NCBI RefSeq assembly: GCF_030315975.1
Contig: NZ_JASXSZ010000004.1
Span: forward strand, 1-64,000
Direction of reading: 5' to 3'
DNA length: 64,000 bases
DNA from: Microbacterium candidum
GTDB lineage: Bacteria > Actinomycetota > Actinomycetes > Actinomycetales > Microbacteriaceae
Shown here: piece after piece, positions 1 through 64,000 of the stretch
Layout: each line of letters begins with the position of its first letter
Position numbering within the stretch: the stretch's first letter is position 1
Program-made: the position numbers and the translations under genes
Notes under the pieces: generated by a model
Seen by the model: the letters and a program-made list of their open reading frames with translations, nothing else
The model's database searches: none
Told to the model about the DNA's origin: nothing

Positions 1-7
1 CGACCCT

Positions 8-3000
8 TCAGCCGCGGGCGCTCGCGCCCTTGACCGCGGAGACCTCGACGGCCCGCTCGATCTCCTGGCTGAAGCTGTTCCCGGCCGTGTCGGATGAGGT
101 GACGCGCAGGTCGATCCATCCGCCCGCATCCGGCACCGGCAGGGCCGCCGAGTAGGTCGCGACGTAGGCGCGGCCCCGGGCGAACCCGTCGCTCGTCGGC
201 GCGGGGCCCGCATCCGACGTCTGGCGCGACACGAGCGTGAGCGGCACGGGGACCCATCCGCCGCCGGGGACGCGCACCTCGACGGTGGTGTCCTTCACCG
301 GCGCGCTTCGGACAGCGCCCGCGAGGTGCCCGATCTGCAGGCCGATCGTGATCGGCGCGCCCTTCTTCCGATCGGTGCCCGCCTTGCCCGACGGGTCGAT
401 GCCGAGGTCGTAGTAGGCCTGGAGCAGCGGCTGCAGCCGGTAGGACCAGTCGTCCGACGTTCCGCTTGTGGTGAAGTCCCACTCGGTCACCGTCTTCGTG
501 GACGAAGGGAGTGACGTTCCATCGTGGGTCGTCGTCACCACGGCGCGCACCTTGGCGTCGCCCTCGGGCATATCCCAGTAGTTGATGTCCGGCCACGGCG
601 AGGTCTGCACGAGCGCGCCGTTGACGTAGAGGTCGGTGTTCATCGTTCCGGCAGGTGCCGGCAGGAACATGTCGAGCGCTCCGGTGTGCTCGACGTCGCC
701 GCCGTCGCTCCATGCCGGGGTATTCAGCGAGAGACCCGGTCCCACGCGCACCGGACCCCAGTAGCCCTGGCCGACGTACGGTCGCACGATCGGGCCGAAG
801 TACGCGGTCTTCAGCTGCTGGCCGGGCTTGTAGTGGCGCGCGATGTCCCGGATCACCCAGTCCGCGGCGATCGTCGCCACCTCCTGGTACCAGCCGACGG
901 AGGGGTCGACCCAGTCGGTGCGGACGAGCCCGCGCTCCGTCGGCATCGGAAGCCCGAAGCCGTATTTGCCGGTCGGCTCGAGATCCCAGCGCAGCTCGCC
1001 CACCTGGTCGCCCTTGTTTCCGTAGAACGTCGTGTCGACACGGGCGAGGTTCTGCGGACGGTAGGTGAGGTCGCTCGGCACCTGGTTCGCGCTGTAGCGC
1101 GCGAGGTCCCACACCTCGCTCGAGTAGGGCTCCCCGCTCCCGGATACCTGGCGGCGCGGGTGCTTGGCGAGGTCGGCGAGCACGGCCTTGCCCTGCACGC
1201 CGCTGATGGACGCCACCGGGATGCCGACGTTCGTGGCGCCGTCATCGCCGCCGACCCACTCGCTGAACTCGCCCTCGGCGTCGTTCGCGATGACGAGGAG
1301 CTTGACTCCGGCCGCGGCCGCATCGGCCGCCTGCTGCATCGTCGAGATGCCCGCCGAGCGCGTCACGACCGCGACCTGACCCTTGGCGCCCGCGGCGGCG
1401 AGCGCCTCCGGGCTGCCGTCGCCGCCATCGACGGCGAACGACTGGAGCCTGCCCTCGAGAGGCGTCGACCCGTACAGCGGGATGACGTCGAGCGCCGTGC
1501 CGCCGATCGAGAGGTTCAGGCGCGTGTGCGTCAGCCGCCACCGCGTCGTGAAGTCGAAGTGCGCGGCCTTCGCCACATCCATCGGCTGCGCCCACATCTC
1601 GTCGGCCCACACCGACACCAGCGCGCCGTTCTCGAAGTCGCCCTCGCTCAGGTTCATGCGACGCACGAGCTGCTCGAGGCCCTTCTTGCCGACGTCGGCG
1701 GTCACCTGCTTCGTCTTGCGCGCATCGAAGGCGACGGTCTTGTCCTTGTCGAGCGTGATGTAGGGGTCTCCCGCATACACCGTGGCGAGCGTGTCGGGCG
1801 TGCGCGCGACGTCCATGAAGGCGGTCGCGGAGTAGTGACCCACCGGCAGGCGCAGCGTCGTCGTGCCGGACACGTCCGGGAACACGTAGTCGCCCGTGTC
1901 GAGGTTGTACAGGATGGGGAAGGCCTCCAGCGGCTTGCCGGCGAAGTCGGATGCCGTGAGCGTGAGGTTGTAGCGCTCCGACTCCGTGATGAGGCCGAGT
2001 GCCGTGCGCGCGACCGACGCGCCGTTCACCGATGCGACGAGCGCGCCGGAGTGCTGCGTGCCCCGCGCGAGGGCCGCGCGGTCGGCGGTCACGGTGACCG
2101 AGGCGGTCCCGCCGGCCGCGATGTCGAGCGTCTTCGCATTCAGCGAGAGCGCTCCGGAGGCATCGGCGCCGCTCGATCCCGGGGTGGTGTCGGTGAACGA
2201 CGTCGACAGCGACACCGTGACCGCCGCCGCGCTCCGGTTCGTGTACGTGATGGTGCGCGACACGGGAGTCGGCGCGGCGCCCCACGACAGCATTCCGAAG
2301 TCGCCCGAACCGGACGCGACGACGGGTGTGTCGACGGCGGCGGCGACGTCCAGGGCGCCGGTGCCCGCCTGATACGACGAGAGACCGACGTCCTTCGCTG
2401 TGCTCACCACGGCTGCGCGCAGCTGCGCGCCGGTGTAGTCGGGATGCTGCTGCTTGACGATGGCGGCGGCGCCCGCGACGTGCGGGGTCGCCATCGACGT
2501 GCCGCTCATCGAGACGTAGTAGCCGTCGCCCGGCGATTGGGCCGACCGCGCGGCGGTGATGTCGTTGCCGGGCGCGGTGATGTCGGGCTTCAGCGCGCCG
2601 GAGCCGGCGAGGGGGCCCTGGTTGGAGAACCACGAGAGCGCGCCGCTCGGATCATCGACCGACCCGACCGTGAGCGCGTCTGCGGCGGAGCCCGGCGCAC
2701 CCATGCGCTCGGGCAGCCCGTCATTGCCGGCGGCGACGATGAAGAGCGCACCGGTCGACTCGGACAGGCTGTTCAGCGCCTGATCCATGAGGCTCGCGCC
2801 GTCGGACGGGGTGTCGGAGCTGAGGCTCATCGACACGATCGGGGCGTGCTTCGCCGCCCATTCCATGCCGGCGATGACCCACGAGTCCTGGCCGGAGCCG
2901 TCGGAGCCGAGCACCTTGCCTTCGAGCAGCGTGGTGCCGTCCGCGACACCGCGGTACTTGCCGCCGCTCGCAGCTCCCGTGCCGGCGATCGTGGACGACA

Positions 3001-3880
3001 CGTGGGTGCCGTGCCCGACGACGTCGTTCGCGACCTCCTCGCCGGGCACGAAGCTCTGCGAGTCCGCCGACACGCGGCCGGCGAGATCCGGATGCGTCGG
3101 GTCGTATCCCGTATCGAGGACCGCGACGGTCACGCCCGTGCCGGTGAGGCCTTCGGCCCACGCGTGCGGCGCGCCGACCCACGGCACGCTGGTGTCGAGC
3201 GTGGCCTTCACCTTGCCGTCGAGGTGGATCGCGGCGATGCCGCCCGCGAGTGACGGCGTCGCATCGAAGGTCGTGGGGCCGGACGTGAGCGCAGCCCAGG
3301 TCGCCGCCGCATCCCCGTGCGCCGCGGTCGCGGCCGCGCCGTCGATGCTCGCGAGCGGCCGGCCGACGTCGATGCCCGGGACGGGGGCGCTCGCGGAGAA
3401 GGCCTGCGGTCCCTTCTGCATCTCGAGGATGACCGGAGTCGCCGTGACGTGCGCGTCGTCGTACCCGTCGGCGATCAGTCGCGTCACGTTGAAGAGGTCG
3501 CGATCGAGGACACCGGCCGCGAGATAGCGCCGCACCGCGTCGGGGATGACGAGGAGGTCGCCGCGGACCGTCGCGGTGCGATATCCCGCACCCGGGGTCA
3601 CCGTGTCGACCTCGACCGTCTGCTTCCCGCCGGGGAGGGTGTGCACGTGCACGCGATCGCCGGTGATCAGCGTGACGGTGTGGTCTGCGCGGCTCGCCGC
3701 CTTCGCGGCGCCCTTGGCGGGAGGAGCGGCGTTGCCGGTGGCAGCGGCGGCTGCGGTGGCGGTGCTGGCAGCGGTGGCCGGCGCGGCGAGGCCGAGTCCG
3801 GCGGCCGCGATGGCGACGGTGCAGGCTGCGGCGATGACGGCGCGGGGTGCGCGCACGAAGGATCGGAATGCGTGTGGCAT
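8..3880 (-). CDS. Secreted S8 family (subtilisin-like) serine protease
   Basis: This 1290-residue protein is an extracellular endopeptidase of the subtilisin family. An N-terminal signal peptide (basic start, hydrophobic run, APATAAS cleavage region near residue 38) is followed by a propeptide. The catalytic domain holds Asp256 (VAVLDTGYDPTHPDL), His290 (GHGTHV) and Ser462 (MSGTSMATPHVAG), so the triad is complete. A protease-associated-like segment lies near residues 825-905, followed by a beta-rich C-terminal region. No LPXTG or membrane anchor is visible, so free secretion is likely. It is divergent from a helix-turn-helix regulator across about 120 bases. No clear ribosome binding site precedes the ATG. 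Family and triad are certain; substrate is unknown. Confidence 0.95.
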   Translation of the reverse strand: MPHAFRSFVRAPRAVIAAACTVAIAAAGLGLAAPATAASTATAAAAATGNAAPPAKGAAKAASRADHTVTLITGDRVHVHTLPGGKQTVEVDTVTPGAGYRTATVRGDLLVIPDAVRRYLAAGVLDRDLFNVTRLIADGYDDAHVTATPVILEMQKGPQAFSASAPVPGIDVGRPLASIDGAAATAAHGDAAATWAALTSGPTTFDATPSLAGGIAAIHLDGKVKATLDTSVPWVGAPHAWAEGLTGTGVTVAVLDTGYDPTHPDLAGRVSADSQSFVPGEEVANDVVGHGTHVSSTIAGTGAASGGKYRGVADGTTLLEGKVLGSDGSGQDSWVIAGMEWAAKHAPIVSMSLSSDTPSDGASLMDQALNSLSESTGALFIVAAGNDGLPERMGAPGSAADALTVGSVDDPSGALSWFSNQGPLAGSGALKPDITAPGNDITAARSAQSPGDGYYVSMSGTSMATPHVAGAAAIVKQQHPDYTGAQLRAAVVSTAKDVGLSSYQAGTGALDVAAAVDTPVVASGSGDFGMLSWGAAPTPVSRTITYTNRSAAAVTVSLSTSFTDTTPGSSGADASGALSLNAKTLDIAAGGTASVTVTADRAALARGTQHSGALVASVNGASVARTALGLITESERYNLTLTASDFAGKPLEAFPILYNLDTGDYVFPDVSGTTTLRLPVGHYSATAFMDVARTPDTLATVYAGDPYITLDKDKTVAFDARKTKQVTADVGKKGLEQLVRRMNLSEGDFENGALVSVWADEMWAQPMDVAKAAHFDFTTRWRLTHTRLNLSIGGTALDVIPLYGSTPLEGRLQSFAVDGGDGSPEALAAAGAKGQVAVVTRSAGISTMQQAADAAAAGVKLLVIANDAEGEFSEWVGGDDGATNVGIPVASISGVQGKAVLADLAKHPRRQVSGSGEPYSSEVWDLARYSANQVPSDLTYRPQNLARVDTTFYGNKGDQVGELRWDLEPTGKYGFGLPMPTERGLVRTDWVDPSVGWYQEVATIAADWVIRDIARHYKPGQQLKTAYFGPIVRPYVGQGYWGPVRVGPGLSLNTPAWSDGGDVEHTGALDMFLPAPAGTMNTDLYVNGALVQTSPWPDINYWDMPEGDAKVRAVVTTTHDGTSLPSSTKTVTEWDFTTSGTSDDWSYRLQPLLQAYYDLGIDPSGKAGTDRKKGAPITIGLQIGHLAGAVRSAPVKDTTVEVRVPGGGWVPVPLTLVSRQTSDAGPAPTSDGFARGRAYVATYSAALPVPDAGGWIDLRVTSSDTAGNSFSQEIERAVEVSAVKGASARG

Positions 3881-3944
3881 GAGGGGGGCGTACGCCTCTC
3901 GTTGGGGGGTGTCGTTCCACCGTCACACGGCGACGGCATAGAGT

Positions 3945-3980
3945 GCTGGCGGAGATACGTCCAGGCGGGTATCCGCCAGC
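3945..3980. promoter_or_regulatory. Inverted repeat in the divergent protease/regulator promoter
   Basis: Nine-base arms GCTGGCGGA (3945-3953) and TCCGCCAGC (3972-3980) flank an 18-base spacer. The repeat lies just after a possible -10 element TAGAGT (3939-3944) and 20 bases before the regulator start. It could be an autoregulatory operator or a leader hairpin. No function is shown by the sequence alone. Confidence 0.4.
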
Positions 3981-3999
3981 GCGAAGACGGGGGATCGGG

Positions 4000-4968
4000 A
4001 TGCTCGAGGCGATCGGACTCGGGGAGGAGCACACCGCGGTGTACAGCGGCGTGCTCGGGATGCCGTCGGCGGATGTCGAGCAGATCGCTCAATCGGCGTC
4101 GCTCTCGGTGCGCGAAGCGCGCCGCATCCTCGACGATCTCGAAGAGCTGGGGCTGATCGCGCGGCAGGCGTCCTCTCCCGGCCGGCTCGTCGCCTCGCCA
4201 CCCGCGGTGGCCCTGCGCCCGATCCTCCTCGAGCGCGAACGCCGTCTCGCCGCGGCGCACGAGGCGCTCGTGCAGCTCAGTGATATCTACCGGCGCGGTG
4301 CGGCGCAGCGCGAGGTGCCCGACGTCGTGGACGTCGTCCTCGGTCCCGAGGCCGTGGTGCAGCGGCTGGCGCAGCTGCAGGCGTCCGCGGAGAACCAGGT
4401 GTGCGTGTTCGTGCTCGAGGACGTGGCGCTCGTCGCGGGCCCCGAGAACGTCGAAGAGGACCTCGCCCTCGCCCGCGGGGTCCGCTATCGCGTCGTCGCC
4501 GAGCGCGCCGTGCTGGAGAGGCCGGGGTTCGTGGAGACGGTGCGCGAGCTCGAGCCCCTCGGCGAGGAGGTGCGCGTCGTGCCGCACCTGCCGACCCGGC
4601 TGTTCATCGCCGACGAGTCGATGGCGCTCCTGCCGATGTACTCGCGCGGCGAGCGGAAGATCTCGGGGGGTCTGCTCGTGCACCCGAGCGGACTGCTCGA
4701 CCTCGTCATCGAGACCTTCGAGCAGACCTGGCGGTCGGCGCCGGTGCTCGCTGCATCCGAGGGCATCGTGCACGACCCGACCCTGTCGTCGCTCGACGGC
4801 GACCTGCTGAGCCTGCTGCTCCTTGGACTCACGGATGCCGCGGCCGGTGCGCAGCTCGGGGTGTCGCTGCGCACCGTCCAGCGGCGGGTCGCGGAGCTGA
4901 TGGAGATCGTCGGGGTGACCACCCGCATCCAGCTCGGTGCGGAGGCGGTCCGTCGCGGGTGGGCGTGA
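4000..4968 (+). CDS. TrmB/LuxR-type helix-turn-helix transcriptional regulator
   Basis: A 322-residue DNA-binding regulator. The N-terminal region (about residues 1-60, ending AREARRILDDLEELGLIARQ) resembles a TrmB-like winged helix. The middle is a PLD-like or sensor region without clear motifs. The C-terminus (about 265-322: LLLLGLTDAAAGAQLGVSLRTVQRRVAEL) is a LuxR-type helix-turn-helix. The ATG at 4000 was preferred over upstream in-frame codons because GGGGGATCGGG sits just before it. It is divergent from the secreted protease, which is its likely target; that link is inferred from position. It ends convergently, 6 bases from the next gene. Confidence 0.85.
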   Translation: MLEAIGLGEEHTAVYSGVLGMPSADVEQIAQSASLSVREARRILDDLEELGLIARQASSPGRLVASPPAVALRPILLERERRLAAAHEALVQLSDIYRRGAAQREVPDVVDVVLGPEAVVQRLAQLQASAENQVCVFVLEDVALVAGPENVEEDLALARGVRYRVVAERAVLERPGFVETVRELEPLGEEVRVVPHLPTRLFIADESMALLPMYSRGERKISGGLLVHPSGLLDLVIETFEQTWRSAPVLAASEGIVHDPTLSSLDGDLLSLLLLGLTDAAAGAQLGVSLRTVQRRVAELMEIVGVTTRIQLGAEAVRRGWA

Positions 4969-4974
4969 CGCGCG

Positions 4975-5778
4975 TCAGTAGGCGGCGCGATCCTCATCGG
5001 GGCTGACCGGGATGAATCGGGATGCCAGTGCCTCCGAGCCGCGCGCGAGCATCGACACGTCGGCGGCGACGGCGATGAACGCGGCCCCGGCCACGATGTA
5101 GCCGTCGGCGGCGACCGGGTCGAAAGCGTTGACGCCGACGGGCTTGCCGGCCGCGCGGACCGCCGCGAACGTGCGCTCGACCGCCGCGAGGACGTCGGGA
5201 TGCGTCTGCTGGCCGAGGACGCCGAGGGAGGCGGCGAGATCCGCGGGGCCGACGAAGACGCCGTCCACGCCGTCGACGGCGGCGATCTCGGCGGCGTGCT
5301 CCACGGCATCCGCCGACTCGATCTGGACGAAGAGCGACACGTGGTCGTCCGCGTTCTGCAGGTAGCCGTCGACGCGGTTCCAGCGGGCCGACCGCGACAG
5401 CGACGAGCCCACTCCGCGGCGGCCCCGCGGGGGGTACCGCACCGCCGCGACGAGCTCGCGCGCCTGCGCGGCGTTCGACACCATCGGGACGAGCACGTTC
5501 TGCGCGCCGAGGTCGAGCACCTGCTTGAGGATGACGTCGTCGCCGTACGGCACGCGCACGACCGGTGTGACCGGATACGCAGCGACCGTCTGCAGCTGCG
5601 TCAGGACCGATTCGAGCGTGTTCGCCGAGTGCTCCATGTCGATGAGCAGCCAGTCGACGCCTGAGCCCGCGAGGACCTCGGCGATGAGCGGCGAACCCGA
5701 GCAGGCCCACAGCCCGACGAGTGTGCGATCGGAGGCGGCGATGCGCTCCCGGAGCGTGGTGTTCAGATGAACCGGCAC
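4975..5778 (-). CDS. hpaI: 4-hydroxy-2-oxoheptane-1,7-dioate aldolase (HpcH/HpaI family)
   Basis: A class II pyruvate aldolase of 267 residues that splits 4-hydroxy-2-oxoheptanedioate into pyruvate and succinate semialdehyde, the last step of homoprotocatechuate breakdown. Family marks are visible: LIDMEHS near residue 45, PVVRVPYGDD with the substrate-binding Arg, and VQIESADAVEHA followed by GVDGVFVGPADLA, carrying the Glu and Asp metal ligands. The start is a GTG at 5778 with GGGAGAG a few bases upstream; it overlaps the end of hpaH by 16 bases. It is the last gene of the hpa operon. The related 2-keto-3-deoxy-sugar-acid aldolases look alike, but the gene context supports HpaI. Confidence 0.9.
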   Translation of the reverse strand: MPVHLNTTLRERIAASDRTLVGLWACSGSPLIAEVLAGSGVDWLLIDMEHSANTLESVLTQLQTVAAYPVTPVVRVPYGDDVILKQVLDLGAQNVLVPMVSNAAQARELVAAVRYPPRGRRGVGSSLSRSARWNRVDGYLQNADDHVSLFVQIESADAVEHAAEIAAVDGVDGVFVGPADLAASLGVLGQQTHPDVLAAVERTFAAVRAAGKPVGVNAFDPVAADGYIVAGAAFIAVAADVSMLARGSEALASRFIPVSPDEDRAAY

Positions 5779-6548
5779 GTGATCTCTCCCATCGGACCGT
5801 AGTCGCAGCGCACCAGATCGCCCCGCGAGACCCACATGGGCCGCGTGAAGGAACCCGCGAGGATCAGCTCCCCGGCCTCGAGTCTGGCACCGTGCTGGTG
5901 GAACTTGTTCGCGAGCCACGCGACGCCGATCGCCGGGTTGCCGAGGACGCCCGCGGCCACCCCGGTCTCCTCGATCTCGCCGTTGCGGGAGAGCACGCCC
6001 GGCACCCACGGCAGGTCGACCTCGTCGAGCGTCTTGCGCGTGTCGCCGAGAACCATCGCGCCGTACGCGGCGTTGTCGCTGATGGTGTCGACGATCGTGC
6101 GGCCCTCGAGCTCGATGTGCGAGTTCAGCACCTCGAGCGCCGGCACGACGTAGTCGGTCGCGCGCAGGACGTCCTCGAGCGTGCAGTCGGGACCTTCGAG
6201 CGGCTCCTTCAGCGCGAATGCCAGCTCGACCTCGATCCGCACGTTCGAGAAGTCGTCGAACGAGATGTCGGACCCGGACGGGTAGACCGTGTCGTCGAAC
6301 ATCACGCCGTAGTCGGGCTCGCTGATGCCGGTCGCCTGCTGCATCGCCTTCGAGGTGAGCCCGATCTTGCGGCCGACGATCCGCCGGCCTTCGGCGAGGC
6401 GCGTGTCGCGCCACACTCCCTGGATCGCGTACGAGTCCTCGACCGTCGCCTCCGGATAGCGCGCCGTGATCCGCGGGATGACGCTGCGCTCACGGCCCGC
6501 CCGGGCGAGCTCGGCTGCGATCTGCGCGATCGTCTGAGGGTCAAGCAT
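5763..6548 (-). CDS. hpaH: 2-oxo-hept-4-ene-1,7-dioate hydratase
   Basis: A 261-residue hydratase of the fumarylacetoacetate-hydrolase superfamily. It adds water to 2-oxohept-4-ene-1,7-dioate, feeding HpaI. Visible marks include IVGRKIGLTSKAMQQATG (residues about 55-75), DYGVMFDDTVYP, the acidic stretch RIEVELAFALKEPLEGPD that supplies metal ligands, and VAWLANKFHQHG. Length is normal for the MhpD/HpaH group (about 260-267). GGGAG lies nine bases before the ATG. It is separated from hpaD by 127 bases containing a large palindromic repeat, and overlaps hpaI downstream. MhpD-type hydratases are close relatives; neighbours decide for HpaH. Confidence 0.92.
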   Translation of the reverse strand: MLDPQTIAQIAAELARAGRERSVIPRITARYPEATVEDSYAIQGVWRDTRLAEGRRIVGRKIGLTSKAMQQATGISEPDYGVMFDDTVYPSGSDISFDDFSNVRIEVELAFALKEPLEGPDCTLEDVLRATDYVVPALEVLNSHIELEGRTIVDTISDNAAYGAMVLGDTRKTLDEVDLPWVPGVLSRNGEIEETGVAAGVLGNPAIGVAWLANKFHQHGARLEAGELILAGSFTRPMWVSRGDLVRCDYGPMGEITCRFI

Positions 6549-6579
6549 CCTGTTTCTCCCTGTTCTTCGAAGGCTCAGC

Positions 6580-6666
6580 GCGTTTCGTCTCGCTTCGCTC
6601 GCTCAACGACCCGCAACAGATTCCCGCGGGTCGTTGAGCGAGCGAGGAACGAGCGAGACGAAACGC
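6580..6666. repeat. Large palindromic repeat, copy 1
   Basis: Two arms of about 35 bases, beginning GCGTTTCGTCTCGC and ending GCGAGACGAAACGC, form a long imperfect hairpin with AACGACCCGC/GCGGGTCGTT near the tip. A second copy is at 35290-35369. It lies between hpaD and hpaH inside the operon. It may act as a transcript-stability or attenuating hairpin, or be a non-autonomous repeat; there is no T-run typical of a terminator. Confidence 0.85.
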
Positions 6667-6675
6667 AGATGTCCG

Positions 6676-7839
6676 TCAGAGCTGGTGGCCGAGCTTGTAT
6701 TCGCCCTGCTTCCACTCCGGCATGGCGTCGTCCTCGTCCGGGCGCGTGTACGAGAAGCCGTCGGCGCCGATCGTGACCGCCATCTCGGAGCTGTCGGTGC
6801 GGGCGACGACCGGCTGCGGGTTGCCGTCGAGGTCGAGCACGAGCGAGGCGTCCGTGTACCAGGACGGCACGACGGGATTGCCCCACCAGTCGCGGCGCTG
6901 GTTGTCGTGGACGTCCCACGTGACGACGGGGTTGTCCGGGTCGCCCGTGTAGTAGTCCTGCGTGTACACCTCGACGCGGTGCCCGTCGGGGTCGCGCAGG
7001 TAGAGGTAGAACGCGTTCGAGACGCCGTGGCGGCCGGGGCCGCGCTCGATCGCGTCCGAGCGGCGGAGGGCGCCCAGCTTGTCGCAGATCGCGAGGATGT
7101 TGTGCTTCTCGTGCGTCGCGAAGCACACGTGGTGCATGCGCGGGCCGTCGCCGCCGGTCATCGCGGTGTCGTGCACGGTGGGCTTGCGCCGCATCCACGC
7201 CGCGTAGACGGTGCCCTCCTCGTCCTGGATGTCCTCCGTGACGCGGAAGCCGAGGTCCTGCATGTACTTGACGGCCCGCGGGACGTCGGGGGTGACCTGG
7301 TTGAAGTGGTCGAGGCGCACGAGTTCACCGGGGATGTGCAGGTCGTAGCGCCACGACATCCGCTCGACGTGCTCGGTCTGGTGGAAGAACTCGTACGGGA
7401 AGCCGAGCGGGTCGACGACGCGCACCGAGTCGCCGATGCCCTTCGTGAAGCCCTCCGGGTTGCGGCGCACCTCGCAGCCGAGCTCCGTGTAGAACGCGAC
7501 GGCCCGGTCGAGGTCCTCCGGCGTGCGCACGCGGTAGGAGAACGCCGCGACGCCGGCGATCGGGCCCCGGCGGAGCACGAGGTTGTGGTGGATGAACTCC
7601 TCCGTGGAGCGGAGGTAGATCGTGTCCTCGTCCTCCTCGGTCACGTACAGGCCCAGCACGTCCACGTAGAAGACGCGGGATGCGGCGAGGTCGGTGACGA
7701 CGATCTCCATGTACGCGCAGCGCAGCACGTCCGGGGGAGCGGCGGCGGGCGTGGGCGTCGGGTTCGACGGGTGGATGGGGGCCTCCTGGCTCGTGTAGAA
7801 GCCCGAGGAGGTGAGGGTCATGTCCTTGCGGTCGGTCAT
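6676..7839 (-). CDS. hpaD: 3,4-dihydroxyphenylacetate (homoprotocatechuate) 2,3-dioxygenase
   Basis: An extradiol ring-cleaving dioxygenase of 387 residues in the vicinal-oxygen-chelate fold, like the Brevibacterium fuscum enzyme. It opens homoprotocatechuate to 5-carboxymethyl-2-hydroxymuconate semialdehyde. The metal ligands map by spacing to His178 (RLDHF), His237 (MHHVCF) and Glu290 (HRVEVYTQDY), and the acid-base His to His223 (TVHDT). All spacings equal those of the B. fuscum ligands (155, 214, 267 and 200). A roughly 20-residue N-terminal extension rich in Pro and Thr is present. AAGGAC precedes the ATG. It is 27 bases downstream of hpaE and anchors the identity of the whole cluster. 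Confidence 0.96.
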   Translation of the reverse strand: MTDRKDMTLTSSGFYTSQEAPIHPSNPTPTPAAAPPDVLRCAYMEIVVTDLAASRVFYVDVLGLYVTEEDEDTIYLRSTEEFIHHNLVLRRGPIAGVAAFSYRVRTPEDLDRAVAFYTELGCEVRRNPEGFTKGIGDSVRVVDPLGFPYEFFHQTEHVERMSWRYDLHIPGELVRLDHFNQVTPDVPRAVKYMQDLGFRVTEDIQDEEGTVYAAWMRRKPTVHDTAMTGGDGPRMHHVCFATHEKHNILAICDKLGALRRSDAIERGPGRHGVSNAFYLYLRDPDGHRVEVYTQDYYTGDPDNPVVTWDVHDNQRRDWWGNPVVPSWYTDASLVLDLDGNPQPVVARTDSSEMAVTIGADGFSYTRPDEDDAMPEWKQGEYKLGHQL

Positions 7840-7866
7840 GTCAGCGTCCTTGCTCAGTTCCGGCGG

Positions 7867-9372
7867 TCAGTTCTTGCCGAAGGTCGGGTTGTGCACCTTG
7901 CCGAGCGTGATGTGCACGGCCTGCTGGTCGGTGTAGAAGTCGATCGAGCGGTAGCCGCCCTCGTGCCCGAGACCCGATGCCTTGACGCCGCCGAACGGGG
8001 TGCGGAGGTCCCGCACGTTGTTCGAGTTCAGCCACACCATGCCGGCCTCGACGGCCTGCGAGAAGTTGTGCGCCCGCTTGAGGTCGTTGGTCCAGATGTA
8101 GGCGGCCAGGCCGTACTTCGTGTTGTTCGCGAGGGCGAGGGCCTCTTCGTCGGTGTCGAACGGCGTGATCGCGACGACCGGGCCGAAGATCTCCTCCTGG
8201 AAGATCCGCGCGTCGGGCGAGACGTCGGCGAACACGGTGGGGGCGACGAAGTTGCCGGTGTCGAACCCCTCAGGGCGGCCGCCGCCGGCGACCAGGCGCC
8301 CCTCGGACTTGCCGATCTCGACGTAGCTCATGACCTTGTCGTAGTGCTCGGGGTGCACGAGCGCGCCGACCTCTGTGGCCGGGTCGTGCGGGTAGCCGAC
8401 CTTGACGCGCTTCGCCTGTGCCGCATAGCGCTCGACGAACTCGTCGTACACGTCGCGCTGGACGAGGATGCGCGAACCCGCGGTGCAGCGCTCGCCGTTG
8501 AGGGAGAAAACCCCGAAGATCGTGGCGTCGATCGCCGCATCCAGATCTGCGTCCGCGAAGACGACCGCCGGGGACTTGCCGCCGAGCTCCATCGACAGGC
8601 CCTTGAGGTGGGGCGCCGCGTTGCCGAAGATCAGCTGGCCGGTGCTGCTCTCGCCGGTGAAGGAGATGAGCGGCACGCCGGGGTGCTTGACGAGGGCGTC
8701 GCCCGCATCCTCACCGAGGCCGTTGACGAGGTTGAACACGCCCTTGGGAAGGCCCGCCTCCTCGAAGATGCCGGCCCACAGGGATGCCGACAGCGGCGTG
8801 AACTCGGCGGGCTTCAGGACGACCGTGTTGCCGGTGGCGAGCGCGGGGCCGAGCTTCCACGACTCGAGCATGAACGGCGTGTTCCACGGCGTGATGAGGC
8901 CCGCGACGCCGATCGGCTTGCGGTTCACGTAGTTGATCTGGCGTCCGGGGACCTTGAAGGTGTCGTCGGCCTGGGCGACGATCAGGTCCGCGAAGAAGCG
9001 GAAGTTCTCCGCCGCGCGGCGGGCCTGGCCGAGCGCCTGCGTGATCGGAAGGCCCGAGTCGAACGACTCGAGCTCGGCGAGACGGGCGTCGCGCGACTCG
9101 ACGATGTCGGCGATCCTGTGCAGGACGCGGCTGCGCTCGCGGGGGAGCATCCGGGGCCACGGGCCCTCCGTGAACGCGCGGGTGGCGGCGGCGACGGCCT
9201 TGTCGATGTCCGCCTTCTTGCCGGCCGCGGCCTGGAGGTAGACCTCGTTCGACACCGGGTCGAGGACGTCGAACGTGTCTCCGTCGACCGAGTCGACGAA
9301 CTCGCCGTCGATGTAGTGCTGGATGCGGGTGGGGAGGTCTGCGGGGACGTGTCCGCGGGTCAGGTCGGTCAT
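7867..9372 (-). CDS. hpaE: 5-carboxymethyl-2-hydroxymuconate-semialdehyde dehydrogenase
   Basis: An NAD-dependent aldehyde dehydrogenase of 501 residues acting directly after HpaD. Family motifs: GVAGLITPWNTPFML (about 150), SFTGESSTGQLI, LELGGKSPAVVF with the general-base Glu, and NGERCTAGSRI with the catalytic Cys. The ATG at 9372 is preferred because AAGGAG lies six bases upstream; an in-frame ATG 30 bases earlier has no such site. It lies 13 bases after the GntR gene and 27 before hpaD, so it is co-transcribed. The aldehyde dehydrogenase family is broad; the specific function rests on neighbours. Confidence 0.93.
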   Translation of the reverse strand: MTDLTRGHVPADLPTRIQHYIDGEFVDSVDGDTFDVLDPVSNEVYLQAAAGKKADIDKAVAAATRAFTEGPWPRMLPRERSRVLHRIADIVESRDARLAELESFDSGLPITQALGQARRAAENFRFFADLIVAQADDTFKVPGRQINYVNRKPIGVAGLITPWNTPFMLESWKLGPALATGNTVVLKPAEFTPLSASLWAGIFEEAGLPKGVFNLVNGLGEDAGDALVKHPGVPLISFTGESSTGQLIFGNAAPHLKGLSMELGGKSPAVVFADADLDAAIDATIFGVFSLNGERCTAGSRILVQRDVYDEFVERYAAQAKRVKVGYPHDPATEVGALVHPEHYDKVMSYVEIGKSEGRLVAGGGRPEGFDTGNFVAPTVFADVSPDARIFQEEIFGPVVAITPFDTDEEALALANNTKYGLAAYIWTNDLKRAHNFSQAVEAGMVWLNSNNVRDLRTPFGGVKASGLGHEGGYRSIDFYTDQQAVHITLGKVHNPTFGKN

Positions 9373-9385
9373 GTGTGCTCCTTGT

Positions 9386-10108
9386 TCAGCGTTCGTCTTC
9401 ATGGTCGTTCTCGTGGCGGCTGGAGATGAAGGCGTCCATCGTGCGCCAGCGGTGGTTGCGGGCGGCGAGCTCGATCTCGAGCGGGTCTGCGCCGGTGCGG
9501 ATGAGGTCGAGGATCTCCGTGTGCTCCTCGACGGAGTGGTGCGCGCGGCCGGGTACGAACGCGAACGTCGAGTCGCGCAGGCTCGACAGCCGGCCCCAGC
9601 CGCGGTGGACGAGATCGAGGATGTGGGGGTTCGGGCACGGCTCGTACAGCACCGAGTGGAACTGCTGGTTGAGCTGCGTGAACACGTGCGGGTCGAAATG
9701 CTCGAGAAGCCGCTGCATCCGGTCGTTGACCTCCTGGGCGCGCTCGAGGTCCGCCGCCGTCAGGTGCGGGGCGGACAGGGCGGTCGCCGCGCCCTCCACG
9801 AGACCGAGCGTCTGCATCGTGAAGACGTACTCGCTCTCGTCGACGACCGCGACGCGCGCGCCGACGTTGCGCTCGAATGTCACGAGCCCCTCGGCCTCCA
9901 GGCGCCGGATCGCCTCGCGCACCGGCACGACGCTCATGTCGAGCGACTCGGCGATCGGCCCGAGGACCAGCCGGTACCCCGCTCCGTACTCGCCCCGCGC
10001 GATGCGCTCGCGGATCCACACGTAGGCGCGCTCCGACTTGCTCGCCGTGGTGGCCGCGGTGCCGGCGGCCGTGGCGGCGCTGTCGCTCGCGCTGGTGGCC
10101 ATCGTCAT
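9386..10108 (-). CDS. GntR family (FCD-type) transcriptional regulator
   Basis: A 240-residue regulator. After a low-complexity Ala/Ser/Thr N-terminus, a GntR winged helix lies at about residues 28-95 (GPIAESLDMSVVPVREAIRRLEAEGLV), followed by an all-helical ligand-binding domain with His residues (QQFHSVLYEPCPN, NHRWRTMDAF) typical of the FCD group. The ATG at 10108 overlaps the stop of the upstream gene as ATGA. Being inside the hpa operon it probably senses a pathway intermediate. The palindromic motif TCGTATAYGA near 11711 and 15130 is a candidate binding site; that pairing is inference. Confidence 0.9.
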   Translation of the reverse strand: MTMATSASDSAATAAGTAATTASKSERAYVWIRERIARGEYGAGYRLVLGPIAESLDMSVVPVREAIRRLEAEGLVTFERNVGARVAVVDESEYVFTMQTLGLVEGAATALSAPHLTAADLERAQEVNDRMQRLLEHFDPHVFTQLNQQFHSVLYEPCPNPHILDLVHRGWGRLSSLRDSTFAFVPGRAHHSVEEHTEILDLIRTGADPLEIELAARNHRWRTMDAFISSRHENDHEDER

Positions 10109-11679
10109 GCCCGCTCGGCCTCGTAGCGAGCGCGCCACTCGGCGTTCATCGGGAAGAGACCGTCGACCTTGGCGCCCTCGCGGACGCGATCGGCGATCCA
10201 GGCGTCCTCTTCCTCCTGCTTCAGGGCCGCGTCGACGACCTCCTCGGCGAGGGCGGGCGGGATGACGATCACGCCGTCGTCGTCGCCCACGAGGATGTCG
10301 CCCGGCTCCACCGTGGTGCCGCCGCATCCCACCGCCACGTCGACGTCCCACGGGACGTGCTTGCGGCCGAGGACCGCCGGGTGCGCGCCGTTCGAGTAGA
10401 CCGGGATGCCGACGGCGGCCACGGCGTCGTAGTCGCGCACGCCGCCGTCGGTGACGATCGCGGTCGCGCCCCGTGCGTGGGCGCGGAGGGCCAGGATGTC
10501 GCCGAGCGTGCCGGAGCCGGTCTCGCCGCGCGCCTCGATGACGATGATCTCGCCTTCGCCGACGGCGTCGAACGCGCGCTTCTGCGCGTTGTAGCCCCCG
10601 CCGTGGCTCGTGAAGAGGTCTTCGCGGCCCGGGACGAAGCGGAGGGTGCGGGCGGTGCCGACGATCTTGCGACCGGGATGCATCGGCCGCACGCCGTCGA
10701 TCGTGACGTTGTTCAGGCCCCGCTTGCGCAGCTGGCCGGACAGGCCCGCGACCGGGACCGCCTCGAGCTTCGCCTTGAGTTCGGGGGTGAGGATGCTGGC
10801 CGCTTCCAGAACAGGTGAATCGGCGAGAACAGGAGAATGTGCGGCGGATTGTCCTGTATTCGCCGAAACACCTGTTTCGGGCGATGGTTCAGGCGCAGAG
10901 TCGGGGGCCATCGCGGGGAGTCCCGCCGCCTCGCGGGAGCCCCACGCCTCGGCGCGCTGCAGGTCGTCGACGGCGGGGAGCGAGCCGACCGCGGCGTCGA
11001 ACGTCCCGGCGCCCTGGGTCACGTGCGTGATGAGGCGCCCCGTCGACAGCGCGCCCGTCGAGACCTCGACCTCCACGACATCGCCCGGCTGGACGACGGA
11101 GGAGCCGGCCGGCGTGCCGGTGAGGATGACGTCTCCGGTCTCGAGCGTGAAGTGCTGCGACAGGTCGGCGACGAACTGGGCGAGCGGGAAGATGAGGCCG
11201 GCGGTCGAGTCGTCCTGCACGACCTCGCCGTTGACCCACGTGCGCAGACGCAGGTCCGCCGGGTCGACGATGCGCGCGTCGATGAGGGCGGGGCCGAGGG
11301 GCGTGTACCCGTCGCCGCCCTTGGACCGGACGTTCGAGCCCTTGTCGTTGGCGCGGAGATCGTACAGGCCGAAGTCGTTCGCGGCGGTCACCCACCCGAC
11401 GTGATCCCACGCGTCGGCGAGGGGGATGCGGCGGCCCGGCGTGCCGATGACCAGGGCGATCTCGCCCTCGAAGGCGAGGAGCTCGGTGCCCTCGGGACGC
11501 TCGATGGCGGCGCCGGAGGCGGCGACCGAGCTCGACGGCTTGAAGAAGTAGCTGGGGGCGGCGGGGCGGCGACCGCGCTGGTCGGCGCGCGACGCGTAGC
11601 TCAGGTGGATCGCGACGATCTTGCCCGGCCTCATCGGCAGGGCCGCGAATCGCGGGTCCGTCGTGGTGTCGTCGGTCAT
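10105..11679 (-). CDS. FAH-family isomerase/decarboxylase fused to an RraA-like domain
   Basis: A 524-residue two-domain protein. Residues about 10-215 are a fumarylacetoacetate-hydrolase-like domain (LLAFEGEIALVIG, TAANDFGLYDLR, GDVILTGTPAGS). After a linker, residues about 290-524 are an RraA/HMG-aldolase-like domain with an intact site: GDILALRAHARGATAI leading to GGVRDYD with Arg415-Asp416. In E. coli, HpaG has two FAH-type halves for decarboxylation and isomerisation; here the second half is RraA-like, a family that includes oxo-acid aldolases and decarboxylases. It is the first gene of the hpa operon. The ATG at 11679 is preferred over an in-frame GTG 12 bases upstream. Domain calls are firm; the division of labour is inference. 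Confidence 0.85.
   Translation of the reverse strand: MTDDTTTDPRFAALPMRPGKIVAIHLSYASRADQRGRRPAAPSYFFKPSSSVAASGAAIERPEGTELLAFEGEIALVIGTPGRRIPLADAWDHVGWVTAANDFGLYDLRANDKGSNVRSKGGDGYTPLGPALIDARIVDPADLRLRTWVNGEVVQDDSTAGLIFPLAQFVADLSQHFTLETGDVILTGTPAGSSVVQPGDVVEVEVSTGALSTGRLITHVTQGAGTFDAAVGSLPAVDDLQRAEAWGSREAAGLPAMAPDSAPEPSPETGVSANTGQSAAHSPVLADSPVLEAASILTPELKAKLEAVPVAGLSGQLRKRGLNNVTIDGVRPMHPGRKIVGTARTLRFVPGREDLFTSHGGGYNAQKRAFDAVGEGEIIVIEARGETGSGTLGDILALRAHARGATAIVTDGGVRDYDAVAAVGIPVYSNGAHPAVLGRKHVPWDVDVAVGCGGTTVEPGDILVGDDDGVIVIPPALAEEVVDAALKQEEEDAWIADRVREGAKVDGLFPMNAEWRARYEAERA
10808..10880. repeat. Nested palindromic element inside a coding sequence
   Basis: From 10810 to 10876 three pairs of complementary blocks are nested: AACAGGTG with CACCTGTT, CGGCGA with TTCGCCG, and ACAGGAGAAT with ATTGTCCTGT, around a short GTGCGGCGG loop. 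The element is in frame and encodes about residues 268-290 of the FAH-RraA protein, exactly the interdomain linker. The 17 bases ACAGGTGAATCGGCGAG recur at 22965-22981 in front of the HNH gene. It resembles palindromic elements known to insert into genes at tolerant sites. Confidence 0.75.
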
Positions 11680-11710
11680 GAGCTCCCTCACTCTTGCGTC
11701 GTATCCGAAA

Positions 11711-11724
11711 TCGTATATGATCTG
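11711..11724. promoter_or_regulatory. Candidate GntR operator, transporter/hpa divergent promoter
   Basis: TCGTATATGATCTG is one base away from TCGTATACGATCTG at 15130-15143, in front of the flavin monooxygenase. The core TCGTATACGA is a palindrome of the type bound by FCD-class GntR proteins. It lies in the 122-base gap between the hpa operon and the transporter; TATATGAT may also serve as a -10 element. Confidence 0.5.
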
Positions 11725-11801
11725 AGGTCATCGGACAAGAGTCGAATCGAAGAGGTTCCCCCATCCCTCGATCGGTCTCGCGAAAGACGAAGGAGTCCCG
11801 C

Positions 11802-13184
11802 ATGACGAGTACGCCCCCTCCCGGATTCACCCCCACGGGAACGATCGCGGGCACGCCGGATCGGCGTCGCGTCGTCGTCGCCACCGTCGTCGGCACCACG
11901 GTCGAGTGGTACGACTTCTTCATCTACGCGTTCGCGGCGGGCGTCGTGTTCGCTCAGCTGTTCTTCGCGCCCGCGGGCGCGCAGTTCGCGCAGATCCTGT
12001 CGTTCATCACGGTGGGCATCAGCTTCCTCTTCCGTCCCCTCGGCGCGTTCCTGGCCGGTCACTTCGGCGACAAGATCGGCCGTAGGCCCGTGCTCGTCAT
12101 CACGCTGCTCATGATGGGCGCCGCGACGACCCTCGTCGGCCTGCTGCCCACCTACGCGGCGATCGGCGTCTGGGCTCCGGTCCTGCTGATCCTCCTGCGC
12201 ATCGTGCAGGGCATCTCCGCGGGCGGCGAGTGGGGCGGCGCCGTGCTCATGGCCGTCGAGCACGCGCCGAAGGCCAAGCGCGGACTCTTCGGCGCCTCGC
12301 CGCAGATCGGTGTGCCGATCGGCCTCCTGCTCGCATCCCTGGTGCTCGCGCTCATGGCCCAGATCGCCCCCGGCGAGGCCTTCCTGGTATGGGGATGGCG
12401 CGTGCCTTTCCTGCTCTCGTTCATCCTCATCCTGGTCGGCTACTGGGTGCGTCGCCGCGTGTCGGAGAGCCCCGTCTTCACCGAGATCGCGGAGCGCAAG
12501 GAGGAGACGCGGATGCCGATCGTCGAGCTCTTCCGCAAGCACGCCCTGCTCGTGATCGTCGCGGCCCTCGTCTTCGCGGGCAACAACGCGGTCGGCTACA
12601 TGACCACCGGCGGCTACGTGCAGCACTACGCCACCGACCCCGAGGGTCCCATCAAGCTGAACCCCGGCCCCGTGTTCTGGGTCGTCGCCGTCTCGGGTGC
12701 GACGTGGCTCCTGTCCACCTGGTTCGCGGGGTGGTTCTCCGACAAGATCGGCCGCCGCAACACGTACATCATCGGCTGGATCGTGCAGCTGGTCGGCGTG
12801 TTCCTCCTCTTCCCGCTCACGAACATGGGATCCGTGGTCTCGCTCGGCGCGGCCCTCGTGATCCTCACGATCGGCCTCGGGTTCACGTACGGCCCGCAGG
12901 CGGCGCTGTACTCGGAGCTGTTCCCGGCATCCATCCGCTTCTCCGGGGTCTCGATCTCGTATGCGATCGGCGCGATCATCGGCGGCGCGTTCGCTCCGAC
13001 GATCGCGCAGGCCATCTTCCAGGCGACCGGGGCGACGAACGGCATCACGTGGTACCTCGCGGGGATGACGCTGATCGGCCTCGTCGCGACGCTGCTGCTG
13101 CGCGACCGCAGCGGGATCCCGCTCGGCCCGGATCACGAGGAGGAGCAGGCGATCAGCCCGATCTACGGGCTCACCAAGGCGTGA
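11802..13184 (+). CDS. MHS-family (metabolite:H+ symporter) MFS transporter
   Basis: A 460-residue inner-membrane symporter with twelve predicted helices. It has marks of the MHS group of the major facilitator family: VVGTTVEWYDFFIYAFAAG in helix 1, the loop GHFGDKIGRRPVLV after helix 2, RIVQGISAGGEWGGAVL, and a second DKIGRR after helix 7. Relatives move dicarboxylates, shikimate or aromatic acids with protons. AAGGAG precedes the ATG. It is divergent from the hpa operon and shares its promoter region, so uptake of 4-hydroxyphenylacetate or a similar acid is the best guess. E. coli HpaX belongs to a different subfamily, so this would be a non-homologous replacement. Confidence 0.88.
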   Translation: MTSTPPPGFTPTGTIAGTPDRRRVVVATVVGTTVEWYDFFIYAFAAGVVFAQLFFAPAGAQFAQILSFITVGISFLFRPLGAFLAGHFGDKIGRRPVLVITLLMMGAATTLVGLLPTYAAIGVWAPVLLILLRIVQGISAGGEWGGAVLMAVEHAPKAKRGLFGASPQIGVPIGLLLASLVLALMAQIAPGEAFLVWGWRVPFLLSFILILVGYWVRRRVSESPVFTEIAERKEETRMPIVELFRKHALLVIVAALVFAGNNAVGYMTTGGYVQHYATDPEGPIKLNPGPVFWVVAVSGATWLLSTWFAGWFSDKIGRRNTYIIGWIVQLVGVFLLFPLTNMGSVVSLGAALVILTIGLGFTYGPQAALYSELFPASIRFSGVSISYAIGAIIGGAFAPTIAQAIFQATGATNGITWYLAGMTLIGLVATLLLRDRSGIPLGPDHEEEQAISPIYGLTKA

Positions 13185-13295
13185 TGCCCGTCGGCTGAGC
13201 GCATCCGCTAGTCCCGTTCGCCGAGCCGGGAATCCGGGTTCGGATCAGGGTTCTCCCGGATCCGCGCGCGTGGTGGATGCTGAGAGTTTGGTGGC

Positions 13296-14255
13296 ATGAC
13301 GTCCACCACCGTCCGCCGCGCCCGCCCCGGACGCATCGCGCTCGTCGCCTTCATCGTCGCAGCCCTGGTGGCGGGGATCACGATCTTCGCGCAGTGGGCC
13401 GGCGGTGCCGCCGCCCTCACAGCGGCGGACCCCGGGCGGGGCACGGCACTGCAGTCGCCGACTCACTCGGACGGGTCAGCCGGTGGTCGGGCGGTCGCGT
13501 GGCCCGCGGTCGGGGAAGCCGCGGTGGCGGTGGGCGACGGGCCGATCGCCGCGAGCTCGACGCGCGCCCTTCCCATGGCGAGCGTGTCCAAGCTCGTGAC
13601 CGCGCTCATGGTGCTCGAGCAGCGTCCGCTCCGGCCCGGGCAGCGCGGCGACGTCTACACGTTCTCGGCGAGGTGGGCGCACAACTACGACGAGTACGTC
13701 GCGCGCGGACAGTCGGCGCTGAAGCTGCCGGTCGGCGGGTCGACGACGCAGTACCAGCTCATCCAGGGGATGCTGATCGGCTCGGCGTGCAACTACGCCG
13801 ACATCCTCGTGACGACGATCTGGGGCGGTCGGGACGCGTTCGCGACGGCGGCGCGGGCGTTCATCGCGAAGAACGGACTCGACGGGATCACCATGGTCGA
13901 GCCCACCGGATTCGACGCCGAGAACACGGCGACGCCGGCCGCGCTCATCGCGCTGGGGCGGCTCGCTCTCGCCAGTCCGGTCGTCGCCGAGATCGTGAAG
14001 ATGCGCGCGGTGGATCTCCCGGGCGCCGGCGTCGTCGCGAACACGAACGAGCTCCTCGGCGACGCGGGGGTCGTCGGCATCAAGACGGGGACCCTCGACG
14101 GCACGAACCTGCTCTCGGCGAAGGACGTCACGGACTCGAGCGGCAAGACCGTGCGGCTGTACGTCGTCGTGATGCGCCAGCACGACGACGACGGCCGGTT
14201 CGCCGCCTCGCGGGCCCTCTATGCGCAGCTGGAGCGGAGTATCCGCGCTTCATAG
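13296..14255 (+). CDS. D-alanyl-D-alanine carboxypeptidase-like protein (S11/PBP fold)
   Basis: A 319-residue secreted or membrane-anchored protein. One N-terminal helix (IALVAFIVAALVAGITIFAQW, residues about 13-33) precedes a penicillin-binding fold. The nucleophile motif SxxK is Ser96-Val-Ser-Lys99 and KTG is Lys263-Thr-Gly. The SxN motif is not normal: the aligned stretch reads Ser163-Ala-Cys-Asn166, so the Asn is shifted or replaced. Members trim peptidoglycan side chains. It stands alone between the transporter and the IclR gene. Activity may be reduced or altered. Confidence 0.8.
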   Translation: MTSTTVRRARPGRIALVAFIVAALVAGITIFAQWAGGAAALTAADPGRGTALQSPTHSDGSAGGRAVAWPAVGEAAVAVGDGPIAASSTRALPMASVSKLVTALMVLEQRPLRPGQRGDVYTFSARWAHNYDEYVARGQSALKLPVGGSTTQYQLIQGMLIGSACNYADILVTTIWGGRDAFATAARAFIAKNGLDGITMVEPTGFDAENTATPAALIALGRLALASPVVAEIVKMRAVDLPGAGVVANTNELLGDAGVVGIKTGTLDGTNLLSAKDVTDSSGKTVRLYVVVMRQHDDDGRFAASRALYAQLERSIRAS

Positions 14256-14388
14256 CGCTTTCGGCCGGACCTCACATGACCGGAACTCCTCGGAACGTGG
14301 GCCACGCGTGAAGGCTGTGCACTGGTTCGGTGGATCCCGTCGCGGGCTGAGGAGTTGCCGCACGAGGTGGGTGTCGTGCGTGCCCCGG

Positions 14389-15090
14389 TCAATCGCCGAG
14401 GGCGATCCGGATGCCGTGGGCGGCTTGCTCGAGACGCGCCGCGAGCACTGCGGGTTCGGGGCCGTCGGCGAGGTACACGACCGCGATCGCGGCGGGCGCC
14501 CGCCCGCGGAGGGTGAGCGGCACGGCCACGGAGCGCAGCGACGGGATGACCTCGTCGTGGCTGCGCGCGAATCCCTGGGCGGCGACCTCGGCGACCTGGA
14601 TCGCGTCGGCGCCGTCCGGCCATTGGGTGGGCGGGAGCTGCGCGAGGATCGCGCGGCCGGGGGCGCCGACGGCGACCGGATGCCGTGACCCGGGCCGCTG
14701 CGCGACGGACGCCGTCGCGTGACGCGGCTCGACGCTCACGAGCGTCACGCACTCGTCGCGGTCGAGGACGGCGAGGAAGCACGTCATGGCGAGGTCGTTC
14801 GCGGCGGCGGTGAGTTCGGGGAGGGCCTCGGCCTGCAGATCGTGGGCGACGCCGGCAGCGAGGGCGGCGAGCCGCGCTCCGAGTTCCACGCGGCCGGCGT
14901 CGTCGCGACCGACGAGCCCATGGTCTTCGAGGGTGCGCAGCAGCCGGTAGGCGACAGAGCGGTGCACGTCGAGTCGCCGCGCGATCTCGTCGATCGAGAG
15001 CGGCTCGCGCGCGTCGGCGAGGATCTCGAGGATGCGGATTCCGCGGCTCAGGGTCTGCGATGCGGGGGCGGTGTCGTGCGCGGCGGGCAT
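14389..15090 (-). CDS. IclR family transcriptional regulator
   Basis: A 233-residue regulator with an N-terminal winged helix (RGIRILEILADAREPLSIDEI, then RLDVHRSVAYRLLRTLEDHGLV) and a C-terminal effector domain (GRAILAQLPPTQWP, AVPLTLRGRAPAAIAVVY). Two ATGs six bases apart follow GGGAGGG; the second (15090) has the better spacing. It is divergent from the flavin monooxygenase, and the 128-base gap contains the perfect palindrome GTTCGATTATCGAAC (15163-15177), which fits IclR operators. IclR proteins often control aromatic catabolism, so the adjacent monooxygenase is the likely target. Confidence 0.92.
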   Translation of the reverse strand: MPAAHDTAPASQTLSRGIRILEILADAREPLSIDEIARRLDVHRSVAYRLLRTLEDHGLVGRDDAGRVELGARLAALAAGVAHDLQAEALPELTAAANDLAMTCFLAVLDRDECVTLVSVEPRHATASVAQRPGSRHPVAVGAPGRAILAQLPPTQWPDGADAIQVAEVAAQGFARSHDEVIPSLRSVAVPLTLRGRAPAAIAVVYLADGPEPAVLAARLEQAAHGIRIALGD

Positions 15091-15129
15091 CGGCATCCCT
15101 CCCGTCCGCCCTTGTGGGCGCATCCGTCG

Positions 15130-15143
15130 TCGTATACGATCTG
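15130..15143. promoter_or_regulatory. Second copy of the candidate GntR operator
   Basis: TCGTATACGATCTG contains the perfect palindrome TCGTATACGA and matches 11711-11724 at 13 of 14 bases. It lies upstream of the flavin monooxygenase gene, suggesting joint control with the hpa operon and its transporter. Confidence 0.5.
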
Positions 15144-15162
15144 TTCAATAGCAGAACGTTGC

Positions 15163-15177
15163 GTTCGATTATCGAAC
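15163..15177. promoter_or_regulatory. Candidate IclR operator
   Basis: GTTCGATTATCGAAC is a perfect inverted repeat with a one-base centre, 41 bases before the monooxygenase ATG and next to the divergent IclR gene. Confidence 0.5.
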
Positions 15178-15218
15178 ATGATCGATCGGAACGCAAGAGA
15201 GGGCGCGAGGAGGCTCCC

Positions 15219-17132
15219 ATGCAGTTCCACCACCACGGGTATGTTTCCGGCGACCCGCGCGTGCTCCCTGCCGCCGGCACGGGCATCGACCGGCCGGCAG
15301 AGCTTCCCGACGAGATGGACGTGCTGATCGTCGGCTCCGGCCCTGCGGGCATGCTCCTGGCGGCGCAGATGTCGCGGTTCCCCGATGTCACGACCCGCAT
15401 GATCGAGCGCCGCGACGGCCGTCTCGTGCTGGGGCAGGCCGACGGCATCCAGCCCCGCAGCGTCGAGACGTTCGACGCCTTCGGCTTCGCGGAGCGCATC
15501 ATCGCCGAGGCGTACAACATCGGCTGGATGAACTTCTGGGGCCCCGACCCCGAGAACCCGGAGAACATCATCCGCACCGCGCGCACCGAGGACTACGGGT
15601 TCCAGATCAGCGAGTACCCGCACCTCATCGTCAACCAGGCGCGCGTGCTCGACTACTTCGCCGAGGCCGCGGCGCACGGCCCGGGACGCATCCTGCCGGA
15701 CTACGGCATCGAGTTCGTCGGTCTCACCGTGCACGACGAGGGGGAGCACCCCGTGGAGGTGCAGGTCCGCTACACGGCAGGCCCCCGCGAGGGTGAGGAG
15801 CGCACCGTGCGCGCGAAGTACGTGGCCGGGTGCGACGGCGCCCGAAGCGGCGTGCGCGAGGCGATCGGCCGCAAGCACCTGGGCGGCATCTCGGCGCACG
15901 CATGGGGCGTCATGGACGTGCTCGTGAACACCGACTTCCCGGACTGGCGCACGAAGTGCGCGATCAACTCCGAGTCGGGCAACATCCTGCACATCCCGCG
16001 CGAGGGCGGGTACCTCAGCCGTATGTACATCGACCTCGGCGCGGTCGCGGAGGACGACGACCATCACGTGCGGTCGACACCCATCGAGGCGATCATCGCG
16101 AAGGCGAACGACATCCTGCACCCCTTCACGCTCGACGTGAAGCAGGTCGCGTGGTTCAGCGTCTACGAGGTGGGGCACCGCGTGACCGACCGCTTCGACG
16201 ACGTCGACGCCGATGACGGGCGCACGCCCCGGGTCTTCCTCACCGGCGACGCGTGCCACACGCACTCGGCGAAGGCCGGCCAGGGCATGAACGTGTCGAT
16301 GCAGGACGGCTTCAACCTGGGCTGGAAGCTCGGCTCGGTGCTCTCCGGGCGCTCGCCGGAGGGGCTGCTGCGCACGTACTCGTCCGAGCGGCAGCCGGTC
16401 GCCCAGCAGCTCATCGACTTCGACCGCGAATGGTCGAGCCTCATGGCGCGCAAGCCCGAGGAGATCGAGGACCCGCAGGAGCTCGCGACCTTCTATCTCG
16501 GCACGGCCGAGTTCCCCTCCGGCTTCATGACGCAGTACGGCCCGTCGATGATCGAGCAGGATGCGGCGCAGCAGGAGCAGCACCAGGCGCTCGCTGCGGG
16601 CTTCCCGATCGGCAAGCGCTTCAAGTCGGCGGAGGTCGTGCGGGTCGGCGACGGCAACGTCGTCCACCTCGGACACCACGCGAACGCGGACGGACGCTGG
16701 CGCGTCTATGCATTCGCGGACGCCGCGGCTCCCGAGGAGGAGTCGAAGCTGCGCGACTGGGCGCGCTGGATGATGAAGGATGCCGCATCCCCCCTGCGTC
16801 GGCACACTCCCGCAGGCGGCGACCTCGATGCGATCTTCGACATCAAGGTCGTGTACCAGCAGCCGTTCGAAGAGGTCGACCTCAACCGGGTGCCCGGGCT
16901 CTTCCTCCCCAAGACCGGGCCGCTCGGCCTCACGGACTGGGAGAAGATCTACGCGGCGACGCAGACGGAGCTGTCGACGGGGAAGACCGCATCCATCTTC
17001 GACGAGCGCGGGCTCTCGCGCGACGGCGTCGTCGTCGTCGTCCGGCCGGATCAGTATGTGGCGGCGGTCCTGCCTCTCACTGCGACCGCCGAGCTGGCCG
17101 CGTTCTTCGAGGGGTGCCTGCTCCCGGCCTGA
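15219..17132 (+). CDS. FAD-dependent aromatic hydroxylase (phenol / 3-hydroxybenzoate type)
   Basis: A 637-residue group A flavin monooxygenase that uses NAD(P)H and O2 to hydroxylate a phenolic ring. The FAD motif VLIVGSGPAGMLLAAQ is near residue 37, the ribityl-binding motif is FLTGDACHTHSAKAGQGMN, and GCDGARSGVR marks the DG motif. The C-terminal 200 residues form the thioredoxin-like domain of phenol 2-monooxygenase and MobA; the length matches MobA (about 640). GAGGAGG precedes the ATG. It has its own divergent IclR regulator. It could supply a dihydroxylated substrate to HpaD, but the substrate cannot be read from sequence. Confidence 0.88.
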   Translation: MQFHHHGYVSGDPRVLPAAGTGIDRPAELPDEMDVLIVGSGPAGMLLAAQMSRFPDVTTRMIERRDGRLVLGQADGIQPRSVETFDAFGFAERIIAEAYNIGWMNFWGPDPENPENIIRTARTEDYGFQISEYPHLIVNQARVLDYFAEAAAHGPGRILPDYGIEFVGLTVHDEGEHPVEVQVRYTAGPREGEERTVRAKYVAGCDGARSGVREAIGRKHLGGISAHAWGVMDVLVNTDFPDWRTKCAINSESGNILHIPREGGYLSRMYIDLGAVAEDDDHHVRSTPIEAIIAKANDILHPFTLDVKQVAWFSVYEVGHRVTDRFDDVDADDGRTPRVFLTGDACHTHSAKAGQGMNVSMQDGFNLGWKLGSVLSGRSPEGLLRTYSSERQPVAQQLIDFDREWSSLMARKPEEIEDPQELATFYLGTAEFPSGFMTQYGPSMIEQDAAQQEQHQALAAGFPIGKRFKSAEVVRVGDGNVVHLGHHANADGRWRVYAFADAAAPEEESKLRDWARWMMKDAASPLRRHTPAGGDLDAIFDIKVVYQQPFEEVDLNRVPGLFLPKTGPLGLTDWEKIYAATQTELSTGKTASIFDERGLSRDGVVVVVRPDQYVAAVLPLTATAELAAFFEGCLLPA

Positions 17133-17144
17133 TCCGAGCTCTCC

Positions 17145-17178
17145 AAAGGGGCGTCGTGCGCGAGCACGGCGCCCCTTT
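17145..17178. terminator. Intrinsic terminator after the monooxygenase
   Basis: AAAGGGGCGTCGTGC pairs with GCACGGCGCCCCTTT around a four-base loop, and the downstream arm ends in a T-rich stretch. It lies 13 bases after the monooxygenase stop. Confidence 0.75.
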
Positions 17179-17231
17179 CTTCGGTATGCCGGCGCGGACC
17201 CTCAGATGAGGCATCCGTCGACGATCATCCG

Positions 17232-17260
17232 TTGACAACGCGTGAACGGTATGCCAAAAT
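17232..17260 (+). promoter_or_regulatory. Sigma-70-type promoter of the allantoin operon
   Basis: TTGACA (17232-17237) and CAAAAT (17255-17260) are separated by 17 bases, about 90 bases before the permease start. The -35 is a perfect match and the -10 a four-of-six match. Confidence 0.6.
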
Positions 17261-17266
17261 CGCTAA

Positions 17267-17288
17267 ATCCGGAAATTCACTTCCGGAT
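17267..17288. promoter_or_regulatory. Inverted-repeat operator of the allantoin operon
   Basis: ATCCGGAA and TTCCGGAT form a perfect eight-base inverted repeat with a six-base spacer. It starts six bases after the -10 element, where a bound repressor would block transcription. No regulator gene is adjacent, so the binding protein would be encoded elsewhere. Confidence 0.55.
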
Positions 17289-17347
17289 CCTGGAATCAGC
17301 GCTTCGATTCCCCGCCGACAGCGGTGTCGCCGAAAGAGGATCCCCGA

Positions 17348-18877
17348 ATGCCCATTGACGAATTCGTCCATGTCCCGTCCCGCGCATCGGAGGGCCTCGC
17401 CGAGCCGCCCTCGGAGCTCGTGGCCATCCAGGCCGGCATCAGCCCGCGCCTCTACAACAACGACCTCGCCCCGACGACGCGCAAGGGCCGCCACTGGAGC
17501 GGCTACAGCATCTTCACCCTGTGGGCGAACGACGTGCACAGCCTCGGCAACTACGCGTTCGCCATCGGACTGTTCGCGCTCGGCCTGTCCGGCGGGGCGA
17601 TCCTCGGCGCACTCGCCTTCGGCGCGCTGTTCCTGTTCCTGCTGCTGACGCTGTCCGGCTTCATGGGCGAGAAGACGGGCGTGCCGTTCCCGGTCATGAG
17701 CCGCATCTCGTTCGGAATCCACGGCGCGCAGATCCCTGCGATCATCCGCGGCGGCGTCGCGATCGCGTGGTTCGGCATCCAGACCTACCTCGCTTCGCAG
17801 GTGCTGCAGGTCGTCATCATCGCGATCTTCCCCGGCTTCGCCTCGCTGCAGCACGGCTCGTTCCTGGGGCTCTCGGCCGCAGGGTGGATCACCTTCCTCG
17901 CGCTGTGGGTCGTGCAGGTCATCATCGTCAGCTACGGCATGGAGATGATCCGCCACTACGAGGCCTATGCCGGCCCGATCATCCTGGCGACGTTCGTCGC
18001 CCTCGCCACGTGGGTCCTCGTGCAGTCCGGCTTTCAGATCGACTGGGCCCCGACGCACGCCGCGACCGGCGGTGAGATGTGGCTGAAGATGCTCGGCGCC
18101 GCATCCCTCTGGGTCTCGATCTACGGCACGTTCGTGCTGAACTTCTGCGACTTCACCCGCAACGCGAAGTCGCGCAGGTCGATCGTCAAGGGCAACATCT
18201 GGGGCATCCCGGTCAACATGCTCTTCTTCGGCCTCATCGTCGTCGTCCTGACCGGCGGCACGTTCAAGATCTCCGGGAAGCTCATCACGTCGCCCGCCGA
18301 CGTCGTCGCCGCCATCCCGAACACGTTCCTGCTGGTGCTCGCCTCGCTCGCGCTCATCGCCCTGACCATCGCGGTCAACCTGATGGCGAACTTCGTGGCC
18401 CCGACCTACGCGCTGAACAACCTGTTCCCGCGCCACCTGAACTTCCGCAAGGCGGCGCTGATCTCGGCCGTCATCGGTCTCGTCATCACGCCGTGGAACA
18501 TGTACAACTCGCCGGTCGTGATCAACGTCTTCCTCGGAGGCCTCGGTGCCCTCCTCGGCCCGCTGTTCGGCATCATCATGGTCGACTACTGGCTGGTGAA
18601 GAAGACGCGCATCAACGTCCCCGAGCTCTACTCGGACTCGCCCGCGGCCGAGTACGCGTACCGTCGCGGATTCAACCCCCGCGCCGTGATCGCGCTCGTC
18701 ATCTCCGGCGTCATCGCGCTGCTGTTCACGTTCCTGCCGGTGTTCGACGCGGTGCGCGACTTCTCGTGGTTCCTCGCCGCGGGCCTCGGCGCCCTCATCT
18801 ACGGCATCATCGCCGACCGTCGCGGGCCGTTCCACGACGTGCACGGCGACGAGATCGCCGTCACGCCCCAGCACTGA
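17348..18877 (+). CDS. NCS1-family permease, probable allantoin transporter (PucI-like)
   Basis: A 509-residue membrane symporter of the nucleobase:cation symporter-1 family with about twelve helices. It resembles Bacillus PucI rather than Mhp1 at the N-terminus: YNNDLAPTTRKGRHW, then SIFTLWANDVHSLGNYAFAIG, PFPVMSRISFGIHGAQIPAI, AIAWFGIQTYLAS and LNFCDFTRNAKS. The ATG at 17348 is preceded by AGAGGA. It is the first of three genes, followed after 21 bases by a racemase-like gene and then allantoinase, which points to allantoin over hydantoin or uracil. Confidence 0.88.
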   Translation: MPIDEFVHVPSRASEGLAEPPSELVAIQAGISPRLYNNDLAPTTRKGRHWSGYSIFTLWANDVHSLGNYAFAIGLFALGLSGGAILGALAFGALFLFLLLTLSGFMGEKTGVPFPVMSRISFGIHGAQIPAIIRGGVAIAWFGIQTYLASQVLQVVIIAIFPGFASLQHGSFLGLSAAGWITFLALWVVQVIIVSYGMEMIRHYEAYAGPIILATFVALATWVLVQSGFQIDWAPTHAATGGEMWLKMLGAASLWVSIYGTFVLNFCDFTRNAKSRRSIVKGNIWGIPVNMLFFGLIVVVLTGGTFKISGKLITSPADVVAAIPNTFLLVLASLALIALTIAVNLMANFVAPTYALNNLFPRHLNFRKAALISAVIGLVITPWNMYNSPVVINVFLGGLGALLGPLFGIIMVDYWLVKKTRINVPELYSDSPAAEYAYRRGFNPRAVIALVISGVIALLFTFLPVFDAVRDFSWFLAAGLGALIYGIIADRRGPFHDVHGDEIAVTPQH

Positions 18878-18898
18878 ATCCACACGGAGGCAAGAGAG

Positions 18899-19624
18899 AT
18901 GCGCATCCTGGTCGCCAACGTCAACACCACCGAGACGATGACCGAGGGCATCGCGGAGGCGGCGCGTGCCGTCGCCTCCGCGGGCACCGAGATCATCGGC
19001 ATCACCCCGTCCTTCGGCGCGGAGTCGTGCGAGGGCAACTTCGAGAGCTACCTCGCCGCGATCGCGGTGATGGATGCGGTGACCCGCTACGAGGGGCCCT
19101 TCGACGCCGTGATCCAGGCCGGATACGGCGAGCACGGTCGTGAAGGCCTGCAGGAGCTGCTCACGGTGCCGGTCGTCGATATCACCGAGGCCGGGGCATC
19201 CACCGCGATGTTCCTCGGGCGCGCCTACTCGGTCGTCACGACCCTCGACCGCACCGTGCCGCTCATCGAGGACCGCCTCATCCTCGGCGGGCTGCACGAC
19301 CGGTGCGCGTCGGTGCGCTCGTCGGGGATGAGCGTGCTCGAGCTCGAGTCCGACCCGGAGCGGGCGATCGAGGCGATCGTCGCCGAGGCTCAGCTGGCCA
19401 TCGAGGTCGATCGTGCCGAGGTGATCGTGCTGGGATGCGGCGGCATGGCCGAGCTCAAGGAGCGCGTCGTCGAGCGCTGCGGCGTGCCCGTCGTCGACGG
19501 GGTGCAGGCTGCGGTCGCCGTCGCGGAGGGCCTCGTGAACCTCGGACTTGCGACCTCGAAGGTGCGAACGTACGCGCCGCCGCGGCCGAAGCGCGTCACG
19601 GGATTCCCCGTCTTCGGGCGCTGA
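18899..19624 (+). CDS. Asp/Glu/hydantoin racemase family protein, probable allantoin racemase
   Basis: A 241-residue cytosolic protein of the aspartate/glutamate/hydantoin racemase superfamily. Allantoin and hydantoin racemases use two cysteines as opposed acid and base. The C-terminal one is present at Cys180 (VIVLGCGGMAEL). At the N-terminal site, where relatives have Ala-Cys-Phe-Gly-Asp, this protein reads Ala74-Gly75-Tyr76-Gly77-Glu78, so that Cys is missing. The start at 18899 is preceded by ACGGAGG. Its position between permease and allantoinase suggests that it converts the unreactive allantoin enantiomer; whether it can with one Cys is open. Confidence 0.82.
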   Translation: MRILVANVNTTETMTEGIAEAARAVASAGTEIIGITPSFGAESCEGNFESYLAAIAVMDAVTRYEGPFDAVIQAGYGEHGREGLQELLTVPVVDITEAGASTAMFLGRAYSVVTTLDRTVPLIEDRLILGGLHDRCASVRSSGMSVLELESDPERAIEAIVAEAQLAIEVDRAEVIVLGCGGMAELKERVVERCGVPVVDGVQAAVAVAEGLVNLGLATSKVRTYAPPRPKRVTGFPVFGR

Positions 19625-19639
19625 CTTCACCATCGCCCG

Positions 19640-19695
19640 CCCGCAGTGCGGGCATCGCAGCCCGCAATGCGGGCATCGACCGCCCGCGCTGCGGG
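19640..19695. repeat. Three tandem short palindromes
   Basis: CCCGCAGTGCGGG (19640-19652), CCCGCAATGCGGG (19661-19673) and CCCGCGCTGCGGG (19683-19695) are three hairpins spaced 21-22 bases apart, linked by GCATCG. They fill the gap between the racemase and allantoinase genes and could slow processing or transcription within the operon. Confidence 0.8.
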
Positions 19696-19714
19696 AGAGA
19701 GAGGAGCGACACCG

Positions 19715-21103
19715 ATGTCGCAGGACACCGACCTTCATGACAACCCTTCGCTCGACCCGACGGGGGAGCGGTGCGACCTCGTCATCCGCGGTCAGCGGGT
19801 GCTGACGACGGCGGGCATCCGCCCCCGTGAGGTGGGCGTGCGCAACGGCGTCGTCGTGGCGCTGCAGCCTCTCGGCAACGGCCTCGTCGGCGACGAGGTC
19901 GTCGAGCTCGCCGACGACGAGACCCTCATCCCGGGCCTCGTCGACACGCACGTGCACGTCAACGAGCCCGGCCGCACCGAATGGGAGGGATTCGCCTCGG
20001 CCACCCGCGCGGCCGCCGCAGGCGGCGTGACGACCATCGTCGACATGCCGCTGAACAGCATCCCGCCGACCGTCGACATCGACGCGCTGAACGTCAAGCG
20101 CTCCGTCGCGCGCGACCAGGTCCACGTCGACGTGGGCTTCTGGGGCGGCGCGATCCCGGGCAACACCGGCGACTTGCGGGCGCTGCACGACGCCGGCGTG
20201 TTCGGCTTCAAGAGCTTCCTCCTGCACTCCGGCGTGGACGAGTTCCCGCCGCTCGATCCGGACGAGCTCGAGAAGGACATGCGGGAGCTCGCATCCTTCG
20301 ACTCCGTCATGATCGTGCACGCCGAGGACTCGCGCGCCATTGACCGCGCGCCTTCGCCCGAGGGCGACGACTACTCGAAGTTCCTCGCCTCGCGTCCGCG
20401 CGGTGCGGAGAACCTCGCGATCGCCGAGGTGATCGAGCGTGCCCGTTGGACGGGCGGGCGTGCCCACATCCTGCACCTGTCGTCGTCCGACGCGCTGCCG
20501 ATGCTGCGCAGCGCCAAGCACGACGGGCTGCGGCTCACCGTCGAGACGTGCCCGCACTACCTGACGCTCACCTCGGAGGAGATCCCGGCCGGAGCGACGC
20601 AGTTCAAGTGCTGCCCGCCGATCCGCGAGGCCGGCAACCGCGAGATGCTGTGGCAGGGCCTCGAGGACGGGACGATCGACTTCATCGTGTCGGACCACTC
20701 GCCGTCGACGATCGACCTCAAGGACCTCGAGAACGGCGACTTCGCCGTCGCGTGGGGCGGCGTCTCGTCGCTGCAGCTCGGGCTGTCGCTGATCTGGACC
20801 GAGGCGCGTCAGCGCGGCATCGCTCTGGAGACCGTCGTGTCGTGGATGAGCGACCGTCCGGCGCAGTTCGCCGGGCTGACCGGCAAGGGTCGCATCGCGC
20901 CGGGGTACTCGGCCGACTTCGCGGTGTTCGCGGCGGACGACGCGTACGTCGTCGACGTGAAGAAGCTGCACCACAAGAACCAGCTCACGCCGTACAACGG
21001 GCGGGCGCTCTCCGGCGTCGTGCGCACGACGTACCTGCACGGCCTCGTCGTGGACGGCGTCGAGCCGCGCGGCCGGCTCGTGCGCCGGGGCATGACGGAC
21101 TGA
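19715..21103 (+). CDS. allB: Allantoinase
   Basis: A 462-residue cyclic amidohydrolase that opens the hydantoin ring of allantoin to allantoate. The metal site motif DTHVHVNEPGRTEWEGF, the stretch GGVTTIVDMPLNSIPPT and GFKSFLLHSGVDEFP (with the Lys expected to be carbamylated) are characteristic of allantoinase rather than dihydropyrimidinase. TCPHYLTLTSEEI and IVSDHSPS carry further ligands. The ATG at 19715 was chosen for GAGAGGAGCG upstream. It is the third gene of the permease-racemase-allantoinase operon. No allantoate amidohydrolase follows in this window. Confidence 0.93.
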   Translation: MSQDTDLHDNPSLDPTGERCDLVIRGQRVLTTAGIRPREVGVRNGVVVALQPLGNGLVGDEVVELADDETLIPGLVDTHVHVNEPGRTEWEGFASATRAAAAGGVTTIVDMPLNSIPPTVDIDALNVKRSVARDQVHVDVGFWGGAIPGNTGDLRALHDAGVFGFKSFLLHSGVDEFPPLDPDELEKDMRELASFDSVMIVHAEDSRAIDRAPSPEGDDYSKFLASRPRGAENLAIAEVIERARWTGGRAHILHLSSSDALPMLRSAKHDGLRLTVETCPHYLTLTSEEIPAGATQFKCCPPIREAGNREMLWQGLEDGTIDFIVSDHSPSTIDLKDLENGDFAVAWGGVSSLQLGLSLIWTEARQRGIALETVVSWMSDRPAQFAGLTGKGRIAPGYSADFAVFAADDAYVVDVKKLHHKNQLTPYNGRALSGVVRTTYLHGLVVDGVEPRGRLVRRGMTD

Positions 21104-21107
21104 GGGT

Positions 21108-21330
21108 TCTCTCTCTCTCTCTCTCGTGCCTTCTCTCGGGTGCCGCGTCGGGGTTCCGGCGCGGCATCCGTGCGTTTCGGGGGCCTCGTGACTCGTGCGG
21201 TCTGGCCCGCTCCGTCGTATCGTCGGGGATGGGCGGGGCGGGGCGCAGCGGTCGGCGGTGCCGGCTGGCTGTCGGTGGTGCCGGGCTGGTTGTCGGTGGT
21301 GCCGGACAGACTGGTCGGCGGAGCCGGGCG
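21108..21330. repeat. Gene-free stretch with a (TC)9 run and 20-22 base tandem repeats
   Basis: The 266-base gap after allantoinase holds a (TC)9 tract at 21108-21125 and four degenerate tandem units beginning GTCGGYGGTGCCGG at 21251, 21271, 21292 and 21314. Frames through it have no codon-position bias, so I see no gene here. Confidence 0.7.
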
Positions 21331-21369
21331 TGTGATCGGCGATGCCGGACGAGACGGAGGAGAGGTCCC

Positions 21370-21849
21370 ATGTCATCCATTGAGGCGGCGGTGAACCGGG
21401 AGGCGTTCCAGCGATTCCTCGATGCGATCGACACCCGTGACCTGCAGGTGATCGTGGACGCCGTGGACGCATGCATGACGCCCGACGCCAGATTCCACAC
21501 GCCCGCCGGTCCGGCGCCGGCCCGCCCGGCGCAGCGCGCGGTCTGGTCGGGGCTGTTGCAGGCGTTTCCCGACATCCATGTCTCGATCGACGACATGATC
21601 GCGGAAGGCGATCGAGTCGCGTCGCGGCAGACGGTGACCGGGACGCATCTGGGCGACTTCCAGGGCATCCGGGCGACCGGCCGGAAGGTCGTCTATCAGG
21701 AGATCTTCATCGCGCGCTTCGTGGACGGGCTCATCGCCGAGCTGTGGGGCGTCGTCGACATGCTGTCCCTCCTGCAGCAGGTCGGCGCGATTCCTGCGGG
21801 CGTCCCAGGAGTGCCGGCCTCTCCCGGCGGGTCGGAGGAATCTGCCTGA
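21370..21849 (+). CDS. SnoaL-like / ester cyclase family protein
   Basis: A 159-residue protein of the NTF2-like fold. The pattern PDARFHTPAGPAPARPAQ, LLQAFPDIHVSIDDMIAEGDRVASRQTVTGTH and KVVYQEIFIARFVDGLIAE fits SnoaL-type polyketide cyclases and related proteins of unknown role. GGAGGAGAGG precedes the ATG. It has no operon partner. A biochemical role cannot be assigned. Confidence 0.75.
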   Translation: MSSIEAAVNREAFQRFLDAIDTRDLQVIVDAVDACMTPDARFHTPAGPAPARPAQRAVWSGLLQAFPDIHVSIDDMIAEGDRVASRQTVTGTHLGDFQGIRATGRKVVYQEIFIARFVDGLIAELWGVVDMLSLLQQVGAIPAGVPGVPASPGGSEESA

Positions 21850-21943
21850 TCCGCGGCCCAGGCGAGCCCGATGGGCTTCGCGTCTCCGATCGCCGGCCTT
21901 GGAAGGGGTATCCGACGGCCGTCCCAAGACGTACCGTTATGTC

Positions 21944-22150
21944 GTGAAGCACACTTGGCTTTATGTCGTCATCGGCGTGATCATGATCGCGATCGGGCTG
22001 GTGTGGACCCTGCAGGGTCTGAACGTGCTGCGGGGTTCCGTCATGAGCGGCTCGGCCCTCTGGGGCACGATCGGGCCGATCATTCTCGTCCTCGGCGTGG
22101 TTCTGATCGTGGTCGCGCTCGTGATGCGGCGTCGAAGTCGGCGGGGCTGA
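21944..22150 (+). CDS. Small two-helix membrane protein
   Basis: A 68-residue protein from GTG 21944 (83 residues if TTG 21899 is used). Two hydrophobic helices (TWLYVVIGVIMIAIGLVW and IGPIILVLGVVLIVVALVM) are joined by a short Gly/Ser loop and followed by a basic tail RRRSRRG. Similar orphan proteins are common in actinobacteria and have no known function. No good ribosome binding site is visible for either start. Confidence 0.6.
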   Translation: MKHTWLYVVIGVIMIAIGLVWTLQGLNVLRGSVMSGSALWGTIGPIILVLGVVLIVVALVMRRRSRRG

Positions 22151-22161
22151 ACGTCCGACCG

Positions 22162-22632
22162 CTACGGGCCTTCGCAGTTGCGGAGATAGGCCTCAACGCA
22201 CTCGACGATCGGATCGACGACGGTGGGCATCGCATCCACCGATGACGCTGCCGCATCCTGCGGTCGACCGGGCATGACGAGCCGCGCCGCGAGCGCGTGT
22301 TTCGCGGCCGGGCGCGACACGTCATCCGGGATCCGGAACGCGAGCACGTCGAAGTCGCGCTCATCGAAGCCTGGGACGGTCGCGCGCACACGGCCGACCT
22401 CCGGGTCCTCACTGCGCAGGTGCAAATACGCGCGCAGCTCGGGATCGAACCCTGTGCCGCCCACGTACGCCACGCTCCCGTCGGCGGCGTCCACCCAGAC
22501 ATAGAGCCACGAGCCGGTGGGGCGGACCTCGCCCTGTCGGACCTGGATGATGCGCGCCTTGGCTGCGTGCGGCTTGGCTGCGTGCGGCTTGGCTGCGTGC
22601 GGCTTGGCTGCGTGCGGCTCGGCTTCGTGCAT
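22162..22632 (-). CDS. Hypothetical protein with GIY-YIG-like core and N-terminal PHAAK repeats
   Basis: A 156-residue protein. Residues 6-25 are four copies of a Pro-His-Ala-Ala-Lys unit (the last Lys begins the following region), encoded by exact 15-base tandem repeats. The core SWLYVWVDAADGSVAYVGG followed by an Arg and His (ELRAYLHL) resembles the hY...YVG...R...H pattern of GIY-YIG nucleases, but the match is weak and the catalytic Glu is not obvious. The basic N-terminus could bind nucleic acid. Adjacent genes give no functional clue. Codon use suggests it is real. Confidence 0.55.
   Translation of the reverse strand: MHEAEPHAAKPHAAKPHAAKPHAAKARIIQVRQGEVRPTGSWLYVWVDAADGSVAYVGGTGFDPELRAYLHLRSEDPEVGRVRATVPGFDERDFDVLAFRIPDDVSRPAAKHALAARLVMPGRPQDAAASSVDAMPTVVDPIVECVEAYLRNCEGP
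22561..22620. repeat. Four exact 15-base tandem repeats
   Basis: GGCTGCGTGCGGCTT is repeated four times with one base change at the last position. As 15 is a multiple of three, copy-number change would alter protein length but keep the frame. Confidence 0.95.
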
Positions 22633-23027
22633 GGCCCGACGTTAGCGCGCGACCGGCGGCCCTCCATGCGTGAAGAACGCCGGCGGTCAGCGACGCTGCG
22701 TTGATCGCGGGGCGCACCTGCTCCTCGGCGGGTCGCGGTTCCTCGGCTTCTGCGGGTAGCGCTCGGGGCGCGGTCTGGTCCGCATACGGTGTTCGTCGAC
22801 GGACCACCGCCGTTCGTGACGTGGCACGACCGATGCGGGAGCGGTGATCCATGCAGTCGATGATGAATGTCATGGTCATTCTCCGCAAGAGTCTTGTATA
22901 TCGAAGATAAGTGCGATAACCTCGTTGCAGATGGGATGCGTGGCCGCTTCGGTGGCTGCTCAGGACAGGTGAATCGGCGAGTCGACAGGGATGCTGACGT
23001 CCGTTCGATCAGTGAGGAACCCTGTCC
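22633..23027. other. Gene-free region upstream of the HNH gene
   Basis: No convincing gene lies in these 395 bases. The segment around 22890-22925 is unusually AT-rich (CTTGTATATCGAAGATAAGT) and may hold the promoter of the HNH gene. The last 65 bases can form a hairpin described separately. Confidence 0.5.
22963..23027 (+). promoter_or_regulatory. Leader hairpin over the HNH gene start
   Basis: GACAGGG (22984-22990) pairs with CCCTGTC (23020-23026), directly before the ATG at 23028, with the GAGGA ribosome binding site in the loop. An alternative pairing uses GGACAGG at 22963. The segment also carries the 17-base match to the palindrome at 10811. Translation control is possible but unproven. 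Confidence 0.4.
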
Positions 23028-24935
23028 ATGTCTGTTGCGCCCCGTCCCGGCTCCGGAGGCTCGCTGCTGAGCCCCGCGCTGCAGGCGCTCGACGGCATCG
23101 TGCAGCGGCTGGTCGCGAATCAGCGTTCGATCGCGGCGCTCGAGGCGGAGCAGCGTGAACTTCTTGCCGCGTGCGCTGACGTGATCCCAGCGAGGGCGGC
23201 AGAGCTGCGCGGCGATCGCCGGCGGTACTCGACGGATCTCCCGGCCCGCGAGGTCGTCTCCGAAGTCGCCGTCGCGCTTCGCGTCGGGGAGCGTGGCATC
23301 CAGGCGCGGCTCAACGATGCTTCCCTCCTGGTGTCATCCTTCCCCGGCTCACTCGATGCACTCCGGCAAGGTCGGATCGACACGAGACATGTCGGTGTCA
23401 TCCTCGACGCCGGCGCGATGCTCGAGCAGCCCGCCGATCGCGCACAGTTCGAGCGGGCCGTCCTCCCGATCGCAGAGCGTGAATCCGCGCCGAGGCTGCG
23501 CGGTCACGCGCGGGCGCTTGCCGCCTCGATCGATCCGGACGCGGTTGACCGGCGAGTCGAGGATGCGCAGTCGCGCCGCACCGTCCGCATGTACGACCTC
23601 GACGACGACCTGTCCCGGCTGATCCTCGATCAGCCCGCGACGCTGATCCATGCGATCTACGACCGCGTGACCCAGCAGGCGAAGGCATTCCGTGCAGCTT
23701 CAACGGAAGCGGGCGACGCGCTTGACGGTGATGGCGACGATCCCGCGGAGATGTCGTCCGCCCGAAGGGGCACGGACGTGCCGGGCCTTGCTCGGGTCGA
23801 TGCGAGCGCCGAAAGTGCTGCGCCCGCGCAGGCCGAAGAGACCGGCGATGGCGGGGTCGATGCCCAGAGTGCCGGCTCCGGCGCGACGTGCGAGACCCCG
23901 AAGAGTCCGGTCCGCGCACGTGTGCATGGTGAAACGGATGACGCGGGTATGCCCGCTCGCGAAGCGATCGCCGTGCGCGATCCGGGGGAGACCGATGACG
24001 ACCGCGTCATGGTGGTCACGCGGCCCGGCCGTGCTCAGCGAGAGTCCGCGCCCGATGCAACCGACCTGCACAGCGGCCCCGGCCGTGATGCGGTGATGGC
24101 AGCCGAGTCCGCGGCCGACGGGGTCGAGGACCGACGCACACTCGACCAGATCCGTGCCGACGTCCTCGCTGACCTGTTGCTGACCGGTGCGCCCACGGGG
24201 CACGGAGCCGGGCTTGAGGCGATCCGCGCGATCGTCCATGTCACGGTCCCGCTGGAAGCGCTGGTCGGAGCGATCGATGCAGAGGACGCCGCGGGAACGA
24301 CCATGTCTCCGCATGGCAACGACGTGACTGCCGAGAAGCGGCCGGATGATCGGTTCGACCTTGACCTGGGCGCTGATCTTGGAGCTCCGGGCGACCCTCG
24401 CGGTCTCGGCCGAGTAGAGCGGTCATTCAGTCCTCCAACGAGGGCAGGTGCGGCGATCCTGTCGACTTTCGGGGCGATCCCGATTGCCACGGCGCGCACC
24501 CTCGCGGGCCACACGCCCGGATGGGAGCGGGTCTGTCTGGATGCGACGACCGGTCTGCCCGTCGCGGTCGACCGGTACAAGCCGACCGCCCGGCAGCGCG
24601 CGTATCTCACGGCGCGCGACGAACGGTGCCGATTCCCGGGATGCGTGCGCCCCGCGCACCGGTGCGACCTCGACCACACGCACGATGCCGCGCTCGGCGG
24701 TGCCACCTGTGTATGCAACCTCGCGCACTTCTGCCGTCGGCACCACACGATCAAGCACCACACAGCGTGGACGGTCCGCCAGCTCGGCGGTGGCGTCCTC
24801 GAATGGAGGTCGCCGACGGGTCGTCGCTACGAGGATCGGCCTCCGGCGATGGTCCGCTTCATGCCGTCGAGCGGCGAGGCGGCGGGAGGGTCTGATCGCG
24901 AGACGAAGGAGGACCGCGATGCACCGCCGTTCTAG
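23028..24935 (+). CDS. DUF222 / HNH endonuclease domain protein
   Basis: A 635-residue protein of a family abundant in actinobacteria. Residues about 15-220 form the helical DUF222 region (LSPALQALDGIVQRL, VALRVGERGIQARLNDA, GRIDTRHVGVILDAG). A long acidic, low-complexity insert spans about 225-400. The C-terminus holds an HNH motif with two Cys pairs (CRFPGCVRPAHRCDLDHTHD, then NLAHFCRRHHTIKHH). The fold suggests a metal-dependent DNA nuclease; function is not established for the family. It is monocistronic, and the insert makes it longer than usual (about 400-550). Confidence 0.88.
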   Translation: MSVAPRPGSGGSLLSPALQALDGIVQRLVANQRSIAALEAEQRELLAACADVIPARAAELRGDRRRYSTDLPAREVVSEVAVALRVGERGIQARLNDASLLVSSFPGSLDALRQGRIDTRHVGVILDAGAMLEQPADRAQFERAVLPIAERESAPRLRGHARALAASIDPDAVDRRVEDAQSRRTVRMYDLDDDLSRLILDQPATLIHAIYDRVTQQAKAFRAASTEAGDALDGDGDDPAEMSSARRGTDVPGLARVDASAESAAPAQAEETGDGGVDAQSAGSGATCETPKSPVRARVHGETDDAGMPAREAIAVRDPGETDDDRVMVVTRPGRAQRESAPDATDLHSGPGRDAVMAAESAADGVEDRRTLDQIRADVLADLLLTGAPTGHGAGLEAIRAIVHVTVPLEALVGAIDAEDAAGTTMSPHGNDVTAEKRPDDRFDLDLGADLGAPGDPRGLGRVERSFSPPTRAGAAILSTFGAIPIATARTLAGHTPGWERVCLDATTGLPVAVDRYKPTARQRAYLTARDERCRFPGCVRPAHRCDLDHTHDAALGGATCVCNLAHFCRRHHTIKHHTAWTVRQLGGGVLEWRSPTGRRYEDRPPAMVRFMPSSGEAAGGSDRETKEDRDAPPF

Positions 24936-25039
24936 CTGCGGGCGCTCGGCCAAGCGGGTGCGATCCTGCGGGCGCGGAACTGCGACCGCGCTGTGGGGAG
25001 CCCGATGCAAGGAGTCCGGATGCGATCCATGCGGATGTC

Positions 25040-25051
25040 TAGACTCGCGGC
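25040..25051 (+). promoter_or_regulatory. Leaderless promoter -10 element of the Nudix gene
   Basis: TAGACT (25040-25045) lies seven bases before the A of the start codon, and no ribosome binding site is present. This is the arrangement of leaderless actinobacterial transcripts. Confidence 0.5.
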
Positions 25052-25522
25052 ATGCCGAGGTCCGCCTATGTCGAATCGATCCGCGCACGGATCGGTCACG
25101 ATCTTCTTCTCCTCCCCGGGGTCACAGCAGTGATCCGCGACGGCGAGTCCTTCCTGCTCGGTCGCCACGCGCACTCCGGGCTGTGGAGCCTGATCGGAGG
25201 GGCTGTCGAGCCGGGCGAGGAGCCGGCCGAGGCAGTCGTCAGGGAGGTCCTCGAGGAGACGGGCGCGCGCATCGGACTCACTGGCATCGTCGGGGTCTAC
25301 GGCGGGGCGTCGATGATGGTCGAATACCCCAACGGCGATCGGGTGGGCTACGTCTCGACCGCGTACGAATGCGAGCTTCTGAGCCCCGCGACTCCGGATC
25401 TGGATGAACTGACGGAACTCGGGTGGTTCCGTCGCGCGGCGATCGCGAGCCTTCCTCGGCGTGAGTGGATCGATCGCGTCATCGGCGACGCGCGACGGAC
25501 ATCGAGCGACACCCCGCGCTAG
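25052..25522 (+). CDS. Nudix hydrolase
   Basis: A 156-residue pyrophosphohydrolase that cleaves nucleoside diphosphates linked to another moiety. The Nudix box is complete: GGAVEPGEEPAEAVVREVLE followed by ETG, with the REVLEE metal ligands (residues about 50-72). The N-terminal region SAYVESIRARIGHDLLLLPG is typical of the ADP-ribose or NTP-type subgroup seen in actinobacteria, but the substrate cannot be set. It appears to be translated without a leader. Confidence 0.88.
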   Translation: MPRSAYVESIRARIGHDLLLLPGVTAVIRDGESFLLGRHAHSGLWSLIGGAVEPGEEPAEAVVREVLEETGARIGLTGIVGVYGGASMMVEYPNGDRVGYVSTAYECELLSPATPDLDELTELGWFRRAAIASLPRREWIDRVIGDARRTSSDTPR

Positions 25523-25560
25523 CGTTCACGCCGATCGCCCCTCGCCGACCCGTCGCTCGG

Positions 25561-25614
25561 CTCAGGGCATGTCCTGCTCAGGGCATGTCCTTCTACGGCA
25601 TGTCCTTCTCAGGG
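25561..25614. repeat. Short tandem repeat at the 3' end of paaI
   Basis: Units of 15-16 bases (CTCAGGGCATGTCCTG, CTCAGGGCATGTCCTT, CTACGGCATGTCCTT, then CTCAGGG) repeat the last codons of paaI beyond its stop codon. This looks like slippage duplication of the gene end. Confidence 0.75.
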
Positions 25615-26051
25615 TTGAAGCGGTCGGGCACAGGCCGCCGTGTCGTGAGGCTGCGGCCGCGGAACTCCGCGACGATCCGGCCGTCATCGGCCTCCACGCG
25701 CACGTCGTAGATGCCGGATCGCCCGACGAGCGACCGCCGCTGCGCGACCGCGGTCAGCACCTCGCCTTCGCGAGCCGACGTCAGGAACGCGATGTCCGCG
25801 CCGGCGGCGAGGGTCACCGCATCCGTCTCGTTGCACGCGAGGGCGAACGCCGTGTCGGCCACCGCGAAGACCAGCCCGCCGTGGATGACGTGGAAGCCGT
25901 TCAGCATGTCGGCGCGCACCGGCATCCGTACGACCGCCTCGCCCGGGGCCGCCGAGACGACCTCGATTCCGAGCGCGGCGGAAGCGCGATCGGCGGCGAT
26001 CATGTCGCGCGCGTGCGCGGTCGCGAAGACATCTCCGGCGACGTCGTCCAT
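25593..26051 (-). CDS. paaI: Hydroxyphenylacetyl-CoA thioesterase
   Basis: A 152-residue hotdog-fold thioesterase that removes CoA from dead-end ring-hydroxylated phenylacetyl-CoA products. The motif MLNGFHVIHGGLVFAVADTA carries the catalytic Asp, followed by FALACN as in PaaI. The ATG at 26051 is preferred because GGAGG lies five bases upstream and the N-terminus then aligns with known PaaI proteins; the ATG at 26084 has no such site and would overlap an operator. It is divergent from an enoyl-CoA hydratase, with a PaaR-type site between. Confidence 0.9.
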   Translation of the reverse strand: MDDVAGDVFATAHARDMIAADRASAALGIEVVSAAPGEAVVRMPVRADMLNGFHVIHGGLVFAVADTAFALACNETDAVTLAAGADIAFLTSAREGEVLTAVAQRRSLVGRSGIYDVRVEADDGRIVAEFRGRSLTTRRPVPDRFNPEKDMP

Positions 26052-26090
26052 CAGGCCTCCAACGGTGGGCAACTGTGTCATCATGGTGGC

Positions 26091-26104
26091 GAACGAACGT
26101 TCAG
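26091..26104. promoter_or_regulatory. PaaR-type operator, site A
   Basis: GAACGAACGTTCAG, read on the minus strand as CTGAACGTTCGTTC, matches sites at 27613 and 33968. It lies in the divergent region between paaI and the enoyl-CoA hydratase gene. Confidence 0.65.
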
Positions 26105-26122
26105 TAAGTCAAGGATGGCGAC

Positions 26123-26860
26123 ATGCCGACGATACTGCGCGACGACGATCGGCCGGACCGGCTCCGCATCAGACTGCACCGACCCGAGGTGCGGAACGCG
26201 ATCGACCTCGCGACCGTCCGCGCCCTTCACGCCGTGTGCGACGAGCTCGAGCGGAAGCCGCGCATCCTCATCCTCTGCGGCTCGGACGGCGTGTTCGCGT
26301 CCGGCGCCGACATCGCCGAACTCCTCGCGCGCAGCCGCGACGAGGCGCTTCAGGGCATCAACTCGCGCCTGTTCGACCGCATCGCGCACCTCCCGATGCC
26401 GGTGATCGCCGCCGTGGACGGCTGGGCGCTCGGCGGGGGCGCCGAGCTCGCGTACGCCGCCGACATCCGCATCGCGAGCGACCGCGCGCGCTTCGGCAAC
26501 CCCGAGCCGTCGCTGGGCATCGTCGCCGCGGCCGGCGCCACCTGGCGGCTGCCGCACCTCGTCGGCGAGCCGCTCGCGAAGGAGATGCTGCTCGTCGGGC
26601 GCATCGTGGATGCTGCCGAAGCCCTGCAGGCCGGGCTCGTCACGGCGGTCCATCCGCCGGAGCTGCTGGATGCGGCGGCCGACGCCGTCGCCGACCGCAT
26701 CGCGGCGCTCGATCCGCTCGCCATCCGGCACACGAAGCGGCTCATGGGGCTCCCGCTCGAGGCGCACCCCCGCGCCGACGACGATGCTCAGGCGGAGTGC
26801 TTCGTCTCCCCGGCGAAGCGCGAACGGATGATGGCGTTCCTGGAGCGGCGCAGGGCCTGA
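26123..26860 (+). CDS. Enoyl-CoA hydratase/isomerase, PaaF-like
   Basis: A 245-residue crotonase-fold enzyme, probably hydrating 2,3-dehydroadipyl-CoA in the phenylacetate pathway. The oxyanion-hole motifs FASGADIAEL (near 58) and ALGGGAELAYAADIRIA (near 105) are present, and both catalytic Glu positions of true hydratases are kept (GNPEPSLGI and LAKEMLLVG). It is a close paralogue of the gene at 28894 and may be redundant or have a slightly different substrate. AAGGA precedes the ATG. It has its own PaaR-type site. Confidence 0.88.
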   Translation: MPTILRDDDRPDRLRIRLHRPEVRNAIDLATVRALHAVCDELERKPRILILCGSDGVFASGADIAELLARSRDEALQGINSRLFDRIAHLPMPVIAAVDGWALGGGAELAYAADIRIASDRARFGNPEPSLGIVAAAGATWRLPHLVGEPLAKEMLLVGRIVDAAEALQAGLVTAVHPPELLDAAADAVADRIAALDPLAIRHTKRLMGLPLEAHPRADDDAQAECFVSPAKRERMMAFLERRRA

Positions 26861-26896
26861 CCGGCGGCGAGTGCGGCGGCTGGTCGTGTCAGGCCC
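26853..26896. terminator. Inverted repeat between convergent genes
   Basis: GGGCCTGAC (26853-26861) and GTCAGGCCC (26888-26896) can form a stem with a 26-base loop between the hydratase and the TetR gene. It lacks a T-run and is at best a weak bidirectional terminator. Confidence 0.4.
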
Positions 26897-26916
26897 GGAG
26901 GTCGGCTCGCGTCCCG

Positions 26917-27522
26917 TCAGGCCTGAAGGCCGTCGAACGTCGCGCGCAGGACGTCGTCGGCGAGCTCGTCGGGATCGACCGGGCCGCCCGGGCGGTACCA
27001 CTCGACGAGCGAGTTGATCATGCCGAAGATGAGCCTCGTCGCGACCGCCGCATCGATGTCGGCGCGGATCATGCCCTCGGCCTGCGCGGCTCTGACGATC
27101 GCGGCCACGCGCTGGTCGAACTCCCGCCGGCGCCGCAGCGCCGACTGCTCCACATCACTGTTGCCGCGCACGCGCAGCAGGAGCGTCACCCTCGACTGCC
27201 GGGCGGTCAGCACGCCGACCGCGCCGCGGACGAGGGCGCGCAGCTGCGCGGACGCGTCGCTGTGGGAGCGCACGGCATCGTCGAGCGCGGACTCGAGACC
27301 GCTGAGCGCGTCGTCCAGGGCCACCTCGAGGATCGCCGACTTCGAATCGAAGTGGTGATAGAGCGCCGACTTCGTCACGCCGAGCTCACCGGCGAGGTCG
27401 GACACGGACGTCGCGTCATAGCCCTGCTCGTTGAACAGCCGCACGGCGACCTCGAGCACCTGCTGCCGGTCGTAGCCGGGTCGCCCCCGGCGTGCCGGCG
27501 CTGCGGTGTCTTCTGCGGTCAT
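26917..27522 (-). CDS. paaR: TetR family regulator, probable PaaR
   Basis: A 201-residue repressor. The helix-turn-helix is at about residues 15-60 (FNEQGYDATSVSDLAGELGV, TKSALYHHFDSK). The C-terminal domain is helical and resembles regulators that sense acyl-CoA thioesters. The ATG at 27522 follows GGAGGG. It is divergent from the paaJ operon, and its own promoter region holds operator-like site B. In PaaR systems phenylacetyl-CoA releases the repressor; assignment here rests on position and on the three shared sites. Confidence 0.85.
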   Translation of the reverse strand: MTAEDTAAPARRGRPGYDRQQVLEVAVRLFNEQGYDATSVSDLAGELGVTKSALYHHFDSKSAILEVALDDALSGLESALDDAVRSHSDASAQLRALVRGAVGVLTARQSRVTLLLRVRGNSDVEQSALRRRREFDQRVAAIVRAAQAEGMIRADIDAAVATRLIFGMINSLVEWYRPGGPVDPDELADDVLRATFDGLQA

Positions 27523-27612
27523 GGTCCCTCCAGTGTCGCATCCGGCATCCCTGACATCCGGCATCCGCGGGACTTGCGATGCGGTCGTCGATTTGACATC
27601 CTTGCACAGTTA

Positions 27613-27629
27613 CTGAACGATCGGTCGGG
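27613..27629. promoter_or_regulatory. PaaR-type operator, site B
   Basis: CTGAACGATCGGTCGGG lies between the TetR gene and paaJ and matches sites A and C over the core CTGAACGWTCGKTC. Confidence 0.65.
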
Positions 27630-27707
27630 TAATTGATGCGGTTGGACGAATGACGCGGTTCGACAAATGACACGGCTCGCAGCGCAGCGGCCCGCGGAAG
27701 GATGACG

Positions 27708-28901
27708 ATGTCCGAGGCCTACCTCATCGCCGGCGCCCGCACCCCGGTCGGGCGATACGGCGGAGCGCTCTCCGCCGTGCGTCCCGACGACCTCGCCGGT
27801 CTCGTCGTCGGCGAGGCGCTCGCACGGTCGGGCGCACCCGCATCCGCCGTCGACGAGGTGATCCTCGGGGCCGCCAACCAGGCGGGGGAGGACAACCGCA
27901 ACGTCGCCCGCATGGCGGTCCTGCTCGCCGGACTCCCGGACGACGTCCCCGGCTTCACGGTGAACAGACTCTGCGCATCGGGGATGTCGGCCGTCGGCCT
28001 CGCGGCGCAGGCGATCCGTGCCGGAGACGCCGACCTGATGATCGCCGGAGGCGTGGAGTCGATGACCCGCGCGCCGTGGGTGCAGGCCAAGCCCGAGCGG
28101 GCGTGGGCGAAGCCGGGTGCCGCCTTCGACACCTCGATCGGGTGGCGATTCGTCAACCCGCGCCTGGCTGCCCGCGACAAGGCGACGTTCTCGATGCCCG
28201 AGACCGCGGAGGAGGTCGCGCGCGTCGACGCGATCTCGCGGGAGGATGCCGACGCTTTCGCGCTCGACAGCCACCTGAAGGCGATCGCGGCGATCGAAGC
28301 GGGCCGGTTCGCCGAGGAGATCGTCAGCGTCACGACCTCCCGGGGCGCGGTCGTCGACACCGACGAAGGCCCGCGGCGCGAGACGTCGCTCGCAGCGCTC
28401 GCGGCGCTGCGTCCGGTCGTCGCCGGCGGCACGGTCGTCACGGCCGGCAACTCCAGCTCGCTCAACGACGGCGCCTCCGCGCTCGTCGTCGCCTCGGAGC
28501 AGGCGATCGACCGGCATGGGCTGCGCCCGCGCGCCCGCGTCGTGGCATCCGTCTCCGCCGCCCTCGCGCCCGAGATCATGGGCCTCGGCCCCGTTCCCGC
28601 GACGCTCAAGGCGCTCGCGAAGGCGGGCCTCGAGATCGGCGACATCGGCGCCGTCGAACTCAACGAGGCGTTCGCCTCCCAGTCGCTCGCCTGCATCCGC
28701 CGCCTCGGTCTCGACCCGGCGATCGTCAACGCCGACGGCGGGGCCATCGCCCTCGGCCACCCGCTCGGATCCAGCGGCAGTCGGCTGCTGGTCACGCTCC
28801 TCGGCCGCATGGAGCGGGAGGGCGTGCGGTACGGGCTCGCGACGATGTGCGTGGGTGTCGGCCAGGGCACCGCGATGATCGTGGAGCGCATCGATGGCTG
28901 A
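27708..28901 (+). CDS. paaJ: 3-oxoadipyl-CoA / 3-oxo-5,6-dehydrosuberyl-CoA thiolase
   Basis: A 397-residue thiolase working twice in the phenylacetate pathway, releasing acetyl-CoA each time. The catalytic residues are Cys89 (VNRLCASGMSA), His351 (ALGHPLGSSGSR) and Cys381 (TMCVGVGQGTAM). Two ATGs are six bases apart; the second (27708) has the correct spacing from GGAAGG. It overlaps the next gene by eight bases and starts the paaJ-F-H-Z-K operon. The homologous PcaF of the beta-ketoadipate pathway is a close alternative, but the neighbours are paa genes. Confidence 0.92.
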   Translation: MSEAYLIAGARTPVGRYGGALSAVRPDDLAGLVVGEALARSGAPASAVDEVILGAANQAGEDNRNVARMAVLLAGLPDDVPGFTVNRLCASGMSAVGLAAQAIRAGDADLMIAGGVESMTRAPWVQAKPERAWAKPGAAFDTSIGWRFVNPRLAARDKATFSMPETAEEVARVDAISREDADAFALDSHLKAIAAIEAGRFAEEIVSVTTSRGAVVDTDEGPRRETSLAALAALRPVVAGGTVVTAGNSSSLNDGASALVVASEQAIDRHGLRPRARVVASVSAALAPEIMGLGPVPATLKALAKAGLEIGDIGAVELNEAFASQSLACIRRLGLDPAIVNADGGAIALGHPLGSSGSRLLVTLLGRMEREGVRYGLATMCVGVGQGTAMIVERIDG

Positions 28902-29691
28902 CACCTTGCGCCTCGAGGACAAAGCGGACCGCGTCGTCGCGACCCTCGACCGCCCGGAGACCCGCAATGCGATCGATCAGGAGCTCGTCGACGCGCTGCA
29001 CGCCCTGTGCGCACGACTCGAGGACGAGCCCCGCATCCTGATCCTCACCGGAGCCGGTGGCGTCTTCGCTTCCGGCGCCGACATCGCCCAGCTGCGCGAT
29101 CGCCGCGCCGAAGACGCGCGGCGCGGCATCAACACGCGCGTGTTCGACCGCATCGCCGCACTGCCGATGCCGGTCATCGCGGCGATCGACGGCTACGCGC
29201 TCGGCGGCGGCGCCGAACTCGCGTATGCCGCCGACATCCGCATCGGCACGCCCGGTGTGCGCATCGGCAACCCGGAGCCGGGGCTCGGCATCATCGCCGC
29301 AGCCGGCGCGTCCTACCGGCTGCCGCGCCTGGTCGGCGAGGCCCATGCCACCGAGCTCCTCCTCACCGGCCGGATCCTCTCCGGCGACGAGGCGTACGCG
29401 TGGGGGCTGCTGTCGTCGCTGCATGAACCGGAGGACCTGCATCAGGCCGCCGAGAAGCTCGCCGACCGCATCGCCGCGCTCGACCCGCTCGCGGTGCGGC
29501 ACACGAAGACCACACTGCGGGCGCCCGCCGTCGCGCATCCCGCGATCGACCTCGCCCTGCAGGCGGAGCTGTTCGAGAGCCCCGAGAAGCACCGCCGGAT
29601 GACCGCGTTCCTGGAGCGGAAGTCCGAGCGGAAGGCGGAGCGGACGTCGGAGCGCAAGACGGAGCCGAAGACCGAGAGGAAGCAGAAGTGA
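28894..29691 (+). CDS. paaF: 2,3-dehydroadipyl-CoA hydratase, PaaF
   Basis: A 265-residue crotonase-fold enzyme. Motifs FASGADIAQL and ALGGGAELAYAADIRIG form the oxyanion hole; the two catalytic Glu residues are in GNPEPGLGI and HATELLLTG. It overlaps paaJ by eight bases and the next gene by four (GTGA), so translation is coupled. The last 25 residues are a Lys/Arg/Glu-rich tail built on a four-residue repeat (ERKS, ERKA, ERTS, ERKT), absent from the paralogue at 26123. The tail is unlikely to affect catalysis. Confidence 0.9.
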   Translation: MADTLRLEDKADRVVATLDRPETRNAIDQELVDALHALCARLEDEPRILILTGAGGVFASGADIAQLRDRRAEDARRGINTRVFDRIAALPMPVIAAIDGYALGGGAELAYAADIRIGTPGVRIGNPEPGLGIIAAAGASYRLPRLVGEAHATELLLTGRILSGDEAYAWGLLSSLHEPEDLHQAAEKLADRIAALDPLAVRHTKTTLRAPAVAHPAIDLALQAELFESPEKHRRMTAFLERKSERKAERTSERKTEPKTERKQK

Positions 29692-30551
29692 CGGACACGA
29701 CAGCGCCGGCCCGCGTGGGCGTGCTCGGCGGAGGACGCATGGGCGCCGGCATCGCGCATGCTTTCCTGCTCGCCGGCTCCGACGTCACGATCGTCGAGCG
29801 GGATGCGGAGGCCGCCGCATCCGCCCGTGCCCGCGTCCTCGACAGCATCGACCGCACCGCCGCGCGCGGTCCCTTGCCTCGTCCGCGCGGCGCCCTCGAG
29901 CGCGCACTCGTGACGGCGACGGACGCGGGAGCCTTCGGCGCCGCGACGCTCGTCGTCGAGGCGGTGCCCGAGGACCGCGCGCTCAAGCTCGAGGCGCTCT
30001 CCCGTGCCGAGCAGTCCGTCCCCGCGGATGCGGTGCTCGCATCAAACACGTCGTCCATCTCGATCGACGACCTCGGCGACGCCCTCGAGCGACCGGAGCG
30101 CTTCCTCGGACTGCACTTCTTCAACCCCGTCCCGGCATCGCAGCTCGTCGAGATCGTGCAGGGGACGCAGACCGATCCCGAGCTCGTCACCCTCGCGCGC
30201 GGGTGGGTAGCCGCCCTCGGCAAAACGCCCATCGTCGTCCGGGACGCGCCTGGATTCGCGTCGAGCCGCCTCGGCGTCGCGATCGGGCTGGAGGCGATCC
30301 GCATGCTCGAGGAGGGCGTGGCGGATGCCGCGGACATCGACGCGGCGATGGAGCTCGGGTACCGGCATCCGACCGGCCCGCTCCGCACCACGGACATCGT
30401 CGGACTCGACGTGCGCCTCGGCATCGCCGAGGAGCTGCAGGCCGCCTACGGAGACCGGTTCGCGCCGCCGGAGCTGCTGCGCCGCATGGTCGCCGAGGGG
30501 CGACTCGGACGCAAGACCGGACACGGCTTCTACGACTGGAGTGACAAATGA
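29688..30551 (+). CDS. paaH: 3-hydroxyadipyl-CoA dehydrogenase
   Basis: A 287-residue NAD-dependent dehydrogenase oxidising 3-hydroxyadipyl-CoA to 3-oxoadipyl-CoA. The Rossmann motif VGVLGGGRMGAGIAHAF is at residues 9-25; LASNTSSISID and GLHFFNPVPASQLVE contain the catalytic Ser/His region, and RDAPGFASSRLGV the conserved Pro-Gly-Phe. It is a short-form enzyme (about 285 residues) without a hydratase fusion. GTG start overlaps paaF by four bases and the stop overlaps paaZ as ATGA. Confidence 0.94.
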   Translation: MTDTTAPARVGVLGGGRMGAGIAHAFLLAGSDVTIVERDAEAAASARARVLDSIDRTAARGPLPRPRGALERALVTATDAGAFGAATLVVEAVPEDRALKLEALSRAEQSVPADAVLASNTSSISIDDLGDALERPERFLGLHFFNPVPASQLVEIVQGTQTDPELVTLARGWVAALGKTPIVVRDAPGFASSRLGVAIGLEAIRMLEEGVADAADIDAAMELGYRHPTGPLRTTDIVGLDVRLGIAEELQAAYGDRFAPPELLRRMVAEGRLGRKTGHGFYDWSDK

Positions 30552-32608
30552 CCGACATCCTCCCCAGCATCCTTCCGAGCTTTGTTCTCGACGGCTGGTG
30601 GACGCCGTCCGACGAGGACGGCGCGACCGTCGTCCGGGATTCCTCGACCGGTGAGCCCGTCACGCGCGTGAGCACGCGCGGTCTCGACCTCGCCGCCGTC
30701 CTCGACCACGCCCGCACCGTCGGTCAGGCGAGCCTGGGGGAGCTCACGTTCCACCAGCGCGCGGTGCTGCTCAAGCAGTTCGCGACGGTGCTGAACGAGC
30801 GCAAGGAGGAGCTGTACGCGCTGTCCGAGCGAGCCGGCGCGACGCGTCGCGACTCGCTGTCCGATGTCGACGGCGGCATCGGCGTGCTGTTCACGTATTC
30901 GTCGAAGGGGCGCCGCGAGCTGCCGAACGCGCGCGTCTACCTCGACGGCCCGGCCGAGCCGCTCGCGAAGGACGGCTCGTTCCTCGGCCGGCACATCTAC
31001 ACGCGCCTTCCCGGTGTCGCGATGCAGATCAACGCGTTCAACTTCCCGATGTGGGGGGCGCTCGAGAAGTTCGCCCCGGCCTTCCTTGCCGGCGTCCCGT
31101 CTGTCGTGAAGCCCGCGACGCCGAGCGCCTTCGTCGCGGAGGCGTGGGTCCGCATCCTCGTCGAGTCGAACCTCCTTCCCGCCGGGTCGCTGCAGCTCAT
31201 CAGCGGCAGCGTCCCCGGCCTGTTCGACCACCTCGGACTCGGCGACCTCGTCGGGTTCACCGGCAGTGCGTCCACCGCCGAGCGGCTGCGCGCGCAGGCT
31301 GCCGACGGCGTACGGTTCACGAGCGAGACCGACTCGATCAACGCCTCGATCCTGGGCCCCGATGCGACCGTGGGCACACCGGAGTTCGACGCCTACGTCA
31401 AGCAGCTCCTCGTCGAGCTCACGACCAAGGCGGGGCAGAAGTGCACCGCGATCCGTCGGGCGATCGTGCCGCAGGGGCTCACGGCATCCGTCGTCGACGC
31501 CCTGCGCGCGAAGATCGACGAGCGCGTCGTCATCGGCGACCCGCGGGCCGAGGGCGTCACGATGGGGCCGCTCGTCTCCGTCGAACAGCGCGACGAGGTG
31601 CTCCGCCAGGTCGACGCCCTCCTCGGCGCGGGCGGCGAGCTGCTCTACGGCTCGACGGACGCGCCCGCGGTCACCCGGGCCGACGGCACGGTCGGGCCCG
31701 CGCCGGACGGCGCCTTCGTCGCGCCGCTCGTCATCGGGTTCGGGGATGTGGACAGCCCGGCCGTCCACGAGATCGAGGCGTTCGGGCCCGTCGCCAGCGT
31801 GCTCGAGTACGCGGATGCGGCACAGGCCGCGGAGCTCGTCGCGCGCGGCGGCGGCTCGCTCGTCACGAGCGTCGCGACCCACGACGCCGCGTTCGCCGCC
31901 ACGGTCATGTCCGGCATCGCCGCGTTCAACGGTCGCGTGCTGCTGTTGGACCGCGACGACGCCCGTACCTCGACCGGACACGGATCGCCCGTGCCGCACC
32001 TCGTGCACGGCGGACCCGGTCGTGCGGGCGGCGGCGAGGAGCTCGGCGGCATCCGCGCGGTCCTCCACCACATGCAGCGCACCGCCGTGCAGGGCTCGCC
32101 CGAGATGCTCACCGCTCTCACGGGCGTCTGGCACCCGGGCGCGGGGACGCGCAGCGACCGGCATCCGTTCCGCAAGTCGCTCGCGGAACTGCGGATCGGT
32201 GACCAGTTCGCGTCGGGGGAGCGCGAGGTGACGCTCGACGACATCGAGACGTTCGCGGCGTTCACGGGCGACACGTTCTATGCGCACACGGACGAGGAGG
32301 CCGCGGCGGCCAACCCGTTCTTCCCGGGGCGCGTCGCGCACGGCTACCTCCTCGTCTCGTGGGCGGCCGGTCTGTTCGTCGATCCGGATCCGGGTCCCGT
32401 CCTCGCCAACTACGGCCTCGAGAACCTGCGCTTCATCACGCCGGTGTCCCCGGGCGACTCGATCCGCGTGACCCTGACGGCCAAGCAGATCACGCCGCGC
32501 GAGACGGACGAGTACGGCGAGGTGCGGTGGGATGCCGTCATCCTCAACCAGCGCGACGAGACCGTCGCGACGTACGACGTCCTCACGCTCGTCGCGAAGC
32601 AGCCCTGA
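30548..32608 (+). CDS. paaZ: Bifunctional oxepin-CoA hydrolase / aldehyde dehydrogenase
   Basis: A 686-residue fusion enzyme that opens the oxepin-CoA ring and oxidises the resulting aldehyde. The N-terminal aldehyde dehydrogenase (about 1-520) carries the catalytic Cys299 in KAGQKCTAIRR. The C-terminal MaoC/R-hydratase domain (about 535-686) has TGDTFYAHTDEEAA and GRVAHGYLLVSWAAG with the Asp/His pair. Length matches E. coli PaaZ (681). It overlaps paaH by four bases. Both active sites look intact, so the toxic aldehyde should be channelled as in E. coli. Confidence 0.96.
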   Translation: MTDILPSILPSFVLDGWWTPSDEDGATVVRDSSTGEPVTRVSTRGLDLAAVLDHARTVGQASLGELTFHQRAVLLKQFATVLNERKEELYALSERAGATRRDSLSDVDGGIGVLFTYSSKGRRELPNARVYLDGPAEPLAKDGSFLGRHIYTRLPGVAMQINAFNFPMWGALEKFAPAFLAGVPSVVKPATPSAFVAEAWVRILVESNLLPAGSLQLISGSVPGLFDHLGLGDLVGFTGSASTAERLRAQAADGVRFTSETDSINASILGPDATVGTPEFDAYVKQLLVELTTKAGQKCTAIRRAIVPQGLTASVVDALRAKIDERVVIGDPRAEGVTMGPLVSVEQRDEVLRQVDALLGAGGELLYGSTDAPAVTRADGTVGPAPDGAFVAPLVIGFGDVDSPAVHEIEAFGPVASVLEYADAAQAAELVARGGGSLVTSVATHDAAFAATVMSGIAAFNGRVLLLDRDDARTSTGHGSPVPHLVHGGPGRAGGGEELGGIRAVLHHMQRTAVQGSPEMLTALTGVWHPGAGTRSDRHPFRKSLAELRIGDQFASGEREVTLDDIETFAAFTGDTFYAHTDEEAAAANPFFPGRVAHGYLLVSWAAGLFVDPDPGPVLANYGLENLRFITPVSPGDSIRVTLTAKQITPRETDEYGEVRWDAVILNQRDETVATYDVLTLVAKQP

Positions 32609-32653
32609 GCGAGCCCCAACCACAGAACCCGAACCCGAATCGAGCGCACAGAC

Positions 32654-33958
32654 ATGTCGACGACGACACGTGAGAACGACAGCATCGGGGGCGCCACCCT
32701 GGCGCTCGCCCGCGAGGAACTCGAGGCGCTGCAGCTCGAGCGCCTCCAGTGGACGGTCCGCCACGCCTACGAGCACGTGCCCCATTACCGGCAGAAGTTC
32801 GATGCCGCGGGCGTGAAGCCCGACGACATCCAGGCCCTCGCGGACATCGTGAAGCTGCCGTTCACGACGAAGGAGGACCTGCGCCAGACGTATCCGTTCG
32901 GCATGTTCGCCGTGCCGATGGCCGACGTCCGCCGCATCCATGCCTCGTCCGGGACCACGGGGCGCCCGACGGTCGTCGGGTACACGCAGCAGGACCTCGA
33001 CAACTGGGCGACCCTCGTCGCCCGGTCACTGCATGCGTCGGGAGTGCGGGCCGGGATGAAGGTCCACAACGCCTACGGCTACGGCCTGTTCACCGGCGGA
33101 CTCGGCGCCCATGCCGGCATCGAGAAGCTCGGCGCGACCGTCATCCCGATGTCCGGCGGGCAGACCGCGCGCCAGGTGCAGCTCATCACGGACTTCCAGC
33201 CCGACGCGATCATGTGCACGCCGAGCTACCTCCTCACGATCGCCGATGCGATGGAGGAGGCGGGGATCGATCCGCGCTCGACGAGCCTCAAGGTCGCGAT
33301 CCTCGGCGCCGAGCCGTGGACCAACGAGATGCGCGCCGAGATCGAGCGGCGCCTCGGGCTCGACGCCGTCGACATCTACGGCCTCAGCGAGGTGATGGGG
33401 CCCGGCGTCGCGATGGAGTCCGTCACCACGAAGGACGGCCCGCACATCTGGGAGGACCACTTCCTGCCGGAGACGATCGACTCGGAGACGGGCGCCGCGG
33501 TCGCGGACGGCGAGCTCGGCGAGCTCGTCTTCACGTCGCTGACCAAGGAGGCGTTCCCGGTCATCCGCTACCGGACGCGCGACCTCACGAGGCTGCTGCC
33601 CGGCTCGGCGTACCCCGCGATGCGCCGCATGGAGAAGATCACCGGCCGCAACGACGACATGATCATCCTGCGCGGGGTGAACCTCTTCCCGACGCAGATC
33701 GAGGAGCTCGTCCTCGGCATCGAGACGCTCACGCCGCACTTCATCCTCGAGCTCACGCGCGAGGGGCGGATGGATGCGATGACCGTCCGCATCGAGCGGC
33801 ATCCGTCGATCGACAGGGAGACGTGCGAGGCGGCCGCGGTCGTGCTGCAGAAGCGCATCAAGGTGCAGATCGGCACGTCCGTCGACGTCAAGCTCGAGGA
33901 GCCGGGGACCCTGCCGCGCAGCGAGGGCAAGTACAAGCGTGTGTACGACCTGCGGTGA
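32654..33958 (+). CDS. paaK: Phenylacetate-CoA ligase
   Basis: A 434-residue AMP-forming ligase that makes phenylacetyl-CoA from phenylacetate, ATP and CoA, the entry step of the pathway. The P-loop-like motif HASSGTTGRPTVVGYTQ is near residue 97, followed by IYGLSEVMGPGVAME, and EKITGRNDDMIILRGVNLFP near the C-terminal hinge. Length is typical for PaaK. It follows paaZ after 45 bases; no strong ribosome binding site is visible, so read-through from paaZ may matter. Confidence 0.96.
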   Translation: MSTTTRENDSIGGATLALAREELEALQLERLQWTVRHAYEHVPHYRQKFDAAGVKPDDIQALADIVKLPFTTKEDLRQTYPFGMFAVPMADVRRIHASSGTTGRPTVVGYTQQDLDNWATLVARSLHASGVRAGMKVHNAYGYGLFTGGLGAHAGIEKLGATVIPMSGGQTARQVQLITDFQPDAIMCTPSYLLTIADAMEEAGIDPRSTSLKVAILGAEPWTNEMRAEIERRLGLDAVDIYGLSEVMGPGVAMESVTTKDGPHIWEDHFLPETIDSETGAAVADGELGELVFTSLTKEAFPVIRYRTRDLTRLLPGSAYPAMRRMEKITGRNDDMIILRGVNLFPTQIEELVLGIETLTPHFILELTREGRMDAMTVRIERHPSIDRETCEAAAVVLQKRIKVQIGTSVDVKLEEPGTLPRSEGKYKRVYDLR

Positions 33959-33967
33959 TACACTTTG

Positions 33968-33983
33968 CTGAACGATCGTTCTG
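33968..33983. promoter_or_regulatory. PaaR-type operator, site C
   Basis: CTGAACGATCGTTCTG lies 17 bases before the paaA start and matches sites A and B, indicating a separate promoter for the epoxidase genes. Confidence 0.65.
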
Positions 33984-34000
33984 TTATTGAGGAGTCGAGG

Positions 34001-34969
34001 ATGACCCAGCACGGAACCGTGATGGACGACGAGGCCGGTCAGGCCGCGTTCGACGCCGTCATCGAGGCCGACCAGCGCATCGAGCCGCGCGACTGGATGC
34101 CGGAGGCCTACCGCCGCACGCTCGTCCGGCAGATCTCGCAGCACGCGCACTCGGAGATCATCGGGATGCAGCCCGAGGGCAACTGGATCACGCGCGCCCC
34201 GAGCCTCAAGCGGAAGGCGATCCTGCTCGCGAAGGTGCAGGACGAGGCGGGCCACGGACTGTATCTCTACTCCGCGGCGCAGACGCTCGGCGCCACGCGC
34301 GACGAGATGACGCAGCAGCTCATCGACGGCAAGGCGAAGTACTCGTCGATCTTCAACTACCCGACCCCGACGTGGGCGGACATGGGCACGATCGGCTGGC
34401 TCGTCGACGGCGCCGCGATCTGCAACCAGGTGCCCCTGTGCCGCGCGTCGTACGGCCCCTATGGCCGCGCGATGGTGCGCATCTGCAAGGAGGAGTCGTT
34501 CCACCAGCGGCAGGGCTTCGAGATCCTCCTGACCCTCATGCAGGGCACCGAGGAGCAGCAGAAGATGGCGCAAGATGCCGTGAACCGCTGGTACTGGCCG
34601 GCCCTCATGATGTTCGGCCCGCCGGACGACGAGTCGCCGAACTCGGCGCAGTCGATGGCGTGGAAGATCAAGCGCTTCTCGAACGACGAACTGCGGCAGC
34701 GGTTCATCGGGATGCTGGTGCCGCAGGCTGCGATTCTGGGTGTCACTCTGCCCGATCCTGAGCTGCGCTGGGACGAGGACGGGCAGCGCTGGCACACGAG
34801 CGAGATCGACTGGACCGAGTTCCACGAGGTGCTCGCCGGCCGGGGCCCGATGAACGCGGTGCGGCTGCAGAACCGCCGCGACGCGCACGAAGAGGGTGCG
34901 TGGGTGCGCGAGGCCGCCGCGGAGTATGCGCGCAAGCAGGCTCTTGCTTCTGAAGGGATGGCGGCGTGA
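34001..34969 (+). CDS. paaA: Ring-1,2-phenylacetyl-CoA epoxidase, catalytic subunit
   Basis: A 322-residue di-iron subunit of the multicomponent epoxidase that adds oxygen across the ring of phenylacetyl-CoA. The carboxylate/His iron ligands are visible in [13 protein letters not shown] and [13 protein letters not shown]. The ATG at 34001 was chosen for the GAGG-rich sequence before it; an earlier in-frame start would put the operator inside the gene. Length matches PaaA elsewhere (about 310-330). It touches paaB by one base. Confidence 0.96.
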
Positions 34970-35274
34970 TGGCGACTCCCGGAGCGAGCGAACGCGAGAC
35001 CTGGCCCCTGTGGGAGGTGTTCGTGCGGGCGGGGCGCGGCCTCAGCCACGTGCACGCCGGATCCCTGCACGCACCCGATGCGGAGATGGCCCTCCGCAAC
35101 GCGCGCGATCTGTACACCCGTCGCGGCGAGGGCACGTCGATCTGGGTCGTCCCGGCCGAGGCGATCACGACGAGCGACCCCGACGCGAAGGGCGCGTTCT
35201 TCGAGAGCCCCGCGGGCAAGAACTACCGGCACGCCAAGTACTACACGGCGTCCGAGGGGGTGCCGCACCTGTGA
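34969..35274 (+). CDS. paaB: Phenylacetyl-CoA epoxidase subunit PaaB
   Basis: A 101-residue accessory subunit of the epoxidase that helps join PaaAC subcomplexes. Motifs WPLWEVFVRAGRGLSHVHAG, DAEMALRNARDLYTRRGEG and SIWVVPAEAI are typical. The ATG at 34969 overlaps the paaA stop by one base (TGATG); a GTG three bases earlier is possible. It is followed by a 113-base gap containing a large palindromic repeat, unusual within this tight operon. Confidence 0.95.
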   Translation: MATPGASERETWPLWEVFVRAGRGLSHVHAGSLHAPDAEMALRNARDLYTRRGEGTSIWVVPAEAITTSDPDAKGAFFESPAGKNYRHAKYYTASEGVPHL

Positions 35275-35289
35275 CTTCGGAAGTTGAAG

Positions 35290-35369
35290 GCGTTTCGTCT
35301 CGCTTCGCTCGCTCAACGACCGACACCCGCGGGTCGTTGAGCGAGGGAGGAACGACCGAGACGAAACGC
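35290..35369. repeat. Large palindromic repeat, copy 2
   Basis: Same element as 6580-6666: left arm starts GCGTTTCGTCTCGCTTCGCT, right arm ends CCGAGACGAAACGC, with GCTCAACGACC / GGTCGTTGAGC as inner stem. It lies between paaB and paaC. The right arm carries a few changes (GAGGGAGG, ACGACCGAG) relative to copy 1. Confidence 0.85.
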
Positions 35370-35387
35370 AGTGACGTTCACGGAGAA

Positions 35388-36185
35388 GTGAGTGTCGACG
35401 ACATCGCCCTCGAAGCCGAGCTCTCGGGCTCCGAGGAGGCGGTGGCGAGCCCGGATGCGGCGGAGTACGCGCTGTGGCTCGGCGACGACGCGCTGATCCT
35501 CGCGCAGCAGCTGGCCGGCTGGGTCGCCCACGCCCCCGAGCTCGAGGAGGACGTCGCGCTCGGCAACATCGCCCTCGACCTCCTCGGCCATGCGCGGTCG
35601 CTGCTGCGCTACGCCGGCACCGCCGACGGGCGCACCGAGGACGACCTCGCCTACTGGCGCGACGAGCCGGAGTTCCGCTCCGCGTGGCTCTTCGAGCAGA
35701 CCAACGGCGACTTCGCGAAGACGATCGCCCGCCAGCTCGCGGCATCCGTCTACCAGTTCGAGCTCTACGAGGCCCTCCGGTCGTCCTCCGACGAGACCCT
35801 CGCCGCCGTCGCCGAGAAGGCCCTCAAGGAGGTCGACTACCACCGCGACCACGCCGTGCAGTGGACGCTGCGCCTCGCGGGCGGCACCGACGAGTCGCGG
35901 AGGCGCATGATCCGCGGCCTCTCCGACGTCTGGCCGTACGTCGACGAACTCTTCCGGGACGAGCCGCTGAACGACCGCCTCGAAGGTGTCGCGGTGCGCC
36001 CCTCGACCCTGCGCGCCGGTTTCGACGCCGTGATCGCCGCGGTCTTCGCGGAGGCCGAGCTCGACGTGCCCGAGGGCTTCGTCGCCTCGGGCGGCGGGCG
36101 CGAGGGACGGCATTTCCCGAACCTCGCGTACGCGCTCGCCGAGATGCAGGTGCTCGCCCGGCAGCACCCGGGGGCGACATGGTGA
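35388..36185 (+). CDS. paaC: Phenylacetyl-CoA epoxidase subunit PaaC
   Basis: A 265-residue structural, ferritin-like subunit that pairs with PaaA and lacks a functional iron site in studied members. Typical segments are EYALWLGDDALILAQQLAGW, NIALDLLGHARSLL, TNGDFAKTIARQL and KEVDYHRDHAVQWTLRLAGG. The start is uncertain: GTG 35388 gives the expected N-terminus but its GGAG is only two bases away. The open frame continues upstream through the palindromic repeat, which I exclude. It overlaps paaD by seven bases. Confidence 0.93.
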   Translation: MSVDDIALEAELSGSEEAVASPDAAEYALWLGDDALILAQQLAGWVAHAPELEEDVALGNIALDLLGHARSLLRYAGTADGRTEDDLAYWRDEPEFRSAWLFEQTNGDFAKTIARQLAASVYQFELYEALRSSSDETLAAVAEKALKEVDYHRDHAVQWTLRLAGGTDESRRRMIRGLSDVWPYVDELFRDEPLNDRLEGVAVRPSTLRAGFDAVIAAVFAEAELDVPEGFVASGGGREGRHFPNLAYALAEMQVLARQHPGATW

Positions 36186-36691
36186 CCGGCACGCTTCGAC
36201 GGGCTCAGCGACCGGAACAGGAGCGCGCGTGGGAGGTCGCGGCATCCGTCTGCGACCCGGAGGTCCCCGTCCTCACCATCGAAGACCTCGGCGTGCTGCG
36301 CGACGTCGCCGTGTCGGGCGACCGCGTCACGGTCACGATCACGCCCACCTACTCCGGGTGCCCCGCGATGGACACGATCCGCGACGACGTCGTGCTCGCC
36401 CTCGCGCACGCGGGGTTCGACGACGTCGATGTCAAGACGACCCTCAGCCCCGCCTGGACGACCGACTGGATGACGGATGCGGGCAAGCAGAAGCTCGCCG
36501 CTTACGGCATCGCCCCGCCCACCGGACGTGCGCGGGTCTCCGGCCCCATCACCGTGAGTCTCGGAGTGAAGTGCCCGCACTGCGGGTCGCTGAACACGCG
36601 CGAGGTGTCGCGGTTCGGGTCGACCTCCTGCAAGGCCCTGTACGAGTGCCGTGCGTGCCTCGAGCCCTTCGACTTCTTCAAGGTGCACTGA
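36179..36691 (+). CDS. paaD: PaaD-like DUF59 / iron-sulfur assembly protein
   Basis: A 170-residue protein of the MIP18/DUF59 family needed for maturing the epoxidase, probably at its Fe-S reductase. The DUF59 domain covers residues about 15-95 (CDPEVPVLTIEDLGVLRDV, TPTYSGCPAMDTI). The C-terminus holds four Cys (CPHCGSLNT then LYECRACLEPFDF) that likely bind zinc. Start is ATG 36179 or GTG 36182. Codons 3-10 overlap a sequence resembling a common actinobacterial intergenic repeat (GCTTCGACGGGCTCAGCGAC). Confidence 0.93.
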   Translation: MVTGTLRRAQRPEQERAWEVAASVCDPEVPVLTIEDLGVLRDVAVSGDRVTVTITPTYSGCPAMDTIRDDVVLALAHAGFDDVDVKTTLSPAWTTDWMTDAGKQKLAAYGIAPPTGRARVSGPITVSLGVKCPHCGSLNTREVSRFGSTSCKALYECRACLEPFDFFKVH

Positions 36692-37890
36692 TGCCTGAAC
36701 TCGCCGCCCTCCACCACGCCGGTGCGAAACCGACCATCCCGGATGCCGAGCGCGTCGCCGAGGCGCTCATGACCGCATCCGTCGGCGGCGCCAAGGGCTC
36801 CCGCCGGCGTGCGACCTTCCACACCCTGACGGTCGCAGAGGTCCGCCCGCTCACGGATGCTGCCGTCGAGGTCACCTTCGCGGTGCCCGACGAGCTCGCC
36901 GAGGATTACGACTACCTCGCCGGGCAGCACGTGGCCCTGCGCGCCCAGGTCGACGGGTACGAGCTGCGCCGGTCGTACTCGCTGTGCCGCCCGCCCGCCC
37001 GGGGGTCGGTGAGCGTCGCGATCAAGCGGGACTCCGGCGGCCGCTTCTCCACGTGGGCGCAGACCGAGCTCCACGCGGGAGACCGGATCGACGTCATGAG
37101 CCCGCAGGGGACGTTCACGTCGAACCTCGCCGAGCTCGACGGCGCGCACGTCGCGGGGGTCGCCGCGGGATCGGGCATCACGCCGATGATGGCGCTCGCA
37201 TCCACCGTCCTCGAGCGCTCGGAGACCTCGCGCGTGACGCTCGTCTACACGAACCGCTCCACGACCGACGTCATGTTCGTCGAGGAGCTCGCCGACCTCA
37301 AGGACAAGTACCCCGCCCGGCTCGCGCTGCACCACGTGCTCTCGCGGGAGCAGCGCGCGGCGCCCCTGCTGTCGGGGCGGTTGGACGAGGAGCGGCTGCG
37401 CCGCATCCTCGTCGACCTCGTCCTGCCCGACACCGTCGACGAGTGGTTCCTGTGCGGGCCGATGGACCTCGTCCAGCTGTGCCGCGACACCCTCGAAGAC
37501 CTCGGCGTCGAGCGGGCGCACGTGCGGTACGAGCTGTTCACGACGGGCGACCGCGACCGCAATGAGCCGCCGCCGATCCCGGTCGACGAGGTGCGCGAGG
37601 GCGACGAGATCTACACGCTCGACTTCACGCTCGACGGCACGTCGTCGACGGTGCAGAGTCCGACCGCGGCGCGCGAGTCGATCCTCACCGCAGCGCTGCG
37701 CGTGCGCCCCGACGTCCCGTTCGCGTGCGCCGGGGGAGTCTGCGGCACGTGCCGCGCCCGCGTCGTCGACGGAGCCGTCACGATGACGGAGAACTACGCC
37801 CTCGAGCCCGACGAGATCGAGAACGGGTACGTCCTGACGTGCCAGTCCCACCCGACGAGCGACCGCGTCGTCGTCGACTACGACGCCTGA
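36691..37890 (+). CDS. paaE: Phenylacetyl-CoA epoxidase reductase PaaE
   Basis: A 399-residue reductase feeding electrons from NADPH to the epoxidase. A ferredoxin reductase-type FAD domain (residues about 40-140, ELRRSYSLCRPPARGSVSVA), an NAD(P) domain (GSGITPMMALAS, EWFLCGPMDLVQLC) and a C-terminal plant-type 2Fe-2S domain (FACAGGVCGTCRARV plus a later Cys in LTCQSH) follow in order. It overlaps the paaD stop by one base. A roughly 30-residue N-terminal extension precedes the FAD domain. Confidence 0.95.
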   Translation: MPELAALHHAGAKPTIPDAERVAEALMTASVGGAKGSRRRATFHTLTVAEVRPLTDAAVEVTFAVPDELAEDYDYLAGQHVALRAQVDGYELRRSYSLCRPPARGSVSVAIKRDSGGRFSTWAQTELHAGDRIDVMSPQGTFTSNLAELDGAHVAGVAAGSGITPMMALASTVLERSETSRVTLVYTNRSTTDVMFVEELADLKDKYPARLALHHVLSREQRAAPLLSGRLDEERLRRILVDLVLPDTVDEWFLCGPMDLVQLCRDTLEDLGVERAHVRYELFTTGDRDRNEPPPIPVDEVREGDEIYTLDFTLDGTSSTVQSPTAARESILTAALRVRPDVPFACAGGVCGTCRARVVDGAVTMTENYALEPDEIENGYVLTCQSHPTSDRVVVDYDA

Positions 37891-37900
37891 GAGAGGCCCC

Positions 37901-38656
37901 ATGATCACGCTGACGAGGACAGGCGACGTCGCCGAGATCGTGCTCGACGCCCCGTCGAAGCTCAATGCGCTCGACCGCGACGACCTGGCGGAACTGGATG
38001 CCGCGTTCCGCGACGCCCAGGGCGCGCGCGCCGTCGTGCTGCGCGGCGAAGGCAGGGCGTTCTGCGCTGGTCGCGACATCGCCGGAGTGGATCCCGCGAC
38101 CGACGACGTGCCCGGATACCTCGGCGACGTCGAAGCGCTCATGCGGCGGATCGCGGGCTTCCCGGCGCCGACGTTCGCCGCCGTGCAGGGCGCGTGCCTC
38201 GGCGTGGGCCTCGGACTCGCGATCGCAGCCGACGTCGTCTACGTCGCCGACGACGCCAAGATCGGGTCGCCCTTCGCGGGCCTCGGCGCCGTGCTCGACT
38301 CCGGCGGGCACGCCCTGCTCTTCGAGCGGCTCGGCGCGCACCGCGCGTTCGACCTCATCTACACGGGTGAACTGCTCTCGGGGGCGGATGCCGTCGAGGC
38401 CGGACTGTTCTCGCGGTCGATGCCGCGGGACGAGCTCCTCGAGTTCACGCGCGAGCGCGCAGCCCGCGCGGCGGCGGGGCCGACCGAGTCGTTCCTCGCC
38501 TCGAAGCGCGTCATCGCGCGCCTGCGCGACGCGCGTCTGTGGGACGCCGTGCACGCCGAGACGCACGAGCAGGAGGCCCTGCGCCACACCCACGACTACA
38601 TCGAAGGCTTCGCCGCCTTCCGCGAGAAGCGCAAGCCGGACTTTACGGGGGAGTAG
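37901..38656 (+). CDS. paaG: 1,2-epoxyphenylacetyl-CoA isomerase
   Basis: A 251-residue crotonase-fold isomerase turning the ring epoxide into oxepin-CoA. It has FCAGRDIAGVDP and CLGVGLGLAIAADVVY for the oxyanion hole. Unlike the two PaaF-like genes, the site GAVLDSGGHALLFERLG carries an Asp at the place used by E. coli PaaG and lacks the hydratase Glu pair. This supports PaaG over a hydratase. AGAGAGG precedes the ATG, ten bases after paaE. Its end is one base from the convergent LLM gene. Confidence 0.9.
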   Translation: MITLTRTGDVAEIVLDAPSKLNALDRDDLAELDAAFRDAQGARAVVLRGEGRAFCAGRDIAGVDPATDDVPGYLGDVEALMRRIAGFPAPTFAAVQGACLGVGLGLAIAADVVYVADDAKIGSPFAGLGAVLDSGGHALLFERLGAHRAFDLIYTGELLSGADAVEAGLFSRSMPRDELLEFTRERAARAAAGPTESFLASKRVIARLRDARLWDAVHAETHEQEALRHTHDYIEGFAAFREKRKPDFTGE

Positions 38657-38657
38657 G

Positions 38658-39473
38658 TCACCGGCCCGACAGGGCTTCGACGAGCGGCGCGAGCCGGTCG
38701 GCGAACTCCGCGGACATCGTGAGGAACGAGACGCCGGTCGCCTCGCGCAGGGCCAGCAGCGCGTCCGTGTCGCGGGCGACGTCGCCGGAGAGCAGCGCGA
38801 CCGCGCCGGCTTCGCGCAGCGACTCCGGTGTCACACCGGCGTTGCGCCGCATCCACTCGGGGACGTCGTCGCCGACGCCCGCGACGGAGAGCGACAGCTC
38901 GAGCGGCGGCCGCGCCGCCGGGGTCGCTGCCCGCACGCGGTCGGCGATGGCGGCGATCTCCGCGACCGTCGCCGTGGGCGGCAGCGGGAGGGCGACGCCC
39001 TGCGCGTGACGCCCGGCCAGGCGCAGCATCCTGTCGCCCGACGCGGCCAGTGTGATCGGCAGGTCGTCGCCGAGGGCGCCGCGCACGGCGGCGATCGTCG
39101 CCTCCACGCGATCGACGCGCTCGCGCGGCGTCCCCCACGGCACGCCGAGGTTCTCGGCATCCTGCTCCGCTCCCGGGCGACCCGCGCCGAGGCCGAGTTC
39201 GAACCGGCCGCCGGACAGCTCGACGAGCGTGCGGATGTCGCGCACGGCGGCGGCGGGCGTGCGCAAGGGAGCGGCGAGCACCCACGTGCCCAGACGCAGG
39301 GTCGTGGTCGCCGCGGCTGCGGCCGTGAGGGCGAGGAACGGCGACGGCGTCCAGAGCGTGTCCGGGACGAGGACGGCGGCGAACCCGGACGCTTCGAGGC
39401 GGCGGGATGCCTCGCCCCATGCGCGAGCGTCGCCGCGGACTGCGGTCACGGCACCGAATCGGAAGGATGTCAT
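38658..39473 (-). CDS. LLM class (luciferase-like) flavin/F420-dependent oxidoreductase
   Basis: A 271-residue TIM-barrel protein of the bacterial luciferase superfamily. The patterns LEASGFAAVLVPDTLW, TTTLRLGTWVLAAPLRTPA and LSGGRFELGLGAGRPGAEQD are typical of F420- or FMN-dependent oxidoreductases in actinobacteria. GGAGG lies close to the ATG. It converges with paaG and has no clear operon partner, so its substrate is unknown. Whether F420 or FMN is the cofactor cannot be settled here. Confidence 0.85.
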   Translation of the reverse strand: MTSFRFGAVTAVRGDARAWGEASRRLEASGFAAVLVPDTLWTPSPFLALTAAAAATTTLRLGTWVLAAPLRTPAAAVRDIRTLVELSGGRFELGLGAGRPGAEQDAENLGVPWGTPRERVDRVEATIAAVRGALGDDLPITLAASGDRMLRLAGRHAQGVALPLPPTATVAEIAAIADRVRAATPAARPPLELSLSVAGVGDDVPEWMRRNAGVTPESLREAGAVALLSGDVARDTDALLALREATGVSFLTMSAEFADRLAPLVEALSGR

Positions 39474-39573
39474 GCCTCCACCCTCTCCCGAGCGCCGGGC
39501 GGGCGCATCCTCCCTCGGGAGACATCCGCCGCACTCCCCGGGGAGGCCCGGCGAACCGGGGCATCTAACGATC

Positions 39574-39597
39574 TGTCAAGAACGGTGATTCTTGACA
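39574..39597. promoter_or_regulatory. Inverted repeat upstream of the GAPDH gene
   Basis: TGTCAAGAA and TTCTTGACA form a perfect nine-base inverted repeat with a six-base spacer, about 110 bases before the gene. A separate -10-like TATGGT is at 39642-39647. It may be an operator; no regulator is adjacent. Confidence 0.45.
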
Positions 39598-39704
39598 CCC
39601 TCTGCGCGGGCAAAGTCGCCGGATCTCCGACATCCGCCGGTTATGGTAGACCGTCGGCGTCATGAGCGTCGGCGAACCCCCCTCCCAAAACTGAAAGGGA
39701 CGAC

Positions 39705-41156
39705 GTGGTCGACACGCAGCAGACCGAGGACTGGGCGGCGCGCGAGGAGCTCGCCGAGAAGATGATCCCCATCATCGGGCGGCTGTATCGCGATCGCGAG
39801 GTCGTGACGTCCCTCCACGGTCACCGGATGATCAACCTCTCGGCCATCGGCCTGCTCGAGGTGCACGAGCGCGTGAGCCAGCTCGGCCACGACGAGCTCG
39901 ACCCCACCGAGACGCTCGCGGTGCTGACCGCCCTCGAGCAGCTCGCCCCCGGCGCCGCGTCGATCGACGTCGGACGCCTGGCCGCCGAGGTGCGCGCGAG
40001 CGACGCCGACGCGACCGACGTCCTCAGGGCGCAGCTCGCCGACATCCTCGGGGGGACGGATGCGGCACCCGCCGGCTCCGACGTCATCCTCTACGGCTTC
40101 GGCCGCATCGGGCGCCTGCTCGCCCGCATCCTCATCTCCCACACCGGCGGCGGCAGCGGACTGCGCCTGCGCGCGATCGTCGTCCGCAAGGGCGGCGCGA
40201 ACGATCTGCAGAAGCGGGCGAGCCTGCTGCTGCGCGACTCGGTGCACGGCCGGTTCGCCGGCACGGTCTCGATCGACGAGGACGCCCAGCAGATCATCGC
40301 CAACGGCACGCGCATCCAGGTCATCTACGCCGATGACCCGGCATCCATCGACTACACCGCCTACGGGATCTCGGACGCGATCGTCGTCGACAACACCGGA
40401 CGCTGGCGCGACGAGGAGGGTCTCTCGCAGCACCTCCGCTCGATGGGCGTCTCGCGCGTGCTCCTGACCGCGCCCGGCAAGAGCCCCCTGAAGAACATCG
40501 TGCACGGCATCAACGACGACACGATCACGGAGGATGACCGCATCCTGTCCGCCGCATCCTGCACGACCAACGCGATCACCCCCGTGCTCGCCGCGATCGA
40601 CGAGGCGTACGGCGTCGTCAAGGGTCACGTCGAGACGGTGCACTCGTTCACCAACGACCAGAACCTCATCGACAACTTCCACAAGGGCGACCGCCGCGGC
40701 CGCTCTGCCGTGCTGAACATGGTCATCACCGAGACCGGCGCCGCGAAGGCCGTCGCGAAGGCGCTGCCGCAGCTCGAGGGCAAGCTCACCGGCAGCTCGA
40801 TCCGCGTCCCCACGCCCGACGTCTCGCTCGCGGTCCTCCACTTGAACATCGCGCGCCCCGCGACGAAGGAGCAGGTCAACGACTACCTGCGCCGCGTGTC
40901 GCTGCACTCGAAGCTGCGCCAGCAGATCGACTACGTCGAGTCGCCCGAGGTCGTGTCGACCGACTTCGTCGGGTCGCACCGCGCCGGCATCGTCGACGGT
41001 CTCGCGACCATCGCCGACGAGGACACCCTCATCCTCTACGTCTGGTACGACAACGAGTTCGGCTACTCGTGCCAGGTCGTCCGTGTGCTCGAGAAGATGG
41101 CGGGCACGCATCCCCTCGTCGTCCCCGTGCGTCGCGAGGTCACCCTCGCGGGCTGA
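39705..41156 (+). CDS. gap: Glyceraldehyde-3-phosphate dehydrogenase, long form
   Basis: A 483-residue dehydrogenase of the GAPDH family. The catalytic Cys286 is in SAASCTTNAITPVLAAID, the Rossmann motif YGFGRIGRLLARI near residue 128, and the C-terminal WYDNEFGYSCQVVRV is conserved. It is about 130 residues longer at the N-terminus than the glycolytic enzyme (about 335), with a helical extension; this long form is known in actinobacteria and some proteobacteria. The start is a GTG after AAAGGGAC. It stands alone and ends in a strong terminator. A role in gluconeogenesis is often suggested but not provable here. Confidence 0.92.
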   Translation: MVDTQQTEDWAAREELAEKMIPIIGRLYRDREVVTSLHGHRMINLSAIGLLEVHERVSQLGHDELDPTETLAVLTALEQLAPGAASIDVGRLAAEVRASDADATDVLRAQLADILGGTDAAPAGSDVILYGFGRIGRLLARILISHTGGGSGLRLRAIVVRKGGANDLQKRASLLLRDSVHGRFAGTVSIDEDAQQIIANGTRIQVIYADDPASIDYTAYGISDAIVVDNTGRWRDEEGLSQHLRSMGVSRVLLTAPGKSPLKNIVHGINDDTITEDDRILSAASCTTNAITPVLAAIDEAYGVVKGHVETVHSFTNDQNLIDNFHKGDRRGRSAVLNMVITETGAAKAVAKALPQLEGKLTGSSIRVPTPDVSLAVLHLNIARPATKEQVNDYLRRVSLHSKLRQQIDYVESPEVVSTDFVGSHRAGIVDGLATIADEDTLILYVWYDNEFGYSCQVVRVLEKMAGTHPLVVPVRREVTLAG

Positions 41157-41170
41157 GAGACCTGAGTGCA

Positions 41171-41201
41171 CGAAGGGCCGCGGCGAAGCCGCGGCCCTTC
41201 G
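41171..41201. terminator. Strong bidirectional terminator
   Basis: CGAAGGGCCGCGGC pairs perfectly with GCCGCGGCCCTTCG around a GAA loop. It sits between the converging GAPDH and TPP-enzyme genes. Confidence 0.85.
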
Positions 41202-41215
41202 TCGATGATGGCGGG

Positions 41216-42883
41216 TCAGGAGTTCACGCGGATGATCTCCTGCTGGTACGGCGCGATGACTCCGCCCGAGATGCGGCAGTCGAGCAGCAGGAACGGGCGC
41301 TCGTGCACAGGGGTCGCCGCCCACGCCTCGAGCCGGTCGAGGTCGGCCATCGTTCGCACGGCGACGCCCTCGGCGCCGACAGCGGACGCGAGCCCCGCGA
41401 AGTCGACCTCCGGGATGCGCATCGGGTCCTCGGCGAGTCCCTTCAGGCCGTAGAGGTTGACCTCGGCGCCGTAGGCGGCGTCGTTCCAGACGACCGCGAC
41501 GCCGCGGCCGCCCGCGACGCGGACCGCCGACTCGAGGTCGGCGAGGGCCATGAGCCCGCCGCCGTCGCCCGTCGTCAGGACGACCGTCGACTGCGGCTTC
41601 GCGAGCGCGGCTCCCGGTACCGACGGCCAGCCCAGGCCGATCGACTGGTAGTGCGTGCCGACCATGACCATGCGATCGGGCGATTCGACGGGCCAGTACA
41701 TGTTCGCCCAGCCGATGAAGTGGCCGCCGTCGGAGACGACCACGCGGTCGCGCGTCGACGGGGCGCCGTCCAGGAGCTCGCCGATGCGCGCGGCCACGGA
41801 GCGCGGGTCGAGCCGGCCGTCGGGCGCGAGGCCGTCTCCGGACTCGCGGACCCGCAGCGGCTCGAGGTCGACCTGCTCGCGCCATCCGCTCGGCGTCGAT
41901 CCGAGGGCGTCCAGCTCCGCGACGAGGGCGGATGCGACGACTGCCGCGTCGCCGCGGACGAACCCGCCGACGTGGGGATGCGTCGCGGTCGGCGCGACAT
42001 CCACCTGCACGACGCGCGTGCCCGGTGCGAAGAGGTCGCCGAAGCGCATCGTGAACTGATTGAGCGAGGCACCGAAGACCACTGCGACGTCGGCCTCGCG
42101 CACGAGCTCCATCGCGCCGTCGGCGCCGAAGCCGCCGGCCACGCCGAGGTCGAACTCCGCGGCCGGGAACACTCCGCGGCCGAGTGCTGTCGACGCGGTG
42201 ATCGCTCCGGTGGCGTCGGCGAGGGCGCCGAGGGCATCACCCGCGTCGGCGAGCCACGCTCCGCGGCCGGCGAGCAGGAACGGACGCTTCGCGCCTGCGA
42301 GGTCGCGCGCGAGCGACGCGATGGATGCCGCGGCGAACTCGCCCCTCGGCGTCAGGGCGTCGGGCACGTGCGGCATCGGCGCCTCGGGCACGGGGCCGGC
42401 CTCGAGCTGTGCGACGTCGTAGGGGATCGCGAGCACCGTCGGGACCCGGTAGGTGAGGGCGTGCTCGATCGCGATGATCGTCGTGGCCGCCGCATCCGCC
42501 CGGCCGACCGTGTACGTGCGGGCGCCGACGGCGGAGGCGAGCGCGATCTGGTCGACGTCCCACGGGCGCGGGCCCGACGTCGGCTCGTCGCCGACGACGA
42601 GGACGAGCGGCACGTGCGCCTGCACCGACTCGGCGAGGGCGGTGAGGGTGTTGGTGAAGCCGGCGCCGTAGGTCGTGGTGGCCGCCGCGATGCGGTTCGA
42701 CGCGCGGAAGAACGCGTCCGCGGCCACGACGGCTCCCGCCTCGTGGCGGACCGCGGTGTACTGCGCGGGCGTCTCGCGATCGAGCGCGTCGAGGAAGTAC
42801 GCGTTGCCGTTGCCCATCAGTCCGAAGACGTGGTCGATGTGGCGGGCGAGGGTGACGGCGACGTGGGCGGAGACGGTGGGCAT
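41216..42883 (-). CDS. Thiamine-pyrophosphate-dependent enzyme (acetolactate synthase-like)
   Basis: A 555-residue member of the TPP-binding decarboxylase/synthase family. The catalytic Glu is in AVRHEAGAVVAAD (near 48), and the TPP/Mg motif runs from GDGGGLMALADLESAVR to WNDAAYG (near 440-475). A central domain (residues about 190-320) resembles that of acetolactate synthase. GAGAGG lies ahead of the ATG. It is not next to a small subunit or ilv genes, so it is more likely a catabolic carboligase, sulfo- or oxo-acid decarboxylase than a biosynthetic enzyme. Substrate unknown. Confidence 0.85.
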   Translation of the reverse strand: MPTVSAHVAVTLARHIDHVFGLMGNGNAYFLDALDRETPAQYTAVRHEAGAVVAADAFFRASNRIAAATTTYGAGFTNTLTALAESVQAHVPLVLVVGDEPTSGPRPWDVDQIALASAVGARTYTVGRADAAATTIIAIEHALTYRVPTVLAIPYDVAQLEAGPVPEAPMPHVPDALTPRGEFAAASIASLARDLAGAKRPFLLAGRGAWLADAGDALGALADATGAITASTALGRGVFPAAEFDLGVAGGFGADGAMELVREADVAVVFGASLNQFTMRFGDLFAPGTRVVQVDVAPTATHPHVGGFVRGDAAVVASALVAELDALGSTPSGWREQVDLEPLRVRESGDGLAPDGRLDPRSVAARIGELLDGAPSTRDRVVVSDGGHFIGWANMYWPVESPDRMVMVGTHYQSIGLGWPSVPGAALAKPQSTVVLTTGDGGGLMALADLESAVRVAGGRGVAVVWNDAAYGAEVNLYGLKGLAEDPMRIPEVDFAGLASAVGAEGVAVRTMADLDRLEAWAATPVHERPFLLLDCRISGGVIAPYQQEIIRVNS

Positions 42884-43096
42884 GGCGAAGCCTCTCGAGA
42901 CGATGACGGATGCGGGTGACCGTATGTGTCTCGCGCTTCTGGCAGTGGCTGTGAGCGCTGCGTGCTCCTTTTGCGAGCACCGGCACGCGCAGACGCTGCA
43001 ACCCTGCTGCGGGCGGATGCCGGACGCGTCCATGTTAGCGGCGCCTTGACAGGGCTGCATGCCAGACTGTCGGCCACCACCGACGAGGAGGCGCTG

Positions 43097-43918
43097 ATGC
43101 TCGACGAGGAGGAGAGCGCCGAACTGCGCGGTCTGCGTGCTCGCGCCTTCGGCGCCGACGCGGACATCCAGGACGATCCGGTCGCCCTCGCGCGCTGGGC
43201 GGAGCTCGAGGACAGGGCACGCGTGACGGCGCCGCCAGCACCGGCCGCATCCCCGTCCGCGGCACCGCCGGCATCGACCGCGAAGCCGCCCGCGACGGCC
43301 GATGAGGGCGAGATCACGCCAGAGGCGGCCGAGGGGCCGACGGAATCGGGGGATGCTGCTCCTGCGGCTGCGTCGGAGCACCTCCGACCGCATCGCATCC
43401 CCGCCTGGCGTCGACGGTCGGTGCTCCTGGCCGCCCTCCCGATCGTCGCGATCGTCTTCACGGTGGCCTACCTGCTCGGGTCTTCCGTCGCGACGGTGGC
43501 GGGCGGCACCGCATCCCCCGTACCCCGCACCGGGACCGCATTGCCTCCCGTTCTGCTCCCGCTCGACGAGGACGGTGTGCGCCAGATGTACGCCGACTAC
43601 CCCGGCCGGATCACACTGTCGCTCGTCGCCCGCCTCGACGGCGCGAACCTGTGGTGGGTGACGGCGGACGGCGGAGCCACCACGTGCCTCGCGGTCGACA
43701 CGGCCTACGGCATATCGTCGTCGTGCGCGCCCACATCGCGGGTGGTCGACGGGATCGGTGTGGGAGTCGACTTCGGACCAGGCCAGCCGATCGCGTACTG
43801 GGTGACCCCGGGCGGCACTCCGTACATCGAGGTGGGGTCCGACATAGACTCGCTCGCGGCCGAGCACCTGAGCGGACCGCCGCCGTCGGTGACGCCCACG
43901 CCGTCGCCGACGCCCTGA
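43097..43918 (+). CDS. Hypothetical membrane-anchored protein with acidic N-terminus
   Basis: A 273-residue protein. An acidic N-terminal part (LDEEESAELRGLRARAFG) and an Ala/Pro-rich stretch (about 45-90) face the cytosol. One helix (VLLAALPIVAIVFTVAYLLG, near 110-130) is followed by a probably external domain with two Cys (GGATTCLAVDTAYGISSSCA) that could pair, and a Pro/Thr/Ser tail. GAGGAGG supports the ATG. Similar proteins are frequent in Microbacteriaceae. No function can be assigned. Confidence 0.75.
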   Translation: MLDEEESAELRGLRARAFGADADIQDDPVALARWAELEDRARVTAPPAPAASPSAAPPASTAKPPATADEGEITPEAAEGPTESGDAAPAAASEHLRPHRIPAWRRRSVLLAALPIVAIVFTVAYLLGSSVATVAGGTASPVPRTGTALPPVLLPLDEDGVRQMYADYPGRITLSLVARLDGANLWWVTADGGATTCLAVDTAYGISSSCAPTSRVVDGIGVGVDFGPGQPIAYWVTPGGTPYIEVGSDIDSLAAEHLSGPPPSVTPTPSPTP

Positions 43919-43955
43919 TCGTGAGCCCGTCCGCGCCTCGCGTCCGGTCCGCGTG

Positions 43956-45242
43956 TCACGCGTGGGATGCGCGATCCGCGGCGACGCCGTCGTAACGCAG
44001 CAGCGCCGGAACGGTGACTGCGATGACGACGAGCAGCACCGCGAGCAGCATGCCGAACAGGAACGTCGTCAGGCCGATGCCGACCACGTGAGCCGTCGCG
44101 CCGACGAGGAGTGCGGCGAGCGGCATCGCGCCGATCGCGAGCTCCTGCAGTCCCATCGCGCGGCCCTGCAGCTGCGGCGGCGTCGCGGACAGGATGAGCG
44201 TCGTCTGCAGCACGCCGAACGTCGAGGAGACGAGCCCCGTGCACGTCAGCAGCAGGAACGCCAGCCACGGCGCCGTGGTGAGGCCGAAGAGCGCGAACAT
44301 CAGGCCCATGAGCGCGGTGCCGCCGAGGAACACGGCGCCCTTGCGCTGGAAGTCGCCGAGGCCGGCGACGATGAGCGAACCCGCCGTCCCGCCGACGCCC
44401 CAGCAGGTCATGAGCGCGCCGAGCCCGGCGGCATCGAGGCTCAGCACGTCGCGCGCGAAGACGGGCATGAACCCGGAGCTGATCGAGAAGACGAGGGTGT
44501 TGGCGAGGATCGTGATCGCCAGGACCGCCGACACGACGCGGATGCGGAGGATGTCGCGCGCCCCGTCGGCGAGCATCCGCCACGCCCCGTCGTGATGCTC
44601 GGTCACCCGCGGACGGTCGGCGGGGACCCGCTGCATCGAGATGAAGGATGCCGCGTACCAGGCGGCCGTGACCCACAGAGCGGCCGGTGCGCCGAAGGCA
44701 GACACCAGCACGCCGCCGACCGCCGGTCCGAGCATCATCGTCGAGCTGAAGACGAGCGAGTTCAGCGCGTTCGCGTTGCTCAGGAGCGCGGGCTCCACGA
44801 GCTCCGCGGCGAGGGCCGCGCGGGCGGGCTGGGAGGGCGACTGCGCGATGCCGATCGCGAGACCGGCCGCGAGGAGGGCGGGATAGGCGGGGTTTCCGGC
44901 CGTTGCGAGAGCGGCGATGGCGGCCGTCGCCACGAGTGACCACGCGCTCGCGACCAGCAGCAGGCGGCGCCGCTCGAAGCGGTCGGACAGCACGCCTGCG
45001 AGCGGCCCCAGGAGGAGCGGCGCGAGCCGGACCGACGTGAAGACCGCGAGGTCGACCTCGGAGTGGGTCTGCTCGTAGACCATCCAGCCGAGGACGAACG
45101 TGATGCTCCACGCGCCGGTGAAGAAGGCGATGTTGGAGACGAACAGCGCCCGGAAGCCGCCGGGTTCCTGCAGCGAGGCGAATGGCCGGAGGGCGGCCGC
45201 CGCGATTCCCTTGCCCGCAGCGCGCGCTTCCTGGACGGTCAT
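43956..45242 (-). CDS. MFS exporter (EntS/multidrug type)
   Basis: A 428-residue membrane transporter with about twelve helices. FRALFVSNIAFFTGAWSITF begins helix 1; LAGVLSDRFERRRLLLVASA is the MFS loop after helix 2; QSPSQPARAALAAELVEPALLSNANALNS is typical of enterobactin-exporter-like drug:H+ antiporters. Its ATG directly follows the stop codon of the small membrane gene upstream, so both are likely translated together. The substrate is unknown; export of a siderophore or toxic compound is the family precedent. Confidence 0.87.
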   Translation of the reverse strand: MTVQEARAAGKGIAAAALRPFASLQEPGGFRALFVSNIAFFTGAWSITFVLGWMVYEQTHSEVDLAVFTSVRLAPLLLGPLAGVLSDRFERRRLLLVASAWSLVATAAIAALATAGNPAYPALLAAGLAIGIAQSPSQPARAALAAELVEPALLSNANALNSLVFSSTMMLGPAVGGVLVSAFGAPAALWVTAAWYAASFISMQRVPADRPRVTEHHDGAWRMLADGARDILRIRVVSAVLAITILANTLVFSISSGFMPVFARDVLSLDAAGLGALMTCWGVGGTAGSLIVAGLGDFQRKGAVFLGGTALMGLMFALFGLTTAPWLAFLLLTCTGLVSSTFGVLQTTLILSATPPQLQGRAMGLQELAIGAMPLAALLVGATAHVVGIGLTTFLFGMLLAVLLVVIAVTVPALLRYDGVAADRASHA

Positions 45243-45485
45243 TCAGTCAATGGTATACCAGAAGCGGCGCAGGTCCGGCCAGAACATCGCCGTCGTGAGG
45301 ACGAGGGATGCCGCGACGTATGCCCCGATCAGCATCGGACCGAGCCGCGTGCCGTCGACGAGGTCGAGGACCATGCCCGTGATGAGCGCGCCGAGGAGCA
45401 CCGCGTGCAGCGCGATGCACACCGCGAGGGTGCGCCCGCGATGCGCGGCGACCCGTCCGCCCGCCTGTCCGCTCCGACCTGGCAT
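45243..45485 (-). CDS. Small two-helix membrane protein coupled to the MFS exporter
   Basis: An 80-residue protein with two hydrophobic helices (LAVCIALHAVLLGALITGMV and MLIGAYVAASLVLTTAMFW) and a basic N-terminus. Its stop abuts the MFS start codon without a gap, suggesting a partner or modulator of that transporter. No ribosome binding site is clear for the ATG. The function is unknown. Confidence 0.65.
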   Translation of the reverse strand: MPGRSGQAGGRVAAHRGRTLAVCIALHAVLLGALITGMVLDLVDGTRLGPMLIGAYVAASLVLTTAMFWPDLRRFWYTID

Positions 45486-45614
45486 GCGTCGAGCGTAGCC
45501 GTGGAACGGCCGGGGTGCCGCATCCTTCGCGGGCGGTCAAACCCGGCGCGCTCGGCGTCAACTCGGCGGCATCCGTCCCGACGCACAATGGGGGAAACGA
45601 CGAAGGAGACGCCG

Positions 45615-47072
45615 ATGTCCGCTTCTGCCACGACGGCAACCACCTACCCGCTCGACGACAGCGCCCTGCTCGCCCGCGTCCAGGCCACCGAGGGCGAAGG
45701 CCGCGAGATCCTGGATGCCGCGACGCGCGAGGTCATCGGACGGGTGCCGGTGCAGACCGTCGCCGACATGGATGCGGCGATCGCCCGCGCGAAGGCCGCG
45801 CAGCCGGCGTGGGAGGCCCTCGGGCACGAGGAGCGCAGCGCGCTGCTCGTGAAGGCGGCGGACGCCATCGACGCGAACGCCGAAGGGCTTGCGCGGCTCC
45901 TCTCGCGCGAGCAGGGCAAGCCCCTGAACGGACCCAACGCCCGCTTCGAGGTCGGCGCGTGCTCCGCGTGGCTGCGCACCAACGCGGCGACCGTGCTCGA
46001 GCCGCAGGTGCTCGTCGACGACGAGACGCTGCATGCCGAACTCGTCTACAAGGCGGCCGGCGTCGTAGGAGCCATCAGCCCGTGGAACTGGCCGATGATG
46101 ATCTCGATCTGGCAGATCGGGCCGTCGCTGCGGATGGGCAACACCGTCGTCATCAAGCCGAGCAGCAACACGCCGCTGAGCGTCCTCGCCATGGTGTCCG
46201 TCATGAACGACGTGCTGCCCGCCGACGTGCTGATCGGCGTGTCCGGGCCGGGGTCGATCGGCGGCCACCTCGCCGCGCACCCGGACGTCGCCAAGGTCAT
46301 GTTCACCGGCTCCACCGAGGTCGGCCGCAAGATCATCGAGGCCTCCGCCGGCAACCTGGCGCGTCTCACCCTCGAGCTCGGCGGCAACGACGCCGGCATC
46401 GTCCTGCCCGGGACGGACGCTGCGGCCATCGCGCAGGACCTCTTCTGGGGCGCGTTCATCAACACCGGCCAGACGTGCGCCGCGATGAAGCGCCTCTACG
46501 TGCACGACTCCGTCTACGACGACGTCGTCGGCGCACTCGCGGAGATCGCCGCATCCGTGCCGATGGGCAACGGTCTCGACGAGGACAACGTGCTCGGGCC
46601 GTTGCAGAACAAGGACCAGTTCGACATCGTCGCGGGGCTCGTCGAGGACGCGAAGGCCCACGGCGGCCGCGTCGTCACGGGAGGCGAGGCCGCGCCGGAG
46701 CTCGGCGAGCTCTTCTACCGCGCGACGATCGTCGCCGACGTCACGGACGGCGTCGCGCTCGTCGACGAGGAGCAGTTCGGTCCGGTGCTCCCGGTCATCC
46801 GCTACTCCGACGTCGACGACGCGTTCGCCCGCGCCAACGCGGCCGACGTGGGCCTCGGCGCCTCGGTGTGGTCGAGCGACCCCGCGGAAGCCGCGCAGTA
46901 CGCGACGCGGATGCAGTCGGGCACGGTGTGGATCAACTCGCACGGCGGCCTGCACCCGATGGTGCCGTTCGGCGGCATCAAGAGCTCGGGCTACGGCATG
47001 GAGTTCGGCGTCGAGGGGCTGAAGTCCGTCGCGGTGCCGCAGGTCGTGTCCGGGCCCGGACGGAAGGCCTGA
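45615..47072 (+). CDS. NAD-dependent aldehyde dehydrogenase
   Basis: A 485-residue aldehyde dehydrogenase. Marks: GVVGAISPWNWPMMISIWQI (near 145), FTGSTEVGRKIIEASAGN, LTLELGGNDAGIV with the general-base Glu, and NTGQTCAAMKRLYVHD with the catalytic Cys (near 290). AAGGAG precedes the ATG. The GMC oxidoreductase starts three bases after its stop, so an alcohol is probably oxidised to the aldehyde by the GMC enzyme and then to the acid here. Choline is one precedent for such a pair, but neither protein is a clear betaine enzyme. Confidence 0.9.
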   Translation: MSASATTATTYPLDDSALLARVQATEGEGREILDAATREVIGRVPVQTVADMDAAIARAKAAQPAWEALGHEERSALLVKAADAIDANAEGLARLLSREQGKPLNGPNARFEVGACSAWLRTNAATVLEPQVLVDDETLHAELVYKAAGVVGAISPWNWPMMISIWQIGPSLRMGNTVVIKPSSNTPLSVLAMVSVMNDVLPADVLIGVSGPGSIGGHLAAHPDVAKVMFTGSTEVGRKIIEASAGNLARLTLELGGNDAGIVLPGTDAAAIAQDLFWGAFINTGQTCAAMKRLYVHDSVYDDVVGALAEIAASVPMGNGLDEDNVLGPLQNKDQFDIVAGLVEDAKAHGGRVVTGGEAAPELGELFYRATIVADVTDGVALVDEEQFGPVLPVIRYSDVDDAFARANAADVGLGASVWSSDPAEAAQYATRMQSGTVWINSHGGLHPMVPFGGIKSSGYGMEFGVEGLKSVAVPQVVSGPGRKA

Positions 47073-47075
47073 ACC

Positions 47076-48569
47076 GTGACGGCTCCTGCCCACACGGCGA
47101 TCGTCGTCGGCGGCGGATCGGCGGGCGCCGTCGTCGCCCGCCGGCTCGTGGACGCCGGCGTCCGGGTCACCCTGCTCGAAGCGGGCGATGAGGACACCAA
47201 TCCGGCCATCCACGACCCGTCGCGGGCGGGCGAGCTGTGGCACAGTCCGCAGGACTGGGACTACTACACCGTCCCGCAGGCGCACGCCGCGGATCGGCGC
47301 CTGCACCTCCCACGCGGGAAGGTGCTCGGCGGCTCCCACGCCCTCAACGCGATGATCTGGGTGCGCTGCGCGCCGCAGGACTTCGACCACTGGGCGTCGG
47401 TCTCCTCCGATGCGTGGGCATGGGATGCCGTGCGTCCCGTGTACGAGCGGATCGAGGACGTCCTGCCCGTCCTCGGCGACTACCCGCTCGTGCCCATCCA
47501 GCAGTCGATCGTCGACGCGTACGTCGAGGAGGGCGTGCCGCAGAACCCCGACTACAACGGGGAGACGCTCGACGGCGTCTCGCAGGAGCAGGTGACCCTC
47601 GAGGACGGCCACCGCGTCAACACATGGACCGCGTACCTGAAGCCGGTGCGCGATCGGCTCGACATCGTCACCGGCGCGCACGTGCACTCCGTGATCGTCG
47701 AGGACGGCCGTGCGGCGGGCGTGCGGTACCGCGCGGGTGGCTCGGCGGGAGGCGTGGATGCGGACCTCCGCGCCGACACCGTGATCCTGTGCGCCGGCGC
47801 GCTCGACTCGCCGGCGATCCTGCTGCGCTCGGGCATCGGTCCGCGGGCGGAGCTCGAGGAGCTCGGCATCCCGGTCGTGCTCGACGCGCCCGAGGTCGGA
47901 CGGAACCTCCACGACCACCTGCTGTCGCCCGTGATCTTCGCGACCTCGCGTCCGGTCGGCCCGCCTGTGAGTGGTGTGTCGGTGACGCAGACGCATGCGT
48001 TCTGGCGGTCGCGGCCGGAGCTCGAGGTTCCCGACACGCAGCCCATCCACTTCTCGGTGCCGATGTGGGGCGAGCTCGAGCCGCAGGGCGACGACGGGTT
48101 CTCCCTCATGGCCGGGATCGTGTCGCCGCAGAGCCGTGGCGCGCTGCGGCTCACCGGACCGTCGCTCGACGACCCGATCGAGATCGACCTGCAGGCTCTC
48201 GCGGATCCCGACGACGTGCGCGCCCTCGCTGCATCCGTCCGCCAGGTCCGCCGTGTCGGAGCGCAGCCGGCACTCGCGGAGGAGTGGGGCGCGACCGAGG
48301 TGTACCCGGGAGAGGCGGTGCCGGACGACGAGGTCGAGGACTGGGTGCGTCGCACCGCGATCACCTACCACCACCAGGTCGGCACGTGCCGCATGGGGGC
48401 GGATGCGGCGGCTGTCGTCGATCCGCGGCTGCGCGTCAACGGCATCGCCGGACTGCGCGTCGTGGACGCCTCGATCATGCCCCGCATCACGACCGGCAAC
48501 ACCAACGCGCCCGCCGTCATGATCGGCGAGCAGGGCGCAGCCTTCCTGCTGGAGGACCTCGGTAGCTGA
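47076..48569 (+). CDS. GMC family FAD-dependent alcohol oxidoreductase
   Basis: A 497-residue flavoenzyme of the glucose-methanol-choline family. The FAD motif AIVVGGGSAGAVVARRLVDA is at residues 8-27; LPRGKVLGGSHALNAMIWVR and GALDSPAILLRSGIGP are the two family signatures; the catalytic His is in TYHHQVGTCRMG near the C-terminus. The start is a GTG. It follows the aldehyde dehydrogenase after three bases. Length is somewhat short compared with choline dehydrogenase (about 550), so a different alcohol is likely. Confidence 0.92.
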   Translation: MTAPAHTAIVVGGGSAGAVVARRLVDAGVRVTLLEAGDEDTNPAIHDPSRAGELWHSPQDWDYYTVPQAHAADRRLHLPRGKVLGGSHALNAMIWVRCAPQDFDHWASVSSDAWAWDAVRPVYERIEDVLPVLGDYPLVPIQQSIVDAYVEEGVPQNPDYNGETLDGVSQEQVTLEDGHRVNTWTAYLKPVRDRLDIVTGAHVHSVIVEDGRAAGVRYRAGGSAGGVDADLRADTVILCAGALDSPAILLRSGIGPRAELEELGIPVVLDAPEVGRNLHDHLLSPVIFATSRPVGPPVSGVSVTQTHAFWRSRPELEVPDTQPIHFSVPMWGELEPQGDDGFSLMAGIVSPQSRGALRLTGPSLDDPIEIDLQALADPDDVRALAASVRQVRRVGAQPALAEEWGATEVYPGEAVPDDEVEDWVRRTAITYHHQVGTCRMGADAAAVVDPRLRVNGIAGLRVVDASIMPRITTGNTNAPAVMIGEQGAAFLLEDLGS

Positions 48570-48649
48570 GGCGCGAGCGGAGGACCTCCGCCGAGCGGAG
48601 TGTGGTGTGCGGGGGGAGGGCCGGATGCGGTCCTTCCGTCCTCCCTTCG

Positions 48650-48681
48650 ATCGTCACCCTCCGCTCAGCGGAGGTGACGAT
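48650..48681. terminator. Bidirectional terminator hairpin
   Basis: ATCGTCACC...CCGCT pairs with AGCGG...GGTGACGAT, an almost perfect 32-base palindrome between the convergent GMC and ROK-kinase genes. Confidence 0.7.
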
Positions 48682-48693
48682 CGTGAAGGTCGC

Positions 48694-49599
48694 TTACGCG
48701 GCGGCGAAGGCGAGGAGGCCCGCTCCGATCCGTCCGGCATCCGAGCCGAGCGAGCTGCGCACGACCTGCGGCGGCTCGCGCCACGCGAGCCCGGCCCGCA
48801 TGCGCTCCGCGAGCGGCACGAAGAGCCCGTCCCCCGCCTCCGAGAAGCCGCCGCCGAGCACGATGACGTTCGGGTCGAGGAGGAGGGTCAGGATGTCGAG
48901 ACCCTGCGCGAGCACATCGACGGCCTCGCTCCAGATGCGGTCGGCGAGGGGATCGCGGCCGAGGCGTCCTGCGATCTCCTGCGTGCTGAGCTCCGCGCCC
49001 CCGGCGTTCCGGTAGCGGCGGGCGACGCCCGCGCCGGAGACGTACACCTCGAGGCAGCCGCGCTGCCCGCACGTGCACTGCTCGCCGCCCGGCACGACGG
49101 GGATGTGGCCGAACTCGCCGGCCGCGCCGGTCGCGCCGGTGATGGTGTCGCCCGCCGAGACGAGGGCGGCAGCGACCCCTGTCCCGATCGGCACGAGCAC
49201 GAAGTCCTGCATCGCGCGCGCGGCGCCGACCGTCCGCTCGGCGAGCCCCGCGGCGCGCACGTCGTGGCCGACCGCGACGGGAAGCGCCAGATCGTCGTGA
49301 AGGATGTCGCGAAGGGGGAGGTCGCGCCATCCGAGGTTCGACGCGTAGTGGACGATGCCGCGCGCCTCGTCGAGCATGCCCGGCGTCACGACGCCGGCCG
49401 CGACCACGCGTGCTCCGTTCGCATGGGCCGACGTGCGCAGGTCGCGCAGCAGCGCGCGCAGCGCGCCCACGATCTCCGTCTGCGGGGTCGGGCGCGCGAT
49501 CTCGGCCAGGACGGTGCGATCGTCGCCGACGACCGCGCCCTTCATCGCGGTGCCGCCGAGGTCGACCGCGAGCACCACGGGTCTCCCGGAGGCGGTCAT
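48694..49599 (-). CDS. ROK family sugar kinase
   Basis: A 301-residue ATP-dependent sugar kinase. The ATP motif VLAVDLGGTAMKGAVVGDD is at residues 8-26, GEFGHIPV is the ROK signature, and CTCGQRGCLE binds zinc. ROK kinases phosphorylate glucose, N-acetylglucosamine, N-acetylmannosamine or fructose. There is no helix-turn-helix, so this is an enzyme, not a repressor. It overlaps cutC as ATGA and is the last gene of the ABC-asparaginase operon, so its sugar probably comes from the imported conjugate. Confidence 0.9.
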   Translation of the reverse strand: MTASGRPVVLAVDLGGTAMKGAVVGDDRTVLAEIARPTPQTEIVGALRALLRDLRTSAHANGARVVAAGVVTPGMLDEARGIVHYASNLGWRDLPLRDILHDDLALPVAVGHDVRAAGLAERTVGAARAMQDFVLVPIGTGVAAALVSAGDTITGATGAAGEFGHIPVVPGGEQCTCGQRGCLEVYVSGAGVARRYRNAGGAELSTQEIAGRLGRDPLADRIWSEAVDVLAQGLDILTLLLDPNVIVLGGGFSEAGDGLFVPLAERMRAGLAWREPPQVVRSSLGSDAGRIGAGLLAFAAA

Positions 49600-50333
49600 G
49601 CGGCGGCCCGCCCGAGCGCCGTGAGCACGTCGGCGACCATCCGGCCGGAGGTGACAGCACGGCTCCCGCCGTCGGACGGGCTCGGGGCGCCGGCACTGGG
49701 CACCGTCTCGGCCGCGCGAAGGTGCACCTCGGGGACGGCGGTGGCCGCGACGAGGTCGGCGACGTTGGCGGGCCGCACCCCTCCGCCGGCCAGGACGACG
49801 ATGCGTCCGCCGGCCTCGGCCACGAGCTCCGCGAGCCGGGCGGCTCCCTCGGTCACGGTCGGCGCGCCGCCCGAGGTCAGGACGCGGTGGATGCCGAGGT
49901 CGATGAGCTCCCGGAGGGCGGTGTGCTGATCCGGTACCTGGTCGAACGCCTTGTGGAACGTTGTCTCGGCATCCCCGCAGGCGTCGACGAGGCGTGCCGT
50001 GGCGACCGCATCCACCGTCCCGCCGGGCGTCAGCGCGCCGATCACGAATCCGACCTGCACGCCGGCGGGCCGCGCCAGCGCACGGATGGCGCGGATGTCG
50101 TCGACCATCGCGTCCACCTCGTCCGCCGTGAAGACGAAGTCGCCAGGGCGCTGCCGGATGAGCACGTTGACGCCGATCCGGGTGGCCCGTCGCAGCGCCG
50201 CGGCGACGGTTCCGATCGACGGCGTGATGCCGCCCTCGGCGAGGTCGGCGCACAGCTCGATGCGGTCGGCGCCGGACTCCTCCGCGACGGCGACTCCGGC
50301 GAGGTCCTCCAGGCAGATCTCGACGAGGGTCAC
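49596..50333 (-). CDS. cutC: CutC family TIM-barrel protein
   Basis: A 245-residue protein of the CutC family. Segments EICLEDLAGVAVAEESGADR, IELCADLAEGGITPSIG, NVLIRQRPGDFVFTADEVD and RVLTSGGAPTVTEGAARL are diagnostic. The family name refers to copper homeostasis in E. coli, but a copper role is doubted and the fold is that of an enzyme. It overlaps the asparaginase by four bases (GTGA) and the kinase by four, so it is made together with a sugar kinase and an amidohydrolase. That favours a metabolic role in this operon. Confidence 0.9.
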   Translation of the reverse strand: MTLVEICLEDLAGVAVAEESGADRIELCADLAEGGITPSIGTVAAALRRATRIGVNVLIRQRPGDFVFTADEVDAMVDDIRAIRALARPAGVQVGFVIGALTPGGTVDAVATARLVDACGDAETTFHKAFDQVPDQHTALRELIDLGIHRVLTSGGAPTVTEGAARLAELVAEAGGRIVVLAGGGVRPANVADLVAATAVPEVHLRAAETVPSAGAPSPSDGGSRAVTSGRMVADVLTALGRAAA

Positions 50334-51319
50334 GCGCGGTGCTCCGCGCGCGCGGCGAGCGCGTCGGCGAGGTCGGCGCCGAGCTCGATCGAGCCGACGG
50401 GCGCCCCGCCGCCGAGGATCGGGATCCGTGTCAGCGGCTGCGCTCCCGCGATGTCGGCGCCGAGCGCGTCCAGCACGCGCAGCGCGATGAGCGTGGTGGC
50501 GCGCGGACTGCCGTCGACGATCTTCATGGAGACGGCGGTTCCATCCGCGGCGGCCACCCCGATGACACCCTCGGCGCCGCCCTTCGCGAGCGCGCCCGGC
50601 ATGCCCTCCATGAGCGCCGAGTTCTGGTGCCCGGTTCCGCCCACGTAGAACGGATGCTGCCGCATCGCGTCGGCGACGCCACGCTCCGGCGAGCCCTCGG
50701 GCGCCTGAACGAGCCGCCCGAACGCGCGGGCGATGCCGCGGACCGTCGTCCCGAACAGCGGTGCGCCGCATCCATCGATCGCGTCGTGCCCGACGGGCGC
50801 GCCGGTGACCTCCGCCATCGTGGCGCGCACATGCTGCTGGAGAGGGTGGTGCAGGTCGAGGTAGTCGTGCGTCGACCAGCCGTTCGCCGCACATGCGAGC
50901 AGCATCGCCGCGTGCTTGCCGGAGCAGTTCATCCGGACGCGCGTGCGCGGCTCGCCGGCGCGCACGAGCTGCTCGAACGTCGCCTCGTCCTCGGGTCGGT
51001 CGACCGGGCAGCCGAGGGCGCCCTCGTCGAGGCCGGCGCGCTCGAGGATCCCGCGCACGACGCGGACGTGCTCGTCCTCGCCGGTGTGGCTGCCCGCGGC
51101 GATCGCCAGCTCGGGTCCCTCGAGCGCCGCGCCCGCCGTGAGGCACGCGAGCGCCTGCAGCGGCTTGACGGTGCTGCGGGGGAGGACGACGTCGTCGGGC
51201 GCGCCGAGCTCGAGGAGCGCCCTGCCGTCCGGAGCGGTCGCGACGAGCGTGCCGAAGTGGCGGCTCTCGACGAGTCCGGATCGGACGACGACGGCGAGCT
51301 CGGACAGGGATGCGGTCAT
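50330..51319 (-). CDS. Asparaginase (Asparaginase_II, Rhizobium type)
   Basis: A 329-residue amidohydrolase of the Rhizobium etli type-II-like asparaginase family, unrelated to E. coli AnsA/B. Diagnostic stretches are LPRSTVKPLQALACL (near 48), GSHTGEDEHVRVV, MNCSGKHAAMLLACA (near 130) and DGCGAPLFGTTVRGIA. The Ser-Thr-Val-Lys and Ser-Gly-Lys residues belong to its serine-lysine active site. Both ends overlap neighbours by four bases. In this setting it may act on an asparagine side chain bearing a sugar rather than on free asparagine; that is inference. Confidence 0.9.
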   Translation of the reverse strand: MTASLSELAVVVRSGLVESRHFGTLVATAPDGRALLELGAPDDVVLPRSTVKPLQALACLTAGAALEGPELAIAAGSHTGEDEHVRVVRGILERAGLDEGALGCPVDRPEDEATFEQLVRAGEPRTRVRMNCSGKHAAMLLACAANGWSTHDYLDLHHPLQQHVRATMAEVTGAPVGHDAIDGCGAPLFGTTVRGIARAFGRLVQAPEGSPERGVADAMRQHPFYVGGTGHQNSALMEGMPGALAKGGAEGVIGVAAADGTAVSMKIVDGSPRATTLIALRVLDALGADIAGAQPLTRIPILGGGAPVGSIELGADLADALAARAEHRA

Positions 51320-52245
51320 TCTGGGGCCTTCGCGTTGTGGACCGCCGGGAGGGCGGGGAGGACGGGCTGCGCCGAGGGGCGGCGCCGCGGTCCGTGCTGG
51401 AGCCGGGACGCCACGGCGGAGAGGCTGCCGTTGACGACGAGGTAGATGAAGGTCACGACGAGGTACGTCGGGATGAGGAGGTGCAGGTAGGAGGCCAGCA
51501 CCTGGCCGCGGTACAGCAGCTCCGTGAACGCCACGATGTAGCCCAGCGAGGTGTCTTTCAGGAGGCTCACGAACTGCGTGACGAGCGAGGGCGCGACGTT
51601 GCGGGCGGCCTGCGGCAGCACGACGTAGCGCATCGCCTGGGTCGGCCGCATGCCGAGGCTCAGCGCGGCCTCGCGCTGGCCCCGGGGCAGGCTCAGGATG
51701 CCGGCGCGCAGGATCTCCGCGAACACAGCGGAGTTCGCCGCCGTCAGCGGGATCACCAGCTGCCAGATCGTCGGCAGCGTGAGCCCGAGCTGCGGCAGGC
51801 CGAAGAGCATGAGGTAGATGAGCAGCAGCACCGGCACGGTGCGCGCGATCTCGATGTACGCGCCGCACAGGCGGCTCACCCAACGGACGCCGCTCACGCG
51901 GCCGAGCGCGAGGAGGATCCCCAGGGCGCCGCCGAGGACGGCGACGATCGCGGCGGCGAACAGCGTGCCCATGAGCCCGATGAGGAGGTACTCCCAGATC
52001 GCCCACTCGGTGAACGGAGCCCAGCGCGCCGGGTCGAGCTGTCCGTGGGAGGCGAACTGCCAGAGCCCGAACGCGATGAAGGCGGCGATGATCAGGCAGC
52101 TCACGACGGAGCCGAGGAGGATGCGGCGGCGGCCGCGGGGACCCGGGGTGTCGTACATGAACGACGCGGCGTACGCCCGGCGGGGGCGTCGCGGCTTGCG
52201 GGGCTGCCGCACGTCGACGCGGTCGGGGATGAGCTGAGCGGTCAT
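51316..52245 (-). CDS. Polar amino acid ABC transporter permease (GluD-like)
   Basis: A 309-residue membrane permease of the His/Glu/Gln family. A cytosolic N-terminus of about 40 residues and an extra helix (LLGSVVSCLIIAAFIAFGLW) precede the core of about five helices. The EAA loop that binds the ATPase is visible in REAALSLGMRPTQAMRYVVL followed by PQAARNVAPS. It resembles corynebacterial GluD. It overlaps the other permease and the asparaginase by four bases each. Confidence 0.92.
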   Translation of the reverse strand: MTAQLIPDRVDVRQPRKPRRPRRAYAASFMYDTPGPRGRRRILLGSVVSCLIIAAFIAFGLWQFASHGQLDPARWAPFTEWAIWEYLLIGLMGTLFAAAIVAVLGGALGILLALGRVSGVRWVSRLCGAYIEIARTVPVLLLIYLMLFGLPQLGLTLPTIWQLVIPLTAANSAVFAEILRAGILSLPRGQREAALSLGMRPTQAMRYVVLPQAARNVAPSLVTQFVSLLKDTSLGYIVAFTELLYRGQVLASYLHLLIPTYLVVTFIYLVVNGSLSAVASRLQHGPRRRPSAQPVLPALPAVHNAKAPE

Positions 52246-52886
52246 CGGACGATCGCCACCTTTCGTTCGACCCATCCGGCCCCGAGGCCGATCGCCAGCG
52301 CGATCGCCATGTAGATGAGGCCTGCGGTCGAGAAGATCAGGATCGGCTGGGCGGCGACGAGGTTGATCTTGTTGACCTCGGCGGTGAGCTCGACGACGCC
52401 GACCGCGGCGGCGAGCGCCGTGTTCATGGCGAGCGCGATCATGACGTTGCCGATCGGCTGCACGACGGCCCGGAGGGCCTGCGGCACGACGACGAACCGC
52501 AGGGTCTGGCCGAGCCCGAATCCGAGGGCGCGCGCGGCCTCGACCTGCCCCACCGGGATGGTGTTCACGCCCGAGCGCACGGCCTCGGCGACGTACGCGG
52601 CCTCGTAGACGGTGAGGACGATGATGGCGGTCGGGGTGAGCGGCAGCATCAGCCCGGCGTCGGGGAGCGCGAAGACCGCCAGCAGCAGCAGTGCCAGCAG
52701 CGGCACGTTGATGAAGAACTGCACGTAGAGGAAGGCGGCGGAGCGCAGGACGGGGATGGGGCTCACGCGCGCGATCGTGACCAGGATGCCCAGCAGGATG
52801 GATCCGATGCCGGCGATGACGGCCATCATCAGGGTGGTGCCGAGCGCCTGGAGGATCGGTCCCAGGTTGTCGATCAGAGCGTTCAT
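52242..52886 (-). CDS. Polar amino acid ABC transporter permease (GluC-like)
   Basis: A 214-residue membrane permease, partner of the GluD-like protein. The hydrophobic start IGSILLGILVTIARVSPIPV and the EAA loop VEAARALGFGLGQTLRFVVV with PQALRAVVQP are typical. Length matches GluC (about 225). The start lies 87 bases after the binding-protein gene. Together the two permeases should form the heterodimeric channel. Confidence 0.92.
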   Translation of the reverse strand: MNALIDNLGPILQALGTTLMMAVIAGIGSILLGILVTIARVSPIPVLRSAAFLYVQFFINVPLLALLLLAVFALPDAGLMLPLTPTAIIVLTVYEAAYVAEAVRSGVNTIPVGQVEAARALGFGLGQTLRFVVVPQALRAVVQPIGNVMIALAMNTALAAAVGVVELTAEVNKINLVAAQPILIFSTAGLIYMAIALAIGLGAGWVERKVAIVR

Positions 52887-52973
52887 TCCTCGACTCCGTC
52901 AGGGGGAAGCGGACAGGCGGCCGCCGAGCGCCAGGGGAGGTCGCCCTCCCTGGGCGCCCGGCGGCCGAAGCGG

Positions 52974-53921
52974 TCAGGAGCCCGGGACGGACCCGATCTC
53001 CGGCGGGGTCGGAGCGGACCCGTCGGTCACCGTGCCGAGGCTGGCCTGCCAGGCCTTGGCCCACTGGCCGCCGGACTGGATCGCCTTCAGCCACGTGTTG
53101 ATGAACGACTTGAACTGGCTGTCGCCGTGCTGCAGGCCGATGCCGTAGGGCTCCTTCGTGAAGGGGTTGCCGACGACCTTGATCTGCTTCTCGCTCGCAG
53201 CGTCGCTCGCCAGCAGCGTGTAGTCCTGCACGTACGCGTCGCCGCGGCCCTGGATGAGGGCCTGGACGGCTGCCGGGTCGGTCGCGAAGGCGGTGACCTT
53301 CGCGGTCGGCGCGACGTTGGGCACCTCGGTCACGGCCGGCGTGTTGGCGCCGACGATGACGTTCTTGCCGTCGAGGTCCTTCTCGCTCTTGATGCTCTTG
53401 TTGTCGCTCTTGACGGCGACGGCGAGGCCGGACTCGAAGTACGGGCCGGCGAAGTCGATCTGCTCGGCGCGCTGCGGCGTGATCGTGTAGGTGTTGAACA
53501 CGACGTCGACGGTGCCGTTCTGGAGCATCGCCTCACGCGTCTCGGATGCCGGCGGCACGATCTCGACGTTGGGCTTGCCGAGGATGTAGATCGCGAGGAG
53601 CTTCGCGAGGTCGGCGTCGAAGCCGTTGACCTGGCTCGGGTCGGTCGGGTTCTGCTGCGAGAGCAGGGGAGCGTCGAGCGCCTCGGCGACGATGAGCTTG
53701 CCGCGCTTCTTGATCTTCTCCATGGTCGAACCGGGGATGATCGCGGCGACGTCGGCGACGGGTGCGCCGGCGAAGACCGAGTCGGCGGCGGACGGGCTGG
53801 AGCCGGAGCCCGAGCCGGGAAGGCTCGTGCCACCGCTGGAGCACGCCGTGACGGCGAGTGCGACCGCGGTGAGCAGGATGCCGGCGACCGTCGCCTTCCT
53901 GCGGGTGATGCTGCGGGTCAT
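52974..53921 (-). CDS. Amino acid ABC transporter substrate-binding lipoprotein
   Basis: A 315-residue lipoprotein. The signal peptide ends in the lipobox LAVTACSSGG, with acylation at Cys27. The mature part is an SBP_bac_3 domain: IKKRGKLIVAEALDAPL, VNGFDADLAKLLAIYILGKP, TVDVVFNTYTITPQRAEQID and FAGPYFESGLAVAVKSDNKS. The nearest precedent is corynebacterial GluB. Ligand-contact residues cannot be judged by eye, so a glutamate, aspartate or conjugate ligand is possible. Confidence 0.92.
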   Translation of the reverse strand: MTRSITRRKATVAGILLTAVALAVTACSSGGTSLPGSGSGSSPSAADSVFAGAPVADVAAIIPGSTMEKIKKRGKLIVAEALDAPLLSQQNPTDPSQVNGFDADLAKLLAIYILGKPNVEIVPPASETREAMLQNGTVDVVFNTYTITPQRAEQIDFAGPYFESGLAVAVKSDNKSIKSEKDLDGKNVIVGANTPAVTEVPNVAPTAKVTAFATDPAAVQALIQGRGDAYVQDYTLLASDAASEKQIKVVGNPFTKEPYGIGLQHGDSQFKSFINTWLKAIQSGGQWAKAWQASLGTVTDGSAPTPPEIGSVPGS

Positions 53922-53964
53922 GTGTTGCTTTCCCTTCGTTGGGTGTGGGTTTTTCGGGTGCGGG

Positions 53965-54717
53965 TCAGTGGGCGAGGACGGAGGCGAGGAACGTCTGCGC
54001 GCGCTCGGAACGGGGGGAGTCGAAGAACTCGGCGGGCGGTGCCTGCTCGACGATCTGGCCGCGGTCCATGAAGACGACGCGGTCGGCGGCGCGACGGGCG
54101 AAGCCCATCTCGTGGGTGACGACGATCATCGTCATCCCCTCCTTGGCGAGAGATGTCATGACATCGAGGACCTCGCCGACCATCTCGGGGTCGAGCGCGC
54201 TCGTCGGCTCGTCGAAGAGCATCACCTTGGGGTGCATCGCGAGGGCGCGGGCGATCGCCGCGCGCTGCTGCTGGCCGCCGGAGAGCTGGGCGGGATGGCT
54301 GTTCGCCTTGTCGGCGATCCCGACGCGGTCGAGGAGCTGCATCGCCTCGCGCCGCGCGTCCGCCTTCTTCGCGCCGCGGACCTTGAGGGGCGCGAGCGAC
54401 ACGTTGTCGAGGATCGTGCGGTGCGCGAAGAGGTTGAACGACTGGAACACCATGCCGACCTCGGCGCGCAGCCGCGCGAGCGCCGCACCCTCTTCGGGGA
54501 GGAGCTCGCCGTCGACGCGGATCTCGCCGGCGTCGATCGTCTCGAGGCGGTTGATCGAGCGGCACAGCGTCGACTTCCCGGAGCCCGAAGGGCCGACGAC
54601 GACCACGACTTCGCGGGCGGCGACGTCGAGGTCGATGTCGCGGAGGACGTGAAGGTCACCGAAGTGCTTGTCGACTCCGCGCAGGCTGACCATGGGCTGC
54701 GCATCCGTTGCTGACAT
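53965..54717 (-). CDS. Amino acid ABC transporter ATP-binding protein
   Basis: A 250-residue ATPase. Walker A is GPSGSGKST (near 42), the Q-loop [15 protein letters not shown], the signature [16 protein letters not shown], Walker [14 protein letters not shown] and the switch His in VVTHEMGFA. It energises the two permeases downstream. The ATG at 54717 is preceded by AAGGAAAACGG. It is the first gene of the operon and starts about 150 bases from the divergent ROK repressor gene. Confidence 0.94.
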
Positions 54718-54785
54718 CCGTTTTCCTTGCATCTTCGACGAGGTTGCTGCGATGAGCGTACTAACAATGGCATCAAAGATGCAAT

Positions 54786-54812
54786 ATCGACTTTGAATAC
54801 TCCAAAATCGAT
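54786..54812. promoter_or_regulatory. Candidate ROK-repressor operator
   Basis: A 27-base imperfect palindrome: ATCGACTTTG on the left and CAAAATCGAT on the right, around AATACTC, with 10 of 13 base pairs symmetric. It lies in an AT-rich island between the ABC operon and the ROK regulator, suited to control both. Confidence 0.6.
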
Positions 54813-54866
54813 CTAAACTCGGCTACAGTATTCTCATCCCAACCGGTGGACGAGAGGATCGGCGCG

Positions 54867-56048
54867 ATGACGAGCCCCGCAGAAGCGGCACCGCCCAGCA
54901 GCTCCAGCGCAGGCGCGATCCTCGATCTCGTCCGCAGCGGGCGCGCGCGCTCCCGGGCCGAGATCGCCCGCAGCACGGGGCTCAGCCCGTCGACGGTCGC
55001 GCAGCGCGTCGACGGCCTCATCGGCGCGGGACTCGTGCGCGAGGCGGGTGAGGGCGTCTCCGCGCGGGGGCGCCGGCCGCGCGCCCTCGAGATCGACGCG
55101 TCCGCGGGTGTCGTCTGCGCCGTCGACCTGGGCTCCCACCACGCGACTTTCGGCCTCGTCGACATCTCCGGGCGCCTGCTCGCCGTCCGCTCCGAGCCGA
55201 TGGACATCGCGGACGGCCCCGATCGGGTGCTGCGGTGGATCGTGACGATCGCCGACGAGATGGTCGCCGCGCACGCGGAGCCGGGGCAGACGCTGCGCGG
55301 CTACGGCATCGGTCTCCCCGGTCCCGTGGACTCGAACACGGGGGAGATGGTGTCTCCGTCGCGCATGCCCGGGTGGAAGGGCGTGGATGCCGCGGGCCTC
55401 CTCGCCTCCCTGACCTCGCTTCCGGTCGCCGTCGACAACGATGCCAACCTCATGGCGCTGGGCGAGCACGCGGCGCTCGACGCCGACGCGCAGCACCTCG
55501 TCTTCGTGAAGGCGGGCTCCAGCATCGGCTGCGGCGTGATCGCCTTCGGCGGGCTCTACCACGGACACCACGGGATGGCCGGCGACATCAGCCACGTGAC
55601 GGTCCCGGGCGGCCCTCAGGTCCTGTGTTCGTGCGGCCGGATCGGCTGCCTCGACGCCGTCGCCGGGGGTGCCGCCATCGTGACCGCCCTCCGCGATGCG
55701 GGGGTCGAGGTCGCCGATGCGCGCGACGTCGTCGCGCTCGCCCGCGACGCGCACCCCCGTGCGACGCTCATGCTGCGGGAGGCGGGGCTCCGGGTCGGGA
55801 GCGTGCTCGCGACCATCATGAACTTCTACAACCCGCAGCGACTCGTGCTCGGCGGCATCCTCGGCGAGGCCGAGGCGTTCGTCGCAGGCGTCCGCTCGTC
55901 GCTGTACTCCGACTGCCTGCCGATGATCACCGACGAGCTCGAGATCACGGTGAGCGTCGCGAAGGAGAAGGCAGGCATCCTCGGCGCCGCGCATCTCGTC
56001 CTGGACGAGCTCTTCGATCACGGTCGCGTCGAACAGCTCGTGCGATGA
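54867..56048 (+). CDS. ROK family transcriptional repressor
   Basis: A 393-residue regulator. The N-terminal winged helix (residues about 13-75: RSRAEIARSTGLSPSTVAQR, VDGLIGAGLV) is followed by a ROK sugar-binding domain with VCAVDLGSHHATFGLVD and the zinc motif CSCGRIGCLD. NagC and XylR of this type sense sugars or sugar phosphates. The ATG at 54867 follows GAGAGGA. It overlaps the next gene by four bases. The likely target is the divergent ABC-asparaginase-CutC-kinase operon. Confidence 0.92.
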   Translation: MTSPAEAAPPSSSSAGAILDLVRSGRARSRAEIARSTGLSPSTVAQRVDGLIGAGLVREAGEGVSARGRRPRALEIDASAGVVCAVDLGSHHATFGLVDISGRLLAVRSEPMDIADGPDRVLRWIVTIADEMVAAHAEPGQTLRGYGIGLPGPVDSNTGEMVSPSRMPGWKGVDAAGLLASLTSLPVAVDNDANLMALGEHAALDADAQHLVFVKAGSSIGCGVIAFGGLYHGHHGMAGDISHVTVPGGPQVLCSCGRIGCLDAVAGGAAIVTALRDAGVEVADARDVVALARDAHPRATLMLREAGLRVGSVLATIMNFYNPQRLVLGGILGEAEAFVAGVRSSLYSDCLPMITDELEITVSVAKEKAGILGAAHLVLDELFDHGRVEQLVR

Positions 56049-56983
56049 CCTCGGGTCACGCCGTCGCCGTCGCCGTCTTCGGTGCGGGGCGGATGGCGCG
56101 CGCCCACGCCACGGCGTGGGCGGCGCTCGGCGTGCCGGTGCGGTGGATCGTCTCCCCGCGGCGCCGACAGGAGCTGTGGGACGACGCCGAACTCGGGCTC
56201 GGATCCGCGCGATGGACCGACGACCCGGCCGAGGCGCTCGCGGATGCAGACGTGACGATCGCCTCCATCTGCACGCCGACGCCGACCCACCGACTGCTGG
56301 CCGAACAGGCGCTTCGCGCCGGCCGGCACGTGCTGCTCGAGAAGCCGATCGCGCTCACCCTCGAGGACGCACTCGCGCTGCAGACGGTCGCGGACGAGGC
56401 ACCCGGCATCCTGATGGTCGCCCACGTCGTGCGGTTCTTCGCCGGCTACGCGGAGCTCGCGGATCGGATCGCGGCGGGGGCCGTCGGGCGCCCGCGCGCA
56501 GTCCAGGCGCACCGGCTGTCGGCTGCGCCGGAGGGCGCGGACTGGCTGCACGACGAGGAGCGCTCAGGCGGCGTGCTCGTGGACTTCGCCATCCATGACC
56601 TCGACCAGGCGAACGCCGTCCTCGGCCGCCCCATCGCCGTCACGAGCATCGCGGCCGGTGGAGTCGGCACGGGGTTCGACGGTGCGATCTCCACGACCGT
56701 CGAATACGCCGACGGCGGGGTCGCGCAGGTGCTGAGTGCGGTGGATCTGCCCGCCGGGACCCCGTTCCGCACCGGGTTCACGGTCGTGGGGACGGACGGG
56801 GTGGATGCGGCGGCCGGAGCGGACGGAGACCCGTTCGTCGCGCAGGCCGCGTACTTCCTCGCATGCGTCGAGTCGGGCGCCGCACCGCGGCGCGCACCGG
56901 TGTCTGCTGCGGTCGCGGCCCTGCGGCTCGCCCTCGCCGCCCGGGAGTCCTTGCACTCCGGGCGGCGAGTCGAGCTGTCGTGA
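56045..56983 (+). CDS. Gfo/Idh/MocA family NAD(P)-dependent oxidoreductase
   Basis: A 312-residue sugar dehydrogenase-like protein. The Rossmann motif AVFGAGRMARAHATAWA is near residue 10, SICTPTPTHRLLAEQALRAG near 75, and the EKPIA motif (HVLLEKPIALTLEDA) near 98. The C-terminal domain has SGGVLVDFAIHDLDQ, with the conserved Asp/His. Relatives oxidise or reduce sugars, inositols and sugar phosphates. It overlaps the ROK repressor by four bases and so belongs to the same locus. Confidence 0.9.
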   Translation: MTSGHAVAVAVFGAGRMARAHATAWAALGVPVRWIVSPRRRQELWDDAELGLGSARWTDDPAEALADADVTIASICTPTPTHRLLAEQALRAGRHVLLEKPIALTLEDALALQTVADEAPGILMVAHVVRFFAGYAELADRIAAGAVGRPRAVQAHRLSAAPEGADWLHDEERSGGVLVDFAIHDLDQANAVLGRPIAVTSIAAGGVGTGFDGAISTTVEYADGGVAQVLSAVDLPAGTPFRTGFTVVGTDGVDAAAGADGDPFVAQAAYFLACVESGAAPRRAPVSAAVAALRLALAARESLHSGRRVELS

Positions 56984-56990
56984 CCTCGCC

Positions 56991-58631
56991 TCAGGCCGCG
57001 TAGACCCGCCGGCCGGCGAACCACGTCTCGAGCACGCGGGTCCGGATGATCTCCTCAGCCCGGCCGGCGACGAGGTCGCTGTCGAGGATGACGAAGTCGG
57101 CGGACTTTCCGGGGGAGAGCGAACCGGTGACGTCGCCGAGCCCCATCGCGCGCGCAGCGTTGATCGTGAAGACCTCGAGCGCCTCCTGCGCGGTGATCGC
57201 CTGCTCAGGCCACAGGACTCCCGGCGCGCGTCCGAGCGGATCGGCCCGGGTCACGAGCCCCTGCATCCCCTCGAACGGGTTCGGCGACTCGCTCACCGGC
57301 CAGTCCGAGCCGCCGGCCACGAGTCCGCCCGCGTCGAGGATCGAGCGGTTCGGCTGCGAGTGCTCCGCGCGATCCCCGAGGACCGCGGCGAGGGCGTCCG
57401 GGATGACGCCGGGGAACCAGAGGAACGGCGAGATGTCCGCCGCGATCCGCAGGCGGGCCAGACGCTCGATGTCGTCGCCCGCGAGGAACTGGCCGTGCGC
57501 CATCTGGAACAGCGTGTCGGTGTATCCCTCGCCGCGCAGTCGCTCGACGACATCGATCAGCATGCGCGCCGAACCGTCGCCCGTGACGTGCACCTTGGCG
57601 CCGAGACCGCGCTCGGCGACCGCGTGCAGCCATGCGTACAGCTCGTCGGCATCCATCGTGGTGGTGCCGTGGAAGTGTGCGCCGTGCACGTCGTCCGGAA
57701 GATACGGATCGAGGAACAGAGCCGTCCGCGCGGGCGGCACGCCGTCGAGGAAGATCTTCACGAAGTCGGGGCGATGGTGCGGGGAGCGGAACTCCTCGCC
57801 GCGCGCGATGAGCTCGTGCCCGATCAGCTCGTAGCCGAAGATCTCGTCGTTGATCGTGATCGACGACACCACCCACGCGTTCAGGTCACCCGTGTCGTCG
57901 AGCGACTTCAGGGCGCCGAGGATGTCGATGGAGACCGCCGCATCCTGGAACGCCGTCACGCCGTAGGCGTTCAGGAGCTCGACACCGCGCGCCGACGCGC
58001 GGCGGTGCTGGTCGGGGGTGAGCCCGCCGGCCTCCGACTGCGCCCGCGCGACGAGGAGGCCGGCCGCCTCCAGCAGAACCCCGCTCGGCTCGCCGTCCGC
58101 GGCATCCAGGAGCGTCACTCCCTCGGACGGGATCGCCTCGCGGGAGATCCCCGCGAGCTCGAGCGCCCGCGAGTTCACCCAGCGGTTGTGGTGGCTGTCG
58201 TCGGAGAGCATGACGGGCCGGCCGCCGGATGCCTCGTCGAGGCGCAGCCGTGCGGAGGTCGTGTTGAGCTCGTCCATGAGGGTCGACGCCCACGATCCGC
58301 CGGTGATCCACGCCGCCTCGGGCAGCCCCGCCGCATGCTCCCGCACGAGGTCGAGGATCTCGTCGAGCGTCAATGCGACGCCGAACGAGAGCTCGAACAG
58401 GTCGGTCACCCCCGCGACGGCGTGGTGGTTGTGCACATCGACGAAGCCCGGGTACAGCGCGGCTCCGCCGAGGTCGCGCACCTCCGTGTCCGGCCCGCGG
58501 TGAGCGAGCACGTCGGCGGCGGTGCCCACGGCGACGATGCGGCCGTCCGCGACGGCGATCGCCTCGGCGACCGGGTGCGTACGGTCGGCCGTGCGGACGA
58601 CCCCGCCGGTGAGGATGAGATCGGCGGTCAT
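56991..58631 (-). CDS. Amidohydrolase family protein (YtcJ/AepA-like)
   Basis: A 546-residue metal-dependent hydrolase. Motifs: GFVDVHNHHAVAGV (near 62) with metal His, DDSHHNRWVNSRAL, FVKIFLDGVPPARTALFLDP with the bridging Lys position, AKVHVTGDGSARMLID, and AGGSDWPVSESPNPFEGMQ with a terminal Asp. This pattern is that of the YtcJ-like group, whose substrates are mostly unknown amides. It overlaps the MoaF-like gene by four bases and is the last gene of the APC permease operon. Confidence 0.88.
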   Translation of the reverse strand: MTADLILTGGVVRTADRTHPVAEAIAVADGRIVAVGTAADVLAHRGPDTEVRDLGGAALYPGFVDVHNHHAVAGVTDLFELSFGVALTLDEILDLVREHAAGLPEAAWITGGSWASTLMDELNTTSARLRLDEASGGRPVMLSDDSHHNRWVNSRALELAGISREAIPSEGVTLLDAADGEPSGVLLEAAGLLVARAQSEAGGLTPDQHRRASARGVELLNAYGVTAFQDAAVSIDILGALKSLDDTGDLNAWVVSSITINDEIFGYELIGHELIARGEEFRSPHHRPDFVKIFLDGVPPARTALFLDPYLPDDVHGAHFHGTTTMDADELYAWLHAVAERGLGAKVHVTGDGSARMLIDVVERLRGEGYTDTLFQMAHGQFLAGDDIERLARLRIAADISPFLWFPGVIPDALAAVLGDRAEHSQPNRSILDAGGLVAGGSDWPVSESPNPFEGMQGLVTRADPLGRAPGVLWPEQAITAQEALEVFTINAARAMGLGDVTGSLSPGKSADFVILDSDLVAGRAEEIIRTRVLETWFAGRRVYAA

Positions 58632-59476
58632 CGCGCGAGCGGGCGGGCCGGGTCGTACTCGTCGGGGTGGACGGTCGTCGAGATGAGACGGCCGTGCGCG
58701 CCGAAGGTGAAGTGCGTCGGGCGGGCCGTCGCATCCTCCGCCTCGCCGAACAGCACCCCGTGCGAGCGGATCGACTTCGCGTCGCGGTGGTCCGCGATCG
58801 TGATCGAGCCGCACGGGATGACGCCCTCGCGCCACGTGAAGACGTAGATGCCCGGGCGCATCCGGTACACGGTGTTCTCGTCCGTGTCCGCGAGGCCCTG
58901 CTCGGGACCGGCGAGGCACTGCCACGTGTACCAGTGCGGCGAGAGGTAGACGTGCTCGTACGCGTGCTGGCTCGAGTACACCCAGAGGACGCGGCGCCCG
59001 ATGAGCTCGAGCGTCGGGGCGGGCGGCTCGCCGACTCCGTCCTCGATCTCCGCGATGCGGGCGACGGTGAAGAGGTGCTGCACGGCGACCTTGTCGACGG
59101 TGCGCTCGCCGAGGACGGCGAGGACCGCGAGGGCGTGGCCGCTGCGCAGGTCCAGGAAGAGCGACACCGACTCGTTCGGGGCGTAGTCGTCGCCGTGGTG
59201 GAACTGTGCGTAGTAGAGGTCGTCGTCGACTTCGATGACCTCGCACTCGTCGGTCTGGGCGGCCGCCGGGATCGGGTCGCCCTCGCCCGGCTCGTACGTC
59301 CACGAGACGGTTCCGGCGCCGAACGTGTGCGCGATGCGCGTGCCGCGCTCGTCGACGAGGGTGAGCGTGCGGCCTTCGAGGTCGTTCGACAGCGGCGCCT
59401 TGCTCGCGTCGAAGCCGGGGGCGAGGCCGTCGAGCGGCAGCCACGTGGACGTGTCGGAGAGATTCACGTCGGTCAT
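58628..59476 (-). CDS. MoaF-like protein
   Basis: A 282-residue beta-rich protein resembling MoaF, first named from the Klebsiella monoamine regulon. Segments GRTLTLVDERGTRIAHTFGA, VSWTYEPGEGDPIP, VSLFLDLRSGHALAVLAVLG and HWYTWQCLAGPEQGLADTDE look like two calycin-like repeats (N-terminal MoaF and C-terminal MoaF_C). AAAGGAAC lies before the ATG. It stands between an amino acid/amine permease and an amidohydrolase, which agrees with amine or amide use. The catalytic role is unknown. Confidence 0.7.
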   Translation of the reverse strand: MTDVNLSDTSTWLPLDGLAPGFDASKAPLSNDLEGRTLTLVDERGTRIAHTFGAGTVSWTYEPGEGDPIPAAAQTDECEVIEVDDDLYYAQFHHGDDYAPNESVSLFLDLRSGHALAVLAVLGERTVDKVAVQHLFTVARIAEIEDGVGEPPAPTLELIGRRVLWVYSSQHAYEHVYLSPHWYTWQCLAGPEQGLADTDENTVYRMRPGIYVFTWREGVIPCGSITIADHRDAKSIRSHGVLFGEAEDATARPTHFTFGAHGRLISTTVHPDEYDPARPLAR

Positions 59477-59504
59477 ATCGGTTCCTTTCGGAGGGTGTGC
59501 GGGC

Positions 59505-60977
59505 TCAGAAGCCGGGGACGGGGTCCTTGCCCCGTTCGGCCGCGTGGACGTTGAACTTCTCGAGGTCGGTGGCGAGGGCGTCGTAGACGTCGGGCTTCTT
59601 CCTCTTGAGCACGGCTCCGTAGACGATGCCGCCGATCCCCGCGAGGACGAGCAGCCACGGGAGGCTCAGGATGACCGGGTTGTCGGAGCCGGCGACCACG
59701 CTGAAGTTGAAGGTCGCGAGGAGCGCGATCGACAGCAGCCCGAGGAAGCCGAGGCCGGGGGCGATGAACGTCGACCACCAGCGCGGATCGCGCTGCCGCC
59801 GGAACCACACGACGATCGAGAGCGCCGCGAGGGTCTGCAGGACGATGACCGACAGCGTGCCGATGCCGAGCATCGAGGGGACGACGACGAGCATCGGGTC
59901 GAGCCCGGCGAGCGCGAAGCATCCCGCGACGATCGCGCCGAAGCCAGCCTGCACCGCGCCCGCGATCTGGGGCGCGCCGTTCTTGCGCGTGCGGGCGAGG
60001 ATGCTCGGCAGGATGCGTGCGCGCCCGAGCGAATACAGGTAGCGGGTCGCGGAGTTGTGGAACGCGAGCATCGCGGCGAAGAGGCTCACGAGCAGCAGGA
60101 TCGTGGCGATCACCGCCATCGGCTGGCCGAGGTACTGCCCGATGAGCGAGAACAGCAGGTCGCCGGCCTCGAGGTGCTTCTGCGCCGTGGCCTGCGCCTG
60201 GGCGACGCCGGTCGCGCTGACGACGGCCCACGTGGAGACGCCGAGGATGAGTGCGATCGCGATGATCGCCGTGTAGGTGGCGCGCGGGATCGTGCGGAGC
60301 GGATTCTTCGCCTCCTCGCTGAACAGCGCCGTCGCCTCGAAGCCGAGGTAGCCGGTCGCGGCCAGCAGCAGGCCGATGGGGAACGAGCCGGAGAAGACCG
60401 CCGCGGGGCTGAAGGCCGCCCACGAGTAGCCCGTCTGCACGAGCACGGAGATGTCGAACACGATGAGGATCGTGGTCTCGAGGATCAGCGAGACGCCGAG
60501 GATCTTCGAGCTGAAGTCGACGCCGGTGCGCCCCATCCAGAAGCAGACCGCGATCGACAGCAGGCCCCACAGGTACCAGCTCATGTTGAAGCCGGTGTAC
60601 TGGGCGATGATCGTCTGCATGAAGAAGCCGCTCGTGCCGATCGTGCCGACCACGAAGAGGTTGTAGCCGAGCGTCGCGATGAGACCGGCGATCAGGCCGC
60701 CGGTGCGCCCGAGGCCCTTCACGACGAAGGCGTAGAACCCGCCCGCGTTCGCGAGCTGCTTCGACATCTGGGCGTAGCCGATCGCGAACAGCAGCAGGAT
60801 GATCGCGACGATGAAGAAGGATGCGGGTGCCCCGCCGCCGTTGCCGAACGCGATGACGAGGGAGGCCACGACGACGATGCCCGTCAGGGGCGCGACGGCG
60901 GCGAGGACGAGGAAGACGATGCTGGCGACGCCGAGCGTATTGCCGCGCAGGCTCGTTCCGGTGGAGGGTTCGGTCAC
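59505..60977 (-). CDS. APC family amino acid/amine permease
   Basis: A 490-residue membrane transporter with about twelve helices of the amino acid-polyamine-organocation family. SIVFLVLAAVAPLTGIVVVA begins helix 1; AIGYAQMSKQLANAGGFYAF and GLGRTGGLIAGLIATLGYN are typical; GFEATALFSEEAKNPLRTIP is the conserved APC motif. GTG start with AAAGGAG six bases upstream. It leads the operon with the MoaF-like and amidohydrolase genes and is divergent from two dehydrogenases. The substrate is likely a neutral amine, amide or amino acid. Confidence 0.9.
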   Translation of the reverse strand: MTEPSTGTSLRGNTLGVASIVFLVLAAVAPLTGIVVVASLVIAFGNGGGAPASFFIVAIILLLFAIGYAQMSKQLANAGGFYAFVVKGLGRTGGLIAGLIATLGYNLFVVGTIGTSGFFMQTIIAQYTGFNMSWYLWGLLSIAVCFWMGRTGVDFSSKILGVSLILETTILIVFDISVLVQTGYSWAAFSPAAVFSGSFPIGLLLAATGYLGFEATALFSEEAKNPLRTIPRATYTAIIAIALILGVSTWAVVSATGVAQAQATAQKHLEAGDLLFSLIGQYLGQPMAVIATILLLVSLFAAMLAFHNSATRYLYSLGRARILPSILARTRKNGAPQIAGAVQAGFGAIVAGCFALAGLDPMLVVVPSMLGIGTLSVIVLQTLAALSIVVWFRRQRDPRWWSTFIAPGLGFLGLLSIALLATFNFSVVAGSDNPVILSLPWLLVLAGIGGIVYGAVLKRKKPDVYDALATDLEKFNVHAAERGKDPVPGF

Positions 60978-61081
60978 GTCGGCTCCTTTGCCGCTGTCGG
61001 TGGGGGACGGGTCTCGGGTGGCCCGCTCTTCGATTGTGTGCTTCCGGCGCGCGCGGCGCTTGACCCTCAGCGTCCGGGCCT

Positions 61082-61101
61082 GTTGTCTGCGCGCAGACAA
61101 C
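61082..61101. promoter_or_regulatory. Perfect 20-bp palindrome, candidate operator
   Basis: GTTGTCTGCGCGCAGACAAC is identical to its reverse complement. It lies in the 195-base gap between the divergent APC permease and SDR genes and is well placed for the LacI regulator encoded downstream. Confidence 0.7.
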
Positions 61102-61172
61102 CTCCGACCGCTCTTGCCGGCGATGCATGATCGGGGCTGTGGCGCCGTCGGCGCCCGAGGTGAGGGGGAGCG

Positions 61173-61931
61173 ATGGAGCTCGGACTGCGCGGCCGCACGG
61201 CCCTCGTGACCGGGGCCGCCGGAGGCATCGGCGCGGCGGCCGCACGAGCGCTCGCGGCCGAAGGAGTGCGCATCGCCCTGCTGGACCGGGGTGCGGCGGC
61301 GCTCGGCGCGCTCGCGGCGTCGCTGCCCGGCGGCTTCGACGCCGCATCCGTCCACCCCGCCGATGTCACGGACGAGGGGCAGGTCGCCGCCGCGGTCGCC
61401 GCCGCGGTCGAGAGGTGGGGCGGACTCGACATCCTGATCGGCTGTGCCGGGATCTCCGGCCCGGTCGGAACACCGCTTCTCGAGACGACCGCCGCGCAGT
61501 GGGACGCCGTCTTCGACGTCAATGTGCGCGGTTCGTTCCTCGTGCTCCGGGCGGCGCTGCCGGCGCTGCGTGAAGGGCGTGACGCATCCGTCGTCTTCGT
61601 CGCGAGCGACTCCGCCCTGGTCGCAGCCCCTGGCATGGCGCCGTACTGCGCGTCGAAGGCTGCGGTGCTGCAGTTCGCCCGTGCGGCCTCGGTGGAGCTC
61701 GCGGCCGAGGGCATCCGCGTCAATGCGGTCTGCCCGTCGATCGTCGACACCCCGATGAGCCGCGGCGATCTCGGGATCGACGGCTTCGCCGACGTCGCCT
61801 ACCCGGTGCAGACCGCGGACGAGGTCGCAGCGCAGCTCGTCTTCCTCGCCTCGCCGGTGTCGCGTCCGGTCAACGGCACCTCGCTCGTCACCGACTTCGG
61901 GTACACCGCCCGATCGAACTTCCCCGCCTGA
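61173..61931 (+). CDS. Short-chain dehydrogenase/reductase 1
   Basis: A 252-residue NAD(P)-dependent oxidoreductase. The cofactor motif TGAAGGIGAAAARALAAEG is near residue 13, the catalytic Ser in FVASDSALV, and the YxxxK motif is YCASKAAVLQF. It is followed after 19 bases by a second SDR. AGGGGGAG precedes the ATG. It probably oxidises a hydroxyl of the compound imported by the divergent permease. No substrate is evident. Confidence 0.88.
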   Translation: MELGLRGRTALVTGAAGGIGAAAARALAAEGVRIALLDRGAAALGALAASLPGGFDAASVHPADVTDEGQVAAAVAAAVERWGGLDILIGCAGISGPVGTPLLETTAAQWDAVFDVNVRGSFLVLRAALPALREGRDASVVFVASDSALVAAPGMAPYCASKAAVLQFARAASVELAAEGIRVNAVCPSIVDTPMSRGDLGIDGFADVAYPVQTADEVAAQLVFLASPVSRPVNGTSLVTDFGYTARSNFPA

Positions 61932-61950
61932 ACCCCTCGAAAGGAAGACC

Positions 61951-62763
61951 ATGGGATACGCAGGAGCAGACGTCGCCGGAAAGGTCGTCGTGATCACCGG
62001 AGGCGGCACCGGCATCGGCGCCGCGATCGCCGAGCGCTACGCCGCGGAGGGCGCGCACGTCGTCGTGGTCGGTCGCCGCCGCGAACCGCTCGACGAGGTC
62101 GCGCAGCGCACGGGCGCCCTGGCCGTCGTCGCCGACGCGGCGGACGCCGCATCCGCCCGCGCCGCCGTCACTGAGGTGCTGTCGCACTTCGGGCGCATCG
62201 ACGTCCTCGTCAACAACGCGGGCGGTCACGGCTTCTCGCCGGTGGGCGAGACGGATGACGCGGGCTGGGCCTCGTCGCTGCAGGCGAACCTGAACACGGC
62301 GTTCGTGATGTCGCGGGAGTGCCTGCCCGCCCTCATCGAGGCGAAGGGCCAGATCGTCGTCATCTCGTCGCTCGCGGGCCTGTTCGCCGGCCCGTCCGTC
62401 GCCGGATACACCGTCGGCAAGCACGCGCTCATCGGCCTCACGAAGACGCTCGCACGCGACTACGGCAAGCACGGCGTGCGCGTGAACGCGGTGTGCCCCG
62501 GCTGGGTGCAGACTCCGATGGCGGATGCCGAGATGGACGAGTTCGCATCGCACGCCTCGCTCGATTCGCGCGGCGACGCCTACGCCACCGTCACCGCGGA
62601 CGTGCCGCTGCGGCGCCCCGCCCAGCCGTCCGAGATCGCCTCGGTCGTGCGCTTCCTCGGGTCGGGGGAGTCGTCGTACATGAACGGCGCGGTCCTCGTC
62701 GTCGACGGCGGCGCGCACATCGTCGACCTGCCGACGATCGCGTTCGACCACGCCGGGATGTAG
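61951..62763 (+). CDS. Short-chain dehydrogenase/reductase 2
   Basis: A 270-residue NAD(P)-dependent oxidoreductase. TGGGTGIGAAIAERYAAEGA binds the cofactor, NNAGGHG is the stabilising NNAG motif, and YTVGKHALIGLTK gives the catalytic Tyr and Lys. GAAAGGAAG lies before the ATG. The C-terminal end after DGGAHIVDLP is longer than in SDR 1. The pair may act on successive positions of one substrate. Confidence 0.9.
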   Translation: MGYAGADVAGKVVVITGGGTGIGAAIAERYAAEGAHVVVVGRRREPLDEVAQRTGALAVVADAADAASARAAVTEVLSHFGRIDVLVNNAGGHGFSPVGETDDAGWASSLQANLNTAFVMSRECLPALIEAKGQIVVISSLAGLFAGPSVAGYTVGKHALIGLTKTLARDYGKHGVRVNAVCPGWVQTPMADAEMDEFASHASLDSRGDAYATVTADVPLRRPAQPSEIASVVRFLGSGESSYMNGAVLVVDGGAHIVDLPTIAFDHAGM

Positions 62764-62810
62764 ACGCGCGTATCGGCCGGATCGGCATCTGCCGCGATGC
62801 ATCCGCCAGA

Positions 62811-63878
62811 ATGAACGGCATGAGCGACAGTGCAGCCGACCCCAAGGGCACGGGGGGGACCGGCAAGAAGCCCCGGTCTCCCGCCGGCTCGATGAAGCTC
62901 GCCGAGATCGCCGCGATCGCCGGAGTCAGCGAGGCGACGGTCAGCCGCGTGCTGAACCGGAAGTACGGTGTCGCGCAGCGCACGCGCGAGCAGGTCGAGG
63001 AGGCGCTGCGCGCAGTCGGCTACGAGCGCGGCACGAAGGGGGAAGTCGTCCTCATCCTCGTGCCGGGGCTCAACGAGGCGTTCTTCGCCGATGTGTGCGA
63101 CGCGATCGAACGGGCGCTGAGCCCGCAGAGCCTCCGCGCCGTGATCTGCCCGGTCTACCCGGGGTCGGTCTTCGAGCGCGACTACGTCGAGGCCCTCATG
63201 GACATGGGGATCGCGGCGGCCGTGTTCCTGTCCTCGAGCAACACGATGCGCAACTCCGACCCGGTCGCCCACCAGCTGCTCGAGTCGCGGGGCATCCCGT
63301 ACATCAGCGTGAACGGCGGGTTCGCCGACAGCGCGGTCCCGGTCGTGTCGACCGACGACTGGCAGGCCGCGGAGCTGTCGGTCGCCCATCTCTACGACCT
63401 CGGCCACCGGCGCATCGGCCTGACAGCGGGGCCGGTGGGCAACATCCCCGCCGACCGCCGTGTCGAGGGCTTCCTCAACGCGATGGATGCGCGCGGCCTC
63501 TCGGATGCCGAGGATCTCGTCGTCCGCCATTTCTACTCGCTCGAGGGCGGGCGCCATGCCGCCGATGAGCTCCTCTCGCTCGGGGTGACCGCGATCATCG
63601 CCTCGAGCGACGACATGGCCCTCGGCGCCTACCGCGCGATCACGCGCCGCGGTCTGCGCGTGCCCGAGGATGTCTCGGTCATCGGGTACAACGACTCGTA
63701 CATGCTCGAGTTCACGGATCCCGCCCTCACGAGCGTGCGCCAGCCGATCGAGCGCATCGCCGACTTCTGTGCGCGCACGCTGATGACGATGGTGCAGAAC
63801 CGGCCCGTGCACACCGACGAGGTGCTCGTCGAACCCGAGCTGCGCGTCCGGGCGTCCACCGCCGTCGCGCGCGAGTGA
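62811..63878 (+). CDS. LacI family transcriptional regulator
   Basis: A 355-residue repressor (352 if ATG 62820 is used). After a Gly/Lys-rich N-terminus, the helix-turn-helix KLAEIAAIAGVSEATVSRVL and hinge (about 25-75) precede a periplasmic-binding-protein-like effector domain (LILVPGLNEAFFADVCDAIE, YDLGHRRIGLTAGPVG, IIASSDDMALGAYRAI). No ribosome binding site is visible for either ATG. It follows the SDR pair by 47 bases and probably controls the divergent permease/SDR units through the 20-bp palindrome. Confidence 0.9.
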   Translation: MNGMSDSAADPKGTGGTGKKPRSPAGSMKLAEIAAIAGVSEATVSRVLNRKYGVAQRTREQVEEALRAVGYERGTKGEVVLILVPGLNEAFFADVCDAIERALSPQSLRAVICPVYPGSVFERDYVEALMDMGIAAAVFLSSSNTMRNSDPVAHQLLESRGIPYISVNGGFADSAVPVVSTDDWQAAELSVAHLYDLGHRRIGLTAGPVGNIPADRRVEGFLNAMDARGLSDAEDLVVRHFYSLEGGRHAADELLSLGVTAIIASSDDMALGAYRAITRRGLRVPEDVSVIGYNDSYMLEFTDPALTSVRQPIERIADFCARTLMTMVQNRPVHTDEVLVEPELRVRASTAVARE

Positions 63879-63887
63879 CGCCGCGGC

Positions 63888-64000
63888 TCAGGGCCTGTGC
63901 ACTCGGGTGAGCCTCAGCGACCGCCCGGGCTCGACCGTCTCTCCCGGCTCGGCGACCGCGAGGTGCGGGTCGCGATGCACGCCCCGCCGGCGCCGCGCCA
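63888..64000 (-). CDS. C-terminal end of an unidentified protein (cut by window edge)
   Basis: One minus-strand frame stays open from the window edge to a TGA at 63888 and ends GVHRDPHLAVAEPGETVEP followed by GRSLRLTRVHRP. Its codons nearly all end in G or C, as in neighbouring genes, and it leaves a 9-base gap to the convergent LacI gene. Only 36 residues are visible and I cannot name the family. Confidence 0.5.
   Translation of the reverse strand, partial: ARRRRGVHRDPHLAVAEPGETVEPGRSLRLTRVHRP

Follow-up and report, generated by a model that had tools for sequence, protein, structure and literature searches.

Genome context of a CutC–asparaginase–ROK kinase locus in Microbacterium candidum and its predicted role in N-acetylglucosamine-asparagine catabolism

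CutC is a protein whose conservation extends from bacteria to humans, and we know of no reaction for the family. The fra locus of Salmonella encodes a PfkB kinase and an SIS deglycase, the product of cytosolic peptide:N-glycanase is a 1-amino-glycan, and the substrate of TrpF is an N-glycosylamine. In Lactobacillus casei, the alf-2 cluster is responsible for the catabolism of fucosyl-N-acetylglucosamine-asparagine (PMC6960285). Here, a locus in which CutC accompanies an amidase, a sugar kinase and an amino acid importer is compared with these systems.

The window, i.e., the whole stretch of 64,000 nucleotides of Microbacterium candidum DNA that was analyzed, contains seven genes on one strand in the order ATPase, binding protein (SBP), permeases P1 and P2, AspII, CutC and ROK kinase (Kin), with RokR and Gfo pointing away from them (Table 1). 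An earlier note on this DNA had described kinase, CutC, asparaginase and both permeases as overlapping head to tail by four bases, and all four junctions proved to be of this kind (ATGA at Kin/CutC, AspII/P2 and P2/P1; GTGA at CutC/AspII). RokR and Gfo also overlap by 4 nt (ATGA), whereas gaps of 87, 43 and 113 nt separate P1 from SBP, SBP from ATPase and RokR from ATPase, respectively. A Pfam scan, which took in ten window proteins, likewise identified the amino acid binding protein (SBP_bac_3) and ATPase (ABC_tran) of the unit and the divergent ROK repressor and Gfo/Idh oxidoreductase on the opposite strand, as the note had read them.

Table 1. Genes of the CutC locus in the window, with predicted roles.
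Feature	Position	Strand	Profile evidence
ROK sugar kinase (Kin), predicted GlcNAc kinase	48694..49599	-	Pfam PF00480 1.4e-61
CutC, predicted 1-amino-GlcNAc (glycosylamine) hydrolase	49596..50333	-	Pfam PF03932 2.1e-60
AspII, class 3 asparaginase, predicted GlcNAc-Asn cleavage	50330..51319	-	Pfam PF06089 2.7e-102
ABC permease P2, polar amino acid type	51316..52245	-	PF00528 (BPD_transp_1); HEQRo_perm_3TM above cut-off
ABC permease P1, polar amino acid type	52242..52886	-	PF00528 (BPD_transp_1); HEQRo_perm_3TM above cut-off
Family 3 solute-binding protein (SBP_bac_3)	52974..53921	-	PF00497 2e-21; lipobox by eye
ABC ATPase (ABC_tran)	53965..54732	-	PF00005; closest NCBIfam GlnQ, under GlnQ cut-off
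RokR, ROK-family repressor	54846..56048	+	PF00480 plus HTH
Gfo/Idh/MocA oxidoreductase (Gfo)	56045..56983	+	PF01408, PF22725

In Pfam, the window amidase matches PF06089 only, and not the PF01112 type of glycosylasparaginase. When aligned to 8cly and 7os3, it keeps two Ser-Lys pairs and the zinc-binding Cys-Lys-Cys, the residues named for class 3 asparaginase (PMC8602277). Twelve group-specific positions separate 23 locus AspII proteins from 17 paralogues located elsewhere in such genomes, and no sugar pocket was readable among these positions. A second AspII gene is present elsewhere in the M. candidum genome and could serve free asparagine. The window kinase shows the features of a ROK sugar kinase: a ROK domain, the sequence CTCGQRGC, which we take to be the ROK zinc motif, and an Asp aligned with that of ENDA in glucokinase 3vov, presumably the catalytic residue. 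In the binding protein, the Arg of TPQR and the Asp of DAYVQD align with identical residues in amino-acid-type binding proteins, where they presumably serve the alpha-amino acid end of the ligand; their conservation suggests a ligand in which this end is unmodified.

The core block is also found in other Microbacteriaceae (the family, below) and in some other actinobacteria. RokR and the seven-gene block occur with a separate kinase in five further family genomes (loci L033–L037), whose proteins share 59–91% identity with those of the window outside CutC and Gfo and 54–68% in CutC, and with CutC fused to the kinase in another ten. Because the arrangement is kept in all of these genomes, the locus is more than a chance assembly. 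The fusion is present in 15 of 89 family CutC loci, and a RokR homologue adjoins all 16 family loci of the AspII type. Gfo adjoins the AspII-type block in just four of these 16 (the window and L033–L035), as well as in L074 and L075; it is therefore considered accessory and was rejected as a core enzyme. The family search covered 299 genomes with the window CutC as query, so divergent copies may be missed. Seven loci in which CutC was not called (L100, L123, L132, L143, L182, L231 and L257) were left out of the counts, the two locus sets probably share two loci (L095 and L096 are probably the same as L048 and L047), and the tree was built on 239 of 241 rows, two rows of fewer than 180 residues being dropped.

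Behind one importer, the amidase slot is exchangeable and holds either AspII or an M81 hydrolase. AspII is present in 16 and M81 in 28 of the 89 family loci, with no locus containing both, and four loci (L040, L042, L043 and L052) keep RokR, importer, CutC-kinase fusion and NagB with M81 in place of AspII. The M81 protein (at least 295 bits) was detected in 30 of 299 family genomes, every one of them CutC-positive, and 29 of the 30 copies are, by coordinates, no more than about 10 kb from CutC. Beyond the family, the association is looser, still enriched, and not an operon rule: among 296 actinobacterial genomes, M81 exceeded the cut-off in 7 of 27 CutC-positive genomes versus 9 of 269 others, and the two genes are adjacent by coordinates in only two of those seven. 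The M81, NagB, GH20 and GH29 labels used here derive from BLAST to Pfam-checked references. The pairing of cutC with amidases, for which the earlier note had proposed a survey, is recurrent, but about half of the CutC loci are without such partners; by BLAST to the references used, none of the AspII, M81, PF01112 and PF00710 amidases is near CutC in 45 of the 89 family loci and in 40 of the 76 from Bacteroidota.

As for the sugar, L044 joins AspII, a CutC-kinase fusion, NagB and NagA in one operon with a 4-nt overlap at each junction, which makes N-acetylglucosamine (GlcNAc) the probable sugar. The L044 NagA scores above its NCBIfam equivalog cut-off, and NagB lies above the subfamily cut-off and below the nagB equivalog cut-off. 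In M. candidum, NagA and NagB are encoded outside the window operon, elsewhere in the genome. Indeed, nagA and a PF01182 protein are present in all 21 locus genomes examined, that of M. candidum included, and the presence of nagA throughout led us to reject CutC as a stand-in for the deacetylase NagA.

In a sample of Bacteroidota, 36 of 76 CutC loci have a glycosylasparaginase-like gene no more than 4 kb from CutC, and in 32 the two are adjacent, compared with about 0.35 expected from a uniform model that assumes two such copies per genome. The glycosylasparaginase (AGA) label stems from BLAST to four PF01112-type neighbors, of which two were checked with Pfam and one against a solved glycosylasparaginase; the L147 copy gave 407 bits with the solved enzyme, and no other superfamily enzyme exceeded 138. 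Since these glycosylasparaginases (e.g., L147) start with a signal-like stretch, as judged by eye, and CutC does not, the two may act in different compartments. A PF00710 asparaginase is near CutC in three of the 76 loci, too small a number to build on. Transglutaminase-core proteins, which may be PNGase-like, are beside or near CutC in seven (all Bacteroidales; Pfam was run on two). Further neighbors of CutC are GH29 fucosidase, GH20 hexosaminidase and GH2 beta-mannosidase, and a dipeptide-type ABC system occurs in some CutC loci. Among 140 proteins from adjacent genes, the Pfam tally comprised Asparaginase_II (7), ROK (7), MlrC_C (5), Asparaginase_2 (4), GH20 (3), GH29 (2) and Asparaginase (2). 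In the cross-phylum set, CutC has no adjoining kinase in three of seven AspII loci (L080, L089 and L090). Collectively, the exchangeable amidases, the glycosylasparaginase-like genes and the GH29, GH20 and GH2 enzymes beside CutC argue for N-glycan stubs (GlcNAc-Asn) over fructose-asparagine as the substrate.

The suggestion that the locus takes up and uses a sugar-asparagine conjugate is supported by genome context and can be narrowed to GlcNAc-Asn. We consider the chances slightly better than even that the block serves as an operon for breaking down this compound, in which CutC hydrolyzes 1-amino-GlcNAc. GlcNAc-Asn, the stub that N-glycoprotein degradation leaves behind, would be recognized by its free amino acid end and taken in by the ABC importer. 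AspII would cut the side-chain amide to yield aspartate and 1-amino-GlcNAc, a glycosylamine that CutC would hydrolyze, releasing ammonia and GlcNAc. The latter would be phosphorylated by the ROK kinase to GlcNAc-6-phosphate, which NagA and NagB would turn into fructose-6-phosphate, and RokR would act as a sugar-sensing repressor. These catalytic steps and substrates are predicted from gene presence, conservation, exchange and fusion. The reaction of CutC, above all, is a putative one assigned by elimination, because it is the only step without an enzyme in the published L. casei pathway, where the same chemistry leaves 1-amino-GlcNAc to decay unaided (PMC6960285). Several observations weigh against this reading: the many loci with no amidase near CutC, the possibly separate compartments of amidase and CutC in Bacteroidota, the three AspII loci in which CutC has no adjoining kinase, the looser M81 association beyond the family, the location of NagA and NagB outside the window operon, the functioning of the L. 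casei cluster with no CutC, and the variation within the CutC family described below.

The AlphaFold2 model of the window CutC (mean pLDDT 97.6) is a TIM barrel that superimposes on human CUTC (3iwp_D) with a Z value of 36.0 and an rmsd of 1.4 for 238 aligned residues. The protein matches the PF03932 profile, and the conserved Glu5, Glu26, Arg60, Arg62, His127 and His204 are common to it and the CutC/human CUTC family (3iwp, 1twd). Bacillus CutC (4r9x) lacks Glu5, which may point to a heterogeneous family. The nearest non-CutC folds include MJ1099, a hexulose-phosphate synthase, TrpF and pyridoxine phosphate synthase, and are, we assume, mostly enzymes of phosphorylated ligands; the fold neighbors comprise many TIM barrels and point to no single function. 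A literature search, mostly judged from search listings, found no named CutC reaction. It returned nothing linking CutC with glycosylasparaginase, glycosylamine, 1-amino-GlcNAc or glucosaminyl, nothing for "CutC family" with TIM barrel, and no genuine paper on CutC and MlrC, the only match being a false one via a reference list.

Genome context favors CutC as an enzyme of the route and not a copper protein, as the earlier note had proposed. A copper-handling CutC placed in the operon by chance would fit the historical name, yet its probability is close to negligible: the copper tolerance that E. coli gains when cutC is overexpressed, the phenotype on which the label rests, is now ascribed to the sigma-E response (PMC6338753). 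In addition, the sRNA MicL is annotated as overlapping cutC, and copper-protein families are absent from the commonest 25 of 164 CutC-neighbor families. A different role within the same pathway, with CutC as an epimerase, mutarotase or ring-opening enzyme of the sugar or its 6-phosphate before or after the kinase, has a real though minority chance. The fold neighbors named above are in line with it, TrpF itself handling an N-glycosylamine, and fusion to a ROK kinase suits a sugar or sugar-phosphate step; however, NagA and NagB are both present and suffice for GlcNAc-6-phosphate, and a general GlcNAc step would have no need of amidase partners.

Other readings change the substrate. Uptake and deamidation of free asparagine, aspartate or glutamate would account for the polar amino acid-type importer and the asparaginase catalytic residues of AspII, with the sugar genes and CutC there for some other reason. 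We regard it as improbable, since it leaves unexplained the CutC-kinase fusion, NagB/NagA, the replacement of AspII by M81 and the fucosidase and hexosaminidase neighbors, and a second AspII is available elsewhere in the genome. Similarly small is the chance of a peptidoglycan fragment (an amino sugar plus peptide): the ROK kinase, NagB and the dipeptide-type ABC systems would suit one, but glycosylasparaginase, GH29 fucosidase and GH2 beta-mannosidase suit N-glycans, and the ten scanned window proteins contain no MurQ-type SIS domain. Use of the Amadori compound fructose-asparagine, a candidate in the earlier note, is very unlikely and was rejected; although asparaginase and sugar kinase do occur together, neither a PfkB kinase nor an SIS deglycase domain was found by Pfam in the ten proteins, NagA and NagB of L044 suit an N-acetylhexosamine, and the binding-protein Arg and Asp suggest an unmodified alpha-amino acid end.

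For GlcNAc-Asn catabolism, the pairings with several unrelated amidase families, the ROK kinase fusion and the NagB/NagA operon together yield a concrete, testable reaction for CutC. If correct, it would fill the sole step of the published pathway left to spontaneous decay, provide a likely physiological role for the M81 family and indicate a candidate activity for human CUTC. A broader proposal, which we hold only tentatively and think rather doubtful, is that CutC proteins in general, among them human CUTC, hydrolyze glycosylamines, converting 1-amino sugars from N-glycoproteins to free sugar and ammonia, and that the CutC-adjacent M81 (MlrC/DUF1485) proteins and one branch of the class 3 asparaginases are new, unrelated glycosylasparaginases. 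Human CUTC would then clear the 1-amino-glycans arising from cytosolic peptide:N-glycanase.

Compared with known systems, the window CutC has the fold and six residues of the 3iwp/1twd family and differs in belonging to an operon-borne, often kinase-fused branch. Its AspII shares the sequence family and the Ser-Lys and Cys-Lys-Cys residues with the class 3 L-asparaginases ReAIV and ReAV, but the predicted substrate is GlcNAc-Asn, and the 12 positions set locus copies off from paralogues. Salmonella fra resembles the window in combining an asparaginase homologue with a sugar kinase for a sugar-asparagine conjugate (predicted in the window), whereas its PfkB kinase and SIS deglycase have no counterpart in the ten scanned proteins. 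Like the window, alf-2 combines glyco-amino acid import, an amidase acting on GlcNAc-Asn (predicted in the window), a dedicated regulator and a ROK kinase, which is active on GlcNAc in alf-2 and predicted to be so here. The parts nevertheless differ: alf-2 has the MFS permease AlfH instead of an ABC importer, a PF01112-type glycosylasparaginase instead of a PF06089 protein, a GntR instead of a ROK regulator, and the alpha-fucosidase AlfC, while no GH29 was found by Pfam in the ten window proteins. Finally, CutC is absent from the listed genes of the alf-2 cluster and present in the window.

The block at the window's ROK-repressor gene comprises an importer, an amidase, CutC and a sugar kinase (Table). 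The computed coordinates bear out the earlier note, which had the kinase, CutC, asparaginase and both permeases overlapping head to tail by four bases: 4-nt overlaps run throughout the series P1, P2 (ABC permeases), AspII (PF06089 class 3 asparaginase), CutC, and Kin (ROK kinase). The amino acid binding protein and ATPase proposed to complete the unit were found upstream of P1, with gaps of 87 nt (SBP to P1) and 43 nt (SBP to ATPase), and the proposed divergent ROK repressor (RokR) and Gfo/Idh oxidoreductase are likewise present.

Features of the window and of related CutC loci
Locus	Feature	Position	Strand	Remark
Window	ABC ATPase, SBP (family 3), two permeases, PF06089 AspII, CutC, ROK kinase	54732-48694	minus	transcription order
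Window	RokR	54846-56048		divergent from minus-strand block
Window	Gfo/Idh	56045-56983		divergent from minus-strand block
Window	Amidohydro_3 metal hydrolase, MoaF protein, amino acid permease	56991-60980	minus	first two overlap
Window	Aldehyde dehydrogenase-like frame (by eye), GMC oxidoreductase	45588-48569	plus	just beyond Kin
L044	AspII	8592-9632		overlaps next gene by 4 nt
L044	CutC-kinase fusion	9629-11404		overlaps next gene by 4 nt
L044	NagB	11401-12171		overlaps next gene by 4 nt
L044	NagA	12168-13307		last of the four
L155	CutC, NagB/PIG-L protein	1826-3772		
L254 (G000:C4:605500-622200)	second cutC of own genome	7958-8695		

An Arg and an Asp of the SBP align with those of amino-acid-type binding proteins, where such residues grip the alpha-amino acid group. 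These conserved residues fit GlcNAc-Asn as the predicted ligand because it has a free amino acid end. A second AspII is encoded elsewhere in the same genome, so the use of free asparagine need not fall to the one in the locus. In an alignment, the window AspII retains the residues that PMC8602277 defines as essential in ReAV.

As to the sugar, the actinobacterial locus L044 joins AspII and a CutC-kinase fusion to NagB and NagA, the enzymes leading from GlcNAc-6-phosphate to fructose-6-phosphate, and for this reason the entering sugar is most likely GlcNAc, judging from gene content. The L044 NagA scores above its equivalog cut-off, and the NagB above an NCBIfam subfamily cut-off but below that of the TIGR00502 equivalog. 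Both nagA and PF01182 proteins occur in 21/21 locus genomes examined, including that of the window. In L155, CutC is followed by a protein with NagB and PIG-L de-N-acetylase domains.

The block is conserved. With the window CutC as query, CutC was found in 81 of 299 same-family genomes; 89 regions were fetched, including the own genome's second copy, and with the window these make 90, of which 89 have a callable CutC. The family is taken as Microbacteriaceae, in line with the nearest named CutCs in a 239-row tree, which are those of Leifsonia. The association of cutC with ROK kinases and amidases, which the earlier note proposed to survey, holds for part of the loci: CutC is fused to a ROK kinase at 15/89 family loci, AspII is present at 16/89 (RokR and kinase at all 16), and M81, an MlrC/DUF1485-type hydrolase, lies near CutC at 28/89, but an amidase partner is absent at 45/89 family and 40/76 Bacteroidota loci (BLAST to the references used). 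Many amidase-less family loci hold a second CutC type flanked by ilvC-like and serA-like genes (names by eye). The own genome's second cutC (L254) has another neighbourhood that contains neither amidase nor kinase; about half of the family CutC loci resemble it in this, and it is possibly a housekeeping copy. At 18/89 family loci, BLAST places a NagB-like gene no more than 8 kb from CutC. Outside the family, the block order recurs in Micromonospora and Microbispora (L080, L089, L090) without a CutC-adjoining kinase, and in an uncultured actinomycete (L085) with the fusion.

The amidase slot is exchangeable: AspII and M81 occur together near CutC at 0/89 family loci. Four loci (L040, L042, L043, L052) keep RokR, importer, CutC-Kin and NagB, with M81 downstream and no AspII; all belong to one genus group (g8), hence possibly one event. 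M81 is present in 36/299 family genomes, i.e., 30/81 CutC-positive genomes versus 6/218 others (Fisher p 5e-14, relatedness not corrected for). In the sampled family, every one of the 30 copies that score 295 bits or more comes from a CutC-positive genome; 29 of them have CutC no more than about 10 kb away, the exception (G283) having the two on separate contigs. That these high-scoring copies are confined to CutC-positive genomes, nearly always beside CutC, suggests a physiological role for an otherwise microcystin-named family (L040, L056, L071 and L094, among others). Further M81 loci also hold GH29 fucosidase (near CutC at 8/89 family loci), ABC genes of the sugar or dipeptide type, and ROK kinases. 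At L047, CutC is adjoined by an aspartate dehydrogenase (above equivalog cut-off), which would be a sensible partner for released aspartate. Across Actinomycetota, M81 occurs in 7/27 CutC-positive versus 9/269 other genomes, adjacent to CutC in 2/7.

Other phyla agree in part with this pattern. A contig scan gave 80 cross-phylum loci, 76 with callable CutC, and 21/76 have asparaginase-type or M81 genes within 8 kb. Among 140 immediate CutC neighbours searched with Pfam (10 proteins >900 aa excluded), GNAT acetyltransferases were commonest (8), largely, in our reading, from one rhizobial neighbourhood; the tally also includes Asparaginase_II and ROK (7 each), MlrC_C and Transglut_core (5 each), Asparaginase_2 (4), GH20 (3), and GH29 and Asparaginase (2 each). 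In 247 Bacteroidota genomes, CutC occurs in 76 and PF01112, which is wider than glycosylasparaginase, in 179 (75/76 CutC genomes versus 104/171 others). From 78 fetched regions, 76 with callable CutC, a glycosylasparaginase-like gene (AGA) lies within 4 kb at 36/76, next door at 32/76, and on the same strand at 30/76. The L147 copy scores 407 bits to a solved glycosylasparaginase and at most 138 to other superfamily enzymes. By sequence, the Bacteroidota glycosylasparaginase looks exported and CutC does not. ROK kinase, PF01112 and CutC form a series at L215, the latter two overlapping. L183, L196, L201, L206 and L207 carry a GH2 beta-mannosidase-like gene next to CutC or in its vicinity (Pfam check on L183, L207). 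In Bacteroidales (L092, L101, L106, L108, L121, L139, L140), a large L139-type protein adjoins or neighbours CutC; it might be a PNGase-like enzyme, and the two first scanned have a transglutaminase core (PF01841). The CutC-amidase pairing has been gained or lost repeatedly: given the starred branches of the 239-row tree, M81 must have changed at least 12 times, AGA at least 8 times, and AspII at least 5 times.

The window CutC is confidently modelled as a TIM barrel (pLDDT 97.6). Invariant residues in 60 diverse CutCs include Glu5, Arg24, Glu26, Arg60, Asp131 and His204, and Arg62 and His127 come close to invariance; in the model these residues lie in barrel strands or only a few positions away. 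Human CUTC retains Glu5, Glu26, Arg60, Arg62, His127 and His204. This is the pattern of an enzyme, without telling which one. The copper tolerance of E. coli on cutC overexpression is credited in PMC6338753 to a sigma-E response; MicL overlaps cutC, and cutC deletion abolishes MicL transcription according to PMC8216713.

Becerra et al. (PMC6960285) showed for Lactobacillus casei that GlcNAc-Asn is a substrate of a glycosylasparaginase and GlcNAc a substrate of a ROK kinase; they call the released 1-amino-GlcNAc ‘not metabolizable’ and describe it as decaying unaided at acidic pH. Because CutC is left without a role and this step without an enzyme, we infer by elimination that CutC may be the enzyme of glycosylamine hydrolysis. 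Together with NagA and NagB, the window block would cover the same chemistry as the L. casei pathway of that account.
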